Assembly (NCBI RefSeq): GCF_036884655.1
Contig: NC_088340.1
Span: 33,565,001 to 33,629,000 of the forward strand
Source of the DNA: Musa acuminata AAA Group
Taxonomy: Eukaryota; Streptophyta; Magnoliopsida; Zingiberales; Musaceae
Direction of reading: 5' to 3'
Length of the DNA stretch: 64,000 nt
Within the stretch, counting starts at the first letter, position 1. Each line of letters opens with the position of its first letter. A program made the translations under genes and the position numbers. Shown in pieces: positions 1-64,000 of this stretch. The notes beneath the pieces were generated by a model that was not told the origin of the DNA, made no database searches, and worked only from the letters and a program-made list of their open reading frames with translations.

Positions 1-829
1 AGGCACACGCTTCTATCACCATCCTTTAAGAACAAGACGAAGACGTTCCGCGATCGTCCTCCCAAAGTCATCATGTCCGTTCTGACAGCTCGAAGCCCCA
101 ACCGACGGAACCCAACCCTCAGTTATTCCAACAAGACATTTATCAAGCATTCAAGTATTTTTAATGCAATATATTTTATATATTTTCATCAATTTATCAT
201 ATTTTGATATTATTTTTCTTTCTTTGTCATCAAAACTTTGCATGAAGAAGAGGAATGGAAGATAAGGAGGGAATCCATTAACAACCAAATTTGTGAAATG
301 ATTTAAACCAAGTCAAAATGAGTTTCATTAAATCATACTTCAATTAAAAAAAAAGAAAAAAAGATTCATGAAAAGGATCAAAATATTCATGTGAAACCAA
401 ATCCTCGTTCTTACAAGTGATCCTCTCGTACTTAAAAATTCATAAAAAATCTTTCATGAGAAGAGTAAGATAGAATTTAAAAAAAAAACATCAAATAAAT
501 GATAAAAGAAATTCCATGAATAAACCTTCGTAAATCAAATTTGTTTCTCATTAAAAATTCATAAGAGTCAAATATGTGAGAGACCATGCATTCGGAATGG
601 ACTAAACTTCATACTAATTTAAAAAAAATTATCAATGAATGAGTGAAGGGACTAAGTGTATAAACACAATCATTAAGTTTGTATGAAGTAAATTTGATAC
701 CAAGTAGATTGATATTTCGGATTTCATGAAAGTCTTATTTAAAGAATCGAGAAAGTCCGAAAAAGATATACATCAAATTCATACATTCGGACAAATTAAC
801 ATCCCTAACTCTCTTCTAATAAAATCAAA
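1..829 (-). other. Untranslated tail of a minus-strand copia element
   Basis: This AT-rich stretch has no sustained reading frame on either strand. It lies downstream, in minus-strand sense, of the pol stop codon of the copia element described next. SIRE-type copia elements carry a long untranslated region between pol and the 3' LTR, and the position fits that. No 3' LTR copy matching the 5' LTR at 11107-12346 is recognisable, so the element runs off the window or is truncated. The first ~130 bases are less AT-rich and could be a different sequence. Confidence 0.5.
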
Positions 830-1490
830 TTATTCTTCACTTAAAGGTTTTATAAAGATATCGACTAATTGATATTTTGTATTAATAAACTCTAAGATTA
901 CATCATGATTATCGACATGATCTCATATAAAGTGATGCCTAATGTCAATATGTTTAGTTCGAAAGTGTTGAATAGGATTTTTCGTTAAACATATTGGACT
1001 TGTGTTATCATATTTTATGGGAATGTTCTTAAGGTGAATCTTATAATCTTCTAATATATTTTCCATCCATTCAACTTGTGCATAACATGCACTAGCCGCA
1101 ATGTATTCGGCTTCGGTTATAGATAATGCAACCGAGTTTTGTTTCTTGGAAGACTAAGAGACAAGTGCATGACCTAAGAATTGACATGTTCCAGATGTAC
1201 TTTTTCTATCTAATCTACATCCAACAAAATCCGCACAATCATAGGCAATCAATTCGATGTTTTTAGATTTTGAATACCATAATCCTAGATCAGTGGTTCT
1301 TTTAAGATATCTAAGAATTCTTTTAACTACTTTAAAATGAGATATCTTAGGATTAGATTGAAACCTAGCATACAGTCTTACACTAAACATGATGTCCGGT
1401 CTAGTTGTGGGGAGGTATAGTAAACTACCTATCATACCCCCTATAAGCATTTTAATCAAAGCTTTCTCCACTTTCGTCAATGTCTAACTT
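830..1490 (-). pseudogene. Copia RNase H and RT C-terminus (degenerate)
   Basis: The minus strand encodes GSLLYLPTTRPDIMFSV (RT C-terminal region), then KRILRYLKRTTDLGLWYS, DRKSTSGTCQFLGHALVS, and in another frame SVALSITEAEYIAASACY. It continues with TKHIDIRHHFI and YQLVDIFIKPLSEE before a TAA at 830-832. These are hallmark blocks of the copia RNase H, which degrades the RNA strand during reverse transcription. A stop follows HFI (TAA or TAG for the usual R), and a stop or frame change separates the 108-codon frame at 1154-1480 from the distal blocks, so no functional protein is possible. Confidence 0.85.
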
Positions 1491-2400
1491 AGTGGAGGTA
1501 CTCTTAGGAGTATTAATAGTCTTTGAACTATCCATATTAAACTTTTTTAGCAAGTCTAAAGCATATTTTGTTTGACAAAAAAAAATACCAACACTAAGTT
1601 ATTTGATTTGTAAGCCTAAAAAGAAAGTTAATTCATCAATTAAACTCATTTCAAATTCTTGGTTCATACTTTTGACAAATGATTCGTATAAAGATTTATT
1701 AGTGGAACCAAAAATAATATCATTAACATAAATTTGAATTATAAAAAAATTATTTTTAAAAATTTTAATAAATAATGTAGTATCAACCTTGCCTTTAGAG
1801 AAATTATTTTGGATAAAAAATGAGCTAAGTTTCTCGTACTAAGCCCATGGGACTTGATTCAATCCATAAAGAGCTTTAGTCAATTTAAATACATGATTAG
1901 GGATATTATTATTCTCAAATCCGGGAGGATGTTCAACATAAACTTCTTCGGAAATAAAGCCATTAAGAAAAGTATTTTTAATATCCATTTGAAATAACTT
2001 AAAGTTATTACTACTAGCATAGACAAGGAGCATCATTATGGCTTCTAATCATGCCACAAGAGCGAAGGTTTCTTCATAGTCGATACCTTATTTTTGGTTG
2101 AAACCCTTAGCCGCTAATCTAGCCTTGTTTCTAACCACGATGCCAAATTCATCTTACTTGTTTCTAAAGACTCATTTAGTACCAGTAATTAAATGGTTAT
2201 TTGGCCTCAAAACAAGCTTCCACACCTCATTTCTCTCAAATTGATTCAACTCTTCTTGCATTACGATAACCTATAAATCATCTTTCAAGGCCTCGTCAAT
2301 GCACTTAGGTTTAATTTGAAAAAGAAAAGAGGCATTGGTATAAAAATTTTTAAGAGAAGAACGAGTGTGAACCCCTTTTGATGTGTCTCCTATGATCAAC
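1491..2400 (-). pseudogene. Copia reverse transcriptase (degenerate)
   Basis: Minus-strand translation shows NKARLAAKGFNQK, then GIDYEETFA, then FKLFQMDIKNTFLNGFI, EEVYVEHPPGF and LTKALYGLNQ, all RT blocks of Ty1/copia. The catalytic box reads YVNDIIFGS: the first aspartate of the usual YVDD is Asn (codon at 1722-1724), which by itself should abolish polymerase activity. Stop codons follow GFNQK and the TFALVA block. The upstream part NQFERNEVWKLV near 2240 is the conserved RT entry segment. Confidence 0.85.
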
Positions 2401-3648
2401 TCCTTAGGATGAGCATCTACATACTTTCATTCCTTGGGTAAGGATGTTTCGGAAGAAGATGCATCCAAGTTACTATTTGGAGGAGAGGGTTCATTTAAAT
2501 TCAAAGCATCAAAATCAAGATCATCATCAAACTTATTTTTCTTACGTTCGGAAACTTTATCAAAGACAACATGAATAGATTCTTCTATAACTAAAGTTCT
2601 TTTGTTAAAAATACGAAATACTTTAGAAATAGAAGAAGAGCCAAAAAAAAATTCCTTCATCAGATTTTGCATCAAACTTTCCTAAGGCATCTTTTTCATT
2701 CAAGATAAAATATTTACAACCAAAAATTTTAAAATATAAAATGTTCGATTTTTTAGTGTTCTACAACTCATAAGGAGTTTTGGAAAGTAATGGTCTTACT
2801 AAAACCTTATTCATGACATAACATGCTATATTTATGGCTTTAGCCCAAAAATATTTTGGTAGGCTATGTTTGTTTAGCATGGTTCTTGCCTTTTCTTGTA
2901 AGTTTCTATTTTTTCTTTCTATTACTCCATTTTATTACGGATTTCTTGGAGTAGAGAAATTATTATTGTATTCATTAGATTCACAAAAATTTTAGAAATC
3001 ATGGTTTTGAAATTTTTCACCGTGATCACTCCGAATTGATGAAATCATAAAGCCTTTTTCATTTTGAACAAGTTTACAAAACTTTGAAAAACACCTAAAG
3101 CAATCAGTTTTGTGTGCCAAGAAGTATGTCTAAGTGTATATACTATAATCGTCCATAATTACAAAGGTGTATTTGTTACCTCCTAGGCTTGATATATCAA
3201 TTGGTCCAAACAAATCCATATGGATCAATTGTAATGGTCTAGAGGTGCTTATTTGATTCTTTGGTTTGAAACTATCTTTTATTTATTTTCCTAGTTGACA
3301 TGCATCATACACATTGTCCTTGACAAACTTAATGTTAGGAATATCTCTAACAAGTTCTTTAAATAAGATTTGAGAGATTAATTTCATACTAGCATGACAT
3401 AATCTCCTATGCCAAAGCCAAGCATCATCATTCAAAATAAAAAAATATATTTTATTACAAAGATCATCAATGTCAATAGTGTACACATTATTTTGTTTTA
3501 GCGGAATCATAAAGGAGTTTTTGTGTGGTTGTTCAATAATGCAAACATTGGATTCAAATTTAATGGCATATCCTTTATCATATAATTGACTAATGCTCAA
3601 GAGATTATGTTTTAAACCATCAACCAACAATGCATCTTTGATCAACAA
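2401..3648 (-). pseudogene. Copia GAG-pre-integrase and integrase (degenerate)
   Basis: The 121-codon minus-strand frame at 3283-3648 begins with LLIDALLVDG-like sequence, then LKHNLLSISQLYDKGY, and carries the His-Cys zinc-binding start AWLWHRRLCHASMKLISQ. Further on, blocks resembling the DD-35-E core appear: YTFVIMDDYSIYT near 3140, SIRSDHGEKFQNH near 3020 and NGVIERKNR near 2920. SLPKYFWAKAINIACYVMN follows near 2830. The frames are joined only through stops (for example after SIYT). The 82-codon frame at 2427-2675 is the integrase-RT linker. Confidence 0.8.
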
Positions 3649-3958
3649 GTTAGATTTGTTACCTATGGTTCCTTTGCCAATGATTTTACCCTTTTTGTTG
3701 TCTCCGAAGGTGACATACTCGTCGTCTAGGCTAGTGAGTTTAGAGAATTGAGATGGATCTCCGGTTATGTGCCTTAAGCATCCACTATCAAGGTACTATC
3801 TCTTGCTCCTAACTTGTGATTGTAGACATTTCTACAAAAAAGGATGATTTTTTGGTACCCATTTGACCTTGGGTGCCTCAAAAATCAATCTACACACTTT
3901 ATCATGTTGCATTGAGTCATTTGATATTCCTTTCGGAACCCAAATCAATCTATGTAAA
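3649..3958 (-). pseudogene. Copia protease fragment cut by the gypsy insertion
   Basis: The minus strand reads LDSGCLRHITGDPSQFS, followed by VTFGDNKKGKIIGKGTIG, the copia aspartic protease with its DSG active site and the conserved RHxTGD block. It runs directly into the GAG-pre-integrase segment. The 5' part is separated by 5.6 kb because the gypsy element inserted at 3958/3959; the coding sequence resumes at 9593. Confidence 0.8.
3954..3958. repeat. Target-site duplication gtaaa (left)
   Basis: The 5-bp gtaaa abuts the TG of the left gypsy LTR and recurs at 9588-9592 directly after the CA end of the right LTR. A 5-bp duplication is standard for LTR retrotransposon integrase and fixes the element ends at 3959 and 9587. 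Confidence 0.95.
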
Positions 3959-4299
3959 TGTTAGGACTCTAGCTAGGAGAGTCCTAATTGAAAGGGACAT
4001 TCTGTTAGGAGGTTTTTTCTTGGAGAAGAATTAGGAGTTGTAAGGGAATAGGAGTCTTGAGTATGAGTCATATTAGGAGTTGGTTAGAAGTAAGAGTCTT
4101 AAGTAGGAGTCCTATTAGAAGTTAAGGTTTAGAAGCCCTATAAATAGCCATGTATTCCTTCTCTTTTCTTAAGCAATAGATGAATCTTTTCTGCAGCCTT
4201 TGAGCAGCAACTTGGAGGGAGGAACCCCTATAAAGTTCCAAGGAGGCCGATCCCCTAAAGAGATCAACCCCAAGTTTAGAATCTGCAAGGGTTCTAACA
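3959..4299 (+). repeat. Gypsy 5' LTR
   Basis: It starts TGTTAGGACT and ends TTCTAACA, giving TG...CA ends with a short terminal inverted repeat tgtta/taaca. A TATA box (tataaata, 4139-4146) marks the likely promoter, so the transcript should start about 30 bp downstream. It pairs with 9247-9587. The eight differences, at 4012, 4106, 4119, 4125, 4152, 4179, 4233 and 4249, are all A/G. Confidence 0.95.
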
Positions 4300-4301
4300 C
4301 C

Positions 4302-4316
4302 TGGTATCAGAGCAGC
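4302..4316 (+). other. Primer-binding site, initiator tRNA-Met type
   Basis: The sequence tggtatcagagcagc lies 2 bases after the 5' LTR. It is the usual plant complement to the 3' end of initiator tRNA-Met that primes minus-strand DNA synthesis. Confidence 0.9.
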
Positions 4317-4837
4317 ATTCTTGGCGTCTCGCTGCCCTTCCACAGCCATCCATCAACCCTCCACAACCATCCAAAGCAATTCCCACAATTGCTTAAAAGA
4401 TCGTCGCCGAATTCCACCATCATCTCCACCACCGCAGATCAACCTTTGATCTCCCCGTGAATTGCAACAGGTTCTGGTTTCCTACCTTACTGCTGCTGCA
4501 ATTTATTTATCCCTATTCGAAAATCCAAAAAAAAAAAAAAAGAAAAATTTCGTTCCTATATTGCTGTAAATTTTCATCGTAAGTTGCTGAAATTTTTCGA
4601 CGAGAATTCTGCTATCGCAACTTACACCAATTTTCTTGCTGTTACTGTCGAAATTTTCTTGATGGACATCCTTGCTATCATATAAACTGAGATATTGCTG
4701 TCAACTCTCTCCTCAAATCTCTCAAATTTTTTGTGGAGATTTCGTCGAGAAACCGCTGTTTCTTCGACGATAATTCTGCTCTTACAAGACAACACAATTC
4801 TGCAGCAAACTTTCACTGATTTCTATCAAACCTATAC
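4317..4837 (+). other. Gypsy untranslated leader
   Basis: About 520 bases lie between the primer site and the gag ATG, including an A-rich run near 4529-4548. The small frames here on both strands look incidental. No conserved motif was recognised. Confidence 0.6.
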
Positions 4838-7800
4838 ATGCCTTTAACTCGTCAACAAAAGAGAGATCTTAACATCATAGATTTGGAGTCATATACTATG
4901 GCATCTGAGGAGGCAATCAATGCTAAATTTGAAGCCTTTGAGGCACGAATGGAGGATAAGATTCGGACTCTCCTTACCGAATTCAGTTTGGGCCGACCAC
5001 CAAGCCCGAAGAAATCACATCAAGGAGAGAGCTCTAACCAATCACATCATGCCCAAAGAGATGACTTCCAAGAGAGGGGAGGCTCTATAACCGACCCCAA
5101 CTATTCACGCATGAGAGTGGACTTCCCTAGATGGGAAGAAGGAGACCCAATTGGTTGGATCTCGTGCGCTGAGCGATATTTTCGGTACCATAAAACTGTG
5201 GATGCATCCATGGTGGAAATTGCAGCTATACATCTTGAAGGGGATGTCATACAATGGTTTGACTAGTTTGAACACACTTATGGAGCCCTTTCATGGTGAT
5301 AATTCAAAGAAGGACTACTGATCCGCTTTGGACCAACTTATTACGAGAACATTGACGGACAACTAGCAAAGATCCGACAAACCTCCACCATTCAGGAGTA
5401 CCAAACCAGGTTTGAAAGATTATCTAATCAAACTCGTGATTGGTCTGAAAAATAGTTATTGGGGACTTTTATTGAGGGCTTAAAGCCGGAGATCCGGGGA
5501 GAAGTTAAGGCACGACAACCATACACGCTTATGGCAGCCATCTCTTTCGCACGACTTCAAGAGGAGAGATTGAACCATGAAGCCCGGAGGACAAGGATCA
5601 CTCCACGACCTACAATACTAAAGCCCTCAGCCCCCCCTACTATCAACCGAGTCCCTGCACCGAAAAGGTTAACAAGAGAAGAACTTCGGGAGCGATCTGC
5701 GAAGGGGTTATGTTGGCATTGCGACGAGCCGTGGAGCCGCGAGCATCGCTGTAAAAAAGGTAGACTTCATATGATTGAACCAGTAGAAGAAGAGGTCATT
5801 GAACATCTAGAAGAGAGCCTTGAACATGAAGAAGAAGATATGGAAGAAGAGCCACAGCCGATCGACATTACGGTACACGCACTAGCCGGCTATTCAAATC
5901 CGCAAACGATGAAAGTTGGAGGCCTTCTCAAACAACAGCCGATCACTGTTCTCATCGACACGGGTAGCACTAATAACTTCCTGAATAGTAAGGTTGCTGC
6001 TCGGATGGCACTGCATATTGAAGGTTGCAGCAAGTTCGATGTAAAGGTTGCCGACGGTAGAATCCTAAAGTGCGACCAAAGATGCTCGCAGGTGAAACTA
6101 TTACTGCAAGACCAAGAAATTATCACCGATTTCTTCCTCCTACCAATCGATGACTATGAGGCAGTGCTTGGTATAGAATGGCTGACTACACTAGGTGATG
6201 TTTCTTGGAACTTTTCTAAATTAATTATGAAATTCTACTGTAAGGGCAAACAGATCATCCTACGCGGGAAGCGCGGAAGCAACGTTACCATTGTTTCGAT
6301 CCAACGAATGGAGAAAGTTTTACACAAGGTAAATGGTGCCTTTTTGATGCACCTCCAACAGCAACCAGAGGGGAAGAAAATAGAATTTGAAGATCAAAAT
6401 CTTGCCCAATTGCTTATTGAATTTGCCGACATATTTGCCGAACCGCGCGGTCTTCCTCCTTCTCGGCAACATGACCATCGAATTCCAATCCTTCCGGGCA
6501 AGCCACCAGCGAACACTCGACCATACCGATATCCTCACCTCCAGAAAGATGAAATTGAAAAGATCGTAAAGGAGATGCTTGAAACAGGGGTGATTCGACC
6601 AAGTTGCAGCCCCTATTCCTCACCAGTGCTACTTGTACGCAAGAAGGATGGAACTTGGCGGATGTGCCTCGACTACCGAGCTTTAAATAGCATCACCGTC
6701 AAGGACAAATACCCAATACCAGTGGTGGATGAACTTCTTGATGAATTGAAAGGAGCTCAAGTCTTCACGAAGTTGGACCTCCGATCCGGTTACCACCAAA
6801 TTCGGGTATGTAACGATGACATTCCAAAAACTGCATTTCGCACACATGATGACCATTATGAATTCTTGGTAATGCCTTTTGGACTCACTAATGCTCCTTC
6901 AACCTTTCAAAGTCTCATGAATGATATATTTCGGAGCTTTCTTCGTAAATTTGTGCTGGTATTTTTCGATGATATTCTCGTTTACAGCCCTTCTCTTGAG
7001 ACTCACTTTCAGTATTTACGGATTATTTTGACGATCCTTTGGGAGAATACTCTTTTTGTTAAGCAACCAAAGTGCAGCTTTCTCCAGCAAAAAGTAGAGT
7101 ACCTTGGGCATATAATATCAGAAGAAGGAGTGGCGGTAGACCCAACAAAAATTGAGGCAATGCAAGGCTGACCGAAACCTACAAACGTGAAATTACTACG
7201 GGGGTTCCTTGGACTAACGGGCTACTACCGAAAATTTGTTAAGGACTATGGGAAGATCAGTACACCACTCACTTCTTTACTGAAAAAAGATGCTTTCCAA
7301 TTGTCAGACAAAGCCTCTGCTACCTTCGACAAACTTAAAGCAGCCATGACAACAACGCCGGTGCTTGCGCTACCAGATTTCAATAGACCTTTCATCAATG
7401 AGGTCGACGCATCTGGAGTCGGAATTGGAGCCGTTCTCATGCAAAATGGTCGACCACTCGCATACACTAGCAAGACATTATCTCCCTCCCATCAAAATAT
7501 GTCAGTATATGATAAGGAGATGCTTGCCATTGTACACGCAATAACGAGGTGGAGACCCTACCTGATCGGCCGACGATTTCAAATTAAAACTGACCATAAA
7601 AGCCTCAAGTACTTTTTGGAGCAAAAGATATCATCCCCTGAGTAGCAAAAATGGGTAACCAAACTTCTTGGATTTGATTATGAAATTATTTACAAAAAGG
7701 GGAAAGAAAACGTTGTTGCGGATGCACTCTCACGGCTACCTGAACAAGCTAAGGTTTCAGCCATCTCCCTTCCTACCACCGGTCTCCTCGAGGACATTAG

Positions 7801-9217
7801 GAAAGAATGGAAGAAGGATCCAGAGATCAACAAGATCATAAAAAAATTGGAGGAGGATCCAAGTGCAATAGCACACTACACCTAGGATTTGAGGGATTTA
7901 CGCTACAAAGGTCGCATTGTGCTTATACCTGACTCCCCTTGCATCGCAATCATCTTGCATGAAATGCACTCTATACCTTCAGCAGGGCACTCTGGATTCC
8001 TAAGAACCTACAAAAGAGTGAAGCAAAATTTTTATTGGAGAGGGATGAAAAAAATTATTGCTGAATATGTGGCACAATGTGATGTATGTCAACAGCACAA
8101 GGGTGAAACTGTGGCAAATCCAGGGAAGCTACAACCACTGCCCATACCAGACTTAGTATGGACTGACATCTCCATGGACTTCATTGAAGGGCTGCCATCT
8201 TCCAAAGGTAAAAGCACGATTCTCGTGGTGGTTGATCGACTTACGAAATATGCTCATTTTTGTGCTGTGAGAAATCCCTACACTACTACTAGTATTGCTC
8301 AGATTTTCATAGAAAATATTGTTAAACTGCATGGGATGCCAAGGTCCATCGTAAGTGATCGTGACAGGATCTTCACAAGTAAATTTTGGACGGAGTTATT
8401 TCAGTTACAAGGTACCAAACTCAAGATGAGCACAGCATATCATCCACAAACTGACGGCCAAACAGAGGTGGTAAATAGGTGCTTAGAGACGTACCTCCGG
8501 TGTTTCACTAGCGACCGACCAAAAGAGTGGGCAAAATGGCTTCCTTGGGTCGAATGGTGGTATAATACTACATATCATTCATCTACAAAATGTGCCCCTT
8601 ATGAAGCATTGTATGGTCGACCAACACCTGTGATTCCAAAGTATGTAATTGGCTCGGCCAAGGTAGATCAGGTTGACCAAGAATTGATTGATAGGGACAA
8701 ACTCTTACAACTGTTAAAAAATAATCTCTCTACCGCTCAAGCCAGAATGAAGCAGCAAGCCGACACACGACGAAGTGAAAGAGAATTTTCAGTGGGAGAT
8801 TGGGTTTATCTTCGCCTACAACCATATAAGCAACTCTCTATCAACACTCGAGCCTCCATGAAGCTATCCCCACGTTTTTATGGGCCCTATCAGATCACAG
8901 AGCGTATTGGAGCCGTGGCATACAGACTTAATTTACCTAAAGATGCCAAAATTCACCCTGTCTTCCACGTATCATGCCTAAAGCCCAAGTTGGGAGAACA
9001 CGAGTCACCCCAGATCCAACTACCCAACACAACTGAGGATGGAGTTATTCAAGCCCAACCACAGGCCATCCTCGATCGCAGGATCGTGATGCGTCGCCGA
9101 CATCCCTCTACTGAAGTACTAGTGCATTGGAATAATCTACCACTTGAAGACACCACATGGGAACCATATGAGGAGCTGAAGACCCGGTTCCCTGAGTTCA
9201 TGGAATCTCAGCCTTGA
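4838..9217 (+). pseudogene. Gypsy gag-pol, one frame with seven internal stops
   Basis: The single frame of 1460 codons is intact except for stops at 5264, 5297, 5300, 5453, 7169, 7643 and 7883. Domains in order, with residue numbers from the ATG at 4838: gag capsid to about 290; zinc knuckle CWHCDEPWSREHRC; protease IDTGSTNNF (Asp374); RT with WRMCLDYRALN and FFDDILVYS (Asp711-Asp712); RNase H EVDASGVGIGA (Asp857) and TDHKSLKYFLEQ; integrase with its His-Cys finger ending QCDVCQQHK; and a catalytic triad Asp1110, Asp1174, Glu1210 with exactly 35 residues between the last two. The tail has VFHVSCLKPKLG and a chromodomain-like ILDRR...VLVHWNNLP...TTWEPYEEL. Each stop can be explained by one transition from a Trp, Gln or Arg codon. 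Confidence 0.95.
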
Positions 9218-9232
9218 GGACAAGGCTGATTT

Positions 9233-9246
9233 GAAGAGGGCGGGTC
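9233..9246 (+). other. Polypurine tract
   Basis: Purine-rich gaagagggcgggtc lies immediately before the TG of the right LTR, where plus-strand DNA priming is expected. It starts 16 bases after the gag-pol stop codon. Confidence 0.8.
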
Positions 9247-9587
9247 TGTTAGGACTCTAGCTAGGAGAGTCCTAATTGAAAGGGACATTCTGTTAGGAGA
9301 TTTTTTCTTGGAGAAGAATTAGGAGTTGTAAGGGAATAGGAGTCTTGAGTATGAGTCATATTAGGAGTTGGTTAGAAGTAAGAGTCTTAAGTAAGAGTCC
9401 TATTAGGAGTTAGGGTTTAGAAGCCCTATAAATAGCCATATATTCCTTCTCTTTTCTTAAGCAATAAATGAATCTTTTCTGCAGCCTTTGAGCAGCAACT
9501 TGGAGGGAGGAACCCCTATAGAGTTCCAAGGAGGCCAATCCCCTAAAGAGATCAACCCCAAGTTTAGAATCTGCAAGGGTTCTAACA
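9247..9587 (+). repeat. Gypsy 3' LTR
   Basis: It has the same length as 3959-4299, with the same TATA box (9427-9434) and identical ends, and is followed by the gtaaa target duplication at 9588-9592. Differences from the left copy are at 9300, 9394, 9407, 9413, 9440, 9467, 9521 and 9537. Confidence 0.95.
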
Positions 9588-9592
9588 GTAAA

Positions 9593-11030
9593 CTATATCT
9601 CTTAAATGGATAATTTGTATGCAACATGTCCGGGTTTACAAAAAAAGTTGCATTTGGTGTGAGGTGATATATGTAGGGTAGGGCCTTTAATAAAGATGGT
9701 TGGATTTTTGTGAAAGCTACTCACAAATCCGATTCTATCTCTTCTATGAACGTGATCCTTATTGGCAAGGATTATATTCAAGGATTTGCTACCAACCTCA
9801 AACTTTTCTAAGGTTTTTTTGAGTAGCAAGTTTTCCTTTTTAAGTTGTTCTAATTCATCACATTTTGTGCAATGAGCTAAACTATCATCATGCTTAATTT
9901 TTAATCTATCAAAATCACTAATAAGAGAAGCATGCTCCTTTTTCAACAATTTATATTTTTTACTAACTATTTTGCATTCATCAAATAAATCATGAAGAAC
10001 GCTTAATAATTCATCAAAAGATAAATTTGTATATAATGAACTACTTATCTCATCTCCGATAGCCATTAGTGCATAGTGAGTAATTTGCTCAGTGTTGGTT
10101 GGCTCCTCCTCTTCGGATGCACTTGAATCGTCTTATGTTACTTTAAGAACCTTCTTTTTCTTTGGTTGCTTCTTCTTTGCTAGGGGACATTCGCTCTTGA
10201 AATGTCCTGACTTCTTGCATTCGTAGCATATTACTTGATGTTTCTTGGGTTCAAATTTATTTTTAGTATCATTTTTAAATGTATTCTTTTTTATGAATTT
10301 TTGAAACTTTCTTGTTAAGAGTACTAAGTCATCATCAAAGTCCTCATCACTTGAATTTTCTTTCAAATGGTCTTCTTGAGTTCTTAGTATCATATACTTC
10401 ATATTATTTGAAAGATTGTTCTCAAGCTCTTCATAAGCATTACAAGTCATCTCATAGGTCATTAGTGACCCAATTAGTTCTTCGAGAGGAAAGTTATTTA
10501 AGTCCTTGGTCTCTTGAATGACTATCACTTTAGGGTCCCAACTCTTTGGAATGGATCTTAAAATTTTATTAACAAGTTCAAAATCTGAGAAACTTTTACC
10601 AAGTCCTTTTAGACCATTGATGATATTCGTAAATCAGGTGTATATGTCTCTACTGGTCTTACTCGGTTTCATCCAAAACAACTCAATAAGTATGGACTAA
10701 AAGATTAATTTTTGACTCCTTTACTCTACTAGTGCCTTCGTGAGTAACTTCGAGTGTGTGCCAAATATCAAAAGTCGTTTCACAAATAGACACTCGATTG
10801 AACTCGTTTTTATCTAAAGCACAAAACAAGACATTCATAGCCTTGACGTTTAAAGTGAAAGTCTTCTTCTCCAACTCATTACAATCGTTTATTGGAAGAC
10901 AAAACTTTTGAAACCCATTTTCGATAATGTTCCATAGCTCAAAATCCATAGAAATCAGAAAAATCCTCATTCTAGTCTTCTAATATGTGTAATCGATCTC
11001 ATTGAACATTAGAGGATATGTGATTGAATG
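9593..11030 (-). pseudogene. Copia gag with two zinc knuckles (degenerate)
   Basis: The minus strand starts near 11030 with a segment reading MFNEIDYTY, stop, KTRMRIFLISMDFELW. It continues through FDIWHTLEVTHEGTSRVKES (10683-10970) and EELIGSLMTYEM to the knuckle CYECKKSGHFKSEC (10133-10528), a good CX2CX4HX4C. The 154-codon frame at 9602-10066 has a leucine-rich, Lys/Glu-rich coiled-coil-like part and a second, damaged knuckle beginning CNFFCKPGH. This is the UBN2-type capsid of SIRE-like copia elements. Stops and frame breaks lie at 10067-10132 and 10529-10682. Confidence 0.85.
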
Positions 11031-11091
11031 ACCCTCTTGGTTGCTGGCAAATGCTATCTCTTTTGGGTTTCAAACCATATGAGAGTGACCT

Positions 11092-11104
11092 TGCTCTGAT
11101 ACCA
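11092..11104 (-). other. Copia primer-binding site (tRNA-Met)
   Basis: The minus strand reads tggtatcagagca two bases inside the LTR end at 11107. It is the same primer type as the gypsy element and the plus-strand copia element at 26257. Confidence 0.9.
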
Positions 11105-11106
11105 AT

Positions 11107-12346
11107 TGTTAGGATCAAGAGCGGCACTAAGAATGTTGATTCTGAAAAATATTCGTTTCAATTCAATCCATTTTGGAAAAAAATTGAACTTAAAAGCTTT
11201 CGTTATAGTGCAAAGAGAATGTTAAGGAAGCTTGTAGTAATATAAATTGCACAAATAGATAAGCAAACCAGAATTTAGAATGGTTCGGTCGTTGGACTTA
11301 CATTAACTTCTGATTCCTCCTCCATCGAGGTCACCAGCATCCACTAATGGTCTTCCTTCAATAGGCGAAGACCAACCACCTCTTTACAACACTTTCTCCT
11401 TTTCACGGGTTTAGGAGATAACCCTTACAAGTCTCACACCTCTCTTGAATGATCTCAACACTTAGAAAAGAGAGGAGGAGGACTCTAGCACTTTTACAAT
11501 ACTTTAACACTTCAAAGACTCATGATTATGCCAATACTTTTGTGCTCTTTCATGCAGAAAAGAGTAGGGTATTTATAGGTCCCAATGACTTCAAAATTGG
11601 AGCCAAAAAGTATCTCATCCCGGATTTCTAGAGTACTGGCGGTACTACCGCCAGTACTGGGCAGTACCACAGCCTAACACTTGACACTGGGTGGTACGAT
11701 CGCCTGACAGAGCTCGGAGATGAGCTCTGGCAGTATCACCGCCTGACAGGGGTGGTACTACCACTAGCAGCATTAACTGCCGACGATACCACTGCCCAGA
11801 CCACCTGGGAGACTAGGTCACCCAGGCATTGCCACAGTCAGTTGGGCTTTCAGGTGCTGAATGGGCTGTTCAATCCGACCCAATTCAGCTCTGTTAAGGG
11901 CCTAGTTGACCCCTAATTGAGTTAGTGGGATTACCTCCCAATCCTAACTCAATTTAAGTTCTAACTATAATGATTATGACATTTAACAAATCATTCTTGT
12001 TCTAATACATCAATTGTTCTTCCGGTGAACTTTCGATGATCTCTCAGTAATGTTCCGGCGGACTCTCGATAAGCTCCTGGACTTTACGACGATTTTCTTA
12101 GCGAGTTCCGATGAGCTTTTTTGGCAAGCTCCTGGACTTCTCGGTCAGTTCCGGCAAAACTTTCGACGAACGTCTAGACTTTCGACGAACTCTCGATCTT
12201 CCAACGAAGTCTCGAACTTGACTTTGACACAACATTTGCTTTATGTCTTACCACTATCGTAGTTAATACTGCATATTTATCTCAACACATAGATTAGATC
12301 AAACAATTTACCAATTGATTTCATCATCAAAATCTGTGATTAAACA
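11107..12346 (-). repeat. Copia 5' LTR, 1240 bp
   Basis: On the minus strand it begins TGTTTAATCACAGATTTTG at 12346 and ends GATCCTAACA at 11107. It belongs to the family of the plus-strand LTRs at 29386 and 31288, which start TGTTGAATCTCAGATTTTG. A TATA box (minus strand, 11570-11577) is present. Upstream of it in sense lies a cluster of ggtggtaccgcc-like motifs, including a near-perfect palindrome at 11633-11657. Short degenerate repeats containing cgaact/agttcg occur around 12030-12210. Confidence 0.85.
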
Positions 12347-15054
12347 AACTTATCCTAAAGACCCCAAAAACCTAAAAACCCTATATTTATTTCTTCCTTC
12401 TATATCTAATATCTTTTTAAAAATATTTAAAATAATATTTGTGATATAAGCTTTTGATAATGTGAGTCCAATTAGATTAAATTCTTATTTGAACCGTTAA
12501 GCTGAATCGATTCCCAAAGCTGAATCAGTTCATTTAATATATTTAAAAACAATTAAAAATGAAAAATAATAATAATTAATCAATTATTCAAACCAAATTA
12601 ATTGGTTTTCTGATTAGATAGGTCGGAAATAGTTTCGATTTGGAATACCTTACTTTAAAATGATTTTTCTACTCGATTCAATTCGATCCTTAATGGTTCT
12701 ATTTCAATTGATTACGTTTGAAGATCTTGAGTTCATCTTTTTTTATTATTATTTAAAAAATAACACCGCTTAGAGTATTTATAACTTTTGAACCTAACTA
12801 AGTATTTAAACCTATTCAAATATCCAAATCCAAATCTTATTTGAATTTCAACCTGTTTGTAACAATTGAGGCAATCGATGAGTGAAAAGAGGATGTTCCG
12901 AGTGATCATGCAAACAACATCAACTAAAATTCACTGGCATCATTAAATCAAGAAACATTTCTTGGCAACCAAAGATAAGATTACCAAATGTTTGTTTTTA
13001 TGCAGCCTGAAAATAATTGATATGGCTTAGAGTATTTATAACCTATAGAACCTAATTGTTATAGCTGATGAATAATTGACTTGATAATTTTATTGAACCT
13101 AAATCATTGATAGGCTCAACATAGCCAAATTAAATCGAGCCAGAATCACTGGATTCTCATCGAAGCCCAACAATCCAAATCAAACTAAGTCCTTCACCAT
13201 ACTTCATTAGTAACTCAATTCTAAGAGTATGTATCTTCCAAAGTCCTGACATAGCCCAAATAACGTAATTAAGCCTGAACCACTATGTCATCGTCAAGCC
13301 CAATATAGTTCAAATCAAATTGTCCTCCTTATCGTACTTCGACTTATTTAGGTTGAAGTTAATAAAATATATTTATAAAATCATTATAAGTCAATCTGAA
13401 TCTTCTTTCAATTTAAACCTCAAAAGGATAGTTCTGAATGATCATAATTAATTAAAAAATTAATAGTATTGTTAAATTAAGATATATTTCTTGAAAATGA
13501 AAAGAAAGTATCAAAAGTTGTTCTATGCTGCCTTAAAAACTAAAATATTTTCCTCGGTGTACAATTACCTTTTAAACTAATTACTTATTCGATACATGAC
13601 ATCTCTTAGGTTAATATAACTGACTTAGAAAATAATATCTTTTGAGCTATTATAGAATACACATAACTCTAGAAATATTATATCATTATAATAAATATCA
13701 AAAATATTTTCTCATCTCTTTCTCCTCTTTGATATTCAATTAGTCTCATTGAATCACCTATCATTTTTTCTTCACTTTGCATCACACTTTAAGCGGAGGA
13801 CAAATAGAATAAGAATGAAAAAAAAAGATTATAAGTAACAATAATAAATATTTTATTTAAATTAAATTCTAAATTGAAGATATATATATCTATTTATATA
13901 TAAAGGGATAACCTAGAAATATTTAAAATTCTTACTTAATATGGGATTATAAATAATAATAATGGAATTACAAATAGTAATCTTTTTTGTTTATTAATAG
14001 ATGATTCTTCAACTGCAAATTTATTATGTTGCATAACGATAACAAGTTTCTATGCAAGCAAACAAACGATGATGAGGAAAATATTGTTGAAATAAGAAAT
14101 ATTTCAATAAATATTCTCCTTTCAACCTCAAATTAATCTTATTTTGGGCTCAGCTCCAAGTGGAGTCCAATTGATTCAAAACATTGATCATATCAGTAAA
14201 TAAATAAAAAAATATAAAAAAACCAGTTTTAGTTCAATAATTGTTATCACAATTTTGATCCCTAGTAGCAATCAACAACATGTTCATGGCTTGGACACAA
14301 ATAAAAATATAAAAGATTAAAAAAGGAACGGCTATATCAATAATTAAAACGATATATGATAAGATGTGATGATGGATGGACATTAAAATACTTGTAATGC
14401 TCCAAATTAATCCATTGCGCATCATATCATTGTTCTAAATAAACAAATGATGTTATGGCCATTTGTGCAATTATGGAATGGTTTCAGACCACAAATAATT
14501 GCATCGTTGCATTCATAATTTAAAGGCCACAATTCGTAAACACCTCCACGTTTTGGAGCCAATTTAGTAGATCAATCTGAAGTTGAATGTGAGAACAACA
14601 AAGGCCACATCTTAAAATATTTGATCTTTTTCTTTCTTTCTTTCTTTCAAAAGAAAAAGAATTATTGGGTGACAAATAAATTGCCAACCAGTCCAAAAGG
14701 ATCAATAATTGCACGAGAGAAGAACGAGTGATCACCATCGCGATGGACACGTTGATTCAGCCATCATGAAGCTTTCACATCCATTTCACTGGAAAGTGAA
14801 GGGACAAACCATGATCATTTAGGTGTTTGAGACCATACCAAAGCATGTCTTTTCTGATTGAGCTATAGGACTCATGTGGGGCTTCAAATCCTCCTCCCAA
14901 CAGATGTGAGAGGTCCAAAATAAACATTTCAACAAATAAATTTGCAATCTATTTACTTATGTGAGTATTTTTGCCTTTTCGGCCATCATTATATTTTTTT
15001 GTAATATTAGAAGGGATTTGATCACAACTACATGAGACAAGATTGATGATATAC
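12347..15054. other. AT-rich spacer, no gene seen
   Basis: No supported coding region or RNA gene was seen. Two stretches about 555 bp apart look like a decayed direct repeat: both contain a ...ttaaatcaag/ttaaattaag...atttcttg block and then atgcagcctgaaaa (13001-13014) or atgctgccttaaaa (about 13526). A second pair shares gcttagagtatttataac near 12768 and 13024. The short frames (14234-14425, 14520-14750) show no family features. Confidence 0.5.
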
Positions 15055-15550
15055 ATTTTTTTATAAGTTACATTAGTCATTATATTTATTTTTTATATAG
15101 TTTCCTTGAAGAATTGGTAATGAAAATTGATAGAAAAATATAAAACCTATCAAACTAATCTCATTTTTTTTAACCAACTAGTAGTTTTATCTGAGTGATA
15201 GATAAAAAGTATGAACTACTTAATAGTCATCATGATATTAGGCTCGTACCGAATTATTTTGTTTTTCAGAGATCATGAGTCATATTTCTTTTATAAGTTA
15301 CATTAGTCAGTATATTTATTTTTTATATAGTTTTCTTGAAGAATTGATAATGAAAATTGATAGAAAAATATAAATAATCTAAAACCTATGAAACTAATAT
15401 CATTTTTTTAACCAACTAATAGTTTTTTTCGAGCAATAGATAAAAAGTAGGAATCACCTAATAAATCAATATTTGGTCTTCATTCATACTGAATTATTTG
15501 CTTCGAGTGTGCCTACATGATTTTATTTTTTTTAGAGATCATAAATCTTG
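15055..15550. repeat. Two-copy tandem duplication, ~230-260 bp
   Basis: The block ttataagttacattagtca begins at 15061 and recurs at 15291 with one change. Both copies continue through a shared ttcttgaagaatt region, tgaaaattgatagaaaaata, and an aaccaact block. The second halves diverge and carry indels. The units abut, so this is a local tandem duplication of non-coding DNA. Confidence 0.75.
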
Positions 15551-16964
15551 AAAGATATTTTAAAAATAAAAATAATTTAACGGGCTTATAACTCTTTAGT
15601 TTCTCTACTTCTTAATTAATGTGAAACTAAATATCTGTCATTCTCAACACAACCAGATAGTTGTAATGATAATTAAACCCACTACATCAGTCTACAATAA
15701 TGAATTCAATATATAATGTTGTGTATCTAATATGAAACAGTGCACAAAAAAACAGCAAGAAGAAGTAATAATGCAAGAGATGGATGCAGTAAATATTCGA
15801 GTGGATGGCGAGCTCCCTTGTGGTAAATCGTAACCAATCATTGAGTTTGGATGCACCACAGACTTCGCTATCTCGCTCTCTCAATCATCCATGGAGCAAT
15901 GTTCCTCCAACTTTACAAGAAATTGCATGGTTGTCACATCGTACATCTTACATATAGAAAACATCACGCCCTTATCAACTCTCCAATAATTCATTCATGT
16001 GAACACTTGCACCACATAAAACAACACAACCCCGATGGCATCAAGAGCATGTGGTGACTTGATACGTAAATTGGAGTAGAGGAGCAATTAGATCCAGAAA
16101 ATAAAGAGTTCCTGTTTCTTAGTACGCCATGTGGGCATCATACAGAGTGTGGTATGGAAAGCCTTATATTTCGGATCATGTCAGGTCCACTTCCCGATAG
16201 CATGACGCGTTACGGACTCATCCCATGTGGCTCGACACGTCAGGCGACCACGAGGGACAGGACCCCGCACGTCGGTACTCGAGCGAGCACGGACACGTCG
16301 GATCAGGCGACAGACAGGAAGCACGTCGTGACACTGACGTGGATATTGTAATTAATAATGACCGAGCAGCGTTCGACATTACGGTGCGAAGTAACATGTC
16401 GTGCGGGCTGGCGATATTGAATCGTGCAAGTTGTCGTGAATCACATGCTTCCGCCAATCATACACATGCGTGGTTGGATTGTTTTATAGAGTTTTGATTG
16501 ATGATCAGTGCACCACTTGTCTGCGTCGGGGAGCAGTCTCATACGACAACACATTACTGTTGTCTCACAGTGTAATTTAATAGGCTGGAGACGATAAGAG
16601 CAGGAGATTATGAGATGGGAAACGAGGTGCGGAGATCCAACAATGCAATCGTGTGTACGACTTTTGGCACAATTTGGCATACGACTCGACCTGCGAGTTA
16701 GGGTGCGACACCCGGCGTTTTTTTATTGTACAGCGCAAATCGAGGTTGAGTGAGTCATTTCGCGTCACAAACTCGCCATAGGATCTGGCTTCTGATTGAT
16801 CCGTCACGAAGAGGTGGTCCCTAGACACGATGGTCGACGAAGTGGTCCGATGGTCCACGAGGCTCCACGTAAGGCTTCTGATGTGAAGACGCAGATGACT
16901 AATTGAATGTGTCGGTCGCTCATGGCCCACTTTCCAGTGGGTCCCATAAACAGCCCGGTTTTTC

Positions 16965-16970
16965 CACGAG
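16965..16970 (+). promoter_or_regulatory. Degenerate G-box site of gene copy 1 (cacgag)
   Basis: About 325 bp upstream of the ATG, the position aligned with the perfect CACGTG of copy 2 (38105-38110) reads cacgag here. A bZIP/bHLH G-box is therefore present in one copy only. Regulatory use is inference. Confidence 0.4.
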
Positions 16971-17204
16971 GCTGGTAGGTGAGAAGGAAAGGTCTGAACG
17001 TGTAGGAAAAGCGTCGGGCTCTGTGTATATTTAAATGACTGGTTCGCCCGCCAAATTGCTTTCTGGTGGCCTCCACGACGCGGTCGGTCGGAATCAGATC
17101 TGGGGCGAGCCCAAAACGCGATATCCGCCATTGGCGTGGGCCCGGAAGGCGGCTTACCGTCCTCCGCGGGAGCGGAATGACGACACACCCCACCTTGCGC
17201 CGGC

Positions 17205-17210
17205 TATAAA
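17205..17210 (+). promoter_or_regulatory. TATA box of gene copy 1
   Basis: tataaa within ggctataaaacccggccc lies 90 bp before the ATG at 17295 and is conserved at the same distance in copy 2. Transcription should start near 17235-17240, giving a 5' leader of about 55-60 bases. Confidence 0.75.
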
Positions 17211-17294
17211 ACCCGGCCCACTGGTTCTCCACCATTCTGCATCCACGTCCAACAGTCCAAGAAGACTCCTCGGTAGTAAGTGGAACCGGCACAG

Positions 17295-18983
17295 ATGGCT
17301 GACTCCACGGTGAGGGTGGCGGTGACCGGCCCCAGGAAGACGCGCATGCACCGCCTCATCGAGGAGGAAGGCATCGTGCTGATGCCGGGGATCTACGACG
17401 CGCTCTCTGCGGCCGTCCTCCAGAGCCTGGGCTTCCGTGCCGGCTTCGTCTCCGGCTACGCCGTCTCCGCCTCCCGCCTCGGCATGCCCGACATCGGCCT
17501 CCTCACGTATCTCCCTCTGCCGTCTAACTTTCTTTACCAGCGTGCCATTTATTTTCTTTCATTTTATACTAATTTTGTTCCCTCTCTCTCTTCATGGTAA
17601 AATAATCAAAGGCCGCCGGAGATGGCGGACGCAGCTCGAGCTATTTGCGCGGCAGCTCCTAACGTTGCCTTCATCGTTGATGCCGGTAATATTTTCTTCT
17701 TAATTTGGTCCTCGGTTAAAAAAGGTCGGCTTTTAATGGATTAGATTTCTTGCGCATCTCCAAAATTAAGAAAAAAGATAACTGAAGATCGAATGCAATT
17801 GGATAAACTAAGGGGAGTAAAAGTACGTGGGCAGAGTAAATGATTTGGTAGCCCCGACAAATTTTATTTATTTGCAATATATCTCAACTAAATTAAATTG
17901 ATATGATTTTTATTACAGACACCGGAGGTGGCAATGCTCTCAATGTCCAAAGGACTGTTCGAGATATAATTGGTACCGGTGCCGCTGGCTTGTTTCTTGA
18001 GGTACCACTACGCCCCCGCCCTGACATACATAAAATGATCATTGCCACCCCCATGCTCTGACTCGTTCCAAGTTCCAAATCTAATTTTTCTCTACCTTCA
18101 TCTTGATTCCAGGATCAAGTTTGGCCGAAGAAGTGCGGTAAGAGAACATCGATCTTTTAACTCTCAGATCCTTCTGGTTTCTTTCTGCTACTACGTATAC
18201 TCGAGTTGTTTTCTATGGAATCCATCCATCTCACTGGTATTTTTCTTCTCTGTTTCTCTGGCAACCAGGACATATGCAGGGTAAACAGGTACGACTGAGC
18301 TGGGAAACATACATCAACTCTTCTTACATTATCCCACCGTATATAATATGCATTAAACTGCGGTTATGTTAGGTGATACCTGCTCATGAGCATGCCGCAA
18401 AGATAGCAGCCGCAAGAGAAGCCATTGGGGACTCTGACTTCTTTCTCATCGCTCGAACTGATGCTCGTGCAACCGCCGGTGGCCTATCTGACGCCATTGC
18501 TCGGGCTAACCTCTACATGGAGGTATCCATCGTTTACTCTGGTCATGCAAATATCGATTGATCGAAGCTCCAATTCCGTCGGATTGGCTTCTCTGACGAG
18601 CATATTCTCTGCTTGACCTTGTGCAGGCGGGAGCAGATGCTTGCTTCGTGGAGGCACCGCGGAGCGACGACGAGATGAGGGAGGTCTGCAAGCGCACCAA
18701 TGGTTTCAGGGCTGCCAACATGCTGGAGGGTGGGTACACCCCCCTGCACACGCCACAGGAGCTCAAGGAACTGGGATTCCACCTCATAGTGCACTCCACC
18801 ACCGCCGTCTACGCGTCGGCTCGCGCGTTGATCGACGTCCTCAAAGTGATGAAGGAGGAAGGCACCAGCCGAGACCAACTCCACAAGCTGACCACCTTCG
18901 AGGAGTTCAACAGTCTGATCGGACTGAAGAAACTAAACGAGATCGGAGCCCGATACGACAAGTTCCAAGTTCCCTCCAACTGA
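17295..18983 (+). CDS. PEP mutase/isocitrate-lyase superfamily enzyme (carboxyvinyl-carboxyphosphonate phosphorylmutase-like), copy 1
   Basis: Seven exons with GT-AG introns: 17295-17506, 17612-17685, 17919-18001, 18113-18137, 18269-18288, 18373-18522 and 18627-18983, giving 306 residues. Landmarks: GIYDALSAAVLQSLGF (32-47), SGYAVSASRLGMPDIG (53-68), the metal-site motif DADTGGGN (94-101), FLED with Glu123, the catalytic-loop signature KKCGHM (129-134), IARTDAR and NMLEGG. Plant proteins of this clade are annotated as carboxyvinyl-carboxyphosphonate phosphorylmutase; the nearest characterised relative is carnation petal death protein, a C-C lyase acting on small 2-substituted malates. The true plant substrate is not settled, so the reaction is inferred as a Mg-dependent C-C or P-C bond lyase. 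There is no transit peptide, so it is probably cytosolic. The start is the first in-frame ATG (cagATGG), and length is normal for the family. Exons 4 and 5 are microexons of 25 and 20 nt. Confidence 0.95.
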
Positions 18984-19260
18984 GGCAAAGCAAAGCGTAA
19001 TAATGGGGGCGAGGGCATGAGTGCGAAGCTTGGGTAAAGTATTGCGTGCGTAGTGTCGTTAAGAGCATGTTGGTCATAAGCTACTATTGAACCGGCTGCT
19101 GTGCGGTAAATTTCCTCTCTTAGGTCTCATTTCCTACGTTGTCTTTGGGGTGTCGTAATAGTTGCGAGTGGGTGGCTGTAGTGCCACGATTCTCTCTTCT
19201 CTTCTGTCGAGAAAAATGAATAAGCATCAATAAGAAAGGGATCTATCTAATCCTTTGGTA
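18984..19260 (+). other. 3' untranslated region of copy 1
   Basis: Sequence after the stop is conserved with copy 2 (35785-36061) and includes aatgaataagcatcaataag near 19216, a plausible plant polyadenylation region. The exact end is not determinable here. Confidence 0.5.
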
Positions 19261-19393
19261 ACCTAAAAAATTGGTCGACATTGTTTACTACCCTTTGATG
19301 AGCAAAATCCTGTTTGCAGGCTGTCTCAGCTTTGCCACATCTACGAGTTTAATGAACAAGAAGATATTGTACCACTTTTAAGCTCACCTGTTT

Positions 19394-21224
19394 TTATTCA
19401 CCTATTTTCTTCTCCATCAAAAATTATTTTTTTTCTATTCCTACCAAAGCATTTCGAATTACACAATAGACCTTTCAAATTTATTTCTTCAACGTTAAAA
19501 AGTATTTATTAATAAAAATGAAAAATATATATTTTTTTTCTTCAATAAAATCTCTCTTAGAATAATGTTACTTTTCCCAGCAGTAACGTAAAGTTGCTGA
19601 AAAAACATTGTATGTCTATATAGCTGAAAATTTAAACGGAAAAAAAAATCTCTATATCAGAACCAAAGTTAAGAGAAGTTCGGATTGGCTAAAATATTAT
19701 TGCTAAAATACCACATGCCTATCAACAAAATTTGAGTGCTCGAGTAGCTAAGGCTTATATCTAATCTAACATACCCAATTTTGTAAATTTACCATTTGCA
19801 TTTAATGAAAATCATTTAAATTTGTCCAATTAAAATCTAATTGATTAGGATGCTTTACACATCATATATTTAAAAACTTATTATTCACAGCTCATTTTGA
19901 CTTTTGACAACTTTTATTATTGATAATCCTTTAAAAATAATTTTAAAAATATTTTATTATTTATAGTCTTAGTATTTATTACCTATGTTTTTCTTTTTTT
20001 TCTCCACAGCCCCTTATTTTATCATCATAGTTAATGTCGTTCGCTACTGATATTGCTCATCACCTTTTTGCACATTATCAACATTGTTTATTGTTGACCT
20101 CGCTCGACATTATTTGACTTTGCTTATCGTCACCTTGACGTCATAGACGAGAAGGAGAGGAGAAGAAATAAAAAGAAAAATATATTTACATTCATCTAAA
20201 AATGGATAGTTTAAAAATATTAAAAATACATAAAATAAGATTGTAAATAGTAAAGAACCTTACTATTTACAATTTTTTTTTATGTTATTCACAACTCACT
20301 TATTGTTGACAATACAAATATCTCATTTTTCTAAGTTTCTATTAAAAGAATCAGTATTTCAATTTGACTCATCATGTTTACCATAAAATTTATCATCTCT
20401 ATAATTTTAATTTTTCTATCTAATAATCATTCAATTTCATTTAAACATACCTTAAGGGTATTAATAGTTTGAGACTTTTCATATATTAGATACACATAAT
20501 CATATCTTAATATATTATTGATGAAATAATTCTCTCTACTAAAATAAGAAATATAAAGTGATTTTTTAATATTAATGTGAATAAGTTTAAAAAGTTCTTT
20601 ACTTCTGGTGATTTTTTTATGTGTTTAGTTTATTTTTTTTATGTAATCCATGTAAACATCAAGAATAGTAAAATCTAAATCATTCAAAACATTATTCTTT
20701 ATTAATTTTTTAATTCTTTTCCTAGAGATATATCATAAGCGTCTGTCATAAGAAAAAATATTTCTCATTATTGAAACTATGTTTCAATCTAACATTTGAT
20801 TATAGGATTAATAATAACTTTATAAATTTAATATTTAAATTATTTCTATAAAAACAATCACATAAATTAATTTTTATTTAATTATAAAATATATTAAGTT
20901 TACTATCACTAAAAGAAAGATAATATCTTAACTCATTAATTTTAAATAAAAAAATTAAATTTATCATATCTAACTATGACTTAATATTATAATACTAGAG
21001 GAATTGAAGATAGCTTCTTTAATTTTTTTTTTTTGTTTAAATTTTCAACTATATAGACATCCCTTTTTTTTCAGCTACTTTACATAATTACCGATAAAAG
21101 AAACATCATATTAAAAAAATATCTTTTGGATTTTAATTTATAAACAATTGAATGTTAAAGAATTAAATTTTTGATAGAGAAGAAAATAAAAAAGCACAAT
21201 AATTTATTATCAAACGATAATTGT
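19394..21224. other. AT-rich spacer with an inverted-repeat pair and a copia scrap
   Basis: Outside the copia integrase fragment (20440-20960) no gene is supported. An arm at about 19578-19655 (gtaaagttgctgaaaaaa, then tgtctatatagctgaaaa, then tttaaac) is matched in inverted orientation at about 21035-21100. The ~1.4 kb between could be a small element bounded by terminal inverted repeats, or chance pieces of two repeats. No flanking duplication was found by eye. Confidence 0.45.
20440..20960 (-). pseudogene. Copia GAG-pre-integrase/integrase fragment
   Basis: The minus strand shows YDRRL, then YISRKRIKKLIKN and VLNDLDFT, then THKKITRSKELFKLIHINI and YDYVYLIYEKSQ. These match the order of the copia zinc finger, linker and integrase start (normally ...ELLELIHTDICGPF...YGYVYLLxEKSQ). 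No open frame survives. It belongs to a different copia lineage from the SIRE-type elements in this window and could relate to the element at 41.3-43 kb, which lacks this part; that link is speculative. Confidence 0.65.
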
Positions 21225-23239
21225 GTTAGCACTAAGAGGGGGGGTGAATTAGTACGTACTGTCACAAACAAACTTCTAAACACGATGTTTGATATAATGC
21301 TTATGTATATCCGTGTCTTTTGGTATGTTCATGTTTTGCACAGCTTGTAGAGGGACGACCGAAGGCTTAATAGTTCCATTTTAGTTAGGTTTGGTGGCTG
21401 CTTTAGGCTTGTAAATAAAGGTTGTATCATGTGGACACTTGTGAGAGATATTCGATCTGTAATGGACCATTTTGACCCTTTGTTGTGCAACTGTTCAGAG
21501 CTTATAAAGTATGTTTGTAATTTGCATTGTCTATGAAGTGTTTTCGGAAATGTTTGCTTGTGGATCCCGAATAAGGCGTTTTCTCTAACCTGTTTTCTCT
21601 TTTATGGGTCCTAACGGACCATGGGAGGCTTCGGGGAGGCTGACCTTTACGGACGGATACGCAAGGGTGCCGCCCAGAGCCCATATTCGCTTAAGAGAGC
21701 CCGGCAAGTCAAAGTATAAAATCAAGTAAGCGAACGTTGCTACCAAGGAAACTAAGGAGAACAAAATCGGTGCAAACCCTACAACGTGATAGTAGAGGCC
21801 ATGCATGGGAGTTGCAGTCTGTCTTTCCATCGACCAAAGGGAGCTACTTGGAGAACATAGAGGTGTTAAAACAAGGGGTCGAAAGGAGCAAGGAAGCGAC
21901 GATGAGTCCAAAGGGACTTAGCTACCCAAAATCAAGCATCAGTTAGAATGGAGGTAGACTCGAAGGAGTGCCACAGAGACATATCTACTGATCGTGAAGA
22001 AAATGGATGCAGATGCGAGACGACGAATAGTAGGGTCATGGGCATGGCAGCGCCATGGTACCGTAGAGGCGAGACTTCCGTGAAAGTCATTGATCCCTTG
22101 CTCTCATGGAGGGAGAGCGGTTGATCGTGAAAGGGACCGAGGAGGTGGAGCATGCAGAGGCTAACTCCAAGTACCAAGACAAGGCTGAAGGGCAGAGGCC
22201 AAGGAACTTCGTAAGACCGATGTCAACGAGCTTCTCATCAAGATAGCCAAAAGTGAAGGACTTTGGGTCATGCAAGAGTGTACGACCAAGGAACGAAGCA
22301 GGTAGTATGCAGTGTTGTACCATTGCTACTCAGTGGAGTAGTCAGCTGGGTTGATGGAGAAGACGGTACAATCCCAGAGGCGACCAAAACTATTAGAAAA
22401 TTACTCCAAGTCGGAGTGAACTTCCTGCATTCCAGAAGTTCGATGGCATTGAGAAGGTAAATCACAGTAACTAACTCAACACAAAGAGTGCAAACACTTC
22501 AAGTGCTTCAGAAGTGTGAGCAAAGAGCAGGTGAAGGCTAGTAACCAGCTCGTTGCATGGAGTACAATCTCGAGGAGGTGGGCGAAGTCAAGTAACCTTT
22601 GTCTTCTCAACTCTTAAGAGAATGGGTGAAACCGAGTACTCCCAATTCTCTTATCTATCCAGCAAAGAAGCTCTACACAAGTTCAAAAACCCTTCAAAGA
22701 TAATGGAAGACAATAGTTATCGAATCCTCACCAATGGTGATCAGTGCTACTGAGAGTATATTGTCCACTTCATTTCCCAATGAAATACCAATCGAAAGCG
22801 GAAGTGATGCGAATTTACTTGGAAAGGACAATTAAGTGAAAAAAGAGTCGATGGACAAATTTTGTGAAGGAATGACCTAAAACTTCGAAAGTTTGTGAGG
22901 CAATGCTCGTTAAAGCTCCAACAAGAATCCACCCAGTTCAAGTAGCATGTGGTATTTGAAAAACTGGTGCATAGTAAGGATGGTCTTTTCCTTCATCTGG
23001 AGGATCCATAGGAATCAACAAGGATTAACATAACTCAACTAACCCCATACTAGAGTCAAAGTCATTGGCGAGTTGAAACAGCATAGCGGATCAAAAGTTC
23101 GACTACTCAACAATAGCAGCAGAGAGCAACTGGGAGCCAAGAGGCGCATTGTAACTGGAGCAGAAGATTGAAGACTCAACAAAGACGAGGAGTTGTAGTC
23201 TCGACGAGGCCCCTCCGACGAGCAAGTTAGTGGTGTAAT
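21225..23239. mobile_element. Unassigned LTR-element sequence
   Basis: The left edge reads tgttagcactaagaggggg, which resembles the reverse complement of a copia LTR end (tcttagtgctctcgatcctaaca). 21431-21672 is shared with 30930-31171. The rest is moderately GC-rich, has no recognisable gag or pol domain in any frame, and carries only short frames. It looks like non-coding internal or LTR DNA of a retroelement whose family I cannot name. Confidence 0.45.
21431..21672 (+). repeat. Dispersed repeat, copy 1 (~242 bp)
   Basis: Runs from gtggacacttgtgagagat to cgcaagggtgccg with about 90% identity by eye to 30930-31171 in the same orientation. Probably a retroelement LTR segment. Confidence 0.8.
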
Positions 23240-23285
23240 CAATTGATCTTTTTTTCTCCCCCCCCCTCTTGGATCAGGTCGGGGG

Positions 23286-23293
23286 TATTTATA
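23286..23293 (-). promoter_or_regulatory. TATA box on the minus strand
   Basis: The minus strand reads tataaata within cgcaggtataaatacccc, the same tataaatacccc form seen in the copia LTR promoters at 30418 and 33260. It suggests a retroelement promoter firing leftwards. Confidence 0.5.
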
Positions 23294-23714
23294 CCTGCGT
23301 GCGGGAATTGGTCAGGCCTTGGTCCAACATAACCGTTGACTCTAGGGGTGGAACAACCTCTCTGACGAGATGACGTCTTCAGGGGTGCTTGAGTGGTGTC
23401 AAACAGCACTGCCCTAACAGCAGATGACACCGCCCCTAACTCTTTGGGTGGTCAGGCCGCACGGTCGCACCATTGGAGCTTGACGTGATGTGCACCTCGT
23501 GATTCTGGAGGCATACGGTGTTGCTTCGGTCTGCAACGTCTATCGGTGGTTTACATAGGGCCAAAATACGCCCTATCACTTCCCCCCCATCCACCCCCAC
23601 CCCCCCCGAGGCGTGCCGACGAATTGCTAGAGGTCCGGGAGGCATGCTTGGGTTTAAGGGATATGATAACGCTGGGCTTTTTGTGGGAGGAACGAATTGA
23701 TTTGTCGTGGGTAA

Positions 23715-23990
23715 TTTAGGGGGGCGGTGCCCCGTGATCCAAGCAAGACTGACCCTGCTGGTCTTATGGTAGGGGCCTATCGAGGCAAAATCGAAGCGTC
23801 GAAACTGGCGAGGCGAGACCTGCACAACGAGGCTGGATTGACTCATCGGGGGGCATTTTAAAGGGGCGGTGCCCCTTGATTCGGGCAGGACTAACCCTAT
23901 TGGTTGAACGATAAGGACATGTCGAGGCGAAACCAAAGCATCGAAACCGACGAGGCGAGACTTGCACGGCGAGGTTGGATTGGCCGAGGT
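23715..23990. repeat. 142-bp duplication, two copies
   Basis: ggggcggtgcccc occurs at 23721 and 23863. The following sequence (cgaggc-aaa, then gaggcgaga-cttgcac, then cgaggttgga) is shared with about 80% identity. ggggc/gcccc can form a short stem. Confidence 0.75.
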
Positions 23991-25045
23991 GCATGGCTCG
24001 AACACTGGATTTGGCCGAGATGCGACTCGGGCATTGGATAGCCGAGGTGCGTGGCCTAGACGTTGGTTTTGGCTGAGGTGCGTTGAGGCATGGCTCGGGC
24101 GTTTGTTTAGCCAAGATGCGTGGCTCGGGAGTTGGATGGCTATTGTGCATGGCTCGGGCACTGGATTTGACCGAGATGCAACTTGGGTGTTGGATGGCCG
24201 ATGTGCGTGGCTCGGACGCTGGATGTGGTCAAGATGCGACTCGGGCATTGGATGGCCGATGTGCATGGCTCGGACGCTAGATTTGGCCGAGATACGACTT
24301 GGTCGTTGGATGACTGATGTGCGTGGCTCGGACGTTGGATTTGGTCGAGATGCGACTCGGGTATTAGATGGCCGATGTGTGTGGCTCGGACGTTGGATTT
24401 GGCCGAGATGCGAATCGGGCGTTGGATGGCCATTGTGCGTGGCTCTGACATTGGATTTGGTCGAGATGCGACTCAGGTGTTGGATGGCCGATGTGCGTGG
24501 TTCGGACGCTGGATTTGGTAGAGATGCGACTTGGGCATTGGATGGCCGATGTGCGTGGCTCGGACGCTGGATTTGGTCGAGATGCGACTCGGGTATTGGA
24601 TGACTGGTGTGCGTGACTCGGATGCTAGATTTGGCCGAGATGCGACTCGGGCGTTGGATGGCCGATGTGCATGGCTTGGACGCTGGATTTGGTTGAGATG
24701 CGACTCGAGCGTTGGATGGCCGATGTGCGTGACTCGGATGCTGGATTTGGCCGAGATGTGACTCGAGCGTTGGATGGCCGATGTGAGTGGCTCGGATGCT
24801 GGATTTGGTCGAGATGCGACTCGGGCGTTGGATGGCCGATGTGCGTGACTCGGACGCTGGATTTGGCTGAGATGTTACTCGGGCATTTGATTGGCCACGA
24901 GGCATGGCTTGGGCGTTGGATCAGACATAGATATGACTCAGGCATTAGATTGGCCGCGAGGCGTGGCTCGGGCATTGGATCGGGTCGAGATGTTACTCGG
25001 GTGTTTGATTGGCCGTGAGGCATGGCTCGGGCATTAGATCGGGCC
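23980..25045. repeat. 58-bp tandem array, about 18 units
   Basis: The consensus unit contains ggatggccgatgtgcgtg, then gctcggacgctggattt, then ggtcgagatgcgactcgg. Anchors at 24251, 24309, 24367, 24425 and 24483 are exactly 58 bp apart; units toward the ends carry indels and a variant ending in ggccgcgaggcgtgg. Confidence 0.95.
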
Positions 25046-25059
25046 AAGTGGATATATTC

Positions 25060-25440
25060 GGCTCTGAATCAGACCTGGGGACCAAATAAGTTCAGTTCCG
25101 ATTCGAGTCTGGGGGCCGAGTTTATGAGCTCGGTTCCGAATTGAGTTTGGGGACCGAGTTTGTGAGCTCGGCTCCGAATTAAATTTGGGGACCAAGTTGT
25201 GAGCTCGGCTCCGAATTGAGTTTGGGGACTGAGGTGTGAGCTCGGCTCCGAATTGTATCTGGGGACTGAGTTGTGAGCTCGGCTCCAAATAGAATCTAGG
25301 GACCGAGGTGTGAGCTCGAGTCCGAATTGAATCTGGGGACCGAGTTGTGAGCTTGGCTCCGAATTGAACCTGGGGATCGAGTTGTGAGCTCGGCTCCGAA
25401 TTGAACCTGGGGACCGAGCGATTAAGCTCGGTTCCAGTTT
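25060..25440. repeat. 37-bp tandem array, about 10 units
   Basis: The unit is gagctcggctccgaattga followed by atctggggaccgagttgt. Anchors at 25126, 25164, 25201, 25238, 25275, 25312, 25349 and 25386 are 37 or 38 bp apart. gagctc is a palindrome at each unit start. Confidence 0.95.
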
Positions 25441-25690
25441 TGGTGCCAATGGGTCGCTTGTCGAGAGCGAATTGGAGTGACCTGCGAAGAAGATGAACTT
25501 TGGGGCCGAGCGATTAAGCTCGATTCCAGTTTTGGTGTCGGTGAGTCGCCTGTCGGGAGCAAACTAGAGTGACCCGGGCAGAAGATTAACTTGGGGGCTG
25601 AGCGATTAAGCTCGGTTCCAGTTTTGGTGCCGGCGGGTCGCCTGTCGGGAGTGAACTGGAGTGACCGGGGCAGAAGCTGGATTCGGGAGG
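25415..25690. repeat. ~92-bp tandem array, three units
   Basis: gagcgattaagctcg occurs at 25415, 25508 and 25600. Each copy continues with gttccagttttggtg, gggtcgcctgtcgggag and a gagtgacc block. The last unit runs into the 53-bp array. Confidence 0.9.
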
Positions 25691-26090
25691 TGCAGGTCGG
25701 GAACCGATTTGGAGAGGCTCGGGCAAGAGCTGAGCTAGTGAGCCGCTGGTTGAGAATCGATCTGGAGAGGCTCGGGCAAGAGCTGGGCCAACAAGCCGTA
25801 GGTTGGGAGCCAATCTGGAGCGGCTTGGATGAGAGATGGGTCGACGAGCCGTAGGTCGGGAACCTATCTAGAGCGGCTCGGGCAAGAGCTGGGCCTACGA
25901 GCTGCAGGTCGGGAGCCGATCTGGAGCGGCTTAGGCAAGAGCTGGGCCAGCGAGCCGCAAGTCGGGAACCAATCTAGAGATGCTTGGGCAAGAGCTGAGC
26001 TTGCGGGCTGCAGGTCGGGAACCGATCTGGAGCGGCTCGGGCAAGAGCTAGGCCGACGAGGTGCAGGTCGAGAACCGATCTGGAGAGCTG
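25680..26090. repeat. 53-bp tandem array, about 8 units
   Basis: The unit contains gcaggtcgggaaccgatctg, gagcggctcgggcaagagct and gggccgacgagcc. Anchors at 25716, 25769, 25822, 25875, 25928, 25981 and 26034 are exactly 53 bp apart. Confidence 0.95.
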
Positions 26091-26094
26091 GGCT

Positions 26095-26254
26095 ACCTTC
26101 AAGTTATCTTTACGAATACACTTTCAAAGTTATTATCTTTACGAAACGACTTTTACGTCAGAATCGGTTTTTAACATACGAGAGATCAAACAAAGTTGAC
26201 GTTTTTATCCGCTGCACTAATTCACCCCCCTTCTTAGTGCTCTCGATCCTAACA
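26095..26254 (+). repeat. 3' end of a copia LTR
   Basis: It matches 30782-30927 closely: the shared blocks are tttcaaagttattatcttta, gaaacgacttttac, gttgacgtttttatcc and ctaattcacc. It ends gatcctaaca at 26254, immediately before the primer site. Confidence 0.85.
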
Positions 26255-26256
26255 AT

Positions 26257-26268
26257 TGGTATCAGAGC
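26257..26268 (+). other. Copia primer-binding site (tRNA-Met)
   Basis: tggtatcagagc starts two bases after the LTR end, as in the other elements of this window. Confidence 0.9.
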
Positions 26269-26345
26269 GGGTTCACTCTCGGTTGGATTAAAACCCAAGA
26301 GAGATGACATATATCGAAAACTAAGAGGGTCACTCTATTACACAT

Positions 26346-27230
26346 TTGCCCATGTTCATTTGGACGAACTACACCTATTGGAAGACCCGAATGAGGATCT
26401 TCCTTATTTCCATGGATTTTGAACTTTGGAATATTATCGAAAATGGATTTGAAATGTCTTCTCTTCCAATGAACCATTGGAATGATTTGGAGAAGAAGAC
26501 GTTTTATCTAAATGCAAAGGCTATGAATGCCTTATTTTGCACCTTAGATAAAAATGAATTCAGTCAGGTTTCTTTGTGCGAAACAACTTTTGACATATGG
26601 CACACACTTGAAATCACACACGAAGACACTTCTAGAGTTAAGGATTCAAAAATCAACTTTTTAATGCATGATTTCGAGCTTTTTCGAATGAAGCCAAGCG
26701 AAACCATTGTTGACATGTACACCCATTTTACGGATGTCGTCAATGGCTTAAAAGCACTTGATAAAAATTTTTCAGATTTTGAACTTATAAACAAAATTTT
26801 ACATTCTCTTAATAAGAATTGAGATTTAAAAGTAACGGTAATTCAAGAATCAAATATTTTGAATATATTTCCGATTGAAGAACTAATAGGGTCCTTGATG
26901 ACCTATGAAATGATATTCAATGCACGTAAAGAACTTGAGAACTACCTTCCAAATAATAGGAAGGATTTCAAACTTAGAATATTTGAAGACCACTTGAGCA
27001 TAAGCTCAAGTGATAGTGAATATGAACTCATCACTAATAAATTTAAAAAGTTCATGAAACAAAAATTTAAGAACAAAAAGAACCCAACTACTTGCTTTGA
27101 ACGCAAGAAGAAGAACACAAATTAGGATGAATCGAGCTCCTTCGAAGATGATGAGAAAATCAACAAAGGCGAGATGGCAATCTACGCCTTAACGACTTTC
27201 GTCGATGAGATAATCGAAACCCCCTTAATT
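26346..27230 (+). pseudogene. Copia gag, disabled by stops
   Basis: The 158-codon frame holds YWKTRMRIFLISMDFELWN, then TTFDIWHTLEITHEDTSRV and VNGLKALDKNFSDFELINK, the UBN2 capsid of SIRE-type copia; it is a close relative of the minus-strand gag at 9.6-11 kb. After a TGA at 26820-26822 the same frame resumes with IEELIGSLMTYEMIFNARKE and a Lys-rich stretch ending TAG at 27123-27125. Sequence resembling the gag C-terminal acidic region (DESSSFEDDEK) follows. The zinc knuckle expected after the Lys-rich segment is not intact: only one Cys is seen, at TTCFERKK. Confidence 0.85.
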
Positions 27231-29385
27231 TATTTTGAAATTACATGATGTTTTTTCATGAGTTCTTTTAAGTTAATTATTTTTCTTGAAAATTACATGT
27301 TTAATAATGTTATGAAAATATAAAAAAATTAGGAATCATGTTTATCATGCTAGTAATTTTAAAAATAATCATGAAAAATATATATTTTATGATAAACAAA
27401 TAAAATAATTTTGATTGAAAATATGAGATCATGTTTAATTATTTAATAATGCATGATGAATTTTATGATTATCGAACTTTGCGATTATTTGAAAGATTTT
27501 TTTCGGTGTTAATGAATGATGTATGGATTTAGCATAAAAGAAAAAAACAAGCATATATAAAATCAATCAATGAGTTGAAACAAAAGGAGGAAAGCATTTT
27601 TCTTGAAAAATTTCCTTTTCTTCTATTTTTCACTAAGAGACCAATAAAATTGTTTATGTCTTTTTGAATCTCTTGAAAGTAAGGTTGAGATTTTGATGAT
27701 TTGAATTTGAAATGAGTTTTAACAAAATCATGATATTGATTACTTGGAATAACATGAGATTGTCTTTGATGATCATTTTGATTATTTTGATTCATGAAAT
27801 TTTGGATTCATCACTTGATATTTCATTTGTTTATGAGATGGTTGAAATCTTTGTACCTTTGAATTATTCCCTTCTCGTTTCAATTTTTAAATTTATGCAT
27901 ATTATATGTTAAATATTTGAAACCATGTTTTGGTATCGTGCATATCTAAGAAATGTTGATTTGACAAATTGAATGAGTTGAAAATGAATGATGATTTTTC
28001 TCTTGAATATAACTTGTGATATTTTTTATAAATCATCATCTTGATTTCTCGATATTTGATATATAAAATTTTTCTATGAATCAAGATTCTTTCATGATAT
28101 GATTCTTCTTGGTATTCACTAAAAATGATATATTCAAATTAACCATGATATGCTACTCGACATCTTGATAAATGACTTGAATTTTATTATGTAAAATTCC
28201 TTGCATTCATGTAATGTGTATCTCATCATCAAAATTCTCTTGATATTTTGAATGTGATGAAATGAAATTATGCATGAAATACAAATGAGAAGTTAATGAT
28301 CATGCATGGTAGGATGTAATGTAATTTGACTTCTTGATACCATGATGATTTAAAATTTTTTATTATTTGTATATCGCATGATATGAGTGAATCATTATTG
28401 TAAAAGATAAAAGAGATTGTTAGCTTGCACATTGCAAAAAAGAACAAAAAGTATATATACTAGCCTGATTGATAAACATGAGATTATGTTTATAATGCAA
28501 ATTTATTATTCTCATGATATGAAAATTGATGTAATGGGAAAAGAACTATAAAATTATGTATTCTTTCCCTCTTTTTGCCAATGACAAAGGGGGAGAAAGA
28601 GTTGTTAACGTGCACATCTCAAAGAGAAAGATGCTAGCTTGCATAATTCAAGAGTGAAGCAAAATTTGCTAACTTGTGCATCCCAAAGAAAAGCAACAGT
28701 CGCTAGTTTGGACATCATAAAGAGAAGCAAAAAGCTTGCTTATCTCAAAAGATGTAAAACTTTGCCAACTTTCATATGTGTAAAATTTGCTAGCTTGCAC
28801 TTTGCAAAGGAAGCAAAAATGACACTTCTTAAAATAGAAGAAAGAGCTTGCTATCTTGAAAATCACTAGCTTGCCTATCTTAAAAACTAAAAATATAAAC
28901 TTGCAAAATTTGCATGCACATCTTTAAAATTAATGATGATTTGATGATTATGCATGTTATAAAGCGATAGAAAATTGCTAGCTTACACTTTCTAAATGAT
29001 GATAAATTTTGCTAGCTTGTATGATGTAGAACATGCTATCTTATTATCTTGTATATATAAAACTTGATAGCTTGCATATTCTAATATGATGTAGTACTTT
29101 CTAAATTTTTACTAGCTTGCATGATGATAAAACTTGATATTATGTTTTTCATGCAATGAGATGAATTTATATTCCAAACACATGAATAGTTGAACTTCTC
29201 CTTTTTATTAATGACAAAGGGGGAGAAGTATGTTGATGTCATGCATGATTTGATCATGACATGTTTGCTTGGATTTTTGAATCCAAGAGTTTCTATCAAT
29301 AAGACATATTGATAGGGGGAGTTTGTTTAAACTCCGGGAGTTAAGGTTAACTCGATTTGGTTGTCATCATAAAAAAGTGAGAGAT
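27231..29385 (+). other. Copia non-coding spacer with GCTAGCTTGCA-like repeats
   Basis: It is AT-rich without coding content. Two purine tracts, caaagggggagaaaga (28585-28600) and caaagggggagaag (29215-29228), each follow aatgacaaag. Between about 28410 and 29130 at least ten degenerate copies of gctagcttgca recur, for example near 28633, 28789, 28979, 29012 and 29110. Such a spacer between pol and 3' LTR is typical of SIRE-type elements; here it follows gag almost directly. Confidence 0.65.
29371..29385 (+). other. Polypurine tract of the plus-strand copia element
   Basis: aaaaaagtgagagat immediately precedes the LTR start TGTTGAATCTC. Confidence 0.65.
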
Positions 29386-30927
29386 TGTTGAATCTCAGAT
29401 TTTGATGATGAAACCAATTGATAATTATTTATGTTTTAATCTGTATTTTGAGTGATGCAGGATGCTTCGATCAGGATGAGATAATTAAAGCAGGAAAAAT
29501 CAAGTTGTGCCGGAGGAGAACATGTCAGAAGATTGGACGTCGGATCGGTGGATCAATCAACATATTGATAGAAGGCTTCGGGTCCTGGATTCGACCAAGA
29601 AGAGCAGATATTGCACCAAAGATATTGGAGTTGTGGAGTCAACTGACCGATTGGGCAATAGGCCACAAGAGAGGACAATGCGCCGAAGAATCTTAAGAAG
29701 CGTTGAGGGACCAATGACATGTCGGACAACTTGATTAATGCTTAGTATTAATTGTCTAGATCAAAGTGTGTTTTACATGTGCAGGATTAACTACGATAGC
29801 AAGGCATGAAGCAAAATGAAGTCCCGAAGTCAAGGATGCGATCACGTTGGGAGTTTAAGAGTTCGTTGGAAGTCCGGACGTTCGTTAGAAGTTCTGGTAG
29901 AACTAGCCGAGAAGTCACGGAGCTTGCTAGAGAAGCTCGTCGGAACTCACCAATAAAATCATCATGAAGTCTAGGTGTTTGCTGAGAGTCCGCCAGAACA
30001 TTGCCGAGAGATCGTCGGAAGCTCGCCGGAAAATCACCGGAAGCTCGCCGGAAGAATGATATAGGGACTTGTTTAGCTTAGCAAATGTCTTAGGATTTCG
30101 TAGTTAGCACATAATTGGGCTTGGATTTGGGCCAACCCAATTAGGAGCCAGCTAGGCCCATGTAAGGATTGTGTTGGGCCTAATAAGAGGCCCAAATAGT
30201 GCCCTAAGGAGTTTCACCATCGTGGCACAGTCTTCGAGACTGTGTTAGGCGGTAGTACTACTAGTTTGGGTGATTGTACTGCCCCTGGTATGGTGCCAGG
30301 TGGTGGTACCGCCCAGGGCAATGTCAGCTAGACTGACATTGAGCGGTGGTACCGCCCGTGCCTAGGGAACCTGGGATGGGAAAGTTTTAGGCTCCAAGTT
30401 TGAATCAACTTAAAGCCTATAAATACCCCTCTCATCCCTGGTTAAAGTATACAAGCACAAAGTATTCAAAAGTGAGAAAACGTTGCTATAATCTCCTTAG
30501 AATCCTCCTCATTGAGTCTAAGTGTTAGAATAGTTTGAGAGGAGTGAGTGCTTGTAAGGGTTGTCTCCTAAACCCGGGAAAAAGAGAAGAGGGGTGTAAA
30601 AAGATGATTGACCTTCGCCTATTGAATGAATGCTTCTAGTGGACGCCGGTGACCTCATCAGAGGAGGAAGCCAAAAGTGGATGTAGGTCAAAATTGACCG
30701 AACCACTCTAAATCTCGGTTTACATTTTATTCTTGCTATTTCCTTACTGCAAACCTCTTTAAGTACTTACTGTCTTCTATCTTTACAGATACACTTTTAA
30801 AGTTATTATCTTTATGAAACGACTTTTACATCAGAATCGGTTTTCAACGTACGAGAGATTAAACGAAGTTGACGTTTTTATCCACTGCACTAATTCACCT
30901 CCCCGCTTGGTGCTCTTTATCCTAATA
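29386..30927 (+). repeat. Copia 3' LTR, ~1542 bp
   Basis: It starts TGTTGAATCTCAG and ends atcctaata, with the usual taaca end mutated to taata. It has a TATA box at 30418-30425, two perfect ggtggtaccgcc motifs at 30302-30313 and 30345-30356, and gccggaag-type short repeats at about 29990-30060. The family is that of 11107-12346 and 31288-32582. Confidence 0.85.
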
Positions 30928-30929
30928 AT

Positions 30930-31171
30930 GTGGACACTTATGAGAGATTTTTGATCTGTAATGGACCATTTTGACCCTTTGTTGTGCAACTGTTCAGAGC
31001 TTGTAAAGTCTGTTTGTAATTTGCATTATCTATGAAGTGTTTTCGGAAATATTTGCTTGTGGATCCCGAATGAGGTGTTTTCTCTAACTCATTTTCTCTT
31101 TTGTGGGTCCTAAGGGACCATGGGAGAGTTCGGGGAGGCTGACCTTTGCGGATGGACACGCAAGGGTGCCG
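30930..31171 (+). repeat. Dispersed repeat, copy 2 (~242 bp)
   Basis: Direct copy of 21431-21672, starting immediately after the copia LTR. After 31171 the two copies diverge. Confidence 0.8.
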
Positions 31172-31287
31172 TAGGACTTAGGCAAAACCAGCTAAGTCCG
31201 TGACAGTACATAAAAATTATGTCAAGTCAAAAATCTTCGTACGATAAAACTATTGAATCTCGGATTTTGATGATGAAATCAATTGAT

Positions 31288-32582
31288 TGTTGAATCTCAG
31301 ATTTTGATGATGAAATCAATTAGTAAATTGTTTGACCTAATCAATGTGTTGAGATAAGTGTGCAGGATTAACTACGATAGCGGTAAGACATAAAGCAAAT
31401 GATGGGCCGGAGTTAAAGATTCGGATGATGTATCGGGAGTTCACCGAAAGCACGTTGGAAGATTGCCGAGAGTTTATTGGAAGAATCACCGAGAGTTCGT
31501 CAGAAGAATCATCGAGAGTTAGTCGGAAGAATCACCAAGAGTTTGTCGGAAGATTGCCGAGAGTTCGTCGGAAGATCACCAAGAGTTCGTCGGAAGATCG
31601 CTAAGAGTTTGTCGGAAGACTCGCCGAGAAGTTCGCCGAAGGATCGTCGAGAGAAAAATCGACATACCGGACTAATTTCTTGCTTTAATCATAGTTAGAA
31701 CTTTAATTGAGTTAGGATTGAGAGGGGATCCCACTAACTTAGTTAGGGGGCCAACTGGGCCCTTAACAAGGCTGAATTGGGCCGGATTGAATATCCTATT
31801 TAGCACCTGAAATCATGGCCGGTGGTGGCACTGCCTGAGACTCGATCTCCCAGGTGTTCTGGGTGGTGGTACCGCCCAGACTAGGCAGTGGTACTGCTAA
31901 TAGTTAATGCTGTCAAGTGGTGATACCACCCCTGTCAGATGGTGGTACTGCCAAAGCTCAGTCTCCGAGCTCTGTTAGGCGATCATACTGCCTAGTGTCA
32001 ATCTGCAAGCGGTAGTACCACCTAATAATGGCAGTGGTACCGCTAGTACCCTGAAATCTGAGGAAATGATACTTTTTTGCTCTAATTTAGAAGCCATTGG
32101 GGCCTATAAATATCCCACCCTTTTCTGCATGAAAGAGTAATAAAGTATAATCAAAAGTGTTAAAGTAAAAGTGAGAAGGGTTCTCCTCCTCCCTCTCTTA
32201 TCTTTGTAACCATTCAAGAAAGATGAGTGAGACTTTTAAAGGTTTTCTCCTAAACTTGGTAAAAGGAGAAAGAGCTGTAAAAGATGGTTGGTCTTCCCCT
32301 GTTGAAGGAAGGTCATCAGTGGACACCAGTGACCTTGACGGAGGAGGAATCGTAAGTGGATGTAGGGCACAATGACCGAACCACTCTAAATTCTGATTTA
32401 CATTTTATTTGAGCAATTTACATTACTACAAACTTCCTTAATTTTCTCTTTACACTTTTACGAGCTCTTTCAAGTCTAATATCTTTCTGAAATGGATTTA
32501 ATCGAAATGAACATTTTCTGAAATCAATGATTTGTCCGCTGCACTAATTCCTTTCCCCCCCCCCCCCCTCTTGATTCTAACA
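31288..32582 (+). repeat. Copia solo LTR with perfect target duplication
   Basis: TGTTGAATCTCAG...GATTCTAACA, 1295 bp, is flanked by ttgat at 31283-31287 and 32583-32587. It has a TATA box at 32105-32112, ggtggtaccgcc at 31865-31876 and several one-mismatch copies, a 22-23-bp tandem repeat at about 31440-31650 and a run of 15 C near 32555. It inserted into the outer solo LTR and is therefore younger. Confidence 0.95.
31440..31650. repeat. 22-23-bp tandem repeat in an LTR
   Basis: About nine units of the form cgagagttcgtcggaagatc follow one another with substitutions and one-base length changes. Related shorter stretches occur at 29990-30060 and, inverted, around 12030-12200, so this is a family trait of these LTRs. 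Confidence 0.85.
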
Positions 32583-33895
32583 TTGATGTATTAGTCATCT
32601 AATCTACGTTTTGAGTAATGCAGGACTAGCTTTAATCAAGGAGAGGTAAATTGATTAAAGTGTGAGGAATCAAACATTGGGCTGGAGTGAACATGTCGGA
32701 AGATTGAACGTCGGGCCAAAGGATCGGTCGACGTGTCAGCAGAAGGCTCATGCCATGAATTCGGGCATCAGGCCGAAGGATCGAACATTACCCCGAGGAG
32801 ATTGGAAGTTACAGGAGTCAACATGTCGATTGGGTAATACGCCAAAGGAGAGGACGATGCGCTGAAGGATCGAACGAGCGTCAGATGAACCAATGACATG
32901 CCGGATAAAGAATTCATGCTTTGTAATCATTTGTTTAAGATCGAAGTAGTTTAGGGGACTAATTGAGTTAGCTTTTGATGTAATCATGCTAACTCAATTA
33001 GGGGTCAATTGGGCCTTAAATGAGATTGATTTGGGCTCATTAGGAGGTCCATTCAGTGACCCAAAAGTTGGGTCAAGCGGTGGAACCACTTATGAGTTGG
33101 AAAACTCGAAAAACTTGATTTTCGAGGCTATCAAGTGATGGTACCACCAGATTGGGTGGTGGTACCACTCAGTGTCAAGTTGCAGGCGGTGGTATCGCTC
33201 GTATCCCGAAATCTTAAGGATTTAAATTCTAAGCTCCAAATTTAAATCCATTTGAGGCCTATAAATACCCCACTCTTTTCTGCTTGGTAAAGCAAGAAAG
33301 TGAGTTAAAAATAGGGAAAGAATCCTTGAGTAAAAATTATAATCTCTCTTAAAGAGTAGAGTCCCTTCTTCCTAGTATTTAGAAAGTTCTTCTAAAGAGA
33401 GAAGAGAGGTCTATGTCTAAAGGAGAGGTACAAAGGTTCTCTTATAAACCTATCAAAAGGAGAATAGAGTTATAAGAGGGTACTTGATCTTTACCCATTG
33501 AAGGAATATCGTTAGTGGATGCCGGTAGTCTTGACGGAAGAGGAATCGAGAGTGGATGTAGGTCACGATGACCGAACCACTATAAAACTTAGTTTGCATT
33601 ATTATTCTTCCTATTTATCTTCACTGCAAACTACTTTACTTGCTTTACTTCCACTATACTTATGAATACACTTTCAAAGTTAAGTATTTCCTATATGGGC
33701 TTTGTCGAAACGGTTTTTCATCGTACGAAAATTTTAGAACCAACGTGATTTATCCATTGCACTCGATCCTAACAAAAGTCATATCAAGGATTGTTTAACT
33801 TTGAAAATATTCGTAAGAGTGTGCAGCTAAAGTAACGAGGAAGTAAACCAGTTTATAATAAAGATAAATAGCAAAATAGAAATACAAATCGATTT

Positions 33896-34253
33896 TGTTA
33901 GGACGCTTTTTATGAGCTTTTGAATAATGTTTATTGAGTATGTTTAGTCCAATTATTTATTGAGTCGGTTTGGTTCAGTTAGAGTCAAGTAGAGATTTAT
34001 TTAATATTTATTTATTATTAGAGTTCAAGTCCTGATGGACTCTGGGTGAAACTCTATAAATAGGGATGTAACTGTTTCTTTTCAGTTATCTACGAAAAAT
34101 ACTATTCTGTCTTTTGACAAACCCTAGGAGGCTGATCCCCTCGAAGCGATCAAGGAGGGCCGATCCCCTCGAAGCGATCAAGGAGGTCGATCCCCTCGAA
34201 GTGATCATCCCATTCTCTTTTCTTTTTTACGATAAGACTTTAGGGTCTTATCA
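33896..34253 (+). repeat. Gypsy-like solo LTR, 358 bp
   Basis: It starts TGTTAGGACGC, has a TATA box at 34054-34062 and ends tcttatca. It shares the start and an aggaggccgatccccta-like segment with the LTR of the gypsy element at 3959-9587, so it is a relative rather than the same family. The flanks gattt (33891-33895) and aattt (34254-34258) are a probable target duplication with one mismatch. Confidence 0.7.
34126..34207 (+). repeat. 27-bp tandem repeat, three units
   Basis: Units start at 34126, 34153 and 34181, each of the form aggaggccgatcccctcgaa plus gcgatca. The same motif occurs once in the gypsy LTR (about 4241-4270), so the triplication arose in this LTR. Confidence 0.9.
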
Positions 34254-35311
34254 AATTTATAGTGGTTCGGTCGTCGTGACCTACATCCACTCCTGATTCC
34301 TTTTCACTTAAGGCTATCGGCTTCTACTATTGATCTTCTTTTTATTAGGTGAAGATCAACTACTCTTATACTCTTTCTCCTTTTCACAGGTTCAGGAGAG
34401 AACCTTTACGCCCATCTCTTATAAGTGTTTTCTCACACACCTCCCTTAGGACTATCATTAAACTCTTGGAGGAGGGACTCTATACTTAAAAGAATTTTAC
34501 AACCTTGGAATCACAAAGTTTTTGCTCTCTTTACGTATATATTCTAAGCAGAAATTTGTGGAGTATTTATAGATCCCAAATGACTTCAAAACTTGGAGCT
34601 AAAATTTAAATCCTCGGGTTTTCGGGGTACTGGTGGTACCATCGCTTACCAGTTTGACACTGGGCGGTATCACCACTTGACACACTGACACTAAGCGGTA
34701 CCACCACCTAAAGACTGTGTATGGGTGATACTACCGCCTGACAGTCTCGGAGACTATGTTTTTTTTATTTTTCAACTCACAAGCCATTCCATTACCTGAC
34801 GGTGCCACCACTTGACCTAACTTTTGGGTCACTGAATGGGCCTCCCAATGAGCCCAAATCAGTCCAAATGAAGGTCCAATTGGTCTCTAATTGATTTGAC
34901 ATTATTTCACCTTAATGCCGACTCAATTAGACCTAAACTAACTCGATCTAGACAAATTATTACAAAGCACGAATCAAATATTATCCGGTATGTCATTGAT
35001 TCTTCCGACGCTTCGTCCGATCTTTCGACATATTGCCCGATCAGCATGTTGACTCTTGTAACTTCCGATCTCCTTGGCACAATGTCCAATCCTTCGGCCC
35101 GAACCCATGATACAAAGTCCTTCTGCCGGCATGTTAACCAATCCTACCCAACGTCCAATCTCCTGACATGTTCAATTTCGGTCCAACATCTGATTCCTCC
35201 TACTTCAATCAATTTGTTTCTCCTGATCAAAGATAGTCCTAAGTTACTCAAAACATATATTAGATCATAACATTATCAATTAGTTTCATCATCAAAATTC
35301 GAGATTCAACA

Positions 35312-35648
35312 AATAGATGATGATGAATATTAACCTTTGGTTTTGCTTAGTTGATAGATATTTTGAGAGTACTAATTTAATTAAGAGTCCTATTAAATTA
35401 GGTTAGGGAAAAATCTTTAAACGTCATCTATGATCTTATAAAAAGAGAGATCAATCAATATAAGTTGAAGTTGTGATGTTTAAAACTCATGAGGTTGAAA
35501 GATAATCTTTCAATCAATATAATCTTTCTGAAGAAGTGTCTAGTTTTCTATACTAAATTGACAGTAAAAATTCATATTAAATATTCAGTCGAAAAAAATC
35601 TAATACGAAAGAATTGCATATTAAATCTATCATAAAACTGAATTCTTC
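35312..35648. other. Unassigned AT-rich sequence
   Basis: This lies between the minus-strand copia LTR and the inner end of the right inverted arm. It contains gatcttataaaaagagagatc, which looks like a promoter of another LTR-type element, but no boundaries or coding sequence were recognised. Confidence 0.4.
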
Positions 35649-36061
35649 AAACAGGTGAGCTTAAAAGTGGTACAATATCTTCTTGCTCATTAAACTCGTA
35701 GATATGGCAAAGCTGAGACAGCCTGCAAACAGGATTTCGCTCATCAAAGGGTAGCAAAACAATGTCGACCAATTTTTTAGGTTACCAAAGGATTAGATAG
35801 ATCCCTTTCTTATCTATGCTTATTCATTTTTCTCGACAGAAGAGAAGAGAAAGAATCGTGGCACTACAGCCACCCCACTCGCAACCATTACGACACCCCA
35901 AAGACAACGTAGGAAATGAGACCTAAGAGAGGAAATTTTCCGCACAGCAGCGGTTCAGTAGTAGCTTAAGACAAACACACTCTTAACGACACTACGCACG
36001 CAATACTTTACCCAAGCTTCGCACTCATGCCCTCGCCCCCATTATTACGCTTTGCTTTGCC

Positions 36062-37442
36062 TCAGTTGGAGGGAACTTGGAACTTGTCGTATCGGGCTCC
36101 GATCTCGTTTAGTTTCTTCAGTCCGATCAAACTGTTGAACTCCTCGAAGGTGGTCAGCTTGTGGAGTTGGTCTCGGCTGGTGCCTTCCTCCTTCATCACT
36201 TTGAGGACGTCGATCAACGCGCGAGCCGACGCGTAGACGGCGGTGGTGGAGTGCACTATGAGGTGGAATCCCAGTTCCTTGAGCTCCTGTGGCGTGTGCA
36301 GGGGGGTGTACCCACCCTCCAGCATGTTGGCAGCCCTGAAACCATTGGTGCGCTTGCAGACCTCCCTCATCTCGTCGTCGCTCCGCGGTGCCTCCACGAA
36401 GCACGCATCTGCTCCTGCCTGCACAAGGTCAAGCAGAGAGTATGCTCGTCAGAGAAGCCAATCCGACGGAATTGGAGCTTCGATCGATCGATATTTGCAT
36501 GAACAGAGTAATCGATGGATACCTCCATGTAGAGGTTAGCCCGAGCAATGGCGTCAGATAGGCCACCGGCGGTTGCACGAGCATCAGTTCGAGCGATGAG
36601 AAAGAAGTCAGAGTCCCCAATGGCTTCTCTTGCGGCTGCTATCTTTGCGGCATGCTCATGAGCAGGTATCACCTAACATAAGCGCAGTTTAATGCATATT
36701 ATATACGGTGGGATAATGTAAGAAGAGTTGATGTCTGTTTCCCAGCTCAGTCGTACCTGTTTACCCTGCATATGTCCTGGTTGCCAGAGAAACAGAGAAG
36801 AAAAATACCAGTGAGATGGATGGATTCCATAGAAAACAACTCGAGTATACATAGTAGCAGAAAGAAACCAGAAGGATCTGAGAGTTAAAAGATCGATGTT
36901 CTCTTACCGCACTTCTTCGGCCAAACTTGATCCTGGAATCAAGATGAAGGTGGAGAAAAATTAGATTTGGAACTTGGAACGAGTCAGAGCATGGGGGTGG
37001 CAATGATCATTTTATGTATGTCAGGGCGGGGGCGTAGTGGTACCTCAAGAAACAAGCCAGCGGCACCGGTACCAATTATATCTCGAACAGTCCTTTGGAC
37101 ATTGAGAGCATTGCCACCTCCGGTGTCTGTAATATCAATTTAATTTAGTTGAGATATATTGCAAATAAATAAAATTTGTCGGGGCTACCAAATCATTTAC
37201 TCTGCCCACATACTTTTACTCCCCTTAGTTTATCCAATTGCATTCGATCTTCAGTTATCTTTTTTCTTAATTTTGGAGATGCGCAAGAAATCTAATACAT
37301 TAAAAGCCGACCTTTTGTTACCGAGGACCAAATTAAGAAGAAAATATTACCGGCATCAACGATGAAGGCAACGTTAGGAGCTGCAGCGCAAATAGCTCGA
37401 GCTGCGTCCGCCATCTCCGGCGGCCTTTGATTATTTTACCAT

Positions 37443-37501
<59 letters not shown>

Positions 37502-37783
37502 AAAATTAGTATAGAATGAAATAAAATAAATGGCACGCTGGTAAAGAAAGTAAGACGGCAGAGGGAAATACGTGAGGAGGCCGATGTCGGGCATGCCGAG
37601 GCGGGAGGCGGAGACGGCGTAGCCGGAGACGAAGCCGGCACGGAAGCCCAGGCTCTGGAGGACGGCCGCAGAGAGCGCGTCGTAGATCCCCGGCATCAGC
37701 ACGATGCCTTCCTCCTCGATGAGGCGGTGCATGCGTGTCTTCCTGGGGCCGTTCACCGCCACGCTCACCGTGGAGTCAGCCAT
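36062..37783 (-). CDS. PEP mutase/isocitrate-lyase superfamily enzyme, copy 2
   Basis: Seven exons on the minus strand: 37783-37572, 37424-37351, 37126-37044, 36932-36908, 36776-36757, 36672-36523 and 36418-36062. They have the same lengths and phases as copy 1, with all GT-AG junctions intact. The 306-residue product differs from copy 1 only at residue 7 (Ser for Arg) and residue 11 (Asn for Thr); 5 more nucleotide changes are silent, by eye. All catalytic motifs (DADTGGGN, FLED, KKCGHM) are present, so it should be active if expressed. The gene is tail-to-tail with copy 1. Intron 1 carries a long CT microsatellite absent from copy 1, and intron 2 lacks a 9-base stretch near the acceptor. 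Confidence 0.95.
37442..37499. repeat. GA/CT microsatellite in intron 1 of copy 2
   Basis: About 29 GA repeats occur (CT in gene sense), only a few bases from the 3' splice site of intron 1. The same place in copy 1 has only a short ctctctctct run (17582-17591). Confidence 0.95.
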
Positions 37784-37867
37784 CCGTGCCGGTTCCACTT
37801 ACTACCGAGGAGTCTTCTTGGACCGTTTGACGTGGATGCAGAATGAAGGAGAACCAGTGGGCCGGGT

Positions 37868-37873
37868 TTTATA
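37868..37873 (-). promoter_or_regulatory. TATA box of gene copy 2
   Basis: The minus strand reads tataaa within ggctataaaacccggcccac, 90 bp before the ATG at 37783, exactly as in copy 1. Confidence 0.75.
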
Positions 37874-38104
37874 GCCGGTGCGAGGTTGGGTGGGTCGTCA
37901 TTCCGCTCACCGCGGAGGACGGTAAGCCGCCTTCCGGGCCCACGCCAACGGCGTAGATCGTTTTGAGCTCGTCCCGGATCTGATCCCGACCGACCGCCTC
38001 GTGGGCCCACCAGAAAGCATTTCGGTGCGCGAACCAGTCATTTAAATATACACAAGCCCAATGCTTTTCCTGCCCGTTCAGACCTTTCCGGCTCACCCAC
38101 CGGC

Positions 38105-38110
38105 CACGTG
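38105..38110 (-). promoter_or_regulatory. G-box CACGTG upstream of copy 2
   Basis: The perfect palindromic G-box (ccacgtgg) lies about 322 bp upstream of the ATG. The aligned site in copy 1 is cacgag. bZIP and bHLH factors bind such sites; function here is inference. Another CACGTG lies further out at 39536-39541. Confidence 0.5.
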
Positions 38111-39378
38111 GTAAAAGCCATCAACCGCATGGAAGACAGACCGATTGAATCTTTCATCTGCATCCTTACATAAATCATACATTATTCCAACGCTTCCGCG
38201 GACCCTGGGGACCACCCGTCATGACCGATTGAGTGGATGCCACATGGAGGGGTACATTACGTCCTTGATTTGCGCTGCGAAAACAAAGACGCTGTGTCGC
38301 GGACAAACTCGGCCGCCGAGTCGTCGGCGAAGTTGTGCCTTAAATCGGTCCAGTCGATTGCATGATTGGTTGCCATGCTTCTCCGTACCACTAAACAGAA
38401 TCCGGTGTTGTCCTCACATAGTCACATGCTCTTATCTTATCCAACAATGTAAAATTACATTATTATACCACAGCAGCAAAACAAGTTGTAATAATCCAAT
38501 TATCAGAGATTTTACTATCAATGTTAAATTATTATAATAAAATTTCTTTTATGTGAATCTGAAATGAAATTTCTTGTATGAACTCATATATGGGGGAAAA
38601 AAACTCCTCCCTATAATGGAAATCAAACAAGCAAGTTGTTATTACACTATTTTATTTGATAAGTAGGTGAGGAAATAGTTGAGTAAAAGCATATTATAAG
38701 TGGATGATTAGAGGTAGCATGTCATCACGAAAACATGCAGGATTAGATCTCGGCAGCCAGTCAGTACCATACGTTAGTGCTTATCTTAAACAGGCGTAGC
38801 TGCTGTTGTCCTCACCCATCACAGTCTTGCTTTTTGAACCTCGACAGGTGAATATAATATAAACCAATAATTTAGAACGCTCATTATTGAGGTGATGACT
38901 TGAGCAGCCAATCATTAGCGTCAAAAGTTTAAGTAAATTACTTTCATTACAGCAGCACAATCACTATATGGATGTGGCAGTGTCATGTAAGACTTGCCCA
39001 CCATGATTAATACTTGGCAACAACCATGTGGATCATTCCCACAACCATTCATTTCATCGACAGGTTTTCTTCCCCATTTGTCTTGCTATATAGCACCTTC
39101 AGCTCCTTTCTTGCAGTGGGGTGCCATTAGTTCCGATGAATGCCAAGCTAGAAGGACGGTGGGGCCACAGTGTGAGAACAATTTAAAGAAAAAATACAGC
39201 AAAAATGCATCATTATCTTAATTATACAATTAAATCCTGGAGCTAATCAATCAGCAGCACGTAATCATACTTGCAGAATTATTGTGGATCTCCCATGGTA
39301 GCTAGCTGCTGGTCCTTGTAGCAGCGAGGGAGGGACGATGATTACAATGGGCAATAGCCATGTCAGTGTCATGACGTC

Positions 39379-39397
39379 CTCTCTCTCTCTCTCTCTC
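39379..39397. repeat. CT microsatellite
   Basis: About nine CT repeats sit in the outer part of the right inverted arm, just inside a GC-richer block (39400-39620) that has a counterpart near 16.2-16.35 kb. Confidence 0.85.
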
Positions 39398-40690
39398 GCG
39401 TGGAACACATGCGCCGTCGGACTAGATCTAATATTTGGCCGTCGCAGCACGAGTCGTCCAGCTTCAGCGTAGCGAAGGCTGACCTCCACCGACGTGGCCG
39501 CGTTCGCTCGAGTACCGACGAGCGGGGTCCAGTCCCACGTGGTCCTACTCACTCTCCTGACGTGTTAAGCCCCACCGGCGGGCCCCGCAAGACATGTGTG
39601 CCACATGGGACGTGTACGTAACGCACTATCCTAATGCAAGTTGGTGCTCGAGTGGTCCATCGCAGTCCCTGACGCATACATTATATATACTGATCGTATC
39701 GTCACAACGCTGCATTTGATTTAAATAAGACGGTAGGTTAGATGTGTATCCTACTCGACCTTATAAGATACTAATGCCTGCGCCATGCTACCCACATGGA
39801 ATTGCTAGGAAATAGAAGCTTGAAGTGACCGTCTGCTGCTTAGCAAGAACAGCAGAGCATCCAAGTTAGGTCTACACCATCTTCCCTGTGGGTCTAATTG
39901 CTGACTCTTGTATCCTTGTAGATCCTATTATTGGATCTTGTTTACACGAGACATTATGAATCTGATGCGAGCATGACGTGGTTTGGACATATGTGTATGA
40001 TAGAACGAAATAATACAAGAGTATATATGATATAAGAGGAAGAGGAAAAGTTTGCCCTCCACCTCCTGCTGCTGCGGCTCCCTTGACGTTGGAGATCAGT
40101 GCGCTAAAGGAGGGCGCAGCTATTACAGCGAGAAACTGCATGCACACCACATGCTCTTGTCTCAGCCTGCCTCTTCGTCACATGATCTTGTCTGCACCAT
40201 GTTCTTGATGCCATGGGGCTGTACCGTTTCCTGGAACTGGCATTTGTCTTATGTGGTGAAATGTTCGCATGAATGAATTGGAGTTATGATAAGGGTGTGA
40301 TGTTTTCTATATGTATTTTGTTTCCTGAGATTAATATATCATCAGATATGTGAGTTGTATACATGCAATTTCTTGTAAAGCTAGATGGAACTTGTCTTGT
40401 TGTGATGTGTGAGGAAGACGACTGCTCCATGGATGATTGGGAGAGCGACGTAGTACTTTCTTTAGGGATAGTGAAGTCTGTGGTGCAACCATACTCAATG
40501 ATTGGCGACAATTCACTGCACGATATTTACTGCATACATCATCACTTTTACATACAGTAAGTATGATGTTTTGGTTGTATATTATTGGTCCACTGTTAGC
40601 ACATTTTTTTAAGCAGCATCATCATCATCATCACATGCTAGAAGATTGCGACTATCAGTGAAAGATATTGAATTCATTGTTGTAGACCGA

Positions 40691-41299
40691 TCTAATCAAC
40701 CGATGGGTTTCACAGGTTTCTTGCATGTGGTTGGAATGTCTCTCTACGTTTCTTTTTATTGACTTGCTTGTTGTCTTTTTGTCGATATGATATGTTATCT
40801 GTGATCGATGTGATTTTTCCCAACATAAGTTTTTATGTTTTTTTACTTGTATGAGGATGTTTTAGACATCTACAAATTAAGGATCATAGACTTGTTTGGA
40901 ATCAATATTTTCCTAAGAATATTATCTTAAAAAATTTAGTAGACAACTAGTTGTTGAATATTCATCATTTTACCAATACCAACAAAGGTTGGCTTTCATC
41001 AAAACCAAAAAGAATGCATACATTAATGCTAGACCCATTCTTGAGAATTGATGAAGCATCATTAATGCATAAATTTCCCGTCAAGTTGCTCAAAGAGTAG
41101 CTGGTGACAGGGTAAGATTAAGGATTGGGATGACTATATTTGACATTAAGGACTTTGGCCCAAATTCAAGTATCCCTCTTTAGAGTAGGCAAGGCTCATA
41201 AGACCTACTAAGCCACCAAAATCTTTACGGCTACACACCCAATTCCAGCCTAAAATGTATATTTTATTCTGAGATCCACAAGCCTTTGGATGTGCCAAC
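40691..41299. other. Spacer, nothing recognised
   Basis: This lies beyond the outer end of the inverted arm and before the copia remains. I see no coding region, LTR end or repeat here. Confidence 0.4.
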
Positions 41300-41689
41300 T
41301 GGAACTGGAGAAGAAAAAAACGAGATAGAGAGAGTTAGAAAGGAAGAATCTCTCTCTTATTTTTTAAATTATTTTTTTTTATTTTTTATAAGTATTTATA
41401 CTTTTCTTTTCTCTCTCGTTTTTGCATGAGATAACTTTGTCTATTTATGGGTCACATATGAGAGTTACAAAACTCAATTGTTAAGGTTATATTCATATAT
41501 TTTTATCATATATAACCTATCTAATTTATTATTAATTTATTATTTTCATAACCTTTTTTTTTATAGTGATCTTTATTATGGAATAACATCTCTATTCTTA
41601 GAAAGTTCTAGAGTTATAATTGTTTTTTTCCATGTGATCATGAGAGAGATTTCAATTCTCTCTTTTAATTAAGTTTAATTCTCTTAACA
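41300..41689 (-). repeat. Candidate 3' LTR of the second copia element
   Basis: In minus-strand sense, a purine tract aatagaggg directly precedes TGTTAAGAGAATTAAAC at 41689, as expected for polypurine tract plus LTR start. tataaata-type sequences occur downstream (about 41440 and 41393). The far end is uncertain and no second LTR is in the window. Confidence 0.5.
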
Positions 41690-42037
41690 CCCTCTATTAA
41701 ACTTAATTTATTTTTTATCACACATTCCAAATGATTTATTCATCTTAAAAAATGTCTCCAAATTAAAGGACTTGGTGAAAATATATGCAACTTGATCACC
41801 AAATTTATTGTAGTCTAATGGAACTTCCATCTCCTTAATTTGATCACGAATAAAATGATAATGAATATCAATATTCTTGTTTCAATTGTTGAAAGACTTG
41901 ATTACTGAACAATGCAATCGATAACTTGTTATCAACATTAATCTTTATAGCTTGATCTTATGCATAATTGACTTTATTCAAGAGTTTTGTTGGGCATATA
42001 GCATGATAATAAAATGATGATATTGCTATATATTCCG

Positions 42038-42081
<44 letters not shown>

Positions 42082-42990
42082 CACTACAATGGATTGTTTC
42101 TTCAAATACAAAATCAAAATGGTGTCGCCTATATATAAAAAAAAAATCGATGGTACCTTTTTGATCTTCTAGAACTCTACTAAATATAGCCAATAAATAA
42201 AAAATTATTAGAAAATAAATATTATTAACCATGAGTTATGGTACCTTTGATATAATATAAAATTCTTTAATGGCCTTCATATGTGTCTATCTTAGTTCTC
42301 TCATAAATCAGTTTAATAATCAAATTTCATATAAAATATTCAGTCTTAGACAAGTTGAGTATCTCAAGCTTTTTACTGAGCTTTTGAAATGAGTTGGATT
42401 AATTATATCACCATCATTCTGTCTTAAAAGTTTGATATCACATTCAACCAGTGTACCAACTGGTTTATAATTTTTCATCTTAAATCTTTAAAAAACCTTC
42501 TTTGCATATCGTTTTTGTGAAATGAACATACATTATTTATTTTACTCACTTCGATACCAAGGATGTAAAGACAATATCATCTATAAACAAAAATAAGTAA
42601 GATATCTCTAATTTTTGTTTATCTTTTTGTACAAAGTACAATATCATCTATAAAGTGAGTGTTCAAACCTCAAGTGTCACAACTTTAAGAAGTCCTTCAC
42701 ATAAGTCTTTAAATATTATATCACATCATAGTTAATAGTTAAGGTAAATAATCTATCATTTAACATCTTCACCTATGCAATTAAATGATTTGTGTTGTTT
42801 TTAATAAATAATTATTTATCTTTCATATGAATATCATCAAATAATAAATATTTATAAAAAATTAATGACTTTCATCTTTGAATCTTAATATTAAGATGTT
42901 ACCTTTATCTCACCAAAGTAGATTTGTCCATTCCTAGTTTCATCAAACTCTACGAATAAATTTTTGTAATCACACATATGCTTTCTTGCT
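41690..42990 (-). pseudogene. Copia RNase H, RT and protease remnant beside the satellite
   Basis: Minus-strand order from 42990: protease IKWNLDTRARKHMC, then DYKNLFVEFDE and TRNGQIYFGEIKV (42990-42890). A decayed stretch follows with FIDDI near 42580, the RT active-site region. Then come KNYKPVGTLVECDIKL, NPTHFKSSVKSLRYSTC (about 42450-42370), MKAIKEF, and RNase H pieces VDNKLSIAL, then HYHFIRDQIKEMEVPLDYN, then GDQVAYIFTKS (about 41940-41760). The integrase is missing. No frame is open. This is a different copia lineage from the SIRE-type elements. Confidence 0.8.
42039..42080. repeat. TA microsatellite
   Basis: About 20 uninterrupted TA repeats lie inside the decayed RNase H region of the copia remnant. 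Confidence 0.95.
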
Positions 42991-45900
42991 CTAGTGTCCA
43001 AGTTCCACTTGATTTGTATGATGATATTTTTTTCTTTACGGGCTAGTAAGAAAAAAGAATCTTCTTTCTTCTTTACAACTTAATTGTTTTTGTTATAATA
43101 GCATTCATAAGAGTATTGATCATTTTTTTTTTGTAATAATCGCATTCAGCTTTGGAATAATTATACATTTCGCCTCTTATATCTCCTCTTTCTTATTTTT
43201 ATTTTCGATTTTGATCTTTTTTATTATTTCTTTCTCTTTCTCCTTAATCATATCCTCTATGATGACCATAGCCTTTTTCACATCCTTGGCCTTTTCCACA
43301 ACAACGATCACTTGAGCTTTCATTTTTTTCTTTCAAAGTAAGCTTTGAACATATTCCATAACATTTGATTTTTTTTATTGATTAAATATTCATATGCTTA
43401 GAAAGAATCTATTAACTCATTAATAGTCATTTGGTCTAAATTCTTTGAGTAACATAAACTTTTCATGTAGTGATTAAAGTACTTTTTTAATCATATAAAT
43501 ATTTTCAAGATTCTCATTATTTCTTCTTAGTTGATTAACAATAGTAAAAACTTATAAACTAATTACATATATGCTTTCTAGCTCTAGTGTCCAAGTTCCA
43601 TTTGATTTGTATGATGATATTTTCTTCTTTGCGGGCTAGTAAAAAAAAGAATCTTCTTTCTTCTTTTCAACTTAATTATTTTTTTTATAATAGCATTCAC
43701 AAGAGTAATGATCTTTTTTTTTTTTTGTAATAAGCGCATTCAACATTAGAATAATTATACCTATCGCCTCTTATATCTCATCTTTCTTATTTTTATTTTG
43801 GATTTTGATCTTTTTTATTATTTCTTCCTCTTTCTCCTTAATCATATCCTCTATGATGACCACAGCTTCTTTCAAATCCTCGGTCTTTTCCACAACTACG
43901 ATCACTTGAGCTTTCATTTTTTTCTTTCAAAGTAAGCTTTGAACTTATTCCATAGCATTTGATTTTTTTATTTATTAAATATTCATATACTTACAAAGAA
44001 TCTATTAACTGATTAATAATCATTTGATCTAAATTCTTTCAGTAACCAAAACTTTTCATTAGTGATTAAAGTGCATTTTTGATTATACATATATTTTCTA
44101 GATTCTCATTATTTCTTTTTCGTTGACTAATAATAGTAAAAATTTAAAAAAATAATCACACATATGCTTACTAGCTCTAGTGTCCAAGTTCCACATGATT
44201 TGTATGATGATATTTTCTTCTTTACGAGCCAGTAACAAAAAAAATCTTCTTTCTTCTTTTCAACTTAATTGTTTTTGTTATAATAGCATTCACAAAAGTA
44301 ATGATATTTTTTTTTTTGTAATAATCGCATTCAACTTTGGAATAATTATACCTTTCACCTCTTATATCTCCTCTTTCTTATTTTTATTTTGGATTTTGAT
44401 CTTTTTTATTATTTCTTCCTCTTTCTTCTTAATCATATCCTCTATGATGACCATAGCCTCTTTCACATCCTCGGCCTTTTCCACAACCACGATCACTTGA
44501 ACTTTCATTTTTTTTTTTCAAAGTAAGATTTGAACTTATTCCATAGCATTTGATTTTTTTATTGATTAAATATTTATATGCTTACAAAGAATATATTAAC
44601 TCAATAATAGTTATTTGATCTAAATTCTTTGAGTAACCTAAACTTTTTATTTATTGATTAAAGTGCTTTTTTTATCATACATATATTTTCTAGATTCTCA
44701 TTATTTCTTCTTAATTAAATAACAATAGTAAAAACATATAAAACAATCACACATATGCTTACTAGCTCTAGTGTCCAAGTTCCACTTGATTTGTATGATG
44801 ATATTTTCTTCTTTACGGGCTAGTAAGAAAAACGAAACTTCTTTCTTTTTTTCAACTTAATTGTTTTTGTTATAATAGCATTTACAAGAGTAATGATCAT
44901 TTTTTTTTTGTAATATTCGCATTCAACTTTGGAATAATTATACCTTTCGCCTCTTATATCTCCTCTTTCTTATTTTTATTTTGGATTTTGATCTTTTTTA
45001 TTATTTCTTCCTCTTTCTCCTTAATCATATCCTCTATGATGACTATATTCTCTTTCACATCGTCGGCCTTTTCCACAATCACGATCACTTGAGATTTTAT
45101 TTTTTTCTTTCAAAGTGAGCTTTGAACTTATTCCATAGCATTTGATTTTTTAATTGATTAAATATTTATATGCTTACAAAGAATATATTAACTCATTAAT
45201 AGTCATTTGATCTAAATTCTTTGAGTAACCTAAACTTTTCATTTAGGGATTAAAGTGCTTTTTTGATCATACATATATTTTCTAGATTCTCATTATTTCT
45301 TCTTAATTTATTAACAATAGTAAAAACTTATAAAATAATCACACAAATGCTTACTAGCTCTAGTGTCCAAGTTTCACTTGATTTGTATGATGATATTTTC
45401 TTCTTTATGGGCTAGTAATAAAAAAGAATCTTCTTTCTTTTTTTCAACTTAATTGTTTTTGTTATAAAAGCATTCAGAAGAGTAATGATCATTTTTTTTT
45501 AATAATCGCGTTAAACTTTGTAATAATTATACATTTCGCCTCTTATATCTCCTTTTTCTTATTTTTATTTTGGATTTTGATCTTTTTTATTATTTCTTCC
45601 TCTTTCTCCTTAATCATATCCTCTATGATGATCATAGCCTCTTTCAAATCCTCGGCCTTTTCCACAACCACGATCACTTGAACTTTCATTTTTTTCTTTA
45701 AAAGTGAGCTTTGAACTTATTCCATAGCATTTGATTTTTTTATTCATTAAATATTCATATGCTTACAAAGAATCAATTAACTCATTAATAGTCATTTGGT
45801 CTAAATTCTATAAGTAACCTAAATTTTTCATGTAGTGACTAAAGTACTTTTTTGAAAATACATATATTTTCTAGATTCTTATTATTAATACTAAGTTGAT

Positions 45901-48900
45901 TAACAATAGTAAAAACTTATAAAATAATCACACATATGCTTACTAACTCTAGTGTCCAAGTTCCACTTGATTTATATGATGATAATTTCTTCTTTACGGG
46001 CCAGTAAGAAAAAAGAAACTTTGTTTTACTTTTCAACTTAATTGTTTTTGTTATAATAGCATTCACAAGAGTAATGATAATTTTTTTTTTTGTAATAATC
46101 GCATTCAACTTTGGAATAATTATAACTTTCGCGTCTTATAACTCCTTTTTCTTATTTTTATTTTAGATTTTGATCTTTTTTATTATTTCTTCCTCTTTCT
46201 CCTTAATCATATCATCTAAGATGACCATAGCCTCTTTCACATCCTCGGTCTTTTCCACAACCATGATCACTTGAGCTTTCATTTTTTTCTTTCAAAGTGA
46301 GCTTTGAACTTATTCCATAGCATTTGATTTTTTATTGATTAAATATTTATATGCTTACAAAGAATATATTAACTCATTAATAGTCATTTGATCTAAATTC
46401 TTTGAGTAACCTAAACTTTCCATTTAGTGATTAAAGTGCTTTTTTTATCATACATATATTTTCTAGATTCTCATAATTTCTTCTTAATTCATTAACAATA
46501 GTAAAAACTTATAAAATAATCACACATATGCTTACTAGCTCTAGTGTCCAAGTTCCACTTGATTTGTATGATGATATTTTTTTCTTTATGGGGCAGTAAG
46601 AAAAAAGAACCTTTTTTTTTTCAACTTAATTGTTTTTGTTATAATAACATTCACAAGAGTAATAATATTTTTTTTTTTGTAATAATCGCATTCAACTTTG
46701 GAATAATTATACCTTTCGCCTCTTATATCTCCCCTTTCTTATTTTTTATTAGATTTTGATCTTTTTTATTATTTTTCCTCTTTCTCCTTAATCATATCTT
46801 CTTTGATTACAATAGCCTCTTTCACATCCTCGGCCTTTTCTATAACCACGATCACTTGAGCATTCATTTTTTTCTTTCAAAGTGAGCTTTGAACTTATTC
46901 CATAGCATTTGATTTTTTATAGATTAAATATTCATATGCTTACAAAAAATCTATTAACTCATTAATAGTCATTTGGTCTAAATTCTTTGAGTAACATAAA
47001 CTTTTCGTGTAGTGATTATAGTGCTTTTTTAATTATACATATATTTTCTAGATTCTCATAATTTCTTTTAGTTGATTAACAATTATAAAAACTTATAAAA
47101 TAATCACACATATGTTTACTATCTCTAGTGTCATAGTTCCGCTTGATTTGTATGATTATATTTTCTTCTTTAAGGGCTAGTAAGAAAAAAGAATCTTCTT
47201 TCTTTTTTTCAACTAAATTATTTTTGTTATAATAGCATTCAAAAGAGTAATTATCATTTTTTTTTTGTAATAATCGCATTCAACTTTGGAATAATTATAC
47301 CTTTCACCTCTTATATCTCCTCTTTTTTTTTTTTTTGGATTTTGATCTTTTTTATTATTTCTTCCTCTTTCTCCTTAATCATATCCTCTATGATGACCAT
47401 AGCCTCTTTCACATCCTCGGCCTTTTCCACAACCACGATCACTTGAGCTTTCATTTTTTTCTTTCAAAGTGAGCTTTGAACTTATTCCATAGAATTTGAT
47501 TTTTTTTATTTATTAAATATTCATATGCTTACAAAGAATCTATTAACTCATTAATAGTCATTTGGTCTAAATTCTTTGAGTAACCTAAACTTTTCATGTA
47601 GTGATTAAAGTACATTTTTGATCATACATATATTTTTTAGATTCTCATTATTTCTTCTAAGTTGATTAACAATTGTAAAACCTTATAAAATAATCACGCA
47701 TATGTGTACTAACTCTAGTGTCCAAGTTCCACTTGATTTGTATGATAATATTTTCTTTTTTATGGGCTAGAAAGAAAAAAAAAATCTTCTTTCTTCTTTT
47801 CAACTTAATTATTTTTGTTATAATAGTATTCACAAGAGTAATGATCATTTTTTTAAAAAAATAATCACATTCAACTTTGTAATAATTATACATTTCGCCT
47901 CTTATATCTACTCTTTCTCTTTTTTTTTTGGATTTTGATTTTTTTTATTATTTATTCCTCTTTCTCCTTAATCATATCCTCTATGATGACCATAGCCTCT
48001 TTCACATCCTTGGCTTTTTCCACAATCACGATCACTTGCGCTTTCAATTTTTTTTTTCAAAATGAGCTTTGAACTTATTCAATGGCAATTTTTTTTATTG
48101 ATTAAATATACATATGCTTCCTAATAATCTATTAACTCATTAATAGTCATTTGGTCTAAATTTTATGAGTAACCTAAACTTTTTATGTAGTGATTAAAGT
48201 GCTTTTTTGATTATACATATATTTTCTAGATTCTCATTATTTCTTCTTAGTTGATTAACAATAGTAAAAACTTATAAAATAATCACACATATGTTTACTA
48301 GCTCTAGTGTCCAAGTTCCACTTGATTTGTATGATGATATTTTCTTCTTTACGGGCTAGTAAGAAAAAAGAATCTTCTTTCTTCTTTTCAACTTAATTGT
48401 TTCTGTTATAATAGCATTCACAAGAGTAATGATCATTTTTTTTTTGTAATAATCGCATTCACTTTGGAATAATTATACCTTTCGCCTCATATATCTCCTC
48501 TTTCTTATTTTTATTTTTGATTTTGATCGTTTTTATTATTTCTTCCTCTTTATCCTTAATTATATCCTCTATGATGACCATAGCCTCTTTCACATCCTCG
48601 GCCTTTTCCACAACCACGATCATGAGCTTTCATTTTTTTCTTTCAAAGTGAGTTTTGAACTTATTCCATAGTATTTGATTTTTTTATTGATAAATATTCA
48701 TATGCTTACAAAGAATATATTAACTCATTAATAGTCATTTGGTCTAAATTCTTTGAGTAACCGAAACTTTTTATTTAGTGATTAAAGTGCTTTTATTATC
48801 AGACATATATTTTCTAGATTCTCATTATTTTTTCTTAGTTGATTAACAATAGTAAAAACTTATAAAATAATCACACATGCTTACTAGCTCTAGTGGCCAA

Positions 48901-51173
48901 GTTCTAATTGATTTGTATGATTATATTTTCTTCTTTACGGGCTAGTTAGAAAAAAGAATCTTCTTTCTTCTTTTCAACTTAATTGTTTTTGTTATAATAG
49001 CATTCATAAGAGTAATGATCATTTTTTTTTGTAATAATCGTATTAAACTTTGGAATAATTATACCTTTCGCCTCTTATATCTCCTCTTTCTTATTTTTAC
49101 TTTGGATTTTGATCTTTTTATTATTTCTTCCTCTTTCTCCTTAATCATATCCTCTATGATAATTATAGCCTCTTTCACATCCTCGGCCTTTTCCACAACC
49201 ACGATCACATGAGCTTTCATTTTTTTCTTTCAAAGTGAGCTTGAAACTTATTCCATAGCATTTGATTTTTTTATTGATTAAATATTCATATGCTTATAAA
49301 GAATCTTTTAACTCATTAATAGTAATTTGGTCTAAATTTTTTGAGTAACCTAAACTTTTCATGTAGTGATTAAAGTACTTTTATGATCATATATATATTT
49401 TCTAAATTCTTATTATTTCTTCTTAGTTGATTAACAATAGTAAAAACTTATATAATAATCACACATATGCTTACTAGCTATAGTGTCCAAATTCCACTAG
49501 ATTTGTATGATGATATTTTCTTCTTTACGGGCTAGTAAGAAAAAAGAATCTTATTTCGTCTTTTCAACTTAATTATTTTTGTTATAATAGCATTCGCAAG
49601 AGTAATGATCATTTTTTTTTTAATAATCACATTCAACTTTGGAATAATTATACCTTTCGCCTCTTATATCTCCTTTTTTTTTTTTTTTTTGAATTTTGAT
49701 ATTTTTTATTATTTCTTCCTCTTTCTCCTTAATCATATCCTCTATGATGACCAAAGCCTCTTTCACATCGTTGGCCATTTCTAAAACCACGATCACTTGA
49801 GCTTTAATTTTATTCTTTCAAAATGAGCTTTTAACTTATTCCATAACATTTGATTTTTTTATTGATTAAATATTCATATGCTTAAAGTGATTTTTTGATC
49901 ATACATATATTTTATAGATTCTCATTATTTCTTTTTAGTTGATTCACAATAGTAAAAACTTATAAAATAATCACACATATGCTTACTAGCTCTAGTGTCC
50001 AAGTTCCACTTGATTTGTGTAATGATATTTTCTTTTTTACGGGCTAGTAAGAAAAACAAATCTTCTTTCTTTTTTTCAACTTAATTGTTTTTGTAATAAT
50101 AGTATTTAGTAAAGTAATGATCATTTTTTTTTGTAATAATCACATTCAACTTTGGAATAATTATACCTTTCGCCTTTTATATCTCCTCTTTCTTATTTTT
50201 ATTTTGGATTTTAATCTTTTTTATTATTTCTTTCTCTTTCTCCTTAATCATATCCTCTATGATGACCATGGCCTCTTTCACATCCTCGGGTTTTTCCACA
50301 ACCACGATCACTTGAGCTTTTGTTTTTTTCTTTCAAAGTGTGCTTTCAACTTATTCCACATCATTTGATTTTTTTATTGATTAAATATTCATATGCTTAA
50401 AAAAAATCTATTAAAATCATTAATAGTCATTTGGTCTAAATTCTTTGAGTAACCTAAACTTTTCATTTAGTGATTAAAGTGCTTTTTTGATCATACATAT
50501 ATTTTATAGATTCTCATTATTTCTTCTTAATTAAATAACAATAATAAAAACATATAAAACAATCACACATATGCTTACTAGCTCTAGTATCCAAGTTCCA
50601 CTTGATTTGTATGATGATATTTTCTTCTTTACGGGCTAGTAAGAAAAACGAAACTTCTTTCTTTTTTTCAACTTAATTGTTTTTGTTATAATAGCATTCA
50701 TAAGAGTAATGATATATTTTTTTGTAATAATCGCATTCAAACTTGGAATAATTATACATTTCGCCTCTTATATCTCCTCTTTTTATTTTTATTTTGGATT
50801 TTGATATTTTTTTGTTATTTCTTTCTTTTTCTCCTTAATCATATCCTCTATGATAACTATAACCTCTTTCACATCCTCGGCCTTTTCCACAACCATGATC
50901 ACTTGAGCTTTCATTTTTTTCTTTCAAAGTGAGCTTTGAACTTATTCCACAGCATTTGATTTTTTTATTGATTAAATATTCATATGCTTACAAAGAATCT
51001 ATTAACTCATTAATAGTCATTTGGTTTAAATACTTTGAGTAAACTAAACTTTTCATGTAGTGATTAAAATGCTTTTTTTATCATACATATATTTTCTAGA
51101 TTCTCATTATTTCTTCTTAGTTGATTAACAATAGTAAAAACTTATAAAATAATCAAACGTATGCTTACTATCT
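42991..51173 (-). repeat. Satellite subfamily A (14 units)
   Basis: Diagnostic variants: tagctctagtgtcc, ctttacgggctagtaag, tcaaagtgagctttgaac, taaatattcatatgc. Unit length is mostly 584-593 bp. One unit (49480-49991) is 512 bp because of a ~78-bp deletion near 49882. Units are noticeably more divergent from one another than those of subfamily B. Confidence 0.85.
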
Positions 51174-54100
51174 CTAGTGTCCAGGTTCCACTTGATTTGT
51201 ATTATGATATTTTTTCTTTATTAGCTAGTAAGAAAAAAGAATCTTCTTTCTTTTTGTCAACTTAATTTTTTTTATTATAATAGCATTCACAAGAGTGATG
51301 ATCATTTTTTTTTTGTAATAATCACATTCAGTTTTGGAATAATTATACCTTTAACCTCTTATATCTACTCTTTCTTATTTTTATTTTCGATTTTGATCTT
51401 TTTATTATTTCTTCCTCTTTCTCCATAATCATATCCTCTATGATGACCATAGCCTCTTTCACATCCTCGGCCTTTTCCCCATCCACAATCACTTGAGCTA
51501 ACATTTTTTTCTTTCAAATTTAGCTTTTAACTTATTCCATAGCATTTGATTCTTTTATTGATTAAACACTAATATGCTTACAAAGAATCTATCAACTCAT
51601 TAATAGTCATTAGGTCTAAATTCTTTGAGTAACCTAAACTTTTCATGTAGTAATTAAAGTGCTTTTTTTATCATACATATATTTTCTAGATTCTCATTAT
51701 TTCTTCTAAATTGATTAACAATAGTAAAAACTTATAAAATAATCACACATATGCTTACTATCTCTAGTGTCCAAGTTCCACTTGATTTGTATGATGATAT
51801 TTTCTTCTTTATTAGCTAGTAAGAAAAAAGAATCTTATTTCTTTTTTTCAACTTAATTTTTTTTATTATAATAGCATTCACAAGAGTGATGATTATTATT
51901 TTTTTGTAATAATCGCATTCAGCTTTAGAATAATTATACCTTTCGCCTCTTATATCTCCTCTTTCTTATTTTTATTTTCGATTTTGATCTTTTTATTATT
52001 TCTTCCTCTTTCTCCTTAATCATATCCTCTTTGATGACCATAGCCTCTTTCACATCCTCGGCCTTTTCCACAACCACGATCACTTGAGCTATCATTTTTT
52101 TCTTTCAAATTTTGCTTTGAACTTATTCCATAGCATTTGATTCTTTTATTGATTAAACATTAATATGCTTACAAATTATCTATCAACACATTAATAGTCA
52201 TTTTGTCTAAATTCTTTAAGTAACCTAAACTTTTCATGTAGTAATTAAAGTGCTTTTTTGATCATATATATATTTTCTAGATTCTCATTATTTCTTCTTA
52301 GTTGATTAACAATAGTAAAAACTTATAAAATAATCACACATATGCTAACTATCTCTAGTGTCTAATTTTCACTTGATTTGTATGATGATATTTTCTTATT
52401 TATTAGCTAGTAAGAAAAAAGATTCTTCTTTCTTCTTTTCAACTTAATTTTTTTTATTATAATAGCATTCACAAGAGTGATGATCATTATTTTTTTGTAA
52501 TAATCGCATTCAGCTTTGGAATAATTATACCTTTCGCCTCTTATATCTCCTCTTTCTTATTTTTATTTTCGATTTTGATCTTTTTATTATTTCTTCCTCT
52601 TTCTCCTTAATCATATCCTCTTTGATGACCATAGCCTCTTTCACATCCTCGGCCTTTTCCACAACCACGATCACTTGAGCTATCATTTTTTTCTTTCAAA
52701 TTTAGCTTTGAACTTATTCCTTAGCATTTGATTATTTTATTGATTAAACATTAATATGCTTACAAAGAATCTATCAACTCATTAATAGTCATTTGGTCTA
52801 AATTCTTTTAGTAAGCTAAACTTTTCATGTAGTTATTAAAGTGCTTTTTTTATCATACATATATTTTCTAGATTCTCATTATTTCTTCTTAATTGATTAA
52901 CAATAGTAAAAACTTATAAAATAATCACACATATGCTAACTATCTCTAGTGTCCAAGTTCCACTTAATTTGTATGATGATATTTTCTTCTTTATTAGCTA
53001 GTAAGAAAAAAGAATCTTATTTCTTCTTTTCAACTTAATTTTTTTTATTATAATAGCATTCACAAGAGTGATGATTATTATTTTTTTGTAATAATCGCAT
53101 TTAGCTTTGGAATAATTATACCTTTCGCCTCTTATATCTCCTCTTTCTTATTTTTATTTATGATTTTGATCTTTTTATTATTTTTTCTTCTTTCTCCTAA
53201 ATCATATCCTCTATGATAATCATAGCCTCTTTCACATCCTCGGCCTTTTCCACAACCACGATCACTTGAGCTAACATTTTTTTCTTTCAAATTTAGCTTT
53301 AAACTTATTCCATAGCATTTCATTCTTTTATTGATTAAACATTAATATGCTTACAAAGAATCTATCAACTCATTAATAGTCATTTGGTCTAAATTCTTTG
53401 AGTAACCTAAACTTTTCATGTATTAATTAAAGTGCTTTTTTGATCATACATATATTTTCTAGATTCTCATTATTTCTTCTTAGTTGATTAACAATATTAA
53501 AAACTTATAAAATAATCACACATATGGTAACTATCTCTATTGTACAAGTTCCACTTGATTTGTATGATGATATTTTCTTCTTTATAAGCTAGTAAGAGAG
53601 AAGAATCTTTTTTCTTCTTTTCAACTTAATTTTTTTTATTATAATAGCATTCACAAGAGTGATGATTATTATTTTTTTGTAATAATCGCATTTAGCTTTA
53701 GAATAATTATACCTTTCGCTTCTTATATCTCCTCTTTCTTATTTTTATTTTCGATTTTGATCTTTTTATTATTTCTTCCGCTTTCTCCTTAATCATATCC
53801 TCTATGATGACCAGAGCCTCTTTCACATCCTCGGCCTTTTTCACAACCACGATCACTTGAACTATCATTTTTTTCTTTCAAATTTTGCTTTGAACTTATT
53901 CCATAGCATTTGATTCTTTTATTGATTAAACATTAATATGCATACAAAGAATCTATCAACTCATTAATAGTCATTTGGTCTAATTTCTTTAAGTAATCTA
54001 AACTTTTCATGTAATAATTAAAGTGCATTTTTTATCATACATATATTTTCTAGATTCTCATTATTTCTTCTTAGTTGATTAACAATAGTAAAAACTTATA

Positions 54101-57100
54101 AAATAATCACACATATGCTAACTATCTCTAGTGTCTAAGTTTCACTTGATTTGTTTGATGATATTTTCTTCTTTATTAGCTAGTAAGAAAAAAGAATCTT
54201 ATTTCTTCTTTTCAACTTAATTTTTTTTATTATAATAGCATTCACAAGAGTGATGATCATTATTTTTTTGTAATAATCGCATTCAACTTTGGAATAATTA
54301 TACCTTTCGCCTCTTATATCTCCTCATTCTTATTTTTATTTTCGATTTTGATCTTTTTATTTTTTCTTCCTCTTTCTCCTTAATTATATCCTCTTTGATG
54401 ACCATAGCCTCTTTCACATCCTCGGCCTTTTCCACAACCATGATCACTTGAGCTATCATTTTTTTCTTTCAAATTTAGCTTTGAACTTATTCTATAGCAT
54501 TAGATTCTTTTATTTATTAAACATTAATATGCTTACAAAGAATAGTCATTTGATCTAAATTCTTTGAGTAACCTAAACTTTTCATGTAGTAATTAAAGTG
54601 CTTTTTTGATCATACATATATTTTCTAAATTCTCATTATTTCTTCTTAGTTGATTAACAATAGTAAAAACTTATAAAATAATCACACATATGCTAACTAT
54701 CTCTAGTGTCCAAGTTCCACTTGATTTGTATGATAATATTTTCTTCTTTATTAGCTAGTATGAAAAAAGAATCTTATTTCTTCTTTTCAACTTAATTTTT
54801 TTTATTATAATAGCATTCACAAGAGTGATGATTATTATTTTTTTGTAATAATCGCATTTAGATTTGGAATAATTATACCTTTCGCCTCTTGTATCTCCTC
54901 TTTCTTATTTTTATTTACGATTTTGATCTTTTTATTATTTCTTACTCTTTCTCCTTAATCATATCCTCTATGATAACCATAGCCTCTTTCACATCCTCGG
55001 CCTTTTCCACAACCATGATCACTTGAGCTATCATTTTTTTCTTTCAAATTTTGCTTTGAACTTATTCCATAGCATTTGATTCTTTTATTGATTAAACATT
55101 AATATGCTTACAAAGAATCTATCAACTCATTAATAGTCATTTGGTTTAAATTCTTTAAGTAACCTAATCTTTTCATGTAGTAATTAAAGTGCTTTTTTGA
55201 TTATACATATATTTTCTAGATTCTCATTATTTCTTCTTAGTTGATTAACAAAAGTAAAAACTTATAAAATAATCACACATATGCTAACTATCTCTAGTGT
55301 CCAAGTTCCACTTGATTTGTATGATTATATTTTATTCTTTTTTAGCTAGTAAGAAAAAAGAATCTTATTTCTTCTTTTCAACTTAATTTTTTTTATTATA
55401 ATAGCATTCACAAGAGTGATGATCATTATTTTTTTGTAATAATCGCATTCAGCTTTTGAATAATTATACCTTTCGCCTCTTATATCTCCTCTTTCTTATT
55501 TTTATTTTCGATTTTGATCTTTTTATTATTTCTTCCTCTTTCTCCTTAATCAGATCCTCTTTGATGACCAGAGCCTCTTTCATATCCTCGGCCTTTTCTA
55601 CAACCACGATCACTTGAGCTATCATTTTTTTCTTTCAAATTTAGCTTTGAACTTATTTCATAGCATTTGATTCTTTTATTGATTAAACATTAATATGCTT
55701 ACAAAGAATCTATCCACTCATTAATAGTCATTTGGTCAAAATTCTTTGAGTAACCTAAACTTTTAATGTATTAATTAATTACTTTTTTGATCATACATAT
55801 ATTTTCTAGATTCTCATTATTTCTTCTTAGTTGATTAACAATAGTAAAAACTTATAAAATAATCACACATATGCTGACTATCTCTAGTGTCCAAGTTCCA
55901 CTTGATTTGTATGATGATCTTTTCTTTTTTCTTAGCTAGTAAGAAAAAAGAATCTTCTTTCTTCTTTTCAACTTAATTTTTTTTATTTTATTAGCATTCA
56001 CAAGAGTGATGATCATTATTTTTTTATAATAATCGCATTCAGCTTTGGAATAATTATACATTTCGCCTCTTATATCTCCTCTTTCTTATTTTTATTTTCA
56101 ATTTTGATCTTTTTATTATTTCTTCCTTTTTCTCCTTATTCATATCCTCTATGATAATTATAGCCTCTTTCATATCCTCGGCCTTTTCCACAACCACGAT
56201 CACTTGAGCTATCATTTTTTTCTTTCAAATTTAGCTTTTAACTTATTCCATAGCATTTGATTCTTTTATTGATTAAACACTAATATGCTTACAAAGAATC
56301 TATCAACTCATTAATAGTCATTAGGTCTAAATTCTTTGAGTAACCTAAACTTTTCATGTAGTAATTAAAGTGCTTTTTTTATCATACATATATTTTCTAG
56401 ATTCTCATTATTTCTTCTTAGTTGATTAACAATAGTAAAAACTTATAAAATAATCACACATATGCTTACTATCTCTAGTGTCCAAGTTCCATTTGATTTG
56501 TATGATGATATTTTCTTCTTTATTAGCTAGTAAGAAAAAAGAATCTTATTTCTTCTTTTCAACTTAATTTTTTTTATTATAATAGCATTCACAAGAGTGA
56601 TAATCATTATTTTTTTATAATAATCGCATTCAGCTTTGGAGTAATTATACATTTCGCCTCTTATATCTCCTCTTTTTTATTTTTATTTTTGATTTTGATC
56701 TTTTTATTATTTCTTCCTCTTTCTCCTTAATCATATCCTCTATGATGACCATAGCCTCTTTCACATCCTCGGCCTTTTTCACAATCACGATCACTTGAAC
56801 TATCATTTTTTTCTTTCAAATTTTGCTTTGAACTTATTCCATAGCATTTGATTCTTTTATTGATTAAACATTAATATGCATACAAAGAATCCATCAACTC
56901 ATTAATAGTCATTTGGTCTAAATTCTTTAAGTAACCTAAACTTTTCATGGAATAATTAAAGTACATTTTTGATCATACATATATTTTCTAGATTCTCATT
57001 ATTTCTTCTTAGTTGATTAACAATAGTAAAAACTTATAAAATAATCACACATATGCTAACTATCTCTAGTGTCTAAGTTTCACTTGATTTGTTTGATGAT

Positions 57101-60100
57101 ATTTTCTTCTTTATTAGCTAGTAAGAAAAAAGAATCTTTTTTCTTCTTTTCAACTTAATTTTTTTTGTTATAATAGCATTCACAAGAGTGATGATCATTA
57201 ATTTTTTGTAATAATCGCATTCAGCTTTGAATAATTATACCTTTCGCCTCTTATATCTCCTCTTTCTTATTTTTATTTTCGATTTTGATCTTTTTATTAT
57301 TTCTTCCTCTTTCTCCTTAATCAGATCCTCTTTGATAACCAGAGCCTCTTTCACATTCTCAACCTTTTCCACAACCACGATCACTTGAGCTATCATTTTT
57401 TTCTTTCAAATTTAGCTTTGAACTTATTCCATAGCATTTGATTCTTTTATTGATTAAACATTAATATGCTTACAAAGAATCTATCAACTCATTAATAGTC
57501 ATTTGGTCTAAATTTCTTTAAATAACCTAAACTTTTCATGTAGTAATTAAAATGCTATTTTGATCATACATATATTTTCTAGATTCTCATTATTTCTTCT
57601 TATTTGATTAACAATAATAAAAACTTATAAAATAATCACACATATGGTAACTATCTCTAGTGTCCAAGTTCCACTTGATTTGTTTGATGATATTTTCTTC
57701 TTTATTAGCTAGTAGGAAAAAAGAATCTTATTTCTTCTTTTCAACTTAATTTTTTTTATTATAATATCATTCACAAGAGTGATGATTATTATTATTTTGT
57801 AATAATCGCATTTAGCTTTGGAATAATTATACCTTTCGCCTCTTATATCTCCATTTTCTTATTTTTATTTTCAATTTTGATCTTTTTATTATTTCTTCCT
57901 CTTTCTCCTTAATCGTATCCTCTATGATAACCATAGCCTTTTTCACATCCTCGGCCTTTTCCACAACCACGATCACTTGAGCTATCATTTTTTTCTTTCA
58001 AATTTTGCTTTGAACTTATTACATAGCATTTGATTCTTTTATTGATTAAACATTAATTCGCTTACAAAGAATCTATCAACTCATTAATAGTCATTTGGTC
58101 TAAATTCTTTCAGTAACCTAAACTTTTAATGTATTAATTAAAGTAATTTTTTGATCATACATATATTTTCTAGATTTTCAATATTTCTTCTTAGTTGATT
58201 AACAATTGTAAAAACTTATAAAATAATCACACATATGCTTACTATCTCTAGTGTCTAAGTTTCACTTGATTTGTATGATGATCTTTTCTTCTTTATTAGC
58301 TAGTAAGAAAAAAGAATCTTCTTTCTTTTTTTCAAATTAATTTGTTTTATTATATTAGCATTCACAAAAGTGATGATTATTATTTTTTTGTAATAATCGC
58401 ATTTAGCTTTGGAATAATTATACCTTTCGCCTCTTGTATCTCCTCTTTCTTATTTTTATTTACGATTTTGATCTTTTTATTATTTCTTCCTCTTTCTCCT
58501 TAATCATATCCTCTATGATGACCATAGCCTCTTTCACATCCTCTGCTTTTTCCACAACCACGATCACTTAAGCTATCATTTTTTTCATTCAAATTTTGCT
58601 TTGAACTTATTCCATGGCATTTGATTCTTTTATTGATTAAACATTAATATGCTTACAAAGAATCTATCAACTCATTAAAAGTCATTTGGTCTAAATTTTT
58701 TGAGTAACATAAACTTTTCATGTAGTAATTAAAGTACTTTTTTGATCATACATATATTTTCTAGATTCTCATTATTTCTTCTTAATTGATTAACAATAGT
58801 AAAAACTAATAAAATAATCACACTTATGCTAACTATCTCTAGTGTCTAAGTTCCACTTGATTTGTACGATGATATTTTCTTATTTATTAGCTAGTAAGAA
58901 AAGAGAATCTTATTTCTTCTTTTCAACTTAATTTTTTTTATTATAATAGCATTCACAAGAGTGATGATCTTTAATTTTTTGTAATAATCGCATTTAGCTT
59001 TGGAATAATTATACCTTTCGCCTTTTATATCTCCTCTTTCTTATTTTTATTTTCGATTTTGATCTTTTTATTATTTCTTCCTCTTTCTACTTAATTATAT
59101 CCTCTTTGATGACCATAGCCTCTTTCACATCCTCGGCCTTTACCACAACCACGATCACTTGAGCTATCATTTTTTTCTTTCAAATTTAGCTTTGAACTTA
59201 TTCCATAGCATTTGATTCTTTTATTGATTAAACGTTAATATGCTTACAAAGAATCTATCAACTCATTAATAGTCATTTGGTCTAAATTCTTTAAGTAACC
59301 TAAACTTTTCATGTAGTAATTAAATTGCTTTTTTGATCAGACACATATTTTCTAGATTCTCATTATTTCTTCTTAGTTGATTAACTATAGTAAAAAATTA
59401 TAAAATAATCACACATATGCTTACTATCTCTAGTGTCTATGTTCCACTTGATTTGTATGATAATATTTTCTTCTTTATTAGCTAGTAAAAAAAATGAATC
59501 TTCTTTCTTCTTGTCAACTTAATTTTTTTTATTATAATAGTATTCACAAGAGTGATGATCATTTTTTTTTTGTTATAATCGCATTTAGTTTTGGAATAAT
59601 TATACCTTTAACCTCTTATATCTACTCTTTCTTATTTTTATTTTCGATTTTAATCTTTTTATTATTTCTTCCTCTTTCTCCTTAATCATATCCTCTATGA
59701 TAATCATAGCCTCTTTCACATCCTCGGCCTTTTCCACAACCACGATCACTTGAGCTATCATTTTTTTATTTCAAATTTAGCTTTGAACTTATTCCATAGC
59801 ATTTCATTCTTTTATTGATTAAACATTAATATGCTTACAAAGAATCTATCAACTCATTAATAGTCATTTAATCTAAATTATTTGAGTAACCTAAACTTTT
59901 AATGTATTAATTAAAGTACTTTTTTAATCATACATATATTTTCTAGATTCTCAATATTTCTTCTTAGTTGATTAAAAATAGTAAAAACTTATAATATAAT
60001 CACACATATGCTTACTATCTCTAGTGTCTAAGTTTCACTTGATTTGTATTATGATCTTTTCTTCTTTATTAGCTAGTAAGAAAAACGAATCTTCTTTCTT

Positions 60101-63100
60101 CTTTTCAACTTAATTTGTTTTATTATATTAGCATTCACAAGAGTGATGATCATTATTTTTTTATAATAATCGCATTTAGCTTTGGAATAATTATACATTT
60201 CGCCTCTTATATCTCCTCTTTCTTATTTTTATTTTTGATTTTGATCTTTTTATTATTTCTTCCTCTTTCTCCTTAATCATATCCTCTATGATGACCATAG
60301 CCTCTTTCACATCGTCGGCCTTTTCTACAATCACGATCACTTGAGCTATCATTTTTTTCTTTCAAATTTAGCTTTGAACTAATTTCATAGCATTTGATTC
60401 TTTTATTGATTAAACATTAATATACTTACAAAGAATCTATCAACTCATTAATAGTCATTTGGTCAAAATTCTTTGAGTAACCTAAACTTTTAATGTATTA
60501 ATTAAAGTACTTTTTTTATCATACATATATTTTCTAGATTCTCATTATTTCTTCTTGGTTCATTAACAATAGTAAAAACTTATAAAATAATCACACATAT
60601 GCTTACTATCTCTATTGTCCAAGTTCCACTTGATTTGTGTGATGATCTTTTCTTCTTTACTAGCTAGTTAGAAAAAAGAATCTTCATTCTTCTTTTCAAC
60701 ATAATTTTTTTTATTATAATAGCATTCACAAGAGTGATGACTATTATTTTTTTGTAATAATCGCATTTATCTTTGGAATAATTATACCTTTCACCTCTTG
60801 TATCTTCTCTTTCTTATTTTTATTTACGATTTTGATCTTTTTATTATTTCTTCCTCTTTCTCCTTAATCATATCCTCTATGATGACCATAGCCTCTTTCA
60901 CATCCTCGGCCTTTTCCACAACCACGATCACCAGAGCTATAATTTTTTTCTTTCAAATTTTGCTTTGAACTTATTCCATAGCATTTGATTCTTTCATTAA
61001 TTAAACATTAATATGCTTACAAAGAATCTATCAACTCATTAATAGTCATTTGGTCTAAATTCTTTAAGTAACCTAAACTTTTTATGTAGTAATTAAAGTG
61101 CTTTTTTGATCATACATATATTTTCTAGATTCTCATTATTTCTTCTTAGTTGATTAATAATAGTAAAAACTTATAAAATAATCACACATATGTTAACTAT
61201 CTCTAGTGTCTAAGTTTCACTTGATTTGTATGATGATATTTTTTCTTTATTAGCTAGTAAGAAAAAAGAATCTTCTTTCTTTTTTTCAACTTAATTTTTT
61301 TTATTATAATAGCATTCACAAGAGTGATGATCATTATTTTTTTGTAATAATCGCATTCAGCTTTGGAATAATTATACCTTTCGCCTCTTATATCTCCTCT
61401 TTCTTATTTTTATTTTCGATTTTGATCTTTATATTATTTCTTCCTATTTCTCCATAATCAGATCCTCTTTGATGACCAAAGCCTCTTTCACATCCTCGGC
61501 CTTTTCCACAACCACGATCACTTGAGCTATCGTTTTTTTCTTTCAAATTTAGCTTTGAACTTATTCCATAGCATTTGATTCTTTTATTGATTAAACATTA
61601 ATATGCTTACAAAGAATCTATCAACTCATTAATAGTCATTTGGTCTAAATTTTTGAGTAACATTAACTTTTAATGTATTAATTAAAGTACTTTTTTGATC
61701 ATACATATATTTTCTAGATTCTCATTATTTCTTCTTGGTTGATTAACAATAGTAAAAACTTATAAAATAATCACACATATGCTAACTATCTCTAGAGTCT
61801 AAGTTTCACTTGATTTGTTTGATGATATTTTCTTCTTTATTAGCTAGTAAGAAAAAAGAATCTTGTTTCTTCTTTTCAACTTAATTTTTTTTATTATAAT
61901 AGCATTCACAAGAGTGATGATCATTAATTTTTTTGTAATAATCGAATTCAACTTTGGAATAATTATACCTTTCGCCTCTTATATCTCCTCTTTCTTATTT
62001 TTATTTTCAATTTTGATCTTTTTATTTTTTCTTCCTCTTTCTTCTTAATTATATCCTCTTTGATGACCATAGCCTATTTCATATCCTCGGCCTTTTCCAC
62101 AACCACGATCACTTGAGCTATCATTTTTTTCTTTCAAATTTAGCTTTGAACTTATTCTATAGCAATTGATTATTTTATTAATTAAACATTAATATGCTTA
62201 CAAAGAATCTATCAACTCATTAATAGTCATTTGGTCTAAATTCTTTGAGTAACCTAAACTTTTCATGAAGTAATTAAAGTGCTTTTTTGATCATACATAT
62301 ATTTTCTAGATTCTCATTATTTCTTCTTAGTTGATTAACAATAGTAAAAACTTGTAAAATAATCACACATATGCTAACTATCTCTAGTGTCCAAGTTCCA
62401 CTTGATTTGTATGATAATATTTTCTTCTTTATTAGCTAGTAAGAAAAAAGAATCTTATTTCTTCTTTTCAACTTAATTTTTTTTTTTATAATAGCATTCA
62501 CAAGTGTGATGATCATTATTTTTTTGTGATAATCGCATTTAGCTTTGGAATAATTATACCTTTCGCCTCTTGTATCTCCTCTTTCTTATTTTTATTTACG
62601 ATTTTGATCTTTTTATTATTTCTTCCTCTTTCTCCTTAATCATATCCTCTATTATGACCATAGCCTCTTTCACATCCTCGGCCTTTTCCACAACCACGAT
62701 CAATTAAGCTATCATTTTTTTCATTCAAATTTTGCTTTGAACTTATTCAATTACATTTGATTCTTTTATTGATTAAACATTAATATGCTACAAAGAATCT
62801 ATCAACTCATTAATAGTCATTTGGTCTAAATTCTTTGAGTAACCTAAACTTCTCATGTTGTAATTAAAGTGCTTTTTTGATCATACATATATTTTCTAGA
62901 TTCTCATTTTTTCTTCTTAGTTGATTAACAATAGTAAAAACTTATAAAATAATCACACATATGCTAACTATCTCTAGTGTCTTATTTTCACTTTATTAGC
63001 TAGTAAGAAAAAAGAATCTTCTTTATTCTTTTCAACTTAATTTTTTTTATTATAATAGCATTCACAAGTGTGATGATGATTATTTTTTTGTAATAATCGC

Positions 63101-64000
63101 ATTCAGCTTTGGAATAATTATACCTTTCGCCTCTTATAACTCCTCCTTCTTATTTTTATTTTCGATTTTGATCTTTTTATTATTTCTTCCTCTTTCTCCT
63201 TAATTAGATCCTCTTTGTTGACCATAGCCTCTTTCACATCCTCGGCCTTTTCCATAACCACGATCACTTGAGCTATCATTTTTTTCTTTCAAATTTAGCT
63301 TTAAACTTATTCCATAGCATTTGATTCGTTTATTGATTAAACATTAATATGCTTACAAAGAATTTATCAACTCATTAATAGTCATTTGGTCTAAATTCTT
63401 TGAGTAACCTAAACTTTTCATGTTGTAATTAAAGTGTTTTTTTGATCATACATATATTTTCTAGATTCTCATTTTTTCTTCTTAGTTGATTAACAATAGT
63501 AAAAACTTATAAAATAATCACACATATGCTAACTATCTCTAGTGTCTTATTTTCACTTGATTTGTATGATGATATTTTCTTCTTTATTAGCTAGTAAGAA
63601 AAAAGAATCTTTTTTCTTCTTTTCAACTTAATTTTTTTTATTATATTAGCATTCACAAGAGTGATGATCATTATTTTTTTATAATAATCGCATTCAGCTT
63701 TGGAATAATTATACATTTCGCCTCTTATATCTCCTCTTTCTTATTTTTATTTTTGATTTTGATCTTTTTATTATTTCTTCCTCTTTCTCCTTATTCATAT
63801 CCTCTTTGATGACCATAGCCTCTTTCACATCCTCGGCCTTTTCTACAACCACGATCACTAGAGATATCATTTTTTTCTTTCAAATTTTGCTTTGAACTTA
63901 TTCCATAGCATTTGATTATTTTATTGATTAAACATTAATATGCTTACAAAGAATCTCTCAACTCATTAATAGTCATTTGGTCTAAATTCTTTTAGTAACC
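51174..64000 (-). repeat. Satellite subfamily B (21 units and a partial)
   Basis: Diagnostic variants: actatctctagtgt, ctttattagctagtaag, tcaaatttagctttgaac or tcaaattttgctttgaac, taaacattaatatgc, and tttttttattataatagc. Spacing is 590-592 bp for nearly all units; exceptions are 54127-54702 (576) and 62974-63538 (565). The switch from A to B is abrupt at about 51.15-51.2 kb. Confidence 0.85.

What the first reader, a model, noticed from the sequence alone, without database searches (positions are those of the whole stretch)
42991..64000. A 21-kb satellite made from a piece of copia gag-protease
Seen: 35 full ~591-bp units and one partial in tandem, each reading on the minus strand as the gag C-terminus, a basic/zinc-knuckle segment and the start of the aspartic protease (WNLDTRASKHMC, where the copia consensus is LDTGASNHM). 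Known: satellites sometimes arise from retroelement parts, but mostly from LTRs or untranslated regions. Inference: an internal coding fragment of a copia element was amplified into a satellite. Using coding gag-protease DNA as the monomer is unusual, and I do not know a described plant satellite of this composition.
Basis: partly seen in the sequence, partly recalled or inferred. Interest (0 to 1): 0.9.

Follow-up and report, generated by a model that had tools for sequence, protein, structure and literature searches.

The report
Tandem array grown in dead copia
A piece of a dead plant jumping gene (part of its coat-protein and protease genes) has been copied head-to-tail at least 36 times, apparently where it lay, a well-preserved example of a known route by which genomes make new repetitive DNA.

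Summary
From 42967 to the window end lie 36 head-to-tail units of about 591 bp (35 end inside the window, three of them shortened; the last is cut), mean pairwise identity 0.915. On the minus strand they read as a Ty1/copia gag C-terminus, RG-rich segment, broken zinc knuckle and protease start. Gag homology is firm (P0003, label PF14223, E 1.5e-15; units 64.7 bits versus 25.8 for the best of 300 shuffles). The array has not left its parent: at 42967 the first unit runs on into protease, while the other 35 junctions run on into gag; an RNase H end and a putative LTR follow in element order. So it most likely expanded in place inside a dead copia element. It was probably not coding when amplified: four stops (31-34 of 36 units each) and a frameshift spacing (32 of 36) are shared. 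Two blocks meet at 51171/51172, the one beside the parent slightly more gag-like. Gag-derived plant satellites are in print. Copy number elsewhere could not be tested: the genome search did not complete. New member of a known kind; modest interest.

The parts
42967..64000 (-). Tandem array, 36 units of about 591 bp derived from copia gag C-terminus to protease start; still running at the window end
42989..51171 (-). Block A, units u01-u14: mean identity 0.913, on average more gag-like, next to the parent element
51172..64000 (-). Block B, units u15-u36: mean identity 0.939; 20 diagnostic columns separate it from block A
42967..42971 (-). GATTA at the array edge: last bases shared by the protease flank and the unit-to-unit junctions; putative microhomology of the founding duplication (inferred)
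   Evidence: gag relatives carry S-D-Y-F at this place in 3 of 4; the single-copy gag side lies outside the window
42894..43157 (-). Stretch crossing the array edge (P0002, X at two stops), broken zinc knuckle into protease; Pol_BBD PF22936 at 26.9 bits (cut-off 27), E 6.3e-6
42894..42966 (-). Protease continuation outside the array, found only here by tblastn
42549..42608 (-). Possible RT remnant, by recalled motif only; no profile support
41720..41881 (-). RNase H C-terminal remnant (name by recall), 34% identical over 53 residues to 958-800, which lies downstream of another copia protease in the window
   Evidence: (E 8.6e-5)
41300..41689 (-). Putative 3' LTR beginning TGTTAAGAG after a purine-rich tract; its far end is not defined (recalled LTR features; partner LTR not in window)

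Best explanation
A Ty1/copia element inserted here in minus orientation and decayed: stops and a frameshift in gag, integrase and most of reverse transcriptase lost or no longer recognisable. Inside the dead element a stretch of about 591 bp, from the gag Asp-Tyr-Phe site to the protease His-Met-Cys-Asp-Tyr site, was duplicated in tandem, probably by mis-joining at a short shared GATTA. The tandem pair then grew to at least 36 copies, probably block A beside the surviving protease first and block B later from one derived unit. It encodes nothing; it is non-coding repeat DNA that grows and shrinks by recombination or re-replication. Shown: unit origin, continuity with the parent at one edge, shared disablements, two blocks. 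Inferred: the microhomology step, the order of events, the amplification mechanism, and that the other edge is also in the parent.
For: Gag origin: a query read through from block-A frames and the flank finds P0003, E 1.5e-15, label PF14223; five further PF14223 relatives; P0003 hits the units at up to 64.7 bits, best of 300 shuffles 25.8; P0007 also covers the frame-shifted RG segment. Protease: P0002, raw window sequence crossing the array edge, Pol_BBD E 6.3e-6. In place: at 36 of 36 unit ends the ATATGTGTGATTA site is found; 1, at the edge, continues as protease, 35 continue as gag (25 exactly TTTTATAAGT, 10 near variants); RNase H end at 41881-41720 in element order. Dead before amplification: stops in 34, 31, 33 and 34 of 36 units and the same frame-breaking spacing in 32 of 36. 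Blocks: within A 0.913, within B 0.939, between 0.897, 20 diagnostic columns; A more gag-like than B with three references, p 0.018, 0.030, 0.021 (34 of 36 units, u12 and u36 dropped). Junction: S-D-Y-F in 3 and S-N-Y-F in 1 of the 4 gag relatives reaching that site, of 6 aligned.
Against: The right edge, gag N-terminus and 5' LTR lie beyond 64000. Pfam finds no gag in the units directly, and a consensus-based query found none of 99 candidates at E 1e-3. Pol_BBD is 0.1 bit below its cut-off, and P0003 itself scores 25.6 against a cut-off of 27 for PF14223. No RT or integrase domain was detected in the flank. Within each block similarity does not fall with distance, not what step-by-step neighbour duplication alone would give. 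Block A and B scores overlap widely and the test treats related units as independent.
Confidence: 0.85

Rival explanations
1. A true dispersed satellite family of copia gag-protease origin, amplified elsewhere (for example through extrachromosomal circles) and present in many arrays; this window shows one of them, by chance or by homology next to a copia remnant.
For: At least 21 kb of similar units; no distance-similarity relation within blocks, as burst amplification would give; genome copy number untested.
Against: The protease reads on through the array edge; block A, beside the parent, is on average more gag-like than block B; the consensus finds no second unit or array in 1-42966, only matches of 52 bp or less.
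Confidence: 0.12
2. The first repeats arose during reverse transcription (template switching), so the element inserted already carrying tandem gag-protease units, as hypothesised for Ogre 3' UTR repeats, and expanded later.
For: Vondrak et al. (PMC7004042, passages) describe arrays inside LTR elements that expand, and cite strand transfer during replication as a hypothesis.
Against: Nearly all units share stops and a frameshift, so the duplicating element could have moved only with borrowed proteins. Sister elements could not be searched, so this is untested.
Confidence: 0.12
3. Assembly or sequencing artefact that multiplied one copia fragment.
For: Variants seen once are transversion-rich (80 to 177) while commoner ones are not (56/66, 25/17, 13/13), which errors could produce.
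Against: 327 of 591 positions vary among units and the units fall into two blocks with 20 diagnostic columns; a collapsed or duplicated read would not give that.
Confidence: 0.03
4. The repeats encode a repeat protein under selection.
For: Plus-strand frames of 104-107 codons are open in u03, u13 and u14.
Against: The longest minus-strand frame per unit is 47-77 codons, with 10-27 stops in each minus frame; no plus-strand frame exceeds 75 codons in block B.
Confidence: 0.01

Closest known systems
Wheat/rye centromeric 250-bp repeat similar to Cereba (Ty3/gypsy) gag (Cheng and Murata 2003; not read, seen only as described in PMC3648361 and PMC9659126)
   Same: Plant tandem repeat derived from an LTR-element gag coding segment.
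   Different: Ty3/gypsy, centromeric, 250 bp, linked to a CAA microsatellite; here Ty1/copia, 591 bp, gag to protease, still joined to the parent; chromosomal place unknown.
Rye E3900 satellite with a partial gag reading frame (as described in PMC9659126 and PMC3648361)
   Same: Gag fragment within a tandem unit.
   Different: Said there to derive from a Ty3-gypsy element; here the whole unit is one contiguous copia segment.
Lathyrus sativus Ogre-derived satellites (PMC7004042, passages)
   Same: Arrays embedded in LTR elements that expand.
   Different: Pre-existing short tandem repeats in the 3' UTR of Ogre; here a gag-protease segment.
Maize CRM1TR and CRM4TR (PMC3648361, passages and section 13)
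   Same: Tandem repeats entirely derived from LTR elements, locally homogenised.
   Different: Built from LTR and UTR of centromeric gypsy elements.
Wheat TaeSat15-620 (PMC10827815, passages)
   Same: 620-bp satellite, 90% copia-derived.
   Different: Matches a copia LTR, not gag-protease.

Membership tests
Ty1/copia LTR retrotransposon (parent) | copia-type gag (PF14223) | tested here: met
   Via P0003 and five relatives labelled PF14223; direct Pfam scans of unit translations gave no gag hit
Ty1/copia LTR retrotransposon (parent) | protease next to gag (Pol_BBD) | tested here: inconclusive
   26.9 bits against cut-off 27, E 6.3e-6
Ty1/copia LTR retrotransposon (parent) | integrase before reverse transcriptase before RNase H | tested here: inconclusive
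   No integrase or RT domain found; RNase H-like end present and in order, E 8.6e-5 to 958-800 of the window
Ty1/copia LTR retrotransposon (parent) | two LTRs and target-site duplication | not testable with these tools
   Only the putative 3' LTR start is in the window
Satellite DNA | long head-to-tail array of similar monomers | tested here: met
   36 units, 21 kb in the window, mean identity 0.915
Satellite DNA | block-wise homogenisation | tested here: met
   Two blocks, 20 diagnostic columns
Satellite DNA | high copy number, heterochromatic or multi-locus | not tested
   Own-genome search unanswered 14 times (last); FISH not possible
Gag-derived plant satellites (wheat/rye) | unit derived from gag coding sequence | tested here: met
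Gag-derived plant satellites (wheat/rye) | derived from Ty3/gypsy | tested here: not met
   Gag relatives carry the copia-type label PF14223

The most novel reading that the evidence does not exclude
A satellite caught at birth: one locus that preserves the founding junction (GATTA in protease joined to the same letters in gag), the surviving parent element, an older block beside it and a younger burst beyond it, made from already dead gag-protease DNA by break repair or re-replication with error-prone synthesis, which would also explain the transversion-rich private changes (177 of 257).
Probability: 0.12. Interest if true: 0.55.

Novelty: new member of a known kind. Interest (0 to 1): 0.3.

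Why it matters
New satellites are usually seen long after their origin. Here the array is still joined to its parent, one edge is readable to the base, and the monomer was most likely a pseudogene when it was amplified. That gives a testable case for satellites arising from transposon graveyards and for a founding duplication at a few bases of shared sequence. It does not show a new kind of element or a function.

Tried and rejected
Direct Pfam, NCBIfam and PDB scans of unit translations gave no gag hit; weak hits (P2X, PAW, OspC, eL19, Sm D1) were judged chance. A consensus-based protein query found nothing at E 1e-3; a block-A-based query with a limit of 10 did. Searches of viral contigs by protein and by protease motif gave no copia; the genome-contig motif scan gave one match, in an Actinoplanes record, taken as chance and not used. 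Higher-order repeats: no lag significant in block B (largest |z| 2.68, threshold 2.94); in block A the largest |z| was 2.58, with no threshold computed. Functional repeat protein: rejected on stops. A unit-like match at 41333-41383 (80.8% over 52 bp, E 4e-5) was set aside as a pyrimidine-rich tract, by inspection only. Passages of PMC6444444 showed no gag-derived satellite. The copia lineage and the plant species could not be assigned.

Full report
Observation. A profile of one unit (44175-44765) finds 36 head-to-tail matches from 42989 to 64000. Thirty-five units end inside the window (u12 is 512 bp, u20 575, u35 567, the other 32 are 584-593) and the last is cut at 464 bp. Over all 36, mean pairwise identity is 0.915 (range 0.860-0.970). 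Homology to the left flank begins at 42967. Tandem Repeats Finder, which looks for periods up to 500, did not list it. Its quoted WNLDTRASKHMC is exact in 6 of 36 units, all in block A.

What the unit is. On the minus strand the units read, across shifting frames, as a gag C-terminus, an RG-rich stretch, a broken CCHC knuckle and the start of a protease. Pfam does not see gag in these broken frames, and a consensus-based protein search found none of 99 candidates at E 1e-3. A read-through query made from block-A frames and the flank found one protein among 134 candidates at a limit of 10: P0003, E 1.5e-15 in a database of 5.8 billion, label PF14223, copia-type gag. Its own score for that model is 25.6 bits, just under the cut-off of 27. 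A search with P0003 returned six proteins including itself, all labelled PF14223, one of them from Sesamum latifolium. P0003 matches the units in tblastn at up to 64.7 bits (E 7e-16); the best of 300 shuffled versions reached 25.8. It also matches two other copia gag remnants in the window, of which 10136-10633 is PF14223 by Pfam. P0007 covers the RG segment in its shifted frame too. The protease part is supported by P0002, raw window sequence 43157-42894 with X at two stops, at 26.9 bits for Pol_BBD (cut-off 27, E 6.3e-6).

The array is joined to its parent. P0002 crosses the array edge: its last 24 residues lie outside the array and continue the protease. A recognisable ATATGTGTGATTA site lies at all 36 unit ends (up to 3 mismatches). 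At u01, the edge, it is followed by CAAAAATTTA, protease; at the other 35 it is followed by gag sequence, exactly TTTTATAAGT in 25 and near variants in 10. Further along the minus strand come a stretch with a recalled RT-like motif (42608-42549, no profile support) and an RNase H-like C-terminus at 41881-41720 that is 34% identical over 53 residues (E 8.6e-5) to 958-800. That place lies downstream of a copia Pol_BBD (62.1 bits) and gag_pre-integrs at 3795-3286 on the same strand; that both belong to one element is my inference, and the ORF between them that I scanned (1483-1157) had no Pfam hit at E 0.01. A putative 3' LTR begins at 41689 (by recalled features). Integrase and RT domains were not found. 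The order is that of one decayed copia element in minus orientation whose gag-protease region has been multiplied.

It was probably dead before it multiplied. Two of the stops stand opposite sense residues of P0003; the other two were not set against a relative. Across 36 units the four stops are present in 34, 31, 33 and 34, and the same frame-breaking spacing in 32. Common ancestry of these defects is the simplest reading, although conversion between units could also have spread them.

How it grew. The units form two blocks that meet at 51171/51172: u01-u14 (A, mean identity 0.913) and u15-u36 (B, 0.939), 0.897 between them, with 20 diagnostic columns. Block A scores on average as more gag-like against three references (p 0.018, 0.030, 0.021; u12 and u36 left out; P0011 from residue 91 on). 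The ranges overlap and related units are not independent, so this is only suggestive. Over the whole array a unit's nearest relative lies 7.7 units away against 12.3 (s.d. 1.3) at random, but within blocks similarity does not fall with distance and no higher-order period stands out. Block-wise bursts or wide shuffling fit better than neighbour-by-neighbour duplication alone. The founding step is inferred: protease HMC-DY and gag S-DY-F share the Asp-Tyr codons (S-D-Y-F in 3, S-N-Y-F in 1 of the 4 gag relatives that reach the site; 2 start later), and the flank and units part right after GATTA. The single-copy gag side of that site lies outside the window, so a microhomology-mediated tandem duplication is likely but not shown.

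An oddity. Changes seen in one unit only are 80 transitions to 177 transversions; changes in 2-3, 4-9 and 10-18 units are 56/66, 25/17 and 13/13, and four in-window controls are 8/0, 37/32, 117/80 and 203/91. Fisher p is 5e-19 against 203/91 and 0.001 against 37/32; the other two were not tested. Sequencing or assembly error could produce this, and base composition differs between the sets; error-prone repair synthesis is the more interesting but less likely cause.

Known or new. A review lists gag reading frames as sources of satellites in wheat relatives and rye (PMC9659126, passages; also PMC3648361, passages and section 13). A 2025 review states that satellites arise from LTR, gag or pol segments and proposes TE graveyards as a source (PMC12628747, passages). 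Expansion of arrays inside LTR elements is described for Ogre in Lathyrus (PMC7004042, passages). A wheat satellite of 620 bp is 90% copia LTR (PMC10827815, passages). I saw no satellite of copia gag-protease in the listings of eight searches of one open-access library, which lacks most subscription papers. So this is a new member of a known kind.

Limits. The own-genome search did not complete (14 tries, last), so copy number, other loci, the right edge and the species are unknown.

Noticed in passing
16959-19393 and 38116-35649: Inverted duplicate of about 2.5 kb, 94.8% identical; an ORF piece of one copy matches PEP_mutase PF13714 at 23.2 bits, below its cut-off of 31.5.
   Followed up: partly
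3959-9587: LTR-like direct repeats 97.7% identical (3959-4299, 9247-9587) around long ORFs between 4820 and 9217 that look like Ty3/gypsy (by eye); the 8 differences between the repeats are all transitions.
   Followed up: partly
24124-26087: GC-rich tandem repeats with periods 58, 59, 37, 92 and 53/159 bp side by side.
   Followed up: no
42967-64000: Private changes of single units are transversion-rich (80 transitions, 177 transversions), unlike commoner variants and in-window controls.
   Followed up: partly
42039-42080: A run of AT dinucleotides inside the dead copia element.
   Followed up: no
800-3795, 10439-10672 and 26424-26930: Remnants of other copia elements: Pol_BBD and gag_pre-integrs at 3286-3795, copia gag and zinc knuckle at 10136-10633 by Pfam, gag by tblastn at 26424-26930.
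   Followed up: partly
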